Shown: piece after piece, positions 1-36,378 of the stretch
Layout of the letters: each line of letters opens with the position of its first letter
How positions within the stretch are numbered: position 1 is the first letter of the stretch
Source of the DNA: a virus
Strand: one strand, 5' to 3'
Virus record (IMG/VR): IMGVR_UViG_3300033143_005799
Location: 1 to 36,378 of that record
Length of the DNA: 36,378 nucleotides
Program-made: the position numbers and the translations under genes
The notes under the pieces: generated by a model
Told to the model about the DNA's origin: nothing
Seen by the model: the letters and a program-made list of their open reading frames with translations, nothing else
Databases searched by the model: none

Positions 1-312
1 TTCCCCAGAGGTCTGTATCCAATCGAGTTGTCTCTCATGCTCTCTTTCCACGGTGCCGATGACTTGTTCCAGTGAGCCGCCGACAGTGCCGGAGGCAGCC
101 GCGCCTGCTCGTGCTCGTGCCTCTGTTGCAGACTGTTCAAGTTCCGTGCGCCGAATGGTCTCTTGTGTCTCAGCTTCGATGGCAGCTGCGTTCTCACGGC
201 CTATACGTTCTGCCTCTCTTGCAGCCGCTTCCGTGTCAGAAGCTGCCTCGCGGCTGGCCTCGTAACCCATAACCGTGCCCAATATCGATGCTACTGCTGC
301 TGCTCCGGCCAT
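1..312 (-). CDS. Internal virion protein, gp14-like paralogue (3' end outside window)
   Basis: The frame is open for 104 codons from an ATG at 312 to the window edge with no stop, so the C-terminus is missing. The start overlaps the stop of the upstream acetyltransferase gene as TAATG. The protein is Ala/Glu-rich and helical. It begins with a short hydrophobic stretch (MAGAAAVASILGTVMG), continues as a charged coiled-coil-like region and reaches the motif AAASGTVGGS near residue 75. The same layout and a matching AASGVQAGS motif occur in the product of 758-1384, so the two look like tandem paralogues. Position after tail tubular B and before the gp15/gp16-like genes is where T7-type phages carry gp14, which enters the host envelope during ejection. 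Role is inferred from order and composition. Confidence 0.6.
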   Translation of the reverse strand, partial: MAGAAAVASILGTVMGYEASREAASDTEAAAREAERIGRENAAAIEAETQETIRRTELEQSATEARARAGAAASGTVGGSLEQVIGTVEREHERQLDWIQTSGE

Positions 313-767
313 TAGTTTAATCTCCGCTCATATATCTTTTCGACCTGCTCGTAACCAATGTATTCGAGCAACGGACTGAAATCATGTTTAATTTTAACGT
401 GTTGCGATACCAGATGCACCCCGTTATCTCGAAGCACATCATCTGCAAATTTTATCAATTTTACACCCATCATCCTGCCGCGATGCGTTGGGTCGAGGTA
501 AAGTACATCTTGTACAGCATGCTTTCGAGCTCGGTAGTGTAGATTGTGATGTATCGCAAACGCCACGTACCCGATTAATTTATCTTCATTTCTCGCTGTG
601 AATATCTTGAACATGCCTAATTCTTGAAGCCTCTTATACGCGCCCCAGTCAGGATCGAGATCGAAATCTTCGTATAGACATATCTCATCCTTATGTTTAA
701 CGAGCAACGGCAACATCTCATTGATGAGATTGTCATCGAATATTTCTTCTTTATAGATTACCACCAC
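312..767 (-). CDS. GNAT-like acetyltransferase in the gp13 position
   Basis: 151 residues starting at GTG (767), overlapping the upstream gene by 10 bases (GTGGTGGTAA). The central part looks like a GNAT fold: a strand with KLIGYVAFAIH, then VLYLDPTHRGRMMGVKLIKF, which matches motif A (strand, acyl-CoA pyrophosphate loop, helix), and a C-terminal strand pair. The loop reads RGRMMG, so the first glycine of the usual R/Q-x-x-G-x-G/A is replaced by methionine. T7 gp13, encoded at the same place, is itself GNAT-like, so this is most likely a gp13-type protein. It may help virion assembly or have kept acyltransferase activity. Substrate unknown. Confidence 0.65.
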   Translation of the reverse strand: MVVIYKEEIFDDNLINEMLPLLVKHKDEICLYEDFDLDPDWGAYKRLQELGMFKIFTARNEDKLIGYVAFAIHHNLHYRARKHAVQDVLYLDPTHRGRMMGVKLIKFADDVLRDNGVHLVSQHVKIKHDFSPLLEYIGYEQVEKIYERRLN

Positions 768-1384
768 GGACTCGCTGTGCCTTTGTCGGCCTGGGCTGCG
801 GCGGCTTGTACACCTGTTCTTTGTGTTGGCATTGTGCGTCCTGTACCCGGTGTGGCCTGTCTCGGCTGTGGCGTAGTTGCCTCTGGACGCACTGGTGCCT
901 CAAGTGCGCCAAAACGGCCGCCAAGGTATTCTTCAAACCCGACTGTTGGACCCTCGACGAAGGCGGGTATGTCCGTTTCGTATTCATCAACATCTGCGTA
1001 CTGGACGTCATGGGCAGCTCGTTGTTCTGCTAATTGCTGTCTCTCAGCCCAATCCGACATCAGTGTTCCTGTCGCACCCCCTTCGAGCGCCTGTATATCC
1101 GATTCGTATTCACTTTGAATCAAGTCAAGATTGGTCACCCACTGTTCGGAGCCCGCTTGCACACCGCTGGCTGCCATTCTAGCCGTCATGCCCGATACGT
1201 TCTGTTCAAGGCTTGTGGCCGCATCAGCACCCCATTGCTGGTATGTTTCCCAGTAACCCTGCATTGTGTCAGCTTCGGCGACATCGGAAGCTGCAGATGC
1301 AGCGGCGGCTGCTTCTCTCTGACTACGCTGAATATCTTGGCTGGCCAACATTGATACCACTGTAACAGCTGCTGTAGCACCCAT
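758..1384 (-). CDS. Internal virion protein, gp14-like
   Basis: 208 residues; ATG at 1384 overlaps the stop of the tail tubular B reading frame (TAATG), with GGAG about eight bases upstream. The protein is Ala-rich and helical, with a hydrophobic start (MGATAAVTVVSMLAS), a central AASGVQAGS motif near residue 92 and a Gln/Pro-rich tail ending SPWW. T7 gp14 is of similar length and lies in the same place, between the nozzle and gp15. The start-to-middle region aligns with the truncated product at 1-312, which suggests duplication, with the acetyltransferase gene lying between the copies. No enzymatic motif is visible. Function in DNA ejection is inferred. Confidence 0.6.
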   Translation of the reverse strand: MGATAAVTVVSMLASQDIQRSQREAAAAASAASDVAEADTMQGYWETYQQWGADAATSLEQNVSGMTARMAASGVQAGSEQWVTNLDLIQSEYESDIQALEGGATGTLMSDWAERQQLAEQRAAHDVQYADVDEYETDIPAFVEGPTVGFEEYLGGRFGALEAPVRPEATTPQPRQATPGTGRTMPTQRTGVQAAAAQADKGTASPWW

Positions 1385-2457
1385 TATAACTTCTCCTGAT
1401 TAAGCTCACCGCTAACTGCCAATACAATAAGTGGGAAAGGTAAATCCTGTTCAATTGTTATGTCGGTTTCATTCTTCCAGCCTAACAAGCTGACAGATGA
1501 TTTTCCAGTAGTAAAAGGTTCTACTGTGTCCATCGGAGTGGATGGTGTGCGTGAAGGTGCCCTCTTACCGTTGACAAGAGGGTTGGCCGAATCCAATAAA
1601 TGGACATCTGCTAGAGGGTTGGCCGAATCCAATAAATGGACATCTGCTTTATGAAAGTTCTTGAGAAAGGGTGCTGATGTGCCAATTTTAGAACCCTTCT
1701 CAAAAGGTAATAATGTTAATTTGGAATTATATTGCAAACCTACCAAAGTCTTGCTCGCCTCTCGGTCAAGAGTGATCTGGCCAGATACCACCACCTTGTC
1801 AGGATGTGTCGCATCGTCAGCCAGTACCTGCACTGTCCGACCTTCAAGATGGTCAAGACCACTCACAACCGTAGTAGGGGTGATGAAAAATTGCTCATTC
1901 CATGAATCCATGAAACGCCTTTGATGTACAGCTTGGCTTTCATAATACAACTTGCCATCAGCTCGTTTCACCAACATTCCTAGAATACTGGTACCATGCA
2001 ATGTTGTGACATTAATATCAATACATTCGTCACCTATGCTGTGGCGTGACCAACCGTATATATTGTTGGATCGGTCGTATGATAAAACAGCAAAAGTTCC
2101 ATCCTCAAGCAACCCTATAAGTAGGTTTTGAGGATTCTGCAACCATGCAATCCGTTTTATCCCGCCATTTGTTATGTGTTCGGAAAAATAAGTGAGGTCA
2201 GTCGAAAGCCAATTGTCTTTTGACCATTCATATTGCATAGCCCGCAACTTCTTACCATCGGCAGATACGTAAAAAATTTGATCACCAACCTGTTCACCCT
2301 GCATATCAGCTGATCCATACGCCGATTGTTGAACAACAGCGTGGTCGGAAGGTGTGATAACGCCCCCCTCGGAGGTAATAATATGTTCCCCCGCTTCTGT
2401 CCCGACAAGCAAATTCTTAGTCGCCAATAACCATTCAATACCACCGTAACTAGCCAA
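1384..2457 (-). CDS. Tail tubular protein B (nozzle), C-terminal part of a frameshifted gene
   Basis: The listed 357 residues begin at a TTG, but the frame stays open upstream to about 2610 and there reads GTYFQGRLWLAATP, then QTIWSSKSGDPENFDTGTGL. That segment is the conserved middle of the gp12/nozzle family. This is therefore the C-terminal portion of the gene that starts at 3449, displaced by one frame, and the TTG is probably not a real start. The C-terminal part contains a perfect 12-residue tandem repeat (ADVHLLDSANPL) made by a 36-bp duplication. The nozzle forms the distal tail tube below the gp11-like ring. Whether the product is made by frameshifting, or the break is a mutation or a sequencing/assembly error, cannot be settled here. 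Confidence 0.75.
   Translation of the reverse strand: MASYGGIEWLLATKNLLVGTEAGEHIITSEGGVITPSDHAVVQQSAYGSADMQGEQVGDQIFYVSADGKKLRAMQYEWSKDNWLSTDLTYFSEHITNGGIKRIAWLQNPQNLLIGLLEDGTFAVLSYDRSNNIYGWSRHSIGDECIDINVTTLHGTSILGMLVKRADGKLYYESQAVHQRRFMDSWNEQFFITPTTVVSGLDHLEGRTVQVLADDATHPDKVVVSGQITLDREASKTLVGLQYNSKLTLLPFEKGSKIGTSAPFLKNFHKADVHLLDSANPLADVHLLDSANPLVNGKRAPSRTPSTPMDTVEPFTTGKSSVSLLGWKNETDITIEQDLPFPLIVLAVSGELNQEKL
1577..1648. repeat. Perfect 36-bp tandem duplication in the nozzle gene
   Basis: Two identical 36-bp units (1577-1612 and 1613-1648) lie head to tail and keep the reading frame. They encode ADVHLLDSANPL twice. The absence of any difference suggests a recent duplication or an assembly effect. 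Confidence 0.95.
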
Positions 2458-2561
2458 CGCGATAACTATTGCCTCATCATCTAATCCTGTACCCGTGTCA
2501 AAGTTTTCTGGATCGCCGGATTTAGAAGACCAGATAGTTTGGCGATGCGCAGGAGTTGCCG

Positions 2562-3449
2562 CTAACCATAGACGTCCTTGGAAATATGTCCCTGCAGATG
2601 GCCTGCTGAATATGAAAACGCATCGGTTGTTGTGTTGTATTCCAATTTTTGTGGAGGATGGTTCGGGTGCACGAAGTATGTGGATTCCCCGATGGGCACA
2701 GGTATAGCATGAACCTCGTTAATCTCGTCCTCCGACCAAGGTGTTACGAATTCTGGCGATGCTAGGACGGCATCCGTCACTCCAAAATATGTCACTTCAA
2801 CAGCATCAGTGCCGTCATTGCTATCGTTGAGAATTGTTATCCAGAATGTGGTGCCGGGCACCGTTACGTCCAGAGTCTCACTAGGATTTGCACTTGTTAC
2901 GTCAAGATAACTTCCATCGCCAGCTGCTGTGCCCACCAATACGTCATAATTAGCGCCACCATGTGTGCCAACAAGTATTTTATATGTTCCAGATGACGGG
3001 ACCGTTATTTGCTGCGCTATCCGTGCCCATTTATTAGGGTTTGAGGTGACTGTGAGTACCGAGTGATGGTCTGCGAAAGTGACTGTCTGTGACGAATCAC
3101 TAACAGCCGCCGTCCAATCGGCACCGCCATAATGGAAGTGACTATTGAGTGCGTAATTAGTAGCAGGAATTTGACCGGTAACACTGCCGATCACCATCTT
3201 ATAATCAAGAAGTAGAATACTATAAAAGAAACTATTGCTAATAGCATGGCCGAATATTCGGCCGTTATTACCGTCGAAGGATTGTATGAAACTGGTCCCA
3301 TCGCGAGACATAGCGGGTCCGCGTGAATCAGGGATCATATTCTCAAGTTCTTTGCAGCCCTGGGCATAACCCTCAGCACTCAGTCTTCCGTGAGTCAGTG
3401 GTGAAATTTCACCAGCTGAGAAAGATTCTTGGATAACCGTCATTTCCAC
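2562..3449 (-). CDS. Tail tubular protein B (nozzle), N-terminal part with a jelly-roll insert
   Basis: 295 residues from ATG at 3449, four bases after the tail tubular A gene. The N-terminus (QESFSAGEISPLTHGRLSAE, then a GC..LEN region) is the hallmark of the podovirus nozzle / tail tubular B family. Residues about 98-225 (NSHFHYGGADWTAAVS to VEVTYFGVTD) look like an inserted beta-rich, CBM4/9-like jelly-roll domain related in pattern to the products of 4330-4929 and 27333-27926. The family signature resumes at VHPNHPPQKLEYN, then the frame runs out after DAFSYSAGHLQG. The true continuation is in the next frame, with a run of expected residues apparently absent at the junction near 2590-2605. 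Confidence 0.8.
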   Translation of the reverse strand: MEMTVIQESFSAGEISPLTHGRLSAEGYAQGCKELENMIPDSRGPAMSRDGTSFIQSFDGNNGRIFGHAISNSFFYSILLLDYKMVIGSVTGQIPATNYALNSHFHYGGADWTAAVSDSSQTVTFADHHSVLTVTSNPNKWARIAQQITVPSSGTYKILVGTHGGANYDVLVGTAAGDGSYLDVTSANPSETLDVTVPGTTFWITILNDSNDGTDAVEVTYFGVTDAVLASPEFVTPWSEDEINEVHAIPVPIGESTYFVHPNHPPQKLEYNTTTDAFSYSAGHLQGHISKDVYG

Positions 3450-3453
3450 GGAA

Positions 3454-4068
3454 TTAGCCCCCCGGCGTTACTTTGCTCGATGAACCAACTGTTGGGCCTG
3501 CGAGCGATGATCCTGAATATCGTGATCCACGTAACCAACTGGAAGTGATCTTCCTGGATTTACCCTGCATGCCGTCGTTGGTGAACGCTTCATTCATTTT
3601 ATCACTATAAATAGCGTAATATTGTTTTTGCAATTTCATTGAATGGGTAAGGGTTATGGCGAGGTCGGCTGCGAGTCGAGCAGCCAAGGCTTGTACGAAC
3701 AACGCGGAGAAGCGATTAGGGTCCGTTATACGCACAACTGCCCGAATCTTCGCAGCCGCCTCATTTGTAACAATCGCAGTTCCTTCGATCCGCCAGTCCT
3801 CACCGTTGTTAAAATCCATCACCCTTAATACATCGGGCGGCAGAGGGAATGCGTTAACATATCCATTAACAGGTGGGGTGGCCGATTTCGGGAGATCAAA
3901 TCGACCTATAGCAAATGTCCAGTCATGCGCCTCCAACACAGCGTCACGGATGTCGGCGTAATTAGCCTTGCACACTTTCGCCTCATTGATGTCATCATCA
4001 AGTGAGGTTATCAGCGAACCCCCGAGCCATGACAGCGCCTGGTTACAAATGGAGACATCAGAAGCCAT
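3454..4068 (-). CDS. Tail tubular protein A (gp11-like adaptor)
   Basis: 204 residues; ATG at 4068 follows AGGATAATCT and lies three bases after the upstream stop. The N-terminus (VSICNQALSWLGGSLITSLD, then an Asn-Glu-Ala and Cys-x-x-x-Tyr pattern, RDAVLEAHDWTFA) and the middle (YVNAFPLPPDVLRVMDF, WRIEGTAIVTNEA) are typical of T7 gp11-type adaptors. Length is normal for the family. The protein forms the ring between portal and nozzle. The Ser/Gly-rich C-terminus is likely flexible. Placement directly before the nozzle gene agrees with the family. Confidence 0.88.
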   Translation of the reverse strand: MASDVSICNQALSWLGGSLITSLDDDINEAKVCKANYADIRDAVLEAHDWTFAIGRFDLPKSATPPVNGYVNAFPLPPDVLRVMDFNNGEDWRIEGTAIVTNEAAAKIRAVVRITDPNRFSALFVQALAARLAADLAITLTHSMKLQKQYYAIYSDKMNEAFTNDGMQGKSRKITSSWLRGSRYSGSSLAGPTVGSSSKVTPGG

Positions 4069-4071
4069 AGA

Positions 4072-4320
4072 TTATCCTAGCACATCTTTTATTTTGGCCC
4101 CAAATCCTTTCTTTTCAGCAGCTTTCTTTTCATCAGGTTTTTCTTCAGCAGCTTCCTTTTCATCTTCCTTCTGCACACTTTCACCCGTCGATACATCTTT
4201 CGGGATGAAACGCACAATTTCATCGGCAGGATAGTCGTTTTTGAAACGCTCAAGGATTTCCTCTTGCGTACAACCATTCGCCACCATCGATTTTATTTTG
4301 TAGGTATCGCCGACTCTCAT
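4072..4320 (-). CDS. Small charged protein of the head-tail region, unknown function
   Basis: 82 residues, preceded by an AGGG-type ribosome site. Residues 1-40 look like a small helical domain (MVANGCTQEEILERFKNDYP resembles a helix-turn-helix or spacer-type fold). Residues 45-75 are a low-complexity Glu/Lys/Ala stretch, followed by GFGAKIKDVLG. It lies between the jelly-roll head protein and tail tubular A, so a minor structural or assembly role is likely. No family is recognised. Confidence 0.6.
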   Translation of the reverse strand: MRVGDTYKIKSMVANGCTQEEILERFKNDYPADEIVRFIPKDVSTGESVQKEDEKEAAEEKPDEKKAAEKKGFGAKIKDVLG

Positions 4321-4329
4321 AAGAAGCCC

Positions 4330-4929
4330 CTATAGTACATGTGTATTTAATGCTCGTTTGATGACACGCTCATTGGCCTTGACCCCATCTGTCGCGCGCC
4401 CCATGTGTAACAAGCCGTTTGTTAATTTTGCCGAAATGTTGTCGAAGAATGTGTATTCTGCCGCAACAGCACTACCTACTATCAGATTGATATATGTAGT
4501 GGTGGTGGTCGCCACAAAACTAAATCCTTTATCTGCCCCAACAATATGTCGTGCTAATGAATCATCACCCGCACTTGTACCGATTGAGATAGAAGCGTCG
4601 CCAGAATTACCAAGATCAACATCACATTGTGCTCGATACGTCTTACCAACCTCAGTCGTTATGACTTGATGTGCGTAGCCTTTCGCTGCACCATCGTTGG
4701 TTATTTTTAGTCGAGCAGTGTCGATTGATAATGTTGCACCAACACCCGTCCAACCTGTAGTGGCCGATGGGAAATCACCATTACTGACAAGCTCTGATCC
4801 AAAACCTGTGACAGCATTCGATTCCTCTATACCACTACCCTTATCGATACTCTGAATAAGTGTGGTTTTAGGCGTATCCGCAGCTTCGACAGTAATTTTC
4901 AAGTCAGTTTTCACGCTAATAATAGCCAT
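4330..4929 (-). CDS. Jelly-roll head protein, probable capsid decoration or fibre
   Basis: 199 residues; ATG at 4929 preceded by AAGGAAGA. Residues about 45-170 form a beta-rich domain that begins GSELVSNGDFPSATTGW and continues with KGYAHQVITTEVGKTYRA, a pattern typical of CenC-like carbohydrate-binding modules (CBM4/9). The N-terminal 40 residues and the C-terminus may anchor it to the virion. The gene directly follows the capsid gene beyond a terminator, where many phages encode decoration proteins. A role in binding sugars on the cell surface or in mucus is an inference from the fold alone. Confidence 0.65.
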   Translation of the reverse strand: MAIISVKTDLKITVEAADTPKTTLIQSIDKGSGIEESNAVTGFGSELVSNGDFPSATTGWTGVGATLSIDTARLKITNDGAAKGYAHQVITTEVGKTYRAQCDVDLGNSGDASISIGTSAGDDSLARHIVGADKGFSFVATTTTTYINLIVGSAVAAEYTFFDNISAKLTNGLLHMGRATDGVKANERVIKRALNTHVL

Positions 4930-4950
4930 GTCAATCTTCCTTTTAGAAAT

Positions 4951-4973
4951 AAAAGAAAGCCCCCGAAGGGGCC
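4951..4973 (-). terminator. Rho-independent terminator after the capsid gene
   Basis: On the minus strand, GGCCCC-TTCG-GGGGC is followed by TTTCTTTT, starting just after the capsid stop. A UUCG tetraloop on a GC stem plus a T-rich tail is a strong intrinsic terminator signature. Partial read-through would give capsid in excess over downstream tail genes. Confidence 0.85.
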
Positions 4974-4979
4974 AACTAA

Positions 4980-5876
4980 TTAAGCTACAGTATCTGCCGC
5001 TTTGAATCGAACAACATGTTCATCTTCAACACGAACAACCGCCATGCTCAACTGCATGTACACTTGCCATGCAAATGACATGTCAGGACGTTCTGCAACA
5101 CGAGTCGTGATATCGCCAGCAACATGTAAACCAAGACCTTTCTTAGTGAAGGCCAGGCAATCAAGCTGATTAGTCGTTGGGACATTTAAGCGATTGGAAA
5201 CGATCCAAGTGAATCCCATAAAGTTTGGCAGATAACCTGTCGCCAATGCTTTCTGAGCTTGGAAATCACCAGAAGTAACTTCTAGCAATTGCATCAATTT
5301 ACGACGCTGTTTCGGACCGATGATGAAGAATTTTTCTTCGTCGGGATCGACATCATTTTCGTAGAACTTTTCGTCTACTTCCAAAATGGTGTCCAGAGTG
5401 ATTTCACCAGAATAGTCGCCAACAGTTTGACCAGCTGTGAATGCAACTGTGCTGCCAGCGCCGTCAGCTGCTGCTGCGGTTGCTGCTGTGATGATCAGAT
5501 CATCGACTTGGCGATTCATGTTCATTACCAAGTTTTCAACAGTGGCATTTTTAGGATCAATCAACATCTGTACGATGTCTTCTTGTTCGATCACTTCACC
5601 AGTGTCGTAAGTCGCGATAACAGTATTACGGCGTGTCCACGCTAAACCGTCTGTCGCGCCTACTGCACCGGAACCGTTACCGCCTGCAGGCGATACCATA
5701 CGAGCTGCGGTTTTAGCGCGAGCCGTAGATGAACCTAAGCGATCCCAGTTATGTTTTTCGGATTGATTGTTTACTTCTGAAACGCACATGCGTAAGCGCG
5801 AGCGTTTTTGTTGTGCCAGTTGGCGTACAGTCGCTTCGAATGTTTCGATATACGCTGCAGGAATTGTAATAGCCAT
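4980..5876 (-). CDS. Major capsid protein
   Basis: 298 residues, ATG at 5876 preceded by GAGGAAGAATC. It lies directly downstream of the scaffold gene and is the only protein of suitable size there. The N-terminus (MAITIPAAYIETFEATVRQL, then QQKRSRLRM) and the central part (MFNMNRQVDDLII-like region at VENLVMNMNRQVDD, EKFFIIGPKQRRKLMQLLEV) match the general pattern of podovirus capsid proteins with an HK97-type fold, though I cannot align it to T7 gp10 by eye. It is flanked by hairpin terminators on both sides, which suggests separate dosage control. Confidence rests on position, size and sequence style. Confidence 0.82.
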   Translation of the reverse strand: MAITIPAAYIETFEATVRQLAQQKRSRLRMCVSEVNNQSEKHNWDRLGSSTARAKTAARMVSPAGGNGSGAVGATDGLAWTRRNTVIATYDTGEVIEQEDIVQMLIDPKNATVENLVMNMNRQVDDLIITAATAAAADGAGSTVAFTAGQTVGDYSGEITLDTILEVDEKFYENDVDPDEEKFFIIGPKQRRKLMQLLEVTSGDFQAQKALATGYLPNFMGFTWIVSNRLNVPTTNQLDCLAFTKKGLGLHVAGDITTRVAERPDMSFAWQVYMQLSMAVVRVEDEHVVRFKAADTVA

Positions 5877-5965
5877 GATTCTTCCTCATAAAGAATGGTG
5901 TATAAAATTTATCTTCTTTTGAGGGAATCCTGTATGGGCCTCTGATACTACAGGTTCGTCGGGCC

Positions 5966-6009
5966 TAAAAAGGGAATCCGGCTATAACCAATCATAGTCA
6001 TAACCGGAT
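5966..6009 (-). terminator. Hairpin after the scaffold gene, possible terminator
   Basis: The arms ATCCGG (5976-5981) and CCGGAT (6004-6009) form an imperfect stem on the minus strand just after the scaffold stop. After TCCC comes TTTTT. The T run is four bases from the stem, so termination is probably partial. No convincing promoter is visible between here and the capsid start. Confidence 0.5.
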
Positions 6010-6014
6010 GTTTG

Positions 6015-6911
6015 TCAACTTTCTCCGCTTAATAGTTTTGCATATTCCACACGTTTGGTAAGCAAACCCTGGTAAAGCGGGTCGAGAGGGTCCATGTCCA
6101 ACATCTTTTTGGTCACTTCCGCGATACGCTCTTTCAGCTCCGTGGGCGTGTGTTCACTGACGTTGCTAGGGTCTTTCACGAATGAATTGGACTCGTTGCC
6201 GAACTTCTCAGCGATGCTGTCCAACCAACGCAAAGTCCCTGCGTCAACCTTACCGTCGGCCAATGCTGCCTGCAGACCTTCCGGGGCATCCAATTGTTTG
6301 GCAATATTGGATGCGCGAGACACTTTCTGATCGTATGCGCGACCCCAATCACCTTTCAGTTGGTCGATCCCCGATTTATGATCGGCATCAAAACCAGACA
6401 TTCGATCATTGTCAGCCACTGCCATCGAGCCCGCCATTTGCTCAAATTGAGATTTACTCAATCCCGCTTTATGTGCCTCCCCTGCTAGAAAACCAAATCG
6501 CTCATCAGTCATGCCTACCCAATGTTCCGGTTTGACATACCCTGCCGCATCATCAGGAAGTCCCATTGCCTTGTGGACTGCCGCCATTGACTCAGCATCT
6601 TCCGTATTCGGAACCGCCATCAAGCCGACATTTTTTTCCAATAGACTTTGGCGGAATGCCGCTATGTCTTCCGCAGGTGCATCGGCGCCCGGTACACGGA
6701 TCGAATTACCGACCATTGATTTTGTATCAAGGAATCGTTTTGCCAATACCTCAACACTTTTAACTTCCTGCAAGGTTGCATTGTTGCGCATGTCTTCTGG
6801 AAGACTGTTGCGCCAATCCCCTTCACCGGGGGTTGGTGTTGGCTCCACCGCAGGTGCGGCTGCTGGATCGCCTGTTGGTTCTGCTGCTGGCGCAGCTGCT
6901 GGATCACTCAT
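6015..6911 (-). CDS. Scaffolding protein
   Basis: 298 residues; ATG at 6911 with AGGAG about 12 bases upstream, overlapping the preceding gene by eight bases. The N-terminus is a low-complexity Ala/Pro/Glu stretch, followed by GDWRNSLPEDMRNNATLQEV, a pattern common in scaffolds of portal-scaffold-capsid cassettes. The rest is acidic and helical, ending in a charged helix (LTKRVEYAKLLSGES) that could bind coat protein. Scaffolds direct procapsid assembly and leave before or during packaging. Position between portal and capsid supports the call. Confidence 0.85.
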   Translation of the reverse strand: MSDPAAAPAAEPTGDPAAAPAVEPTPTPGEGDWRNSLPEDMRNNATLQEVKSVEVLAKRFLDTKSMVGNSIRVPGADAPAEDIAAFRQSLLEKNVGLMAVPNTEDAESMAAVHKAMGLPDDAAGYVKPEHWVGMTDERFGFLAGEAHKAGLSKSQFEQMAGSMAVADNDRMSGFDADHKSGIDQLKGDWGRAYDQKVSRASNIAKQLDAPEGLQAALADGKVDAGTLRWLDSIAEKFGNESNSFVKDPSNVSEHTPTELKERIAEVTKKMLDMDPLDPLYQGLLTKRVEYAKLLSGES

Positions 6912-7125
6912 CGGTTGCTTCTCCTAATAAAATAAAATTTCTAGCCATGACGCGCATACCCTCGTTGTACGCGCTGGTATACGGATCCCCAGGTTTATGG
7001 CTAGTCTTGTTCGCATAATATTCTAAATCTTTGCGAATAATGTCACCGTTGCTTCCTGATAAGGCGGCACGGTACGCCTTTCTTACTTGGTCCTCTACTT
7101 CACGACCTGTTAATTCATCGCTCAT
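6904..7125 (-). CDS. Small Bbp19-like protein
   Basis: 73 residues; start overlaps the portal stop as ATGA. The C-terminal half (DPYTSAYNEGMRVMARNFIL) resembles the Bordetella phage Bbp19-type family, small proteins encoded between portal and scaffold. Function is not established; the gene's place argues for an assembly role. Confidence 0.6.
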   Translation of the reverse strand: MSDELTGREVEDQVRKAYRAALSGSNGDIIRKDLEYYANKTSHKPGDPYTSAYNEGMRVMARNFILLGEATDE

Positions 7126-8777
7126 TGCGCACCTCCGGTAATTTTCTGAGCTGTTGCACTGGCGACAGACGCCTCGGCACCATCTTTCATAGCGGATGCT
7201 AAGTCTCCCGCCTGCTGAGTTTGCGCCATCTTGGCCTGTTGCGCTTGGCGTTGCTCGTCTTCTGCTTTAAGTTTCTCATCAGATTTCAGATACTTGGCTG
7301 GCACACCCATTCGCAATGCTATATCTCGCAGTGCATCGTCCCATTCGATGGATTCTATTATTTCTGGTTTAACAGGAGCAAGGCGTTCCATTATCGTCAT
7401 TAACTGTTGGAACGCATTGACAGCACCCATCTTCTGACTGCGGGCCAGTGGACCTAAATAATCGACTTCAAATTCACCTTCCTTCTCAGTAACAATTGAC
7501 GGCGGTTTCGGCAACCGACCTTCACGAGAGAGGATGTTGAAACTACGGTGTATGAGTGGGTCAAGGAAATCTGATTGAATACGGAATAATGCGGGACCCA
7601 ATAGGCGCTGCATTTGCTCGTATCGTACTTGGACCTCGGTTGCTGTCATGCGATCATTCATCGGCAATTCAAGCTGTTCGACATAGAACGCCTGCCGGAT
7701 AGCCGCGACAAGATCAGCCTTGATCAATTGACTAACATCAAATCGGGCACCCGATTCAAACGGTTTCATGGCGTCCATATCACGCACGACAGTCTCGCCA
7801 CCTGGGCCAAGATCGACATCTCCAATAATACCCCTCTGCAATGTCAAAATAGATGGGTCAATAACCTTAGCGCCTGCGTCAAGTATCTGACTGACCAATC
7901 GGTTGAGGGTGCGGATATCAGGCAACGAATTCAATGCTGGCGAGAATCCGAACTTGGAACCCGTCATTCGTCCCCAACGCAGCACATACGCGGGCATCTC
8001 GTAGTATCCAGTTTCCTGCTCTGTGAGATCGACAGAGCCGTTGATTAATATAAATTGTTCTTTGAAAGGTCGTTTATTAGCTGCAAGCAAGGTTGATGTG
8101 TCGGCATCTTTGTTATCTTCATTGAGGCGGACAACATGGATGACCGTGTACTTAGTGTTGGCGCTGGATGATGACAGACCTTGGTTGCGAATATTCTTTG
8201 GACATTTAGTTGGGAATTCCAACATGAGTTGTTGAGCGGTGTACCGTTTCTCACGGTACACACCGATCAACTTGCCTGCAAAATCTTCTTCAAAATAACT
8301 TTCTCTGGGGAACGATGCTCGGAATTGGAAAGACTGATCACGCGGTTCGTACTCGTGGAACATAAGCGTGGTGCCAAAACTCGTGAGATCGAGATAGGTT
8401 TCGTTCACTTCCAGATTGAAGTTCGATTCTTGTATGGTATAGAAAATCTTTTCTTGACAAGCCTGCAGCCATGCTGCCGCTGTCGTATCATCGTTCAGTG
8501 CAGCCTGTTTGAAGTTGAGTCCGAACCAGTCTGTCGCGGGCGAGGTGAGCCCAGAGTGCAGTGCCGCTGCCAGCGATTGTGCGGCTATGACTGCCGTCGA
8601 ATCATACTTATCTTCGAAGGTACGCTCGATACTGTTCTCATCGTCGTGCGTTTCATACATTCGACCACGACCCGGCACAACCAGTCTTCCGATTTCTTCC
8701 CATTCACTGTTGACATTGCTACGCTCAATCTTCAATGACTCGTGTCGTTTGACTAATTGACCTGGTGTTAGCGCCAT
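7122..8777 (-). CDS. Portal protein (head-tail connector, T7 gp8-like)
   Basis: 551 residues, normal for the Head-tail connector family. Recognisable segments are RHESLKIERSNVNSEWEEI near the N-terminus, AAQSLAAALHSGLTSPATDW near residue 65, SFGTTLMFHEYE near residue 130, and a C-terminal third with MTATEVQVRYEQMQRLLGPA. The protein forms the dodecameric ring at the capsid vertex that docks terminase and the tail. The start at 8777 overlaps the terminase frame by ten bases. The last 50 residues are Gln/Ala-rich and likely disordered. Confidence 0.93.
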   Translation of the reverse strand: MALTPGQLVKRHESLKIERSNVNSEWEEIGRLVVPGRGRMYETHDDENSIERTFEDKYDSTAVIAAQSLAAALHSGLTSPATDWFGLNFKQAALNDDTTAAAWLQACQEKIFYTIQESNFNLEVNETYLDLTSFGTTLMFHEYEPRDQSFQFRASFPRESYFEEDFAGKLIGVYREKRYTAQQLMLEFPTKCPKNIRNQGLSSSSANTKYTVIHVVRLNEDNKDADTSTLLAANKRPFKEQFILINGSVDLTEQETGYYEMPAYVLRWGRMTGSKFGFSPALNSLPDIRTLNRLVSQILDAGAKVIDPSILTLQRGIIGDVDLGPGGETVVRDMDAMKPFESGARFDVSQLIKADLVAAIRQAFYVEQLELPMNDRMTATEVQVRYEQMQRLLGPALFRIQSDFLDPLIHRSFNILSREGRLPKPPSIVTEKEGEFEVDYLGPLARSQKMGAVNAFQQLMTIMERLAPVKPEIIESIEWDDALRDIALRMGVPAKYLKSDEKLKAEDEQRQAQQAKMAQTQQAGDLASAMKDGAEASVASATAQKITGGAQ

Positions 8778-9574
8778 GATGCACCTCGTTTGACGTTATG
8801 TTTTTTGACATGGCCGCTATTAGCGGATCGGAATGTACTGGCTTCATTATCGGCAGATGCGTAGATCACGCCGTCACCTGAATCGGGTGATCGACCTAAT
8901 CGTTTTTTCAAATCATCTTTGCTTTCAACTTGGATGATATTACCCTCGTTTACTTTGTATCGCGGGGCGCATAAATCTGCCAATAGCTTGCCGTCAGGTG
9001 GTAAGCATACTCGCGAATTGTATTTGGGATCAAGTGATTCTCTGAATTCCCAGTGGAGTTTGGCCCGTTTGTTTTTGAATTTAAATTTACCGGATTGATC
9101 TCGCCCAGGACCTTTCTCGTTGCCCGTGATCCCTTCCACCTCGATACCCTGTGACACCAACCAGTCCATTGCAGATGTTCCTACACCAATGGCATCGATG
9201 TTAACAGGGGCGAGATTCCTGCGAATCTTTATCACCTCTGTGCCTAATGTGGGACCGTCGGGAACCAAGTGTCCAGGTATCCTTTCGATCTTCCCATAAA
9301 ATTCAGAGTCGTATAGGGGTGCGATGGTCGAATCATCTTGTCCACCGCGGCTGGCATCAACGCCCACAGCCGTCATTGTCGGTATGTAGCTGCCGGCATA
9401 GGGCTCGTTAGTGTATAAAATTTTATTCGCCGGATGGTCAACCCATCGACGTTGTGCAGCGCGCACCCATTCGGACGGGATTACCTGCCACGAATCATCC
9501 TCTTGACCTGAGGTGAAGTCACCATACAGCATCTGTGATCTGAGTGGTTCTGGCAATGCCTGCAGGGTGGCCAT
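8768..9574 (-). CDS. Large terminase, nuclease part of a frameshifted gene
   Basis: 268 residues carrying the RNase H-like nuclease: GVDASRGGQDDST (Asp73), NIDAIGVG (Asp127) and SGDGVIYA (Asp234) supply the three acidic positions. The segment starts (M)ATLQALPEPLRSQMLYGDF, which in intact relatives lies inside the protein just after the ATPase domain, so the ATG at 9574 is probably not the natural start. The frame is displaced relative to the ATPase part at 9519-10379, which ends its conserved sequence at SRTFIP. The linker that normally separates FIP from RYMATL is missing. Confidence 0.82.
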   Translation of the reverse strand: MATLQALPEPLRSQMLYGDFTSGQEDDSWQVIPSEWVRAAQRRWVDHPANKILYTNEPYAGSYIPTMTAVGVDASRGGQDDSTIAPLYDSEFYGKIERIPGHLVPDGPTLGTEVIKIRRNLAPVNIDAIGVGTSAMDWLVSQGIEVEGITGNEKGPGRDQSGKFKFKNKRAKLHWEFRESLDPKYNSRVCLPPDGKLLADLCAPRYKVNEGNIIQVESKDDLKKRLGRSPDSGDGVIYASADNEASTFRSANSGHVKKHNVKRGASWR

Positions 9575-10379
9575 GTAACGGGATGAACGTGCGGGAGATC
9601 GGCGTGATCACCTCATTAAGCGGGTCGTCAATTTCTTCCTGCGTAGCGACCCGAGGTTTACCTTCCTTGAACATCAACTTGGCACCCGATTCGACAGCAA
9701 TATCCTTGCCGTCAAACGAATAATACCAACGCAACTCGCCTGGTTCAGCGGGATCAGGGTGGTGGGGATCAAGCCATGCGCCCCAGAACTGGCGAACCCA
9801 GTCGCCATCGGAGTTAGTTGGTGGGTTTCCGGCGCACATGACGCGACATCGCTGGCCTTGCACCGTGGTTCGCAGCCAACCCATCGTGAATCGGAATTGG
9901 AATTCAAAAAAGTTAGATATTTCATCGTAGACAATCAAATCGTGAGGACGACCTTGGTACTTAGTTTCATCGCCAGGGTTGGGCATGGACCCGAATTCCA
10001 CTTGTCTGTCCGGCAGTCGCCAAATTTTTTCCTGACCATTGAACCCGTTACGCCCGCCAAGCAACTCTGTCATCCGATCAAGGATGCCGGTCAGCTGCGT
10101 GGCCTCACGACGGAAGATAATCGACTTGAGGTGCTCGGTGAGCGCCATGCCGACGCATAAATCTGTTTTACCGCCGCCCGCCGAACCCCCGTAAAACACA
10201 ATATCGGCTTCCGATTCCATTGCTTGGGTTTGTGGTCCGGGTAATGGTGCCCATATCTCTTGGGTTTCAAGTAGGAATGAACTGAGCTTCGCCTTCTCGG
10301 CGGAGGGCAGGGTGCGTATGAATTCTTCGCGCCGCTCTTTTGGCAATGCGTTCAGTTGTTCGTGGAATTCATCCATCAT
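9519..10379 (-). CDS. Large terminase, ATPase part of a frameshifted gene
   Basis: 286 residues; ATG at 10379 overlaps the small terminase stop (ATGA). The packaging ATPase motifs are clear: Walker A GGSAGGGKT at residues 64-72 and Walker B DLIVYDE at 147-153, then CAGNPP as the coupling motif. Conserved sequence continues to NEVITPISRTFIP, after which the reading is out of frame (about 20 unrelated residues and a stop). The nuclease domain follows in the next frame. The enzyme drives DNA into the procapsid and cuts the concatemer; as read here it would yield an ATPase fragment without nuclease. Confidence 0.85.
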   Translation of the reverse strand: MMDEFHEQLNALPKERREEFIRTLPSAEKAKLSSFLLETQEIWAPLPGPQTQAMESEADIVFYGGSAGGGKTDLCVGMALTEHLKSIIFRREATQLTGILDRMTELLGGRNGFNGQEKIWRLPDRQVEFGSMPNPGDETKYQGRPHDLIVYDEISNFFEFQFRFTMGWLRTTVQGQRCRVMCAGNPPTNSDGDWVRQFWGAWLDPHHPDPAEPGELRWYYSFDGKDIAVESGAKLMFKEGKPRVATQEEIDDPLNEVITPISRTFIPLHGHPAGIARTTQITDAVW

Positions 10380-10888
10380 TTGAGAAAGTCCAAAGGTTGC
10401 TCGTCAACAATCACAGCGTCTTCAATCATCTCTGTTTTCATTGGAATGATCACACCACGCTTGTTCAATGATTCCATGTACACTCGCAAGCGGTTGGCCA
10501 GCTCGATGTCTTCGAGAATTTTACCTTCTTTCCCTCCGCCTTCTTCCACCATCTCAATCTGTTTGAGATCGGGCAATACTTTCTTGAGCAACTTATCTGA
10601 GACATCGGCGGCGGCTTTCAGCGCGGCAATACGATCTCTGGACAATGGGACAATGCGTTTAATCTGCCGACCGTCTTCGTCAACATCGTTCTCGTCCTGG
10701 AACGGGGAAAACTCCACGCCCGAGATCAGGGTGTAGAAAATATCGTGCATACCATTAAGCAGCTTGCGAGATTTTATCTCAAGGCGCAAATGTTCACGTT
10801 CCTCGACACGATCCTCAGCCCGCTTGATAGCGCGGTTGCGGATACCTGCAACCTCGTGGGCCGGTATGAATGATTGGTTGTTGCTCAT
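10376..10888 (-). CDS. Small terminase subunit (probable)
   Basis: 170 residues, ending in an ATGA overlap with the large terminase. It is helical and charged (AIKRAEDRVEEREHLRLEI, then RIAALKAAADVSDKLLKKVL). Its position directly upstream of the ATPase gene is standard for the DNA-recognition subunit. There is no clear helix-turn-helix by eye, so the call relies on context, size and helical character. Confidence 0.72.
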   Translation of the reverse strand: MSNNQSFIPAHEVAGIRNRAIKRAEDRVEEREHLRLEIKSRKLLNGMHDIFYTLISGVEFSPFQDENDVDEDGRQIKRIVPLSRDRIAALKAAADVSDKLLKKVLPDLKQIEMVEEGGGKEGKILEDIELANRLRVYMESLNKRGVIIPMKTEMIEDAVIVDEQPLDFLK

Positions 10889-10905
10889 AGATTTATCCTA
10901 GTCCG

Positions 10906-13374
10906 CTATTCATTGGTCGTCAACTGGGCAGTGATCCGCAGTGGTGGCATGATCCAGCAGCGAGCAGGTGCTGCCCCCTTGGCGCGTCGCTTCAATAACG
11001 TGCGGGCTTGCCCGGTCAATCGCTGCAAAGGTTCGGTGAGCGGGTTGCGGCCTTTGATATCCACCTTGAATCCACAGTGAGCTGCCACCTCACCAACCGT
11101 CATGGGTACAGTGCAGGCCTCTTGCCAGTTGAAGGTGTTGAGTAAAATTTCTTCTTCCATCTTGATTTCACGGAAATCGTCGTTGTGATTCTCAAGGGCT
11201 TTGATTTCTTTTTGGTTAAGTAAATACGGATGACCGGCGTCGAGCATGGTCTGCAGCTGCGCCCAAAACTGTGCACGCCCGTCACCGTGCATCAACTTGT
11301 CCAGTGTCGGGACATCCACGGATTTCACCTCCACTGGCCAGAACCGCGTGTTACCGGTTGAGTCCTGTAGGAAGTCAATCCGGTTGACAGTCGCCCCGTA
11401 CACGGTACGTCGCTGCCATCTGGACTCCTTTGCGGCGTAGGGCAGGCGAATCTCGTCCTGCGTATTGGAGATGTGCGCCTTCAATGCCGCAATATCGGAC
11501 TTTTTGAAGGTTGCATCCAGCTCGCCGAGCTCCACAATCCAGTATTTTACCGCCTTTTTCAGTGAATCTTTGTCGTGGACCTCTAAATGCAGACCTTCTC
11601 CGAAGCTAGTTGGGGGTGTGATCGCCCTAAAAAAGCTTGTTTTACCGCAATATTGCGGGCCTGCCAGCACCAAAACACCACGTGGCGGGTTGTTTCCGTA
11701 GTTACCGAGCACCTTGAGGGCCGATACCAGCCAGGTTGTGACCAGTTTATCGCGCATATCCGTCGTGCCGTGCGCCAGTTCAAGCGTATTGAGCACCGAT
11801 GTGAGGCGGTCAGTGCCGTCCCATGTCGTATTGGTCAGCATATCGATGGTCGGGTGAAACGAATTCTGTCCGCCCACCAAGCTGACGTACTCATCAACGC
11901 GAGCCGAGGGCATGCCGTACTGTTCCAACATGTCACGGATGAACGTGCGTTGATCATTGGCAGCGGTATCGGTCAACCACTTGGCGCCGGGGATGTAGAT
12001 ATCATAATCGTGTGACATCACGTTGTGTTTGATGCCAATGTTGTGATGGTTCATCACCCCCATGAAATTCTGAGTCGTGGCACGGATTGCTCCGTTGTCA
12101 CTGAGGTGCGCGAAGACAGGACCTGAGTTGTGCGTCGAGGCTTGCATTGCACGAGCAGTTGTCTCCTGCAATTTCAATTCTTTGTCCACAGCTTTCGCGC
12201 CGATCCCCATCCATTTCAGGTGATCTTTCAGCTTCGACATCGCCACGCCATGTTCCAGCGGAGGCAACGTAAGTGACGCGGCCATGTACTCTCTGGCAAT
12301 CCCGAAATCGTCAATACTCTCAATAAGAGTGAGGTCGGGTAGCTCGCCAGTGGTGGCTATTGGATTGTCGTGATCAAGAGTGTTCGTGTGGTCAGGTATT
12401 GTTGTTTGTTGTCCGGCTGAGGCGAAATGGTTGGTTATTTCTTCCTGACTCATCTTCCGATTACTCCGCGCCTTACTGCAGCTGTACTTCCACAGCCAAC
12501 TCACCGCTGACTCGAACGAACCGGGACGTCGCTTGAACGCCACCGATGAAGGTCCTGGGTAGTGGGAGAGAAACGTCAGCACCTCATCATCCTGCAGTCC
12601 AAGGATATACAGACGAGAAGCAAGTCCCATCAATGCAGCACTGCCGTCACCTTGGTAGTTCGTGGCATTGCCGTGCAGCGCGAATTCCTGCAGGTGTTGC
12701 GGGAGTTGATTGCACGGATGCTCATTGAGCAGTAGCGGTGCGGGGAGTAGGTCCGGTTGATCTTGAGATATATCAATAATGTTGGACGTTGCCCATTCGT
12801 CCAACACTAAGTGAAGTGGCTGTGGTAACTCCGGGATGTGTTCGAGCGGATTGAGGCTGTCTTCCGGCCAGTGGTACGCTTGGTTGTTGACCACCGACGG
12901 GGCCGCGACAACATACGCATTCCCCGACCGGATATCAATGCCACCCTGCGAACCCTTATTGGTGGCGTTGTGGAACGGGGTCTCTCGGTTGGCGGGATGG
13001 GTATAGAATATATGCTTGCCACCGCTGCCAGAGGTAGCTGGTTGGGCGATTGTATTGATATCAAGACTGAGATTATTGTAGAGGTCGCGAAAAGACTCAA
13101 GGCCATCTTTACCATCCTTTATGTCGAGGTCGATTATTGTGAAGTTGTTGTCAGCCACCAACGCGATGTTGGCATTGGGGGTCAGTGTCCACCATTGAAT
13201 TATCTGTAACGGGTCTTGGGTGGCGTAGGTTGTCCAGCTGCCAGCGAGCATGGGCATCTTCGAGTTGGGTTGTAGCGGAAACACCCGCGCGAATTGACTG
13301 TAATAAATTGCCGCTTTCTCAAGCGACATGTTGTTGACATTGCCGTTGGGGGTGGTATTATCTTTCTTAATCAT
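10906..13374 (-). CDS. Primase-polymerase / VapE-type helicase replication protein
   Basis: 822 residues with two recognisable modules. Residues about 20-190 are a bifunctional Prim-Pol domain: WTTYATQDPLQIIQWW, the metal-binding IIDLDIKDG (Asp82, Asp84) and SGSGGKHIFY (His121). Residues about 490-720 are a virulence-associated E (VapE) helicase-type ATPase: Walker A GPQYCGKTS at 572-580, Walker B-like WIVELGELD at 612-620 and ATVNRIDFLQDSTGNTRFWP with the sensor Asn664 and Arg finger region. Such proteins open origins and prime DNA synthesis. Its ribosome site sits in CAACCAGAGGCA, the element also found before early genes on the other strand. It is the first gene of the otherwise structural operon and borders the repeat array, fitting an initiator role. 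Confidence 0.88.
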   Translation of the reverse strand: MIKKDNTTPNGNVNNMSLEKAAIYYSQFARVFPLQPNSKMPMLAGSWTTYATQDPLQIIQWWTLTPNANIALVADNNFTIIDLDIKDGKDGLESFRDLYNNLSLDINTIAQPATSGSGGKHIFYTHPANRETPFHNATNKGSQGGIDIRSGNAYVVAAPSVVNNQAYHWPEDSLNPLEHIPELPQPLHLVLDEWATSNIIDISQDQPDLLPAPLLLNEHPCNQLPQHLQEFALHGNATNYQGDGSAALMGLASRLYILGLQDDEVLTFLSHYPGPSSVAFKRRPGSFESAVSWLWKYSCSKARSNRKMSQEEITNHFASAGQQTTIPDHTNTLDHDNPIATTGELPDLTLIESIDDFGIAREYMAASLTLPPLEHGVAMSKLKDHLKWMGIGAKAVDKELKLQETTARAMQASTHNSGPVFAHLSDNGAIRATTQNFMGVMNHHNIGIKHNVMSHDYDIYIPGAKWLTDTAANDQRTFIRDMLEQYGMPSARVDEYVSLVGGQNSFHPTIDMLTNTTWDGTDRLTSVLNTLELAHGTTDMRDKLVTTWLVSALKVLGNYGNNPPRGVLVLAGPQYCGKTSFFRAITPPTSFGEGLHLEVHDKDSLKKAVKYWIVELGELDATFKKSDIAALKAHISNTQDEIRLPYAAKESRWQRRTVYGATVNRIDFLQDSTGNTRFWPVEVKSVDVPTLDKLMHGDGRAQFWAQLQTMLDAGHPYLLNQKEIKALENHNDDFREIKMEEEILLNTFNWQEACTVPMTVGEVAAHCGFKVDIKGRNPLTEPLQRLTGQARTLLKRRAKGAAPARCWIMPPLRITAQLTTNE

Positions 13375-13400
13375 TCAGATGCCTCTGGTTGGTTACGGTA

Positions 13401-13437
13401 AAGGCCTCTCTCTGTTTACGCGGTGAGGGGCTTTTTT
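13401..13437 (+). terminator. Terminator-like hairpin upstream of the replication gene
   Basis: AAGGCCTCTC (13401-13410) pairs with GAGGGGCTT (13425-13433) with one bulged G, followed by TTTT to 13437 on the plus strand. It would stop rightward transcription. Read on the minus strand, the same hairpin falls in the leader of the Prim-Pol/VapE mRNA, about 25 bases before its start. Confidence 0.55.
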
Positions 13438-13496
13438 ACGTCTGTAATAAAATAACTCTCAATAGCTCTTGTCGGGTAATTCCTTAACAGTCTCAG

Positions 13497-13525
13497 ATAA
13501 TAGTTTGTTTGGAAGGAGGGTGCAA
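13497..13525 (-). promoter_or_regulatory. Possible late-operon sigma70 promoter
   Basis: On the minus strand TTGCAC (13525-13520) and TATTAT (13502-13497) are separated by 17 bases. The -10 matches five of six consensus bases but the -35 only three. It would start transcription about 115 bases before the Prim-Pol/VapE gene. Weak by sequence alone. Confidence 0.35.
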
Positions 13526-13700
13526 CACTTGTTTTCAGTGGCTGTGGCGGGGATTTCTTTTGTCTATACAATTTGTCCGTACAGGATTTTTTAAATTTTT
13601 GAGTGTATCGGATGGTGCCTTTACGCGTGAATCCGCGATTGGGGGCCTACCCCCTTGCGATTCGAGCGGTTATCAGGATAAACACCAAAAACACAAAACC

Positions 13701-13709
13701 TGTGGATAA
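13701..13709 (-). promoter_or_regulatory. DnaA box
   Basis: The plus strand reads TGTGGATAA, the complement of the perfect bacterial DnaA box TTATCCACA. A single nine-base match can occur by chance, but its place beside the repeat array and initiator gene makes host DnaA binding plausible. Confidence 0.55.
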
Positions 13710-13797
13710 GTATGTCTGTATGACAAAATAGCCCACATAATAAGGCCTCATAATCAGAGAATGCCAGTACGGCGGGCTCTCAAGCGTTCATGCTATT

Positions 13798-13814
13798 TAA
13801 CATAATGTATGTTA
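13798..13814. promoter_or_regulatory. 17-base dyad, candidate operator
   Basis: TAACATA-ATG-TATGTTA is a perfect inverted repeat with 7-base arms and a 3-base centre. Size and symmetry suit a dimeric repressor such as the ribbon-helix-helix-like early proteins, but no binder is known. Confidence 0.45.
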
Positions 13815-13833
13815 TGCGCATAAGTCGTGCATT

Positions 13834-14300
13834 CTGTAACACTTCAACCATTGTGGTGCTGTATTCCTGGCCGTAACACCATCGAGGTTAAAAGGCATAT
13901 CTCATCCTCACCCGGTAGCATATCTCCTCTCCCGAATACCCACCTGGTTACAGGATAGCGCACCAATTCACCAACAAAGCCTGGTATTTACCGGTTTTCT
14001 GTAACACTTGTAACGCTTGTAACTGTTACATTCTATTGTTTCTACCCTAAATAAAACACTAAACCCTATTTCGGCTACACTATATCCACTTTACTCTACT
14101 AAGTGTTACAAGTGTTACAGTGTTACAGGGTATTATGAATCAAGGGGTTACACTGTAACACTTAGGCCCCTGTAACACTAGCTCATACTGTTACACGTTG
14201 TACGGATAAAAATTACTTGGGTATTGTACCGACAAACGGCACCTTTTAAGCTTGTGTTGTCCATACAATACCTCTATTATCTAATCATACCGTAACACTT
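13834..14300. repeat. Array of CTGTAACACTT-type repeats (iterons)
   Basis: Full or near copies of CTGTAACACTT lie at 13834, 13999, 14153 and 14170, with a further CGTAACACTT at 14291. Shorter copies (TGTAACG, CGTAACACC) occur at 13872 and 14009. Inverted copies run head to tail at 14101-14130 (AAGTGTTACA, AGTGTTACAG, TGTTACAGGG), with others at 13946 and 14189. A 13-base palindrome TGTAACTGTTACA lies at 14018-14030. Copies are both direct and inverted, as at origins or multi-operator control regions. The last copy lies only 22 bases before the first early gene. Confidence 0.85.
14252..14280 (+). promoter_or_regulatory. Possible early promoter
   Basis: TTGTGT (14252-14257) and TATTAT (14275-14280) are 17 bases apart, 43 bases before the first early gene. 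A second weak pair, TTGTAC (14198) and TATTGT (14222), lies just upstream with 18-base spacing. The -10 matches five of six, the -35 three of six. A repeat copy lies just downstream of the -10, where a bound protein could block transcription. Confidence 0.4.
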
Positions 14301-14322
14301 AATCAGAAAGAGGCGATACACA

Positions 14323-14523
14323 ATGAATATTAAAGGCTGCTTTATACTTACTAATGAAGATGCACCAGACCAACACCCTATAGTCATCGGTGGTGTTGAG
14401 TTCGATGTTGATAACTTCAATAACATGCACTGCACCATTGCAAATATCGCCGATGAGTTTGGTATAACCTTCTGGAATGCCCACGACACAAGCGGCAATT
14501 TCCTAACAACTTCCGAGATATAA
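14323..14523 (+). CDS. Early protein, unknown
   Basis: 66 residues, first gene of the rightward operon, with an AAGAGGCGATACACA leader before ATG. The sequence is acidic and mixed (IKGCFILTNEDAPD, VIGGVEFDVDNFNN) with no membrane segment or known motif. Being first in line and next to the origin region it should be among the earliest expressed. Confidence 0.6.
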   Translation: MNIKGCFILTNEDAPDQHPIVIGGVEFDVDNFNNMHCTIANIADEFGITFWNAHDTSGNFLTTSEI

Positions 14524-14526
14524 ATA

Positions 14527-14625
14527 ATGAGTACTTACCAAATATTACGCCGCGACTGGATATCAAGCGGCGCGTACTACCACGAATCATTTAATGATTA
14601 CCTAATCCGTAACGGGTGGAAATAA
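14527..14625 (+). CDS. Very small early protein, unknown
   Basis: 32 residues (MSTYQILRRDWISSGAYYH at the N-terminus), three bases after the previous stop and joined to the next gene by TAATG. Tight packing between two genes is the main support; there is no strong ribosome site, so translation may be coupled. Rich in Tyr and Arg. No family recognised. Confidence 0.45.
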   Translation: MSTYQILRRDWISSGAYYHESFNDYLIRNGWK

Positions 14626-14786
14626 TGAATATCAATAAACTGCTTAGAAATATACGACGCAATCCACTTGTATATGACAACGGTGAAAAGGGTGCACAAT
14701 GTCGCCGGATTATCTGTAAGTGCAAAAACCGTTTACATCACACGGCGGCATATAAGCGAAATTCTATCGTATTAACAACCGATTAA
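14625..14786 (+). CDS. Small basic early protein, unknown
   Basis: 53 residues, starting inside the previous stop (TAATG). It is strongly basic (MNINKLLRNIRRN) and has three cysteines (CRRIICKCKN), which could bind metal or nucleic acid. A host-interacting early protein is possible, but nothing more specific can be said. Confidence 0.45.
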   Translation: MNINKLLRNIRRNPLVYDNGEKGAQCRRIICKCKNRLHHTAAYKRNSIVLTTD

Positions 14787-14820
14787 ATAACCAACTACCA
14801 TTAATAAGAGGCATAAGACA

Positions 14821-15693
14821 ATGAAAACAAAAGGTAATAATGATGCAGTGTGTCACGCGTGGGCTAGTCAATCACAAGAAAGTATGTCTAACACTGGCGG
14901 CTCTTTATACTTCGAAGATAACACTATATACAGTTATGGTGCACATTTTCCGATAGCCACTCATGTCAATAATGACGTCGTGTTGTTCACAATACACACT
15001 TATTCAGTGACGACCGGCGCGCATATGTCGAAAGTACGACAAGCTATAACACATAAAACGGTTTTTTATGTCGACCATGCTATACCAGATATGACAGGCG
15101 AATATAATCATGCTGCAAACCTAAAAAGCTATGGTTCGCGTTTTAAAGAGATATTAAATAAAGCTAGTCGGGCGCGCTCTAATAAGTCGTTTTTACTAGA
15201 ATCGGCCATTAATTTGGCAAACGAGGCGAATTATTACGCATCATATTTTGGCATTAGCTGGATTATAGAAACTGACAATATAGACCTTGACTCAATCAAG
15301 GTGGAACTCGACAAGCTTAAGGTTGAAGCGGTGAAAAAGGACAAGGTCCGTAAAAAGCAGCTGCTTATCGATAACCAGGAAAGAATAGCACAATGGCGGA
15401 AAGGTGAGAACGTGCACCTACCTTATGATGTTGGCTTTCTGCTACGTATTAACAATGAAAGAATAGAAACGAGCCAGGGCGCACATATTCCGTTTGAAGA
15501 TGCACTTAAATTATGGCCCATGATTAATCGAGCAAGAAAAAACAACACCACATACAAGCCGGACGGGTATAAGGTCGGCTATTATAATCTGAAGTCTATT
15601 AATGAAAATGGTGACCTCAAAATAGATTGTCACTTTATCAAGTTTGAAGAGTTGCAAATTATCGCTAATCAAATGAACCTGAAGGAGTATTAA
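14821..15693 (+). CDS. Conserved phage protein of unknown function
   Basis: 290 residues, the largest of the early unknowns, after an ATAAGAGGCATAAGACA leader. The N-terminus carries the segments VCHAWASQSQ, GGSLYFEDNTIYSYGAHFPI and TYSVTTGAHMSKVRQA. I recognise this opening as typical of a widespread phage hypothetical family (a serine/histidine and YGxHFPI pattern), but not of any protein with a known activity. The middle has a Lys/Glu-rich helical stretch (residues about 170-205). The His and Tyr conservation could mean catalysis or binding; no assignment made. Confidence 0.7.
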   Translation: MKTKGNNDAVCHAWASQSQESMSNTGGSLYFEDNTIYSYGAHFPIATHVNNDVVLFTIHTYSVTTGAHMSKVRQAITHKTVFYVDHAIPDMTGEYNHAANLKSYGSRFKEILNKASRARSNKSFLLESAINLANEANYYASYFGISWIIETDNIDLDSIKVELDKLKVEAVKKDKVRKKQLLIDNQERIAQWRKGENVHLPYDVGFLLRINNERIETSQGAHIPFEDALKLWPMINRARKNNTTYKPDGYKVGYYNLKSINENGDLKIDCHFIKFEELQIIANQMNLKEY

Positions 15694-15695
15694 GC

Positions 15696-15938
15696 ATGAA
15701 TATAACAAGACATGCTTATATTAATACAAGCTCAGAAGCTGGTAGGCCTACAAAGATAGGTTTTGATAGCGAACTAATAACCGCTATCTATAGTTGGACC
15801 AATGGATATGGTAATCCGTCCTATACGTTTTATCTATCAAGTGGGGACTGTTTGTTTTTAGTTGATGACTATGGGGCTATGAATGACGTTTATCATATTA
15901 GCCCGCGTTTTGTATCACGCAAGAAAGACTTATTCTAA
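15696..15938 (+). CDS. Early protein, unknown
   Basis: 80 residues with a good AAGGAG site nine bases before ATG and two bases after the previous stop. The protein looks like a small beta-rich domain (SYTFYLSSGDCLFLVDDYG). No motif recognised. Confidence 0.6.
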   Translation: MNITRHAYINTSSEAGRPTKIGFDSELITAIYSWTNGYGNPSYTFYLSSGDCLFLVDDYGAMNDVYHISPRFVSRKKDLF

Positions 15939-15948
15939 AACACCACTT

Positions 15949-15978
15949 TATAAGCCTGTAAACCACCACGGGCTTATA
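15949..15978 (+). terminator. Hairpin, possible weak terminator
   Basis: TATAAGCC (15949-15956) and GGCTTATA (15971-15978) form an 8-bp perfect stem with a 14-base loop, followed by TGGGGTTGTTTT. The T-rich tail is interrupted, so it may attenuate transcription or protect the transcript's end rather than stop it fully. Confidence 0.45.
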
Positions 15979-16017
15979 TGGGGTTGTTTTACCCGCAAAT
16001 TAACAGGGGCTAAGATT

Positions 16018-16188
16018 ATGAAATACAAAGTCAAAACCGAGGTTCTCCCGAACGGGATAATTGAGCAAGACGTGATTCTTCTGCGCGATAAAATAGCACA
16101 AACAATATCTCGTACAGTTATCGACACTCAAGAGCAACAAACCCGCGATGCATTGATAAAATTGGGCTGGACACCGCCGGAAAAATGA
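16018..16188 (+). CDS. Small early protein, unknown
   Basis: 56 residues; the ATG at 16018 is chosen because it follows CAGGGGCTAAGATT and the hairpin, while the longer frame runs back through the hairpin. MKYKVKTEVLPNGIIEQD suggests beta strands followed by a helix. The stop overlaps the next start (ATGA). Confidence 0.55.
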   Translation: MKYKVKTEVLPNGIIEQDVILLRDKIAQTISRTVIDTQEQQTRDALIKLGWTPPEK

Positions 16189-16328
16189 GAGGCTGCAACC
16201 ATACTAAATGCGGGCTAGATTGTGCCCGCAAACATCAACCGACTTACAGACTATTAGCCACCAAACCAGCAGGGTGCTTTATTTGTGCATTTTGGGTGCC
16301 AGTGGTGAAACGTCTTAACTCAATTTAG
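16185..16328 (+). CDS. Small cysteine-rich protein, probable zinc binding
   Basis: 47 residues, ATGA-coupled to the preceding gene. Five cysteines at 4, 9, 13, 31 and 34 with two histidines (CNHTKCGLDCARKH and CFICAF) suggest a compact metal-bound fold. Its TAG stop lies inside AATTTAG of the recurring leader element. It is the first of several cysteine-rich small genes here. Confidence 0.55.
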   Translation: MRGCNHTKCGLDCARKHQPTYRLLATKPAGCFICAFWVPVVKRLNSI

Positions 16329-16341
16329 CAGAGGCAATATT

Positions 16342-16551
16342 ATGATAACAGTTAGCGCGCAAGTACCCCTTATGATAGATATTATATCGGATGTAAATTC
16401 GACAAATAAATATTGCGGGGACTGTATGTTTAATACTCCCGGTACGTGTTTATTGTTTAAAGAAACATTATTTTTGGATCAACACACAGATAAAAGTTTG
16501 GAGCTTATCTGCGAATCGTGCGAAAGCACATACAACAATATTTATAAATGA
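16342..16551 (+). CDS. Small zinc-ribbon-like protein
   Basis: 69 residues behind a shortened copy of the recurring leader (AATTTAGCAGAGGCAA at 16322-16337). Two Cys-x-x-Cys knuckles, YCGDCMF (Cys25, Cys28) and ICESCES (Cys57, Cys60), plus Cys36, fit a zinc ribbon. Its stop overlaps the next start. Function unknown. Confidence 0.55.
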   Translation: MITVSAQVPLMIDIISDVNSTNKYCGDCMFNTPGTCLLFKETLFLDQHTDKSLELICESCESTYNNIYK

Positions 16552-16814
16552 CCAAACAACGATACCGCTGCAGCCGTGAGATTTGCAGAAAACGGGTCAC
16601 ACTGTCAAAGTGTAATGAATTATTCGATAAGCCGCGAGTCTGTACGGCTTGCGGTTCCAGGCTGCGACACGTTGAGAAAGAGCGCCGGGATTACATCAAG
16701 AAAACGACCTGCAGGTGCGATGGCTTGGTCCATCCCCATCGCCAAGGCTGCAAATGGTGTAACCACTACACCGGTGAATATGATGAACACGATTTAGCTG
16801 AGAGGCATTTATGA
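16548..16814 (+). CDS. Cysteine-rich protein of the HNH-neighbour type
   Basis: 88 residues, ATGA overlaps on both sides. Cysteine groups RCSREICRKRVTL, VCTACGSR, TCRCDGLVHPHRQGCKWC suggest at least two zinc sites. I recognise this arrangement (CRKRVTL, then CRCDG..HPHR.G..WC) from small phage proteins commonly encoded just before HNH endonucleases, which is also the case here. Biochemical role not known. Confidence 0.65.
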   Translation: MTKQRYRCSREICRKRVTLSKCNELFDKPRVCTACGSRLRHVEKERRDYIKKTTCRCDGLVHPHRQGCKWCNHYTGEYDEHDLAERHL

Positions 16815-17107
16815 GCACATCTCGCGGGCTTGGTCGTTATCATTATATGAAGAAAGTGACGCCGGCGTGGGCAAACGCTGCAGCCATGAAACGAATATAC
16901 GACAGAGCCGCTTTATTGAATAAGGAAGTGGACCATATTGTCCCACTCAATAGCCCAATAGTTTGCGGCTTGCATTGTGAGGACAATATGCAAGTATTAA
17001 CGTCTTTGGAAAACAGTGCAAAATCAAATCGTTGGTGGCCAGATATGCCAAACGAAAATCTGGATTTATTCGGTATTGCAGAATGCGAGCAATATAATTT
17101 GTTCTAA
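16811..17107 (+). CDS. HNH endonuclease-like protein
   Basis: 98 residues. The core EVDHIVPLNSP, then VCGLHCEDNMQVLTSLEN and SAKSNRWW matches an HNH/McrA-type fold: DH supplies the first His, the Asn in EDNMQ and the C-terminal LENSAKSN complete it. Small HNH proteins can nick or cut DNA in packaging, replication or homing. It is a free-standing gene within the early operon and overlaps its neighbour by four bases (ATGA), so homing is possible but not shown. Confidence 0.75.
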   Translation: MSTSRGLGRYHYMKKVTPAWANAAAMKRIYDRAALLNKEVDHIVPLNSPIVCGLHCEDNMQVLTSLENSAKSNRWWPDMPNENLDLFGIAECEQYNLF

Positions 17108-17112
17108 CAACC

Positions 17113-17133
17113 ATTTAGCAACCAAGAGGCAAC
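17113..17133 (+). promoter_or_regulatory. Recurring early leader element, copy 1
   Basis: ATTTAGCAACCAAGAGGCAA lies just before the ATG at 17139. The AGAGG core is the ribosome site, but identity extends well beyond it to other copies at 17474, 18284 and 18565. Confidence 0.75.
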
Positions 17134-17138
17134 AGAAA

Positions 17139-17480
17139 ATGGCAACAATTGACGATATATTAGAAGCAGCTGAGATGATGAACAACCAACCGGTCCCAAA
17201 ACCAGAGCCGTTTGGTTTAACATCTCACATGATGATGGGTTACCGGGTGGTAGAAAACCCCTACATGCCGGACAAGGTGCCTGTTATAGAACTTAGCAAA
17301 TCCGTCACGGTATCTGATGAGGTCCGTGAGCAGTTCGACAAATGGGCACTGGATCTATTTGGCAGCACAACCAATGTACTTATGACCGATGAGTGTATTT
17401 TTATGAGTGCTGGTACGTTCCGGGCATTTAGAGAATCGGAATACATGCGCAACGGCCATACAAATATGGACGCAATTTAG
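17139..17480 (+). CDS. Early protein, unknown
   Basis: 113 residues; the start at 17139 is preferred over an upstream one because it follows the recurring leader. The N-terminus is acidic and helical (MATIDDILEAAEMMNN), followed by MMMGYRVVENPYMPDKVPVI and a C-terminal helix region with FDKWALDLFG. The last codons share DNA with the next leader copy. No known family. Confidence 0.6.
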   Translation: MATIDDILEAAEMMNNQPVPKPEPFGLTSHMMMGYRVVENPYMPDKVPVIELSKSVTVSDEVREQFDKWALDLFGSTTNVLMTDECIFMSAGTFRAFRESEYMRNGHTNMDAI

Positions 17481-17493
17481 CAACCAAGAGGCA
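17474..17493 (+). promoter_or_regulatory. Recurring early leader element, copy 2
   Basis: AATTTAGCAACCAAGAGGCA precedes the ATG at 17500 and contains the TAG stop of the gene before it. Confidence 0.75.
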
Positions 17494-17499
17494 CTGAAT

Positions 17500-17766
17500 A
17501 TGAACGATGGAGATTTGAAAAGTGAAAGCGGTTTTATCTATATCACCGATGACGGTTGGTATTTGAGGTTGAAGACCCCGACCGGTTTCGGCAGCAAATA
17601 CAAACTAATCACCACTCCCGATATAAATAGTGCTGGCATTTTCACTGGCAGCAAAATTCACGGGTGCGAAATATCAAATGAAGAGTTATTCAAAAGCTGC
17701 CTTAAAGTAGCCGCCACAGCCGAGACTACCAGAAAGGTGACTCTGAGTATCGCGGGAGATAAATAA
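17500..17766 (+). CDS. Early protein, unknown
   Basis: 88 residues starting behind leader copy 2. The predicted content is mostly beta (GFIYITDDGWYLRLKTP, YKLITTPDINSAGI), suggesting a small beta domain. TAATG couples it to the next gene. No family recognised. Confidence 0.58.
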   Translation: MNDGDLKSESGFIYITDDGWYLRLKTPTGFGSKYKLITTPDINSAGIFTGSKIHGCEISNEELFKSCLKVAATAETTRKVTLSIAGDK

Positions 17767-18071
17767 TGCAAGACCCGACCGACAAAGAATTCCTACAATG
17801 GCTATACGACCGCATCAAAAATATTTACCATGAAGATTCGAACATGGACTACATGCGGAAACTGAAATCAATTATTGATAATACCGTCGATCAAGATGTG
17901 GGAAATACAATGGCTATGATAGCCAGAATCGACGCTCTTGAGTGGAGACTAAGAATTGAAGCAAGGCAGCTGGCTGCCATCCGAATGTACACACAAGATG
18001 CCAAGCTGGCTTGTATCTGTGCTGATCACGAGTCATTAATCAACAAATTATTAGAACAGGAGAACCCCTAA
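17766..18071 (+). CDS. Early protein, unknown, helical
   Basis: 101 residues, coupled by TAATG at both ends. FLQWLYDRIKNIYHEDSNMD followed by YMRKLKSIIDNTVDQ resembles a small helical phage protein seen in other phages' early regions, without known activity. The second half (ALEWRLRIEARQLAAIRM) may be a helical hairpin or coiled coil. Confidence 0.6.
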   Translation: MQDPTDKEFLQWLYDRIKNIYHEDSNMDYMRKLKSIIDNTVDQDVGNTMAMIARIDALEWRLRIEARQLAAIRMYTQDAKLACICADHESLINKLLEQENP

Positions 18072-18280
18072 TGTCAGATTACCCAACCATTCAAATTCGA
18101 GTGGACAAGCACATCAAAGACGACTTCTTTGAATTGTGCGAACTCAAGGGCACCACGGTGAGCATTGAACTTAAAAACTTCATCAACACCGAGCTGTCCG
18201 ACTTACCCAGGATTAAACGTAATCGTAAGATGCGCGACACCCTGCCACGCAACAACGCCAGTGATGATTTTCTGGCGTAA
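18071..18280 (+). CDS. Ribbon-helix-helix-like DNA-binding protein
   Basis: 69 residues. TIQIRVDKHIKDDFFELCEL followed by KGTTVSIELKNFINTEL has the strand-helix-turn-helix pattern of Arc/MetJ-type dimeric repressors, with the strand (IQIRV) contacting DNA. The C-terminus is basic (RIKRNRKMRD). A role in early or late control is inferred. Candidate sites would be the dyad at 13798 or the repeats in the divergent region. Confidence 0.6.
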   Translation: MSDYPTIQIRVDKHIKDDFFELCELKGTTVSIELKNFINTELSDLPRIKRNRKMRDTLPRNNASDDFLA

Positions 18281-18283
18281 CGC

Positions 18284-18304
18284 AATTTAGCAACTATGAG
18301 GCAA
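18284..18304 (+). promoter_or_regulatory. Recurring early leader element, copy 3
   Basis: AATTTAGCAACTATGAGGCA, two to three changes from copies 1 and 2, precedes the ATG at 18311. Here it lies in a gap between genes, so similarity is not forced by coding. Confidence 0.72.
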
Positions 18305-18310
18305 CTGAGA

Positions 18311-18556
18311 ATGGATGATCGAGAACGTTTAGCGAGAATGCTATATTCAGCATACGGTGCATTATGTCATGACGTTTCGCAGACTTTTAGCAAAGAAGAA
18401 GGTGATCAGCTTAGAAAACTTCGCAACATATTGCATGATGCGTATTACGAGTATGCTCCAAATGCTGATTATGATATGTCTGACATGCAGCGCACCAAAA
18501 TGGCTTACGAATCGAGGCCTTATGTTAGGCCGTCCCGATTAAAAATAGTGAAATGA
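18311..18556 (+). CDS. Early protein, unknown, helical
   Basis: 81 residues; the ATG at 18311 is chosen because the leader's AGGCAACTGAGA is then correctly spaced. Charged helices (MDDRERLARMLYSAY, GDQLRKLRNILHDAYYEYAP) with a basic tail. No family recognised. Confidence 0.55.
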   Translation: MDDRERLARMLYSAYGALCHDVSQTFSKEEGDQLRKLRNILHDAYYEYAPNADYDMSDMQRTKMAYESRPYVRPSRLKIVK

Positions 18557-18564
18557 CCAACCTT

Positions 18565-18585
18565 AATTTAACAACCAAGAGGCAA
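18565..18585 (+). promoter_or_regulatory. Recurring early leader element, copy 4
   Basis: AATTTAACAACCAAGAGGCA precedes the ATG at 18591, one base different from copy 2, in an intergenic gap. Confidence 0.75.
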
Positions 18586-18590
18586 CAACC

Positions 18591-18851
18591 ATGACACCAA
18601 ACGACATAGAAATACTAATCCACTGCCATTGCTCTGCAACGGTGCATCCGAGAATCGATGCGCCTGCTGTGAAGGATTCTCTTAAATGGATGGTTGAAGA
18701 AGGTTTAATAGAAACAGCACATACCGATGCGTGGAATAAAACCATCTATCACACCACTGAGCGTGGCCAGGCGTTGATAATGATGCTCTGCCATACACCA
18801 CTGCCAGAACAGGCTTGGGTGGACGGCTCAGGGAAAGTTATTGAGTTCTGA
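18591..18851 (+). CDS. Early protein with a winged-helix-like pattern
   Basis: 86 residues. MTPNDIEILIHCHC and APAVKDSLKWMVEEGLIETA followed by TIYHTTERGQALIMML match the helix-helix-helix-wing layout of small winged-helix proteins; the opening MTPNDIE.L.H...HPRIDAPAV is familiar from phage hypothetical proteins. DNA binding is plausible but not shown. Confidence 0.6.
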   Translation: MTPNDIEILIHCHCSATVHPRIDAPAVKDSLKWMVEEGLIETAHTDAWNKTIYHTTERGQALIMMLCHTPLPEQAWVDGSGKVIEF

Positions 18852-19008
18852 CAACCCCACAACCAAAGAATGTCCCAAGTGCGGCAACGAGCACCTAGTG
18901 TTGTGCCGCACTTTGGATAAAAAATTCTGCACTGATTGCCACACAGAGATACCGTGGCATTTGGATGCGGGTCAGAAACCTTTATTTTATGCGGAGCGGA
19001 AATCATGA
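18841..19008 (+). CDS. Small zinc-ribbon protein
   Basis: 55 residues from a TTG that overlaps the end of the previous gene by 11 bases. ECPKCGNEH and FCTDCHTEIPWHL form a clear four-cysteine zinc ribbon; PWHLDAGQKPLFY at the end is a pattern I know from other phage small proteins. No ATG exists in the frame, so TTG is the likely start. It is coupled to the next gene by ATGA. Confidence 0.6.
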   Translation: MSSDNPTTKECPKCGNEHLVLCRTLDKKFCTDCHTEIPWHLDAGQKPLFYAERKS

Positions 19009-19100
19009 GTAAGTGGGATAAAGAAGATTGGGGTATTTTACTCTATGGTGTATCACCTGTATTAATTCCAATTATAGTAGTTTTCGTGTTTTATTACTGA
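19005..19100 (+). CDS. Tiny membrane protein
   Basis: 31 residues, start inside the previous stop (ATGA). A charged N-terminus (MSKWDKEDWG) precedes one hydrophobic segment, residues about 11-31 (ILLYGVSPVLIPIIVVFVFY). A single-span inner-membrane protein is likely; function unknown. Confidence 0.5.
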   Translation: MSKWDKEDWGILLYGVSPVLIPIIVVFVFYY

Positions 19101-19117
19101 TATTTAGGAGCGAAAAG

Positions 19118-19303
19118 ATGAAAACCAGAGGCGATAAATTTGATAAGAGATTCAAAGTCGGAACACAAGTGAGATTGGAAGGCCGAGGCAAACTGCACCC
19201 GATCACAGCCGTTTCGAATGACCGAACCCTCGTGAAAATATCCGACTTTGACGGCGTATTCCGCCGCAGCCATATCAAAGGTTACACAAATAAGATAAAT
19301 TAA
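19118..19303 (+). CDS. Small basic protein, SH3-like pattern
   Basis: 61 residues with an AGGAGCGAAAAG site before ATG 19118. FKVGTQVRLEGRGKLHPITA, VKISDFDGVFRRSHIKGY looks like a compact five-strand barrel (SH3/KOW-like) and is strongly basic, which could suit nucleic acid binding. It is the last gene before the promoter at 19317. Confidence 0.5.
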   Translation: MKTRGDKFDKRFKVGTQVRLEGRGKLHPITAVSNDRTLVKISDFDGVFRRSHIKGYTNKIN

Positions 19304-19316
19304 TTGTCATATACTG

Positions 19317-19345
19317 TTGACCCCTGTCATACCATGTAATATAGT
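19317..19345 (+). promoter_or_regulatory. Strong sigma70-type promoter with repeated GTCATA sites
   Basis: TTGACC (19317-19322) and TATAGT (19340-19345) are 17 bases apart, each five of six to consensus. Two GTCATA copies, at about 19305 and 19325, flank the -35 and could be an operator. Predicted start is near 19352, opening directly into a hairpin and then the ribbon-helix-helix-like gene at 19433. Confidence 0.75.
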
Positions 19346-19353
19346 CTTTCCCA

Positions 19354-19412
19354 GAGTCCTCGCCGGTAATAATTGTTTTAACACTTTTATTAGATGAGCC
19401 GGACGAGGACTC
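19354..19412 (+). promoter_or_regulatory. Long leader hairpin at the predicted 5' end of the mRNA
   Basis: GAGTCCTCGCCGG (19354-19366) pairs with CCGGACGAGGACTC (19399-19412) with one bulged A. Inside, TAATAA and TTATTA can extend the stem. The ribosome site of the next gene (AGGAAGG, 19421-19427) lies outside it. A hairpin starting within a few bases of the transcript's 5' end is the kind known to slow decay from that end. Confidence 0.8.
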
Positions 19413-19432
19413 AACAAATTAGGAAGGCTGAG

Positions 19433-19606
19433 ATGTCAGATAATGAAAGTAAAAAAGAAGTGTTGGCGCTAATATCGGCTCGCACCTCTGTTGATGAAAA
19501 AGCCGCATTTGTAGAAAAATGCGAACAACTTAAAATTGTACCGAGCACAGTGGTCCGCATGTTAGTGGACCGTTGGGTAACCGGTGAAATCAAATTGGAG
19601 CTATAG
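19433..19606 (+). CDS. Ribbon-helix-helix-like regulator
   Basis: 57 residues; ATG 19433 is chosen because AGGAAGG lies six bases before it, whereas the upstream in-frame ATG at 19394 sits inside the hairpin. ISARTSVDEKAAFVEKCEQL and IVPSTVVRMLVDRWV fit a strand-helix-helix repressor like Arc or ParD-type proteins. As first gene behind the promoter with repeated GTCATA sites, self-regulation is an attractive inference. Confidence 0.6.
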   Translation: MSDNESKKEVLALISARTSVDEKAAFVEKCEQLKIVPSTVVRMLVDRWVTGEIKLEL

Positions 19607-19610
19607 AGCC

Positions 19611-20042
19611 ATGTCATTAGAAGAATCGATCAACAAGTTAGCGATAGCGATGACCGCGAACACAGCGGCCTTGTCAGCACAATCCGAAGCTGTCAACAAC
19701 ATGATGTCAGCCACACCTGCTGTTAAGGAAGAAAAGCCGGTTAAAGATAAAAAGGCTGCCGTGAAAGAAAAAGTGGCCAGCAAGAAAACCGCCGCAGCCA
19801 AGAAAGTTGGGCCTGTTAAAACCGAAGGCGCTGCCCTCACCGGCGAAATTGAATCTGAAACCGCACTGGATGCAGATGGTGTACAGAGCCATTTACGCGC
19901 CGTTGCCAGTCAGTTGGAAGACACCAGTAAACTATTTGCGCTGATCCAGAAACACGGTGGTCAACAATTTAGCGACCTCGACCCTTCTGTGTACGCCATT
20001 TTGGTACAGGAAGCTGATGCACTGGTTGAGGCTGGCGCGTAA
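19611..20042 (+). CDS. Lys/Ala-rich early protein, unknown
   Basis: 143 residues; ATG 19611 follows the previous stop by four bases. It has three parts: a helical N-terminus (MSLEESINKLAIAMTANTAA), a low-complexity Lys/Ala/Val linker at about 40-75 resembling histone H1-type tails (KDKKAAVKEKVASKK), and a C-terminal domain (LFALIQKHGGQQFSDLDPSV). The basic linker suggests DNA or nucleoid binding, but that is inference. TAATG joins it to the next gene. Confidence 0.6.
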   Translation: MSLEESINKLAIAMTANTAALSAQSEAVNNMMSATPAVKEEKPVKDKKAAVKEKVASKKTAAAKKVGPVKTEGAALTGEIESETALDADGVQSHLRAVASQLEDTSKLFALIQKHGGQQFSDLDPSVYAILVQEADALVEAGA

Positions 20043-20296
20043 TGAACGGTTACGAATGTTTCTTGCCCACCCTGTTAATCGGCAGGACGAACGATCTCGG
20101 GACCATTCCTATTGCAGTAAAGGTTGACAGTGACAAGGTGACCGAACAGATGGCAAACGATCCAATGTCAGCTGAGAGCAAGTTAGAATTCTCAGCGTTG
20201 CTTCCAGATCATCTGCAAGCAATGGGTCCTGTCATTGGTGTTGAAGCAATCTATGAGGTGGTACTCAATGAATCAGTCATCCAACGAATCAACTGA
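20042..20296 (+). CDS. Early protein, unknown
   Basis: 84 residues, start within the previous stop and end overlapping the next gene by 29 bases. Mixed composition with no known motif. The operon position between the basic protein and the nucleotide hydrolase-like gene is all the context available. Confidence 0.5.
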   Translation: MNGYECFLPTLLIGRTNDLGTIPIAVKVDSDKVTEQMANDPMSAESKLEFSALLPDHLQAMGPVIGVEAIYEVVLNESVIQRIN

Positions 20297-20675
20297 GTCT
20301 GACCCTAACGGCAAGGACGCTCACGACCCCGGCGCCAAACTTGATGCAGGGAAACCTCGCATGACGTTGGTGCTCGGAGGTTTTGGTAAAGCATTGCGAG
20401 CTGTTGCTGAGGTCGGCACTTATGGTGCTGATAAATACAGCGATAACGGTTGGATGCAAGTTCCGAACGGCGTTGAGCGATACACCGATGCCCTGTTTCG
20501 TCATATATTCGACGAACAAAACGGACAAGAATTGGACAGCGATACTGAGATGCTACACGCTGCTCATGCGGCTTGGAATGCGCTCGCTCGTCTTGAATTG
20601 AAAATACGTGAAACGGAAGGTGCGGATGATCATTTAACCAGCACCTTTCACCCTTTGGAGGATCACAATGAGTAA
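20268..20675 (+). CDS. dATP/dGTP diphosphohydrolase-like protein
   Basis: 135 residues; ATG 20268 has GAGGTGG before it. The segments KLDAGKPRMTLVLGGFG, AEVGTYGADKYSDNGWMQVP, RYTDALFRHIFDEQNGQEL, and LHAAHAAWNALARLEL are the signature of the phage family annotated as dATP/dGTP diphosphohydrolase N-terminal domain. All-helical, MazG-like nucleotide cleaning during replication is the expected activity, but experimental support is known to me only for the family in general. The gene overlaps the next by eight bases. Confidence 0.75.
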   Translation: MNQSSNESTESDPNGKDAHDPGAKLDAGKPRMTLVLGGFGKALRAVAEVGTYGADKYSDNGWMQVPNGVERYTDALFRHIFDEQNGQELDSDTEMLHAAHAAWNALARLELKIRETEGADDHLTSTFHPLEDHNE

Positions 20676-21894
20676 TCACGCACCACTAGCACCCTCTGCC
20701 TTCGGGCGTTGGGGCAAATGCCCAGGCTCTGTTGGAGCGAACGCGCACATCCCTGACACATCAAGCCCTGCTGCCCAGTGGGGCACAGATGCTCACCAGA
20801 TTCTTGAGGATCGCGCACTACTTCGATACAAAGGTAAGCCGGTGGTCGGCGAATACGACTTCGGTGATGTTGAAGAAAAACAAGCAGTAGCGCAGGCCGC
20901 GCTTGATTACATTGAAGAAATCTTCGATGACGCCGAAGCGAGTGGTCTAAACCCTAAGATTTACATCGAAGAAAAAGTGTACACCGAACTGTACACCAAG
21001 CGTAAAGACATTTACGGATCGGCTGACATCATTGTCGTAACAGACACGTGGTGCGAGATCATCGACCTGAAAGCAGGTTCCGGCATATTAGTGATGCCAG
21101 ATTCTGGTCAGTTGAGAATCTACGCACTGGGTATGCTGGCGAAGATCAAAGGTGAAGGTGCGACCGACGTTGAGATGGCAGCAATACGAGAAGTCCGTGC
21201 CACCATCGTGCAGCCCCGCATCCCCCACCCAGACGGTATCGTGAGAACTGAGGTTTACACGATACCGAAGTTGTTGGCATGGAATAAGACCGTACTAATC
21301 CCTGCAGCAAAGGCAACAGACGGTCCGGGCACCAATCGCATCGCTGGCGAAACACAATGCCAGTTCTGTGGTGTGAAAGGTCAGTGTCAAGTGCTGCAAA
21401 CCGAGGCCACTAAATTCGCTATGTCGGTATTCGAAGATCAGACCGACAAAACATTCGACGACCTGACCTCCGCGAAACCGGAAGACATGGATATTGGTAA
21501 ATTGGTAGCCATTATTGAGGCGACCCCACTGATCACAGGTTGGTTGAAAGCAGTCAATGAGTATGGTATGACCCGTTGCAAGAACCGTGAAGAAATGCCG
21601 GGCTACAAAGCGGTGCGTTCCGGCGGTCGCAACAGCTGGGTCAAACCTGTTGATAAAATACTGGAAGAAATCAGCAAAGGCGCTGGTATGATTCCTAAAA
21701 AGTTATTGACCAAGCAGGTGGTCATCACTGCCCCACAGGCATTGAAATTACCTGACTTGAGCGATAAACAACGTGCGCGTATGCAAGCGTTAATCGGGAA
21801 ATCAGAAGGCTCGTTGGCGTTGGTGCCAGTTACCGACAAACGAGACGATGCTTTCCCTCCTGTTGTATTTAACGATGTGTCTTTCTTAGACTAG
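20668..21894 (+). CDS. DUF2800 Cas4/RecB-like nuclease
   Basis: 408 residues with the DUF2800 layout. The N-terminus LAPSAFGRWGKCPGS contains Cys18; GTDAHQILED carries His43; GSADIIVV (Asp120) and EIIDLKAGSG (Asp133, Lys135) make the PD-(D/E)xK active site; Cys231, Cys234 and Cys240 (CQFCGVKGQC) with Cys18 would hold an iron-sulfur cluster, as in Cas4. Such proteins are 5'-3' exonucleases that produce single-stranded ends for recombination. The pairing with DUF2815 two genes later is common in phages and suggests a phage recombination system. Confidence 0.88.
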   Translation: MSNHAPLAPSAFGRWGKCPGSVGANAHIPDTSSPAAQWGTDAHQILEDRALLRYKGKPVVGEYDFGDVEEKQAVAQAALDYIEEIFDDAEASGLNPKIYIEEKVYTELYTKRKDIYGSADIIVVTDTWCEIIDLKAGSGILVMPDSGQLRIYALGMLAKIKGEGATDVEMAAIREVRATIVQPRIPHPDGIVRTEVYTIPKLLAWNKTVLIPAAKATDGPGTNRIAGETQCQFCGVKGQCQVLQTEATKFAMSVFEDQTDKTFDDLTSAKPEDMDIGKLVAIIEATPLITGWLKAVNEYGMTRCKNREEMPGYKAVRSGGRNSWVKPVDKILEEISKGAGMIPKKLLTKQVVITAPQALKLPDLSDKQRARMQALIGKSEGSLALVPVTDKRDDAFPPVVFNDVSFLD

Positions 21895-21902
21895 AGGTGA
21901 TT

Positions 21903-22379
21903 ATGGAACAATTTATTGGAAACAAAATTATTAACGCAGTGTTGATGACACGGCTCGCTTACAACCAGTTTCGCGGTTGGGAATTACCGTTGGATGAAAA
22001 TGGTGACGACGAGGGTTATCTGGTTGAATACGTCGATGGTGGCGAGGCAAATACTAATGCTTATGACGGATATGTTAGCTGGTCGCCGAAGAGTGTGTTT
22101 GACCGTGCTTATAATCCTGTTACCGAAATGACATTCGGTGATGCGCTGGTCATGTTGAAGGCTGGTCGCAAAGTGGCCCGTGCTGGTTGGAACGGCAAGG
22201 GTATGCATATTTATCTCGAAGAGGGTCGCCATCTACCGCTCGCAGCTGGCATCGAGAAGGGCACAACGCGCATATACGATCCAGTTTTTGTCATGTACAC
22301 GGCACAAGGTTCTCACCAACCTGGTTGGCTGGCATCACAATCCGATATGTTGTCAGAAGATTGGTGTATTGTAGAATAA
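21903..22379 (+). CDS. Gp49/66-family protein fused to a DUF2829 (Tad2-like) domain
   Basis: 158 residues; ATG 21903 with AGAGGTGATT upstream is preferred to the GTG six bases before. Residues about 5-70 (GNKIINAVLMTRLAYNQFRG, DENGDDEGYLVEYVDGG, YVSWSPKSVFDRAY) match the N4 Gp49 / Sf6 gene 66 family. Residues about 75-158 (MTFGDALVMLKAGRKVARAG, VFVMYTAQGSHQPGWLASQS, DMLSEDWCIVE) match DUF2829. Members of DUF2829 include Tad2, which blocks Thoeris immunity by sequestering its cyclic ADP-ribose-type signal. Anti-defence is therefore a good hypothesis, though not every DUF2829 protein is shown to do this. Confidence 0.85.
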   Translation: MEQFIGNKIINAVLMTRLAYNQFRGWELPLDENGDDEGYLVEYVDGGEANTNAYDGYVSWSPKSVFDRAYNPVTEMTFGDALVMLKAGRKVARAGWNGKGMHIYLEEGRHLPLAAGIEKGTTRIYDPVFVMYTAQGSHQPGWLASQSDMLSEDWCIVE

Positions 22380-22486
22380 AAGAAACCGGTGCGTGAGTTA
22401 GAGGTAATGTCTCCGGTATATAAATGTGGCTGGTAGAACCTTCGGATGGGTGAGAGGCCTTTAAACTTAAAATTGAAAATTTCTAA

Positions 22487-23143
22487 TTGGAGAAATGTTG
22501 GATCAAACGTGCTCGCTTGAGCTTCCCAACTTTGTTAGTACCAAAGCCTCCGGCTGATGGTGCTGACCCTAAGTATTCAGCCGACTTCATTCTGGAACCA
22601 GATGCTCCTGAGTGGGCTGAGGTTATGGGCATGATTCAGCAGATGGCGGCTGAAAAATGGGGCGATGCGGCTGGCGGTATCCTTAACATGATCAACCAAG
22701 ATTCGCGACAGCGTTGTTACGGTCAAGGTCACGAGAAGGTTAAGAAAAGTGGCGCGGAAATCGGTCAGGTGTACGAGGGATATGAAGGTAAACTTTATAT
22801 TGGCGGCTCAAGTGCCACACAACCCCAGTTGATCGGCACCGATGCACAACCACTACCACCAACAGCGAACAAGAACGAAATGTTCAATGGCGGTAACTAC
22901 GTGGGCGGCATTCTCAATATCTGGTTACAGGATAACAAGTTCGGCAAAGCAGTACGCGCCGGCTTGACCGCTGTCCAGTTCCTTGAGAAAGGCGAATCGT
23001 TCGGTGTTGTACCAATTGATGCAACCTCTGTGTTCACGCAAGTAGAAGGCGCACCAGGTGCGGCTGCTGCAGCAACTGGCGGCGGAATGCCTGGAATGGG
23101 TAGCATGCCGGGCATGGGCGGGGACGTTGACCCATTGGCGTAA
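22487..23143 (+). CDS. DUF2815 single-strand DNA-binding protein
   Basis: 218 residues. RARLSFPTLLVPKPPADGAD, PKYSADFILEPDAPEW and a C-terminal Gly/Met-rich acidic tail (GMPGMGSMPGMGGDVDPLA) match DUF2815, proposed to act as phage SSB. The frame closes upstream at TAA immediately before TTG 22487, so TTG is the only long-start option; no strong ribosome site precedes it, and the better-looking GGAG-AAATG there is in another frame. That is unusual and could reflect a low-level start or a sequence error. Confidence 0.8.
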   Translation: MEKCWIKRARLSFPTLLVPKPPADGADPKYSADFILEPDAPEWAEVMGMIQQMAAEKWGDAAGGILNMINQDSRQRCYGQGHEKVKKSGAEIGQVYEGYEGKLYIGGSSATQPQLIGTDAQPLPPTANKNEMFNGGNYVGGILNIWLQDNKFGKAVRAGLTAVQFLEKGESFGVVPIDATSVFTQVEGAPGAAAAATGGGMPGMGSMPGMGGDVDPLA

Positions 23144-23158
23144 GTTGTAAGTAGTGTG

Positions 23159-23183
23159 AGCCCATCTTCGGGTGGGCTTTCTT
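23159..23183 (+). terminator. Rho-independent terminator after the SSB gene
   Basis: AGCCCATC-TTCG-GGTGGGCT forms an 8-bp stem with a UUCG loop, followed by TTTCTT. Strong intrinsic terminator. The tRNA-like gene starts eight bases later, so it must rely on read-through or its own promoter. Confidence 0.9.
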
Positions 23184-23190
23184 ATAATTT

Positions 23191-23359
23191 GATCGGGTAG
23201 CTCAGACTGGTAGAGCTTTGGGCCGTAGAGATCATCAATCTCGTGGACGATTTGTATTCAGGTAATGAGATAAAACTCGGTGATGCGAGTAAAGTAAAAT
23301 CCTGTAACACAATGACACACTCCCTGTGGGCGTGGGTTCGAATCCCGCCCCGATCACCA
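23191..23359 (+). tRNA. Interrupted tRNA-like gene with about 92 extra bases at the anticodon arm
   Basis: The acceptor arm pairs perfectly: GATCGGG (23191-23197) with CCCGATC (23349-23355), then A and CCA. The D arm is GCTC-AGACTGGTA-GAGC (23200-23216). The T arm is GTGGG-TTCGAAT-CCCGC (23332-23348), preceded by a 5-base variable loop (TGGGC). Between the D arm and variable loop, TTGGG (23218-23222) and CCCTG (23322-23326) can form a weak anticodon stem with one U-U mismatch, but they enclose 99 bases instead of seven. No canonical anticodon loop with U33 is visible, so the amino acid is unknown. It is not long enough for a group I intron or a tmRNA. Could be an interrupted, decoy or decayed tRNA. 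Confidence 0.65.
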
Positions 23360-23379
23360 ATTTAAGTTTGGGGCATCAA

Positions 23380-23568
23380 ATGAGTTTCAGTGAAATTAAT
23401 AGTGAAATATATAAAGCAAGACAAGTTCTTAATGAAGCTGATAATGCCGCCAATCAAATGGCAGCATTATTAAAAGGTAGGTTGAGGAAAGTCTCATCGT
23501 GGGAATTAGCAGCGTTAAAAAAAGAACTTAAAGATTTCAATGCACATACTAAAACGTGGAAAGAATGA
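23380..23568 (+). CDS. Small coiled-coil protein before the polymerase
   Basis: 62 residues; ATG 23380 lies 20 bases after the tRNA-like CCA. It is highly charged and helical (SEINSEIYKARQVLNEADNA, then a Leu-rich second helix), like a two-helix hairpin. ATGA couples it to the polymerase gene, so an accessory role is possible. No strong ribosome site is seen (GGGG at 23370-23373). Confidence 0.55.
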   Translation: MSFSEINSEIYKARQVLNEADNAANQMAALLKGRLRKVSSWELAALKKELKDFNAHTKTWKE

Positions 23569-25313
23569 TGAGATACGTTCTGGATATCGAATGTTACATG
23601 AATTATTTTCTAATGATGTGGATACCGGAAGACGGGTCGGCGCCATTTGTTTTTGAGAAGTTCAATGATGTCGTGACTATCTCCAACATCGACGGTATTG
23701 ATTGGTCAGGTACGTTCATCACCTTCAACGGTTGGGGGTACGATTTCCCGATGTGGGGTGCGTTGTGGGCAGGATTCACCAATGAACAATTGAAACACGT
23801 TTCCGATTCAATCATTAAGAAACGTATGATGCCGTGGATTGTTGAGCGTGAGTTCGGTATCAACATCCCATCATTCGATCACATTGATATCATGCAAGTG
23901 CTACCTGGCATGATGAGTTTGAAGATATACGGTGGTCGGATCAACTCTAAAAAATTGCAGGATTTACCGATCCAACCAGATGCAATCATCACTGATGAGC
24001 AATGCGCCCCGATGCGTGAGTATTGTGCGAACGACTGCAAAGTGACATGGGGATTGATGAAAGAAGTTTCCCCTCAGATTGCACTGCGTGTCCGAATGGG
24101 TGAACAATACGGCCTCGATCTGCGCAGCAAATCCGATGCTCAGATTGCCGAAGCGGTGATTGCTTCTGAATACACACGCAGGATCGGGAAACCTCTATAT
24201 AAACCCGATAATGTTGTGCAAAGTTACCGGTACACGCCACCTAAGTTTGTCAATTTCCATAGTCAACAGATGGTCGATATTCTTGAGAATGTAAAGAAGG
24301 CTGATTTCAAAATAAAAGCATCTAACGGGCAGGTTATCGAGCCGGACGAGATGAAGACTGTTGTGGACATGGGTTGCCAATATCAGATGGGTATTGGCGG
24401 TCTGCATTCAATCGACGGTCCCGGCAGTTTTTATTCAGACGATGATGTCACCATATACGACATCGATGTGGCCAGCTATTATCCCGCCATCATTCTGAAT
24501 GCCGGTTATTATCCAAAGCACGTTGGCTATGAATTCTTGAATATCTATCGTGAGATCGTTGAAAAGCGATTGGCTGCCAAGAAATCCGGCGACAAGGTGA
24601 CTGCCGATTCATTGAAAATCACCATCAACGGGTCGTTTGGTAAACTGGGCAGCATGTATTCAAAAATTTACGCACCTGACCTCATGTTCCATGTGACAGT
24701 AACCGGCCAACTCTGCCTACTGATGCTGATTGAACGGTTCCCAGAGCTAGTCATATCGGCCAATACTGACGGTATTATGGTGGCGATCCCGAAGGATGAT
24801 CTACCAGGAATTGAAAAAATAGTACGTGACTGGGAAATGGAAACGGGTTTTGAGATGGAGTGGAATGCCTACAAGTCGGTGCATCGCCGCGATGTGAACA
24901 ATTATTGTGTGATCGCAGCTGACGGTAAAATTAAGAATAAAGGTGTGTTCAAGCCGAGTGACATCGAGAAGAATCCCGCCAACAATATTATCTACAAAGC
25001 CGTGCGTGAATATTTCCAGCACGGTACACCGGTTAGTCAGACGATTCTCGATTGCACCGACATCACGGAATTCTTATCACTTCGTACCGTAAAAGCAGGT
25101 GCCAAGTGGGGGAATGAGATATTAGGAAAGTCAGTGAGATGGTATCACTCGTGGCTGAGTGCCAACTGCATCGAATATCAGAGTAACGGGAACAAGGTGC
25201 CCCTCAGTGATGCCAGTGTACCGTTGATGGAGATACCGGACACGTTTCCGCAGGATGTGAATCACCACTGGTACATTGCTGAGGCGAATAAATTGTTGGG
25301 GAAGATGAAGTGA
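23565..25313 (+). CDS. Family B DNA polymerase with 3'-5' exonuclease
   Basis: 582 residues from ATG 23565 (GGAAAG upstream; ATGA overlap). Exonuclease motifs: Exo I VLDIEC (Asp7, Glu9), Exo II ITFNGWGYDF (Asn55, Asp60), Exo III YCANDC (Tyr153, Asp157). Polymerase motifs: A DVASYYPAI (Asp301), B KITINGSFGK (Lys351), C SANTDGIMV (Asp402). Family B motif C is usually DTD; here the first Asp is Asn400, while the metal-binding second Asp is kept. At 582 residues it is compact compared with the 800-900 typical of cellular members. It should be the replicative polymerase, acting with the Prim-Pol/VapE protein. No terminal protein gene is recognised. Confidence 0.9.
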   Translation: MMRYVLDIECYMNYFLMMWIPEDGSAPFVFEKFNDVVTISNIDGIDWSGTFITFNGWGYDFPMWGALWAGFTNEQLKHVSDSIIKKRMMPWIVEREFGINIPSFDHIDIMQVLPGMMSLKIYGGRINSKKLQDLPIQPDAIITDEQCAPMREYCANDCKVTWGLMKEVSPQIALRVRMGEQYGLDLRSKSDAQIAEAVIASEYTRRIGKPLYKPDNVVQSYRYTPPKFVNFHSQQMVDILENVKKADFKIKASNGQVIEPDEMKTVVDMGCQYQMGIGGLHSIDGPGSFYSDDDVTIYDIDVASYYPAIILNAGYYPKHVGYEFLNIYREIVEKRLAAKKSGDKVTADSLKITINGSFGKLGSMYSKIYAPDLMFHVTVTGQLCLLMLIERFPELVISANTDGIMVAIPKDDLPGIEKIVRDWEMETGFEMEWNAYKSVHRRDVNNYCVIAADGKIKNKGVFKPSDIEKNPANNIIYKAVREYFQHGTPVSQTILDCTDITEFLSLRTVKAGAKWGNEILGKSVRWYHSWLSANCIEYQSNGNKVPLSDASVPLMEIPDTFPQDVNHHWYIAEANKLLGKMK

Positions 25314-25588
25314 AAGAATCAAAAATAGAAAAAGAAGTCTCTGATTACGCCAGATCAAAGGGCTTCATGGCTCGTAAATTTACAAGCCCCGGACATCGAG
25401 GTGTCCCGGATCATATTTACTTCGGGGATGACGGGTTCATGTTTATGATCGAGTTCAAGAAACCAGGCGGAAGACTCAGTCCAGCTCAGATCAGGGAAAT
25501 CGAGGCACTGCAGCGACGCGGCCATTTGGTATTCCTTGTGGATAATTTTGAATTTGGTAAGGGGATTATCGATGGTTTTGCTGAATAA
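25310..25588 (+). CDS. VRR-NUC nuclease
   Basis: 92 residues starting at GTG inside the polymerase stop (GTGA). IEKEVSDYARSKGF, HRGVPDHIYF, FMIEFKKPGG and QIREIEALQRRGHLV line up with the virus-type replication-repair nuclease: the Asp in PDH and Glu-x-Lys in EFKK form the PD-(D/E)xK centre. Stand-alone phage VRR-NUCs are next to SNF2-type helicases in many phages, as here. Likely acts on branched DNA. Confidence 0.9.
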   Translation: MKESKIEKEVSDYARSKGFMARKFTSPGHRGVPDHIYFGDDGFMFMIEFKKPGGRLSPAQIREIEALQRRGHLVFLVDNFEFGKGIIDGFAE

Positions 25589-26996
25589 ATCTGATCTCCA
25601 CGATTATCAAGTAAAGACAATCGAGCACATGCTCGCCCACCCTCAGTCGATGTTGTGGCTGGATATGGGGCTCGGGAAAACGATTTCCGTACTCACTGCG
25701 GTCGATATCCTGCTCGATCAGATGAAAGTGTACGGTGTACTGGTTGTCGCGCCGCTGAGGGTCTGTCAGACCGTGTGGCGGCAGGAAGCAAAGAAGTGGG
25801 GACACACTAAACATCTCACCTTCTCGTCGATCACAGGCACCAAAGATGAGCGTATCAGAGGATTGATGACACCCGCTGATGTTTATCTGATTAATTACGA
25901 TAACCTAGCATGGTTGCAGGAAGAAATTGAATTCCGATTCCTGCGTAAAGGTAAACGCCCACCTTTCAATATGTTGGTGCCCGATGAGATATCGAAGTTG
26001 AAAAACACCCGCACCCGACAAGGTGTGGCCAGGGGCAAAGCGATGTTGAAGTTGTTACCCTATCTACCGTACCGCTCAGGATTAACCGGCACGCCGGCGA
26101 GCAACGGTATGCTGGACCTGTTCGGACAATTCCTCGTTATCGATGGTGGCAAACGGCTCGGCACCTCACACTCAGCGTACCGCTCAGAATATTTTTATCT
26201 GACAGAATATCGCGGCACCAAGTGGTTTCCGTTCGAACGGGCGAAAGAACAGATCGCCAACCGAGTCGGCGACATCACCATCAATATGGATGTCGAGGAT
26301 TACATCGACATGCCGGAAAAAATATTCAACGACATTTATGTGGACCTGCCCCCGAAGCAGCGGATGAGTTACGATAAAATTGAAAAAGAAATGATGGTGG
26401 AGCTGGACTCCGGCGCGACCGTTGATATATTCAATGCCGCCAGCAAGATGAATCGCTGCCTGCAGTTTGCCAATGGTGCGATGTACTTGGCACCAGGTGC
26501 GCCGGATTGGGAAAATGTGCATGACGCCAAACTCGACGCTTTGGAGGACATTGTTGAAGAATCAGCAGGCCAACCGATCCTCGTGGCCTATGAATTTCAG
26601 CACGATGCCCATAAGATATTAAAAAAATACCCCGACGCCGTGTGGCTCAGTTCCAAAACCTCAGAGGCCGATTTCATAAAGGCGCTGGAAGACTGGAATA
26701 CGGGCAAACTCACCATGATCATTGGTCACCCTGCGAGTATGGGGCATGGTATTGACAGATTGCAGCACACTGGTCACATACTGGTGTTTTACGGACTCAC
26801 TTGGTCGCTGGATTTGTACTTGCAGACCATCGCCAGGCTGTGGCGTCAAGGTCAAGGGCATGCGGTAATGGTTCATCGAATATTGACACGAGGGACTGCC
26901 GATGAAATCGTTGAAATTGCATTGGGGATAAAAGCCGATGACGAATCCAGTGCCAGAGAAGCCATTGAACAGTACAGAACGGGGAAGGGGTTATGA
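25572..26996 (+). CDS. SNF2-type DEAD-like helicase
   Basis: 474 residues; ATG 25572 has AAGGGG nine bases before it and overlaps the nuclease gene by 17 bases. Motif I QSMLWLDMGLGKTISVL, motif II VPDEISKLKN (DEIS in place of DEAH), motif III GLTGTPASN and motif V-VI MGHGIDRLQHTG, QTIARLWRQGQGH are those of phage SNF2-like ATPases. DNA translocation or branch remodelling with the VRR-NUC partner is the likely role. ATGA couples it to the tiny gene that follows. Confidence 0.88.
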   Translation: MVLLNKSDLHDYQVKTIEHMLAHPQSMLWLDMGLGKTISVLTAVDILLDQMKVYGVLVVAPLRVCQTVWRQEAKKWGHTKHLTFSSITGTKDERIRGLMTPADVYLINYDNLAWLQEEIEFRFLRKGKRPPFNMLVPDEISKLKNTRTRQGVARGKAMLKLLPYLPYRSGLTGTPASNGMLDLFGQFLVIDGGKRLGTSHSAYRSEYFYLTEYRGTKWFPFERAKEQIANRVGDITINMDVEDYIDMPEKIFNDIYVDLPPKQRMSYDKIEKEMMVELDSGATVDIFNAASKMNRCLQFANGAMYLAPGAPDWENVHDAKLDALEDIVEESAGQPILVAYEFQHDAHKILKKYPDAVWLSSKTSEADFIKALEDWNTGKLTMIIGHPASMGHGIDRLQHTGHILVFYGLTWSLDLYLQTIARLWRQGQGHAVMVHRILTRGTADEIVEIALGIKADDESSAREAIEQYRTGKGL

Positions 26997-27085
26997 ATAA
27001 AGAGCGTGGAAAAAACATTTACTTATTGTTAGCTATCGGGTTATCCGCTCTCTTTTGGGTAGGTCTGATACTGACAGTAGTTTAA
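26993..27085 (+). CDS. Tiny single-span membrane protein
   Basis: 30 residues, ATGA overlap with the helicase. A basic start (MNKERGKN) and one hydrophobic helix (IYLLLAIGLSALFWVGLILT) predict an inner-membrane protein with its N-terminus inside. Function unknown; a small lysis or exclusion protein is a possibility. Confidence 0.5.
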   Translation: MNKERGKNIYLLLAIGLSALFWVGLILTVV

Positions 27086-27089
27086 GAAT

Positions 27090-27163
27090 TGCGTGCACTC
27101 CTGCCGCAACAGCAGCCCCTTTGCTGCGAGGACCAGTCAGCGGTGTCCTTAATAACACTGACA
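27090..27163 (+). other. Structured non-coding stretch at the end of the early operon
   Basis: Two stem-loops can be drawn before the terminator: CAGCA-GCCCCTT-TGCTG near 27108-27125 and a GTCA/TGAC plus GTGT/ACAC stem near 27136-27163. The stretch has no gene. It could be a processed or regulatory RNA tail; conservation is unknown. Confidence 0.35.
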
Positions 27164-27213
27164 GCCGGACCCTGCGCCAACCCAAACACCAGCGCGGGAG
27201 GGCCGGCGTTTTT
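27164..27213 (+). terminator. GC-rich terminator of the rightward operon
   Basis: GCCGG (27164-27168) pairs with CCGGC (27203-27207) and an inner GCGC/GCGC stem adds to it with some mismatches; GTTTTT follows. Good intrinsic terminator for the plus strand, ahead of convergent late genes. The gene at 27233 lies beyond it. Confidence 0.7.
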
Positions 27214-27232
27214 AAACCACTGAGGAATTGAT

Positions 27233-27373
27233 ATGAGCAAGGCCAGAGACAATTATTTTTGGAAATCAATATTCGTAATAACACTTGTCACATTAGCGAT
27301 GTGCAGTAAATGCAGCTCAGATGCAGAACCGGTTACGGTTGGTCTGACCAGTATGACAACTTCATATCATTGA
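27233..27373 (+). CDS. Small lipoprotein-like or membrane protein
   Basis: 46 residues with a GAGGAATTGAT ribosome site. A short basic start and a hydrophobic segment (FWKSIFVITLVTLAMC) lead to Cys24, resembling a lipoprotein signal, though Met precedes Cys where Gly, Ala or Ser is usual. After the Cys the chain is short and polar. An outer-membrane spanin subunit has this size, but those are normally in the lysis cassette on the other strand. It overlaps the convergent late gene by 41 bases. Confidence 0.45.
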   Translation: MSKARDNYFWKSIFVITLVTLAMCSKCSSDAEPVTVGLTSMTTSYH

Positions 27374-27926
27374 GGGACCCTGTGTATCCCAATGCCCGCA
27401 GATAACCGTACCATAAATCATTTATTGAACCAGGCGCGTCCAACGACTTAACGGATACCAAATCCAGAACAGCACTGTTTGTCGATCTTCCGAACAGATT
27501 GATAGCCGCACCATCGGAGATAAATGTACCACTCACAACACCGTCAGCAGAAGCTCTCAAAGAATCATCAATGCCGCCAACCGCATCAAACCCAATATCA
27601 CCTGAGCCTGCGTAACTCGATATCGTCAGTGCTGCGCTGTGTATTTTCCCAGAGGTCATACCGCTGGCTATTCCTGTTAATTTCTCAATCGATCCACCGC
27701 CGGCTATATAAGTGGCCGTATCCGCATCATTAGCAGTCCATCCGACACCGGGTGTACCTAACGTACAATCAACAAATTCAGCTTCTGTTTCGAAGAATGT
27801 TCTCAACCAACGACGTTCGGCATCGCCAAGGTTCTCAGCGTTGGTGCGACTGAACCAAGAAGACAGTCCTTCATTGACTGTCGCACCACCAGTGGCGCGT
27901 TTGATCTCATCATTCAGAGCAGACAT
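27333..27926 (-). CDS. Jelly-roll protein following the holin, unknown structural role
   Basis: 197 residues; ATG 27926 overlaps the holin stop (TAATG); the longer upstream frame is antisense to the holin ribosome region and less likely. Residues 1-45 (SSWFSRTNAENLGDAERRWL) and 165-195 (APGSINDLWYGYLRALGYTG, SLNDMKLSYWS) resemble the two halves of a small protein common near phage lysis genes. Between them, residues about 50-161 are a beta-rich CBM-like jelly roll. Fits a jelly-roll domain inserted into a small-protein frame. Last gene of the late operon. Confidence 0.6.
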   Translation of the reverse strand: MSALNDEIKRATGGATVNEGLSSWFSRTNAENLGDAERRWLRTFFETEAEFVDCTLGTPGVGWTANDADTATYIAGGGSIEKLTGIASGMTSGKIHSAALTISSYAGSGDIGFDAVGGIDDSLRASADGVVSGTFISDGAAINLFGRSTNSAVLDLVSVKSLDAPGSINDLWYGYLRALGYTGSLNDMKLSYWSDQP

Positions 27927-28330
27927 TAGTCTTTCCTCATCATGTCGGACACTTTGGGGACAATCTTCTCGGCAGATCGGCCAACAACATATCCGCCTAA
28001 TCCGATCTGTAACAATGTCCAAGCCTCAGTAGCCAAGCGATTGGGTAACCAACCGAACGAATCCATCACCACCAACAATAGAAATGTAAGCATGGTGATT
28101 GGTCGCCAATTTCGCTGCAACCAACTTTGACCATTCGCCTCAGCCGAGATGATGGTTGATTTTGCTTTTAACAATTCCGACTCGTAATCCTGTGCTTTCA
28201 TGGCCGCAGCCATCTGGGCTTCAAACATTTTCTGTTTGATAACCAGACGTTCTTCATCGGAAGTATTGAGGTCATCGATTAGTTTTGCAGCCGGCTCGAA
28301 AATACCAGCGATCAGTGACATTAAATTCAT
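27926..28330 (-). CDS. Holin (3TM-superfamily type)
   Basis: 134 residues from ATG 28330, overlapping the endolysin stop by ATGA. A charged helical N-terminus is followed by EANGQSWLQRNWRPITMLTF, a mark of the GTA-type holin family, and two hydrophobic segments at about 77-95 and 103-119. The holin would open the inner membrane to release the endolysin. Genes on each side fit a lysis cassette. Confidence 0.82.
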   Translation of the reverse strand: MNLMSLIAGIFEPAAKLIDDLNTSDEERLVIKQKMFEAQMAAAMKAQDYESELLKAKSTIISAEANGQSWLQRNWRPITMLTFLLLVVMDSFGWLPNRLATEAWTLLQIGLGGYVVGRSAEKIVPKVSDMMRKD

Positions 28331-28734
28331 TTGTAATAGTCCCACATAACTGCGCAATCTTTACCTTCACTTTCTACCATATCATCGAAGTGAATTGAAC
28401 CACGGTTGATACCGATACGTGTGATCTTACGCCCACGCAAGTTGCCGTTATCAATACGGTGGTTACGTTTAAATATCCAATCAAGTATTAAAAATTTCTG
28501 ACGTGAGTTCGCGACAACATCCAACGCATGACCCTGGTGGGCACCATTGTTCTTACCGTCATACACGGCGCACCGATACGCGCCGCCAGTCGGTATGATG
28601 AAAGGGAATCCCAAGTCTTTACGCATAGGTACAACAATGTCGTCCATAAATTCATTCGACATGCGCCCATTACATTTACCGCAAGGGCAATCAAGTTCAT
28701 CTTGTGGGAAATGATCCCAAGTTTGCTCTGGCAT
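28327..28734 (-). CDS. M15 peptidase endolysin
   Basis: 135 residues. GGAYRCAVYDGKNNGAHQGH followed by ALDV (His66, Asp72) and GSIHFDD (His-x-Asp) give the zinc ligands of the M15 peptidase family; LDCPCGKCNG at 14-23 is a cysteine-rich loop often seen in these enzymes. Cuts peptidoglycan cross-link peptides. No signal peptide, so it needs the holin. The spacing in HQGHALD is one residue shorter than the commonest H-x-x-G-x-A-x-D. Confidence 0.85.
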   Translation of the reverse strand: MPEQTWDHFPQDELDCPCGKCNGRMSNEFMDDIVVPMRKDLGFPFIIPTGGAYRCAVYDGKNNGAHQGHALDVVANSRQKFLILDWIFKRNHRIDNGNLRGRKITRIGINRGSIHFDDMVESEGKDCAVMWDYYK

Positions 28735-29075
28735 TATTTTATAGCCACCTCTATCATCAATTCTATTTTTTCGATCAGGTCTTTGAATTCCTTTGACATC
28801 TCAGCCTTATGTTCACGCATTATTTCTCTAATGTCATCGTGGAGCTCATCTTTCAATTCATGCTTACACAACTGCATTCTATTGTCGAGCTCCTTTTCCC
28901 CGATGGGGGCAACCTTCTGATCCTTTTCCTCGATGGGGGCAACCTTCTGCACCCTTTTTACGCCTGCGAAAATACTCAACGCTGCTGTCAGTGAGAGTAA
29001 AAATTCTTTCCACCACTTCACTATAAACAACGATTGCTCCACCTGATCAGGTGTTGGTATTGTGTCTCCTGCCAT
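28734..29075 (-). CDS. Membrane-anchored coiled-coil protein, possible inner spanin
   Basis: 113 residues with AAGGACGGTGATTT before ATG 29075. One hydrophobic segment at about 24-40 (EFLLSLTAALSIFAG) is followed by a highly charged helical tail (KHELKDELHDDIREIMREHK). A tandem 10-residue repeat (QKVAPIEEKD, QKVAPIGEKE) lies between them. The membrane anchor with coiled coil suits an Rz-type inner spanin, but another lysis or adhesin accessory role cannot be excluded. Confidence 0.55.
   Translation of the reverse strand: MAGDTIPTPDQVEQSLFIVKWWKEFLLSLTAALSIFAGVKRVQKVAPIEEKDQKVAPIGEKELDNRMQLCKHELKDELHDDIREIMREHKAEMSKEFKDLIEKIELMIEVAIK
28891..28950. repeat. 30-bp tandem repeat inside the spanin-like gene
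   Basis: Two adjacent 30-bp units, 28891-28920 and 28921-28950, differ at only two positions and keep the frame. They lengthen the stalk after the membrane segment. Confidence 0.9.
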
Positions 29076-29116
29076 AAATCACCGTCCTTCTTATTTTTTT
29101 TTATTGAATATTTGGA

Positions 29117-31216
29117 TTAGTTGGGCAGTCTTAAAGCCCTATATCCTGCCCCTCCTGAGTCGGCAGCGCCTACGGATACACGTTCAAATACAGGAGAAGT
29201 TCCGTTATGGTACTGCAATAATAGGCAAGTCTCCAATGCACCGGGCCCAGCAATTTGAGTCCTTAATACCCCGTTTACATAAGTAACCAAATCGGTACCA
29301 GTTGAACTTTTCATATAAGACGATGCAATATTTAACTGTGTACCTATATTTAGATTTTTAAAGAATGCAGATATAGTCTCATCGTGAGATAAGAGAAATA
29401 CAGGGTCCAGATTGTTGACTAAATCAACACCCCCGCCAGGTGTGAAATCGTTATACCAAGAACAAGCGATAATATTAAGTCCTGTCGCGGATGCATTTCC
29501 GTTTATTCCATAAATTGCATGGACTGTTATCTCTGTGAAGCTATTGCTCATCAATACGGTTCCATAATTAGTCCTACCACTGCCTAGCGGGTCAACCCCT
29601 AGCGCAATCCCGTATTCATAATCACTGACATAACACCCAGTTACATTAATAGATTCATTTTGATAATTGGTACCACCCTCTAAATGTATACCGTAGCGTA
29701 CACCGTCTTCAAAATGACAATCCCTAATTGATACCGGCTTACACCCTCTAAGTGAAATACCATCGTAATGATATTGAATAACACACCCTTCTATTTGTCC
29801 ACTAGTAGCTTCTTCTATCAGGATTGCTACGTTATCTGTATTTGGCGTTGAGTCTGATGTATCAAGGCTCCCGTAGGTCATCCATAAGTGCTTGAACAGG
29901 AATTGTTCTGCGTTCCCATACGCCCAGATTGCATGTTTTTCGATATGCCAGAATTGACAATCCTCGATAGTGTCACCATATGAGTGACCATTCGTTGCGG
30001 ATGCATGTAACTCTATAGCAATTTCCAGATGTTGGAAACGGCAGCCACGTATAGACATCATAGTCTGGTTTCCACCACAAAAAACAGCCCATCTACCGTC
30101 TAGTTTATCCCCTCCATTTATATAAACATTATGTAATTTCTGGCCTTGATTTACCTCAGCAGTAGCGTGATTATATCTAATGCAATAGGTACCGGAACTT
30201 CCTCTATAGTTTAATATAGAGTACCTGTCACCAGCACCAATTATTCCTATAACCTCGGTAACTTCTAATGTTGATGTTATTAAATAAGTGTGGTCATTCG
30301 GTATAAATATTTCACCGTTTATAGTTTCAACATAACTTATGGCGGTCTGAATTGATGCGGTATCGTCAATTACACCATCACCAATAGCCCCGAACCATTC
30401 TATGTTATGACCAAACCCTCCATCAATCCGCAAATAAGCCTTAGACCCATCACCGCCAGTAGGGATCGATACAGTACCACAGTATGGAGCGCCATTATTT
30501 GAGTAAGTACCGGGAGCCGCACCGGTTACACCTTTATGTTGACCGCCATCTGTGCCTCCAAAAAAATATATAGCCCCATCAACCGGGTCATGTGTGATGG
30601 CCTCTGCTCTATTGGCGTAAGTTTTAGTTTTGATCTCAGCTAAGATAGATTCGACATTTTCGCCTACATACATGCCTTGAGAATCTGACACGATCATGTT
30701 CTCGGCTTTAGCAGATGCCGCGGGCAGCCCGTTCAAGTCAACATCGGACACAACCATCTTCTTGAGTAAAGGATCCCACATCAATCCTTTACCGGCTTCA
30801 TAATCTGGCAATGTAAAATCAGTCGTGCCATCATCTGAAACAGGTGCTTTCGTTGTACGATCGATTTCGTCACCTAACTGCTGGACCTGCATGGTGAGAT
30901 TGTCTAACGCGTTCTCATGGGTTTCAGAGGGGAACGGGTCGTATGGTGAGTAATCGACAAGCTGGGTATTCGGTACTTCGCGATGCAATGTCACTTTCAC
31001 ATCTTCGGCAGGAGCGCCTGCTGTGAAATCAATGACGCCGCCCGGAGAGATATCTTGATCAGCATTGCGAGTGACTGTGTAATCGGCACTCTGTAGTACA
31101 TCATCGAGATAAACTTTAAGATGGGAATCATCGGTTGTCTTAAAGGTGAATGAGAATTGGGCGATAATTCCATCGCCGATATAATTGACCCGGTTTGTCT
31201 CTGTTGCGATTGTCAT
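29117..31216 (-). CDS. Tail spike with T7 gp17-like anchor and beta-helix
   Basis: 699 residues from ATG 31216 (ATGA overlap with the gp16-like gene). Residues about 8-115 (TNRVNYIGDGIIAQFSFTFK, FTAGAPAEDVKVTLHREVPN, LTMQVQQLGDEIDRTTKAP) match the T7 tail fibre N-terminal anchor. Around residue 270, EWFGAIGDGVIDDTASIQTA opens a right-handed beta-helix of pectate-lyase type, followed by the repeats of such spikes (GIIGAGDRYSILNY, NVTGCYVSDYEYGIALG). Likely a capsule- or O-antigen-binding or -cleaving spike. The C-terminus is variable and probably sets host range. Confidence 0.88.
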   Translation of the reverse strand: MTIATETNRVNYIGDGIIAQFSFTFKTTDDSHLKVYLDDVLQSADYTVTRNADQDISPGGVIDFTAGAPAEDVKVTLHREVPNTQLVDYSPYDPFPSETHENALDNLTMQVQQLGDEIDRTTKAPVSDDGTTDFTLPDYEAGKGLMWDPLLKKMVVSDVDLNGLPAASAKAENMIVSDSQGMYVGENVESILAEIKTKTYANRAEAITHDPVDGAIYFFGGTDGGQHKGVTGAAPGTYSNNGAPYCGTVSIPTGGDGSKAYLRIDGGFGHNIEWFGAIGDGVIDDTASIQTAISYVETINGEIFIPNDHTYLITSTLEVTEVIGIIGAGDRYSILNYRGSSGTYCIRYNHATAEVNQGQKLHNVYINGGDKLDGRWAVFCGGNQTMMSIRGCRFQHLEIAIELHASATNGHSYGDTIEDCQFWHIEKHAIWAYGNAEQFLFKHLWMTYGSLDTSDSTPNTDNVAILIEEATSGQIEGCVIQYHYDGISLRGCKPVSIRDCHFEDGVRYGIHLEGGTNYQNESINVTGCYVSDYEYGIALGVDPLGSGRTNYGTVLMSNSFTEITVHAIYGINGNASATGLNIIACSWYNDFTPGGGVDLVNNLDPVFLLSHDETISAFFKNLNIGTQLNIASSYMKSSTGTDLVTYVNGVLRTQIAGPGALETCLLLQYHNGTSPVFERVSVGAADSGGAGYRALRLPN

Positions 31217-34200
31217 TGTGAGCCTCCCAAGGCCTTCTCTATCTCGGTGAATCCACGGTGCGTGGCCCACAAATTATTAAATAATATTGACCGTCTAACA
31301 GCTCTGAGGTCCGCCTCTCTGAAATCCCCAGAAGCAACACCGCTGGATATCTGTCCAAGGTCAGATAATCTACCGGCTGACACGCCCATAACAGAACCCA
31401 GTAGGTTACGTGAAGCATAACGCGATAGTTGTCCTTTGTCAGCACCAAGGAGTCTGAACATGTCAGCTTCGCCCGTTGTCGCTTTGGACACCATACCATT
31501 TAGATCGCCCCAGTACGCCAATAATCCCGACCTGTCAATACCTTCACGTATGAATGTGTCGTAATCCACTTTAACTTCTTTACCCTTCAAATTCTGTCGA
31601 GCCGCGTATGACACATACCCGAGCGTCACCATCGCCATAGTACCGGCAATTCTGGAAGCGGTCATGTCGTCGAGTCCCGCTAGTAAAATTCGATTGTTCG
31701 CAGCCATTGAGAACGACTTGAACTGAAACACCAGCTTACCGATCTCACCTTTTGAGGCGAGCGGTAGATCACCAGTACCCGGTGTCACCACTGTCATATC
31801 AACTTCTTTGCGGACAGCGGCTTTGAATCGTTCGGCCAATCGTTGGTCAGCCCATTCTTCAACCTGAGGAACCCATACACCATCGACCATATCGCGAGAT
31901 TCTTTGAGCTGTCGAGATATGGCTTGTAAGTCTTTCAAACTGATACCGCCTCTGGCATATTGCTCCATTGCAGCATCGCTCAATTCACCTTTTGCAGCTC
32001 TTAATGAATCCGCCACGATATCATCGATGTAAGATGTGGCCGTCATCGATTTCCAAAAATTATTCCAGTAAGGCATACCGGTTGCTTTCGTGAAAACTTG
32101 TTGGGTATTTTTCCAACCACGCAGCACTTTGCCCCCGGTTGTTGTTTTGCTAATCGGTGCCTGGTAATCATCCATCAAATATAATTTTTCCAGACGACCA
32201 CTGTTCATCAAATCAGCTGCCATACCGAGTTTACGGTTCACATTAGCACTGAGTTTCATTGCCTTCATATTCGTGGCCAAACGGCTCATATCTCTGGCGA
32301 ATGTGCGCAGTCCTCGACGCGCGATATAATTACCAACATCAGGTATCGATGAGACAGTCACCATGCCGAGCATTGTCATCACATTAAATTCTTTTAATCG
32401 CTGGCGAGCTTGGTGCCAGAATCCACCTGGGTTTTCCGGTTGCTTGTAACGGTGGAATAACTGTAGGTGCATGGCCTCCATATCACGACTGACATTCTCC
32501 CATTCTTTACGAATCTGTTTACCGAGCTTGGCATCACCTTTGTTGAAGGCGTCCATCGCCATGTCATCGTACATCTTACCGACTTCACCCATCTTTGCAG
32601 TGAACGCATTGGAACCGCCCATTTGAGGGTCCTTACCGACTTTCACACTTCCGGCAGGAGATGGGTCGAAAACTTCTTTAAAATGCAATGTCGGGTTGAC
32701 GCCGCGCACATATTGGCGCATCACCATCTCGATATCGTTTTCAAGAAACTCGTCGACAATTTTGCTCGGGATATTCAGGGTTCGTTCTTTTAGTGGTCCG
32801 ACCTGGAAAGAGCTGCGGTTCGCATTGATAGCGGGATCGTATTCAGACCCCTCGATTTTTGCACGTAGCTCTCTGGCTGCATGGAGAGATTCATTCTTAG
32901 CAACCGTGAGCTGTGCATCATAACTTTGCTTGGCCCGCACCATCTCGACATCACGGATATACCCCAACTCTTGGCGCAGATCATACGCTTCCTGCGCAGC
33001 AGAACGTCTACCTTTAACCTCGCCGCGAGCTTTCGCTGCCTGCAGTTCATCGTAGGACCGTTCAATAACAGTGGGTTTTTTCTTAACCTTCGCAGCTTTC
33101 AATTCAGCAACTTCTGCCGCTTCCTCAATCACTTGTAAATTTTTCTCAGCACGACCGATTGTTCGGGAACGAATCTCAACTTCTGCATTTCCGTAGAAAT
33201 AGTCGGATACTCGTTTTTCGAAGACAGCAGGTTGTTCACGGATAGCAGTGAAGTCCCATGCACGGTGCAAATAGCTTTTGTCGCCCGTTGGTGTGCGAAT
33301 CTCAGTTTGCAGTTTACCTGCCCGCACCAACACATCTCGTGCATCGGCAGGCATATTTTTGATATTTTTCTTCGGTGTACCGTCTTCCTTAAAGAATTTT
33401 TTAATGATGTCCGGCTCAACCAATCCGTCTAAATCCTCAGGGGTCAGTTGTGTCCAATCGGTAACTTGTCGTTCCAGTAAATCTTGCTCATCGAGTCGCG
33501 CTTGTATCGGGTCAGAAATTTCTGAGCGCAACATCTTAGCTGTCTTCGACACCAGTTCATCACCATTAACAGCCTCATCGCCATTACGCATGGCACGGGA
33601 AACCTCTATCGAGAAGTCCTGTCGGCTCAGTGCAACTTCTCCCGATTCTTTCTGAATACGTTTGTACGTTGAATATCCGACATCCATCGCCTCTTGCACT
33701 TTAAATCCAGATTCCTGTTCGAACTGGGACATACGGGCTTCGACAGAAGGCGGTAATGCGTCGCCGTATTGATTGCGCACACGCACCATCGGGTCATCGA
33801 TTAATAACGCCGCCATCTCGCGGGCAGCGTGTACTCGTGATCCAGCTAACCGGATGGCAGGTGATGCCCATCCCAGTGCCTTTGCAAGTTTCGGGTGTTT
33901 TAGTTCAGATAAAGTTTCAGGTGCCATTTTCTCAAGACCGTCGAGTTTGGTCTGGGCAACTTCTGCAAGTTTTGTATCGCCTGCCTCAACAGCCTTGTTG
34001 AGTTGGTTCTGAGCATCTTCAACCAATGCGCGGTGTGTCTCAACAACTTCAATCTGAGCCTCAGCCGCACCCATGTTGCGAGGATCGATATCATCAACAC
34101 GAGCATCCCCATCCATTATCTTAATGTCGTTATCGAGATCGGCTGCAAAATTTTGAGCAGATTTACCAACACCTTTGAATGTGAGAATACCACCTGTTAT

Positions 34201-34809
34201 TAGTCCGGCAAATACGGCTGAGGCGCTGATAGCAAATACAGATTCCTCAGTAGTTCGTGTTGCCTGAGTACCGTGCAACAATCCCTCACCAAGTGCCGCG
34301 CCTCCACCAGCGATACCAACTTGGGTCGCGACCAATGACGCTCGCGACCCTGTTAAAATACCCGGCTTGAGTAATACGGTTGCCGGAATGAAATAAGTTG
34401 GCCATTGCTCAGGCGACACCATTGCTGCAAAGCTGGACGCAATAAAACCCGTTGCGCCTGACTCGTCAACCAATTGTCGATCACGCTGCTGTTGGCGTAA
34501 ATTTTCTGTCACCCAATTCGCGTGACGCTCACTGAGTGCATACTGGGCATATTCTTCTTTGAATTCTTCGAACTCAGGAGGGATGTGGTCTTCATAGTTG
34601 AAGGAGCCATCTTTTGATTGCTCCAATTCTATGGGTGTGAGTATTCCAGGTTTGTCGCCATACTTAGCAGCTAATGACGCGGGCGTGAATTCCTGACGAA
34701 ATGCCGCGCCCCATGCAGAACCCTCGATAGGGGTTGGATCCAGTGTCGCTTCTGTCTCAGGTAGGATGGCTCCTGCCAAATCATTGGTTGTTAGCTCGCG
34801 TAATGGCAT
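31213..34809 (-). CDS. Internal virion protein, gp16-like
   Basis: 1198 residues, close in size to T7 gp16 and encoded where gp16 lies. No transglycosylase active site is visible. Residues about 130-220 are Gly/Ala-rich and hydrophobic (TYFIPATVLLKPGILTGS, GIAGGGAALGEGLLHG, FAISASAVFAGLITGGILTF), a likely membrane-inserting part used when such proteins form the ejection channel. The remainder is long, helical and charged. Start ATG 34809 overlaps the preceding stop (TAATG). Confidence 0.75.
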   Translation of the reverse strand: MPLRELTTNDLAGAILPETEATLDPTPIEGSAWGAAFRQEFTPASLAAKYGDKPGILTPIELEQSKDGSFNYEDHIPPEFEEFKEEYAQYALSERHANWVTENLRQQQRDRQLVDESGATGFIASSFAAMVSPEQWPTYFIPATVLLKPGILTGSRASLVATQVGIAGGGAALGEGLLHGTQATRTTEESVFAISASAVFAGLITGGILTFKGVGKSAQNFAADLDNDIKIMDGDARVDDIDPRNMGAAEAQIEVVETHRALVEDAQNQLNKAVEAGDTKLAEVAQTKLDGLEKMAPETLSELKHPKLAKALGWASPAIRLAGSRVHAAREMAALLIDDPMVRVRNQYGDALPPSVEARMSQFEQESGFKVQEAMDVGYSTYKRIQKESGEVALSRQDFSIEVSRAMRNGDEAVNGDELVSKTAKMLRSEISDPIQARLDEQDLLERQVTDWTQLTPEDLDGLVEPDIIKKFFKEDGTPKKNIKNMPADARDVLVRAGKLQTEIRTPTGDKSYLHRAWDFTAIREQPAVFEKRVSDYFYGNAEVEIRSRTIGRAEKNLQVIEEAAEVAELKAAKVKKKPTVIERSYDELQAAKARGEVKGRRSAAQEAYDLRQELGYIRDVEMVRAKQSYDAQLTVAKNESLHAARELRAKIEGSEYDPAINANRSSFQVGPLKERTLNIPSKIVDEFLENDIEMVMRQYVRGVNPTLHFKEVFDPSPAGSVKVGKDPQMGGSNAFTAKMGEVGKMYDDMAMDAFNKGDAKLGKQIRKEWENVSRDMEAMHLQLFHRYKQPENPGGFWHQARQRLKEFNVMTMLGMVTVSSIPDVGNYIARRGLRTFARDMSRLATNMKAMKLSANVNRKLGMAADLMNSGRLEKLYLMDDYQAPISKTTTGGKVLRGWKNTQQVFTKATGMPYWNNFWKSMTATSYIDDIVADSLRAAKGELSDAAMEQYARGGISLKDLQAISRQLKESRDMVDGVWVPQVEEWADQRLAERFKAAVRKEVDMTVVTPGTGDLPLASKGEIGKLVFQFKSFSMAANNRILLAGLDDMTASRIAGTMAMVTLGYVSYAARQNLKGKEVKVDYDTFIREGIDRSGLLAYWGDLNGMVSKATTGEADMFRLLGADKGQLSRYASRNLLGSVMGVSAGRLSDLGQISSGVASGDFREADLRAVRRSILFNNLWATHRGFTEIEKALGGSQ

Positions 34810-36378
34810 TAGTATTTAGCCCTCCACGCTTCAATTTCTTTATCAGGTTTGGCAGATGGTTGTTGGGCTTTCTGTTTTTCGATACCCGCTTCAACCCTCT
34901 GGAAACCTTCTCGACGTTGTTTTCGCGCATCTCCCAAAGCATTCGATATGATATTACCAATACCGCTGAACGCCTTGCCTGATATCACACCAAGTTCATC
35001 CATCATTGCGCCCGCTCGAACACCTGTCGGTGCGCTATGCCACGCATCGTAGCTTGATAATGCTGTTGCCCTGTCATTAGCAACCTGTCGGGTACGCTCA
35101 ATTTCTTTCGTCTTCTCAACTTGTTCTTTGAAGTATTCTTTGCCGGTATCGGTTTCTTTGAAATCGAATGTGGCTCCGATGGCCTTGTATTCGCCATCCT
35201 TATCAACCCAAGTGACGACATACGACGGGTTGGTTATCGGATCAAAATCAGGCGTTTTCGAATAAGTGTAGTTCGCTGGCATTTCACCATTGTTATACGA
35301 CGGTAACTGTTCTTCGATAATCTTGTGAGCCCATTTGCCATTTTCAACATTGCCGAAATTCAAAGACGTTGCGAATGGTCCATTGACAATCTCGCCGGTA
35401 ACTTGATCAGTTCCGTAAGTTTGTTTGACAGACCTTATAGCAGCCATATATGCAGCGCCCATATCGCCCCCAACAAGGGGTATCAGTGATCGGGCTTTGC
35501 GCTGTACTTTGTTTTCAAATGAGCCTCTGAAAGATGGTGTTGCATCAAACCAAAAAGTGACATCCTCTTGAGGCATAGTCTGTTTCAATAGCGCCTCAAA
35601 ATTATCTGTATCGTATTTATTAGCATCGAAATATGCATAGTCGTCGTTTATCTCAGCAGGCGATTTATTCTTATTCGCAGTGATCAACGCCATTGCGCGT
35701 TCACTGTCGAACGCTTGAATGATGTCGCTGTATTCAGGTGTGATGCCGGATAGTTTTGCAACAACCGCGCCGGGACTAACTTCACTCATGCGTTTAAATA
35801 AATTGATGCCTGACATGACAAGATCGGGATTGTTAGATGTGAATGCCGCATCGAATATCTCGCGAGAACCCTTCGCCACATAACCTTGGCGAGCAAAATC
35901 TGCCACCATGATTGATTGTAATTTTGCGCCCGTTTCATCGTTGGCAAGTACCATTGTGGTTTCAATGCCACGACGGTTGTAGTCTTTCTTACCAACTAAT
36001 TCCCATCCCATTGCCAATGCAAATACATCATCGGCTTTGCTCTGGTCTGCCGATGCGCCGGTTGTTGGTGGGCAAGTTCCATTGAGATTGCATGACAACC
36101 CTTCCCTACGGACTTGTTGCACCGTGGTCTTTGTTAAACGGGCTTTCCACTCGTTCCATATTGCGCGTTGGGAATTGCGATTTTTCTGGCGAGCTGTCTC
36201 AGAGTAGAACCCGTCAACATTCTCATCAGTAACCATCGCTTGTTGGTGTATGAGTTCGTCGCCTAGTTTTACTGCAGCGGCCAACCCCATATTATTTTCG
36301 ATAGCTGTCATCGACTCGCGAAGCGTGTCCCCATTCCTCTCGATGATATGTGAATCGAGGCGACCTTCCATCTTCGTC
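34809..36378 (-). CDS. Internal virion protein, gp15-like (5' end at the window edge)
   Basis: The frame is open to the window's end; the first in-frame ATG is at 36371 (520 residues), but the real start may lie outside. It is helical and charged with sections such as LAAAVKLGDELIHQQAMV and ENKVQRKARSLIPLVGGDMG. Size, order (before the 1198-residue protein and the spike) and tail-end Lys/Gln-rich region resemble T7 gp15. It should work in the ejected core with gp14- and gp16-like proteins. No enzymatic motif found. Confidence 0.65.
   Translation of the reverse strand, partial: TKMEGRLDSHIIERNGDTLRESMTAIENNMGLAAAVKLGDELIHQQAMVTDENVDGFYSETARQKNRNSQRAIWNEWKARLTKTTVQQVRREGLSCNLNGTCPPTTGASADQSKADDVFALAMGWELVGKKDYNRRGIETTMVLANDETGAKLQSIMVADFARQGYVAKGSREIFDAAFTSNNPDLVMSGINLFKRMSEVSPGAVVAKLSGITPEYSDIIQAFDSERAMALITANKNKSPAEINDDYAYFDANKYDTDNFEALLKQTMPQEDVTFWFDATPSFRGSFENKVQRKARSLIPLVGGDMGAAYMAAIRSVKQTYGTDQVTGEIVNGPFATSLNFGNVENGKWAHKIIEEQLPSYNNGEMPANYTYSKTPDFDPITNPSYVVTWVDKDGEYKAIGATFDFKETDTGKEYFKEQVEKTKEIERTRQVANDRATALSSYDAWHSAPTGVRAGAMMDELGVISGKAFSGIGNIISNALGDARKQRREGFQRVEAGIEKQKAQQPSAKPDKEIEAWRAKY

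Follow-up and report, generated by a model that had tools for sequence, protein, structure and literature searches.

A predicted iteron origin of replication between divergent operons of a phage encoding a Prim-Pol-VapE protein

What is the role of a dense array of short direct and inverted repeats lying between two divergent operons of a phage, and which protein reads it? The array belongs to IMG/VR record IMGVR_UViG_3300033143_005799, classed as linear, all 36,378 bases of which were analysed and are here called the window. A sequence-only reading had placed the repeats at 13834-14300, which fits their positions, and had offered two roles for them, origin iterons or a multi-site operator controlling both strands; the former is supported by the comparisons below, and the latter fares less well, a different repeat, TTGTCYRTACAA, being the better operator candidate. 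To judge from sequence comparison, the array is very probably the phage's origin of replication, with iterons of the form AAGTGTTACA that would be bound by the Prim-Pol-VapE protein encoded beside them. The iteron reading is well supported because of the identity of this neighbour, the two-sided layout of the repeats round an AT-rich core, and the recurrence of that layout in further phages and VapE loci. The window also holds structural genes for a portal (PF12236), a capsid (PF19821), a terminase and tail proteins, and the genes that matter for replication are arranged as follows.

10906-13374, minus strand: Prim-Pol plus VapE-type helicase, 822 aa, the proposed initiator, with a C-terminal winged-helix-like domain
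13375-14322, about 950 bases: noncoding region with the repeats, bounded on one side by the minus-strand gene 10906-13374 and on the other, from 14323, by early ORFs that run rightward
20668-21894, plus strand: exonuclease of the early operon (phrog_69)
22487-23143, plus strand: Gp2.5-like single-strand-binding protein (phrog_112)
23556-25313, plus strand: phage DNA polymerase (phrog_1252)
25310-25588, plus strand: VRR-NUC protein, in the replication module to the right of the array
25536-26996, plus strand: helicase (phrog_62), in the same module

Elsewhere in the early operon, 20235-20675 encodes a dATP/dGTP diphosphohydrolase N-terminal domain (PF18909, E 9.9e-28), which might have a bearing on nucleotide pools or modified DNA. 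The large terminase is represented by two overlapping ORFs within 8768-10379, of which 9519-10379 aligns with the central part of terminase profiles and 8768-9574 has no Pfam match; either the gene is split or the sequence contains an error.

The repeats are concentrated far beyond expectation. Exact TGTAACAC occurs eight times in the window, against a mean of 1.10 and a maximum of 3 in 100 whole-window shuffles, and seven of the eight copies lie at 13835-14178, the other being at 23303. Within the noncoding region these seven compare with a mean of 0.09 and a maximum of 2 in 2,000 Markov-1 shuffles, and when one mismatch is allowed there are 14 non-overlapping sites (mean 1.48, maximum 6), which bears out the dense array of direct and inverted repeats originally described. 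The three near-consecutive inverted copies it had pointed out are likewise present, at 14103, 14112 and 14120. A 13-base palindrome called perfect does exist at 14018-14030 (TGTAACTGTTACA), its 6-base arms flanking one unpaired base, so that it is not strictly perfect; a second, GTTACACTGTAAC, occupies 14147-14159. The elements of the array are these.

13835-14030, plus strand: left iteron set, TGTAACAC-type copies at 13835, 13872, 14000, 14009 and 14018, pointing to the core
13947 and 14025: inverted GTTACA copies in the left set
14024-14104, about 81 bp, no strand: AT-rich core, the proposed melting region, limits set by eye
14103-14152, minus strand: right iteron set, AAGTGTTACAAGTGTTACAGTGTTACAG at 14103, 14112 and 14120 plus GTTACA at 14147, pointing back to the core
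14153-14195, plus strand: extra copies in mixed orientation, at 14154, 14171 and 14189/14190
14291-14298, plus strand: outlying copy CGTAACAC, 25 bp ahead of the first ORF of the right operon

The iterons, 8-10 bp long with consensus AAGTGTTACA, thus form two sets that flank an AT-rich core and face inward, and in the inner block TGTAACACTTGTAACGCTTGTAAC runs rightward at 14000-14023 and AAGTGTTACAAGTGTTACAGTGTTACA leftward at 14101-14127. The array starts about 460 bp 5' of the initiator gene's start (13374), between the divergent operons. AT content reaches 67% at 14031-14100, compared with 58% in the intergenic region and 53% in the window; the limits of the core were set by eye because the automatic rule, thrown off by the inverted copy at 14025, placed it at 13841-13946 (50% AT) instead. 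Cumulative GC skew, which had been proposed as an indicator of the origin, has its minimum at 11681, a plateau to about 15 kb and its maximum at 27095, and it is weakly informative and given little weight because skew tracks gene direction.

The neighbouring gene had been described as initiator-type, and its domains agree with that description: the 822-aa product matches PF09250 (Prim-Pol) with E 2e-29 and PF05272 (VapE) with E 1.5e-44. A structure model of residues 400-822, built with 50 related loci, has a mean pLDDT of 91.2, and the small helix-strand domain at its C-terminal end is read as a winged helix. By a wide margin the best PDB match of this model is 7pds (Foldseek E 3.9e-18), in which PriRep1, a staphylococcal-island initiator, is complexed with dsDNA under the molecule name 'Similar to D. 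nodosus vapE'. The alignment reaches Z 26.7 over 391 residues, spanning 17-417 of 423, with NrS-1 polymerase next at Z 15.3, and the initiator matches 7pds by sequence as well (E 1.7e-15). PF05272 together with the modelled match to 7pds points to a VapE-type AAA+ helicase with a putative DNA-binding winged helix at its C-terminal end. VapE/VirE helicases are common in phages.

Several known systems can be set beside this locus. Satellite phage P4, which PMC6092414 mentions, has in its alpha protein a primase fused to a helicase, and this protein starts replication at the cognate origin; its helicase is different from that of the window's initiator. As passages of PMC7581432 and PMC6092414 describe them, the Rep helicases of SaPIs recognise iterons through a C-terminal domain, and PICI origins consist of two iteron sets either side of an AT-rich region. 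The window resembles these origins (PriRep1, 7pds; PMC7581432, PMC6092414), so far as those passages describe them, in pairing a VapE-type helicase that has a predicted C-terminal DNA-binding domain with short iterons that adjoin the initiator gene, several of them in noncoding DNA beside it, in two sets around an AT-rich region (here the 81-bp core, its limits drawn by eye). It differs in being a whole phage with its own capsid, polymerase and single-strand-binding protein, the portal, capsid, terminase and tail genes listed above standing against a helper-dependent element that lacks capsid and packaging genes; in the Prim-Pol domain fused in front of the helicase; in the iteron itself, AAGTGTTACA; and in the position of the array, which is 5' of the initiator gene and between divergent operons, unlike SaPI/PICI origins and most of the surveyed loci, where it is 3'. 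Since the array lies about 460 bp 5' of the gene and not directly 3' of it, the locus is classed not as a PICI origin itself but as an origin that would work in a similar way. The SCCmec Cch2 origin, in the passages of PMC7581432 that treat it, is similar in that the Cch2 helicase binds iterons (AAGTG) beside its own operon via a C-terminal domain, and the action of a primase at the same site is counted as a further likeness; unlike the window, it has three 5-nt iterons in a 23-bp direct-repeat region, a D5-type helicase and a downstream position. The PrimQH primase-helicases share with the window's protein, in a comparison of domain order, an AEP primase, a VirE (PF05272) ATPase and a C-terminal winged helix, which their authors suggested might recognise the origin; a candidate origin sequence is readable in the window, whereas the PrimQH passages of PMC5862659 name none. 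A SaPI/PICI-like origin of a VapE-type initiator is a known kind, of which the present locus would be a variant: it lies 5' of the initiator gene, this gene is a Prim-Pol-VapE fusion, the element is a full phage, and the layout recurs widely. Among described systems, the sequence-only reading was aware of none that has this repeat: a literature text search for TGTAACAC and GTGTTACA returned, among the matches listed, no title on phage replication and we found no paper on the repeat, but the octamer recurs in other phages and the layout has been described for SaPI/PICI origins.

Whether the repeat is kept in relatives can be answered at some distance. Scans with the Prim-Pol-VapE protein (one fragment), a 290-aa early protein (none), the exonuclease (none) and the portal (seven contigs of 4-12 kb, none reaching the array by coordinates) yielded no close relative covering the array, and the test of repeat conservation therefore rests on the Pseudoalteromonas phages PHS21 and AL, which are related in the replication module, their polymerases being about 43% identical to that of the window and their primases 41% identical. 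Both carry intergenic arrays near the primase, of TGTAACA type in PHS21 (L003; 17242-17480) and TGTAACC type in AL (L004; around the start of the record), in which pairs of TGTAACATGTAACA and TGTAACCTGTAACC flank cores of 88 and 89 bases with 77% and 83% AT, respectively. With such very regular arrays these two phages of Pseudoalteromonas marina, which can be grown, are good experimental models. By nucleotide search, blastn of 13300-15700 against phages and of the 36-base iteron block against plasmids gave no match, and the inner block at a permissive E-value of 10 retrieved 41 phage records, including Mycobacterium phage Labelle, whose array lies just upstream of a primase/polymerase gene, and Arthrobacter Korravirus and Enterococcus Efquatrovirus phages.

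A scan of IMG/VR for the TGTAACAC motif gave at least 119 stretches, mostly one-strand repeats inside open frames, which were set aside; among the matches listed, 14 of 119 carry two or more copies per strand, against 0 of 27 in a complete scan for the reversed octamer CACAATGT. TGTAAC arrays with an AT-rich core of 77-109 bp adjoin primase or helicase genes in Pseudoalteromonas, Mycobacterium, Enterococcus and DUF927-helicase phages. Apart from PHS21 and AL, core lengths are 94 bases in Labelle, 81 in AL3, 77 in EFRM31, 108 in L127, 90 in L033, 91 in L080 and 109 in L107, these arrays having been located by searching for the motif. In Arthrobacter phage Lucy the iterons have the opposite order and do not match the inward layout, and L012, L026 and L042 hold mixed arrays without the two-sided layout. 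The repeats of L012 and L026 are of TGTAACACAT type, both orientations intermingled. PF05272 was found only in L127 among 28 records searched (28 of the 119 matches listed, mostly noncoding arrays), and VapE is therefore not the general partner of TGTAACAC. DUF927-helicase relatives found by protein extend past the gene in nine of ten loci. The layout is present in every one of these nine, its cores measuring 87-99 bases, and five of these contigs had already come up in the motif scan; in one of the DUF927 loci, L345, TGTAACCA takes the place of TGTAAC. A DUF927 + HTH_56 (Cch-like) helicase with the two-sided iteron layout near its gene was noted in L033, L038, L075, L080, L082 and L340-L349, the two domains being called by Pfam in L033, L080 and L082.

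A broader view comes from 160 VapE loci (80 from IMG/VR and 80 from genomes) that were collected by protein, regardless of repeats. Of the 153 that have at least 500 bases 3' of the VapE gene, 61 carry an octamer in four or more copies in the first 600 bp on that side, compared with 30 of 1,689 control windows taken more than 1.5 kb away, and 27 loci carry one in six or more copies, against 9 control windows; four exact copies are not reached in the other 92. Octamer arrays 5' of the gene, the window's arrangement, are found in 3 of 153, some of the loci lacking that DNA. A scored search, which also took in the window, L127 and four named phages, exceeded the 99% shuffle level in 67 of 159 loci on the 3' side and 7 of 152 on the 5' side. 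Partial redundancy reduces the 74 loci with significant iterons to 55. Six of ten named phages and satellites stood above all 60 shuffles (Javan748, phiFL4A, Javan630, Emery narrowly, Rosalind and StAB), and four did not (Javan518, BK687P4, BV674P5 and mumin6-3). The iterons themselves are lineage-specific, AGGGACAC, AGGTTGGACA, GTGTCTACA and CTGCAACA among others. Both orientations are present in 62 of 63 strong arrays, and strand switches are rarer than when orientations are permuted (289 runs against a mean of 333; 0 of 2,000 permutations), the largest gap at a switch having a median of 91 bases. In 56 of 62 arrays this switch gap has a higher AT content than DNA outside the array, but it exceeds the remaining DNA between iterons in only 38 of 61 (p 0.0016). 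In three phages of Bacteroides, Phocaeicola and Flavobacterium (L334, L335 and L339) VapE genes are present but the DNA 3' of them holds no iteron array, and these phages may have their origins elsewhere.

Which part of the initiator would set the choice of iteron? Across the 55 non-redundant loci, iteron similarity follows C-terminal identity, with the helicase core removed, at a partial rank correlation of 0.11 (0 of 500 permutations), and follows the helicase core, with the C-terminal part removed, at 0.03; the apparent co-variation of iteron specificity with the C-terminal domain is significant but weak. The window and L127 have an iteron in common and C-terminal parts that are only 20% identical, and a profile comparison among the C-terminal regions of VapE, DUF927 and D5-type initiators gave nothing significant. 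The sharing of TGTAAC by unrelated initiators, which came to light mostly through searching for the motif, may therefore have arisen by convergence among a limited number of usable iterons. GTAAC is present in 7 of 53 VapE iterons sampled regardless of motif (mean 0.56, maximum 4 in 1,000 shuffles), although in shuffles the most frequent pentamer, whichever it was, could reach 7 too. It is rather unlikely, though conceivable, that phages of very different hosts with unrelated initiators (VapE, D5-type, DUF927/Cch-type and PriCT-only) have a single kind of origin, built of inward TGTAAC iterons around an AT-rich core of almost constant length, 77-109 bp, a reading weakened by the absence of significant matches among the C-terminal profiles of VapE, DUF927 and D5-type initiators. 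If true, it would mean a shared, exchangeable origin code, with a fixed two-ring geometry older than, or independent of, the class of helicase.

The principal rival is a multi-site operator, in which a regulator on the TGTAACAC copies would switch both divergent operons with no part in initiation, and the location between those operons, with the outlying copy at 14291 near the start of the right one, fits it. A different set of repeats is better placed for such a role, with sites (at most one mismatch) as follows.

13560-13584, plus strand: two tandem TTGTCYRTACAA sites (13560 and 13573), left operator candidates, outside the iteron array
14198-14268: three TTGTCYRTACAA sites, right operator candidates, at 14198 (minus), 14224 (minus) and 14257 (plus)

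Five of the six places of TTGTCYRTACAA in the window are thus here, the sole other being 3691, and they bracket the iteron block, closer to both operons than the iterons are; the region is therefore read as operator outside and origin inside, with TTGTCYRTACAA the probable operator of the divergent operons and better suited to it than the iterons. Similar arrays lie 3' of VapE and DUF927 helicase genes, not between divergent promoters, and a two-sided layout round an AT-rich core would be unexpected of an operator. Nor did any of the 18 early ORFs scanned match a regulator above the Pfam cut-off: below it are a weak RelB match (E 0.004; 19394-19606) and RHH_5 (E 0.07; 17016-17480), which leaves the ribbon-helix-helix proteins once suggested as partners without Pfam support above that cut-off. 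With these points against it, a purely regulatory array is improbable.

A less exclusive arrangement overlaps with the origin reading. In many iteron plasmids the initiator on the origin iterons also represses its own promoter, and here the copies at 13835, 13872 and 14291, outside the core sets, extend toward both operons, so that autoregulation via the outlying CGTAACAC at 14291 may occur; sigma-70-like promoter matches are no more frequent than in shuffles, which speaks against such a double role, and it is best held as a tentative possibility. Iterated inverted sites are also a property of centromere-like sites, and a partition or packaging site could look similar; yet no ParA/ParB-like match appeared among the proteins scanned (part of the ORFs), the terminase ORF is at least 3.4 kb away and the array accompanies primase-helicase genes in other phages, all of which makes this explanation highly improbable.

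Under the preferred reading, that of a replication origin, the C-terminal domain of the Prim-Pol-VapE protein, about residues 740-822, would bind the iterons, helicase rings would assemble on both iteron sets, the AT-rich core would melt and the rings would load onto the opened strands, whereupon the Prim-Pol domain would prime and the phage polymerase would extend the primers; initiator bound to copies close to the promoters may regulate its own operon as well. A candidate recognition site can thus be read beside a VapE-type gene. Dozens of further loci can be read likewise, and the survey places the layout next to VapE and DUF927 genes of full phages too. Origin recognition by VapE-type proteins thereby becomes a simple binding or plasmid question, and more broadly the layout offers a route to phage origins from sequence.

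Follow-up and report, generated by a model that had tools for sequence, protein, structure and literature searches.

Bacterial Y RNAs are known as tRNA mimics in bacteria and phages (cited in PMC7765460). Other systems also join tRNA features to an altered anticodon region: tmRNA has tRNA-like ends with the anticodon region replaced, and some tRNA genes carry a group I intron in the anticodon loop. A 2014 review places every phage intron known by then in protein genes (PMC3984707), and no description of short tRNA introns in phages was found in the part of the literature that we covered.

We compared with these systems a gene from a 36,378-base virus record, a single contig that was analysed whole (the window). 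An earlier note had described a tRNA gene with intact acceptor, D and T arms, an encoded CCA and an anticodon loop enlarged from 7 to 99 bases, about 92 of them extra. Our analysis confirmed a tRNA-like gene with an interrupted anticodon loop, and both the alignment to the Rfam tRNA family and the sequence bore out the enlargement. The gene spans 23191-23359 (169 nt, against 77 for a normal tRNA), and RF00005 matched 23191-23356 on the + strand (Rfam, cmscan; 41.6 bits, threshold 29; E 1.2e-5 with the whole window searched), leaving 98 nt unaligned in the anticodon loop. Its parts are as follows.

23191..23197, + strand: acceptor stem 5' strand GATCGGG, 7/7 pairs with 23349-23355 (RF00005 alignment)
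23200..23216, + strand: D arm GCTC AGACTGGTA GAGC, 4/4 pairs, GG in the loop
23218..23222, + strand: anticodon stem 5' strand TTGGG, 4/5 pairs with 23322-23326
23223..23321, + strand: expanded anticodon loop, 99 nt in place of 7
23223..23246, + strand: possible hairpin 1, CCG..GAGAT/ATCTC..TGG (predicted fold only; p 0.075 against shuffles)
23252..23312, + strand: possible hairpin 2, TTGT/ACAA and CAGG/CCTG around ACTCG/CGAGT (predicted fold only; p 0.066 against shuffles)
23322..23326, + strand: anticodon stem 3' strand CCCTG (sequence reading, RF00005 alignment)
23327..23331, + strand: variable region TGGGC, five bases
23332..23348, + strand: T arm GTGGG TTCGAAT CCCGC, 5/5 pairs (one G-U), canonical T loop
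23349..23359, + strand: acceptor stem 3' strand CCCGATC, A73 and encoded CCA (sequence reading)

Reading the sequence gave 16/16 standard pairs across the acceptor, D and T stems, and the pairing of this outer body is far above chance. The intactness claimed earlier therefore holds for the outer arms (7/7, 4/4 and 5/5 pairs, with canonical loops) and for the CCA, but not for the anticodon stem, where TTGGG/CCCTG forms 4/5 pairs with a U28-U42 mismatch and a U27-G43 wobble. A 4/5 stem was reached by 14.5% of shuffles and is not, alone, beyond chance. A five-pair anticodon stem closing a seven-base loop with U33 is lacking, both as encoded and after excision.

Ordinary phage tRNAs share the acceptor, D and T arms and the encoded CCA of this gene, but the window gene has no usable anticodon loop as encoded, and ARAGORN reported 0 tRNA and 0 tmRNA genes in the window. 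It differs from tmRNA in its complete D arm, and tmRNA was rejected on the ARAGORN result and the absence of an RF00023 match. For group I introns, our control was a viral-contig tRNA (L298, 6409) whose anticodon loop is interrupted by a 240-nt intron with a group I core, although the 2014 review knew of none in phage tRNA genes. The window insert occupies the same loop but is less than half that length, and it gave no RF00028 match in Rfam. The earlier remark that the insert is too short for a group I intron stood, and this candidate was rejected (92 nt), as far as Rfam shows. A P1-like pairing (CCGT/GTGG) is present, with a 3' side that does not fit group I; a likeness to AGGTAATG..GGTGATG of the control intron was put down to chance.

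Interrupted tRNAs were then considered more widely, using a pattern search of IMG/VR for tRNAs with a 70-100-nt gap between the D and T arms. This yielded at least 120 matches, and among the matches listed we counted 61 non-redundant cases after removal of tandem tRNAs. Three motifs recurred in these listed cases above expectation: CAGCAA (11/61, 0.9 expected), ATCCTG (9/61, 0.8 expected) and GTTACTT (6/61, 0.4 expected). Insert-bearing phage tRNAs are common, and two families, a and b, were resolved; the window gene is an interrupted phage tRNA in the broad sense and belongs to neither. In our judgement, both families are of greater interest than the window gene itself. Some cases lay outside them. 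A possible third family (L101, 154 and 1925; L271, 4558) has its insert after the anticodon loop, with the motifs AAGC.. CACCTCGG.. AAGCATACA shared, and a possible fourth (L187, 1152; L202, 2267; L182, 11336) has GGTGAAGGACC..AAACRCT|GG immediately ahead of the anticodon stem's 3' strand. At seven loci (L148, L159, L165, L169, L185, L186, L320), a 5' tRNA half, often with GAGC ACGTA.., directly precedes another complete tRNA; these halves may be split, decayed or Y-RNA-related pieces.

Family a resembles, as judged from sequence, an undescribed type of short tRNA intron. Its inserts, 38-79 nt long, either interrupt the anticodon stem at 28/29 or 29/30 or sit in the loop; they contain a hairpin in which every one of the seven pairs shows changes on both sides, and after it an invariant C.GCA. 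Named members are KVP40 tRNA-Pseudo-3, -4 and -5, genes of Vibrio phages D482, D479, V05, VS1 and nt-1, Cronobacter phage S13 and Synechococcus phage BUCT-ZZ01.

L315, 622-734, 745-868 and 2419-2534: KVP40 tRNA-Pseudo-5, -4 and -3, family a
L316, L317, L350-L355, L130, L140, L153, L171, L188 and L282: other family a loci

These genes are annotated as pseudo (the KVP40 ones as pseudogenes) or not at all, and the phi-pp2 genome paper, writing of that phage and KVP40, mentions "pseudo-forms of low score" (PMC3468402). An unannotated family a-like gene also lies upstream of tRNA-Pseudo-5 in KVP40 (L315, about 385-505; match to the family model R1 at 408-458), with an eight-base anticodon loop after excision. 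Excision restores a 5/5 anticodon stem in 17/18 family a cases. As the cut sites had been picked for pairing, two controls were run. When the 5' exons were swapped, the mean fell at 9.6 and 17 was never reached in 5000 trials. With the cut left free, 14/14 family a genes regained a canonical arm with U33 and a purine at 37, compared to a mean of 1.9 and a maximum of 5 over 2000 shuffles of the first 25 nt. Model R1 was built before V05, VS1, nt-1, S13, D479 and 1.081.O were fetched, and it then matched the element in all of these. A protein with an RNA_ligase domain (PF09414) was found above cut-off in 12/12 family a records versus 8/20 other large phages, a comparison confounded by the shared ancestry of T4-like phages; we treat the link as an association, not a proven requirement.

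The window gene shares with family a an intact tRNA body, a short non-group-I insert in the anticodon arm and a CG|TA 5' junction, and some family a members likewise have C33. Its 92-nt insert is longer, however, and lacks the conserved hairpin and C.GCA core: R1, run without filters on the window, gave no match at the insert. In addition, excision restores neither a 5/5 stem nor a canonical arm, and no RNA ligase is encoded by this phage, the window having been searched for T4-type RNA ligase, Rnl2-type ligase and RtcB (PF09511, PF09414, PF01139).

Family b inserts contain GTTACTT(C) and are also found in Polyangium, Flavobacterium and one Cytophagales genome.

L203, L207, L242, L284, L303, L128, L325-L326 and L328-L331: family b loci, tRNA bodies bearing GTTACTTC

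Ro60 (TROVE) is encoded in 6/6 such bacterial genomes and in 8 family b phage records, and in Flavobacterium sp. H122 its gene lies directly upstream of the family b gene. Matches to YrlA (RF02553), in which the same parts are circularly permuted, abut or overlap family b genes. Considering this linkage and these matches, family b is best read as Y-RNA-like: its members are likely Y RNAs whose parts, compared with YrlA, stand in non-permuted order, and this order may be a variant. The window gene has in common with YrlA and family b a tRNA body with an extra domain at the anticodon side, and occurrence in phages. It differs in having no match to RF02553 or to the family model R2 and no GTTACTTC Ro-stem motif, and no Ro60 gene (TROVE, PF05731) was found in the phage.

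The insert itself resembled nothing that we searched. It gave no Rfam family match up to E 5 and no similar DNA in plasmids; in phages, similarity was limited to the T arm, and 2.86 Mb of retrieved loci held no significant match. As a whole it folds no better than shuffled sequence (z -0.6, p 0.27), and the two sub-hairpins listed above are marginal. All excisions tried failed to give five anticodon pairs or a canonical anticodon arm, and no split combined 5/5 pairs, U33 and a purine at 37; most leave a pyrimidine at 37. The best splits keep TTGGG/CCCTG with 4/5 pairs and C33, giving the loop CCGTAGA or CCGTAGT (GUA; cut after 38 or 37) or, alternatively, CCGCACT (GCA; cut after 34). Restoration of a tRNA-Tyr or tRNA-Cys by excision was rejected on this basis. 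Several other structures were tried and rejected as well: a class II tRNA with the variable arm CCC-TGT-GGG, which left no consistent anticodon arm; a TGGGC target-site duplication, as the resulting tRNA would be without an anticodon arm; and an archaeal bulge-helix-bulge intron, for which a search by eye around CCGT and ACTCCC found no 4-bp central helix.

The gene is the sole tRNA of the phage, which makes a part in bulk codon supply unlikely. It has the following neighbours.

22487..23143, + strand: gp2.5-like ssDNA-binding protein gene, upstream (phrog_112, E 2.5e-25)
23158..23187, + strand: terminator-like hairpin plus T-rich tail, immediately 5' of the tRNA body
23574..25313, + strand: family B DNA polymerase gene, downstream (phrog_1252, E 3.7e-173)

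A TATAAT at 23183-23188 was rejected as a promoter, being too near the tRNA start, and a scan found no promoter there. Upstream, the protein encoded at 21897-22379 has a domain of the Tad2-like (Thoeris anti-defence 2-like) type (PF11195, E 3.3e-24). In Pseudoalteromonas phages PHS21 and AL and in phage DSL-LC05 the gene order is the same and the gap holds no tRNA, and none of the 18 related phage records searched has one. The earlier note had considered that relatives might carry a normal tRNA at this position; instead, the related phages are without any tRNA. Searches by polymerase, tRNA sequence and junction pattern found no gene like this one, the junction-pattern matches being mostly neighbouring tRNAs or chance. 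Five out of 42 additional polymerase relatives possess tRNAs, among them G045, whose polymerase is 41% identical and which carries a different interrupted tRNA of 118 nt (L347, 2813-2930). In this tRNA a stable hairpin occupies the anticodon loop (p 0.019). Its anticodon stem is likewise 4/5 with no canonical split, and its surroundings are unlike those of the window gene, as it precedes queuosine-type (QueE/QueC-like) genes.

An RNA is probably made from the window gene, tRNA-like and, as encoded, unable to read the genetic code. Our leading candidate, held tentatively, is a non-decoding tRNA-like RNA, although a single sequence without close relatives cannot settle the matter and permits no covariation test. 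The departures (U28-U42, C33, mostly a pyrimidine at 37) are confined to the anticodon arm of an otherwise perfect body; selection acting on the body and not on decoding should produce this pattern, which favours that view. Precedent comes from the Ro60-linked Y-RNA-like genes of phages and bacteria, with their tRNA body and anticodon-arm insert, and G045 offers a second tRNA body with a stable anticodon-loop hairpin that cannot be split canonically. On the other hand, the insert is not unusually stable as a whole, is common to no relative and is matched by neither family model (R1, R2), and the phage has no Ro60. A specific partner of this kind, a host Ro60 protein bound by a Y-RNA-like transcript, is very improbable: the architecture is that of family b genes, found mostly in Ro60-encoding genomes, but the GTTACTTC motif and any R2 or RF02553 match are absent and the phage encodes no Ro60. 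Two other rivals follow the leading candidate closely. Somewhat unlikely, yet the more serious of them, is a decaying or recently interrupted tRNA, in which a chance insertion of about 92 nt struck a dispensable phage tRNA that has not yet decayed elsewhere. The insert's lack of significant structure and of similarity to anything searched fits this, as does the anticodon-stem mismatch, and the related phages do without this tRNA, so it is dispensable. Random decay, however, should also have reached the outer body, with its 16 pairs and its D and T loops, or the CCA, where no hits were seen; nor was a target-site duplication compatible with a tRNA, the anticodon arm being lost if the flanking TGGGC repeat is taken as one.

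The second of these rivals, which we consider unlikely, is that the insert is a short intron of unassigned type whose removal gives a tRNA-Tyr-like (GUA, cut after 37/38) or tRNA-Cys-like (GCA, cut after 34) product. Family a makes short intron-like inserts widespread in phage tRNAs, and the 5' junction CCG|TAG resembles its CG|TA. C33 alone does not exclude splicing, because the family a genes KVP40 tRNA-Pseudo-5, nt-1 and D482 have it too, and a host RtcB could supply ligation. Nevertheless, no split restores a canonical arm here whereas all 14 family a genes tested do so, the insert lacks the R1 match and the invariant C.GCA core, and the phage is without the RNA ligase seen in all 12 family a records. 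Of the earlier note's three options (an intron, a tRNA mimic or a fresh insertion), the mimic, with a putative partner and function, fits best, and the intron is weakened by the lack of a canonical excision. Misassembly or chimerism of the metagenome contig is scarcely credible; the gene is known from one contig with no second copy found, but the acceptor strands on either side of the insert form 7/7 pairs, which places both halves in a single gene, and an error exactly in the anticodon loop is unlikely.

If the gene does encode a non-decoding tRNA-like RNA, it would presumably be transcribed as part of the early operon, flanked by the genes for the ssDNA-binding protein and the polymerase. 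With its intact body and CCA, the transcript would be treated as a tRNA by host enzymes (RNase P and possibly CCA-adding, modifying or charging enzymes) and so acquire a stable tRNA fold. Its enlarged loop of 99 nt, replacing the normal anticodon loop, would preclude decoding and may serve as a tether or decoy domain for some partner. It is conceivable, though we think it unlikely, that this gene and perhaps that of G045 represent an undescribed class of phage RNA, with a selected tRNA body and a structured domain that acts as tether or decoy rather than in decoding.

Standard tRNA finders miss such genes or label them pseudogenes, as in KVP40. Short-insert phage tRNAs form recognisable families in laboratory-kept phages, so the question is testable now. 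If the RNA from the window gene is made and remains unspliced, it would be a tRNA mimic in a small phage, and phages would, if this is true, reuse the tRNA fold for jobs beyond decoding.
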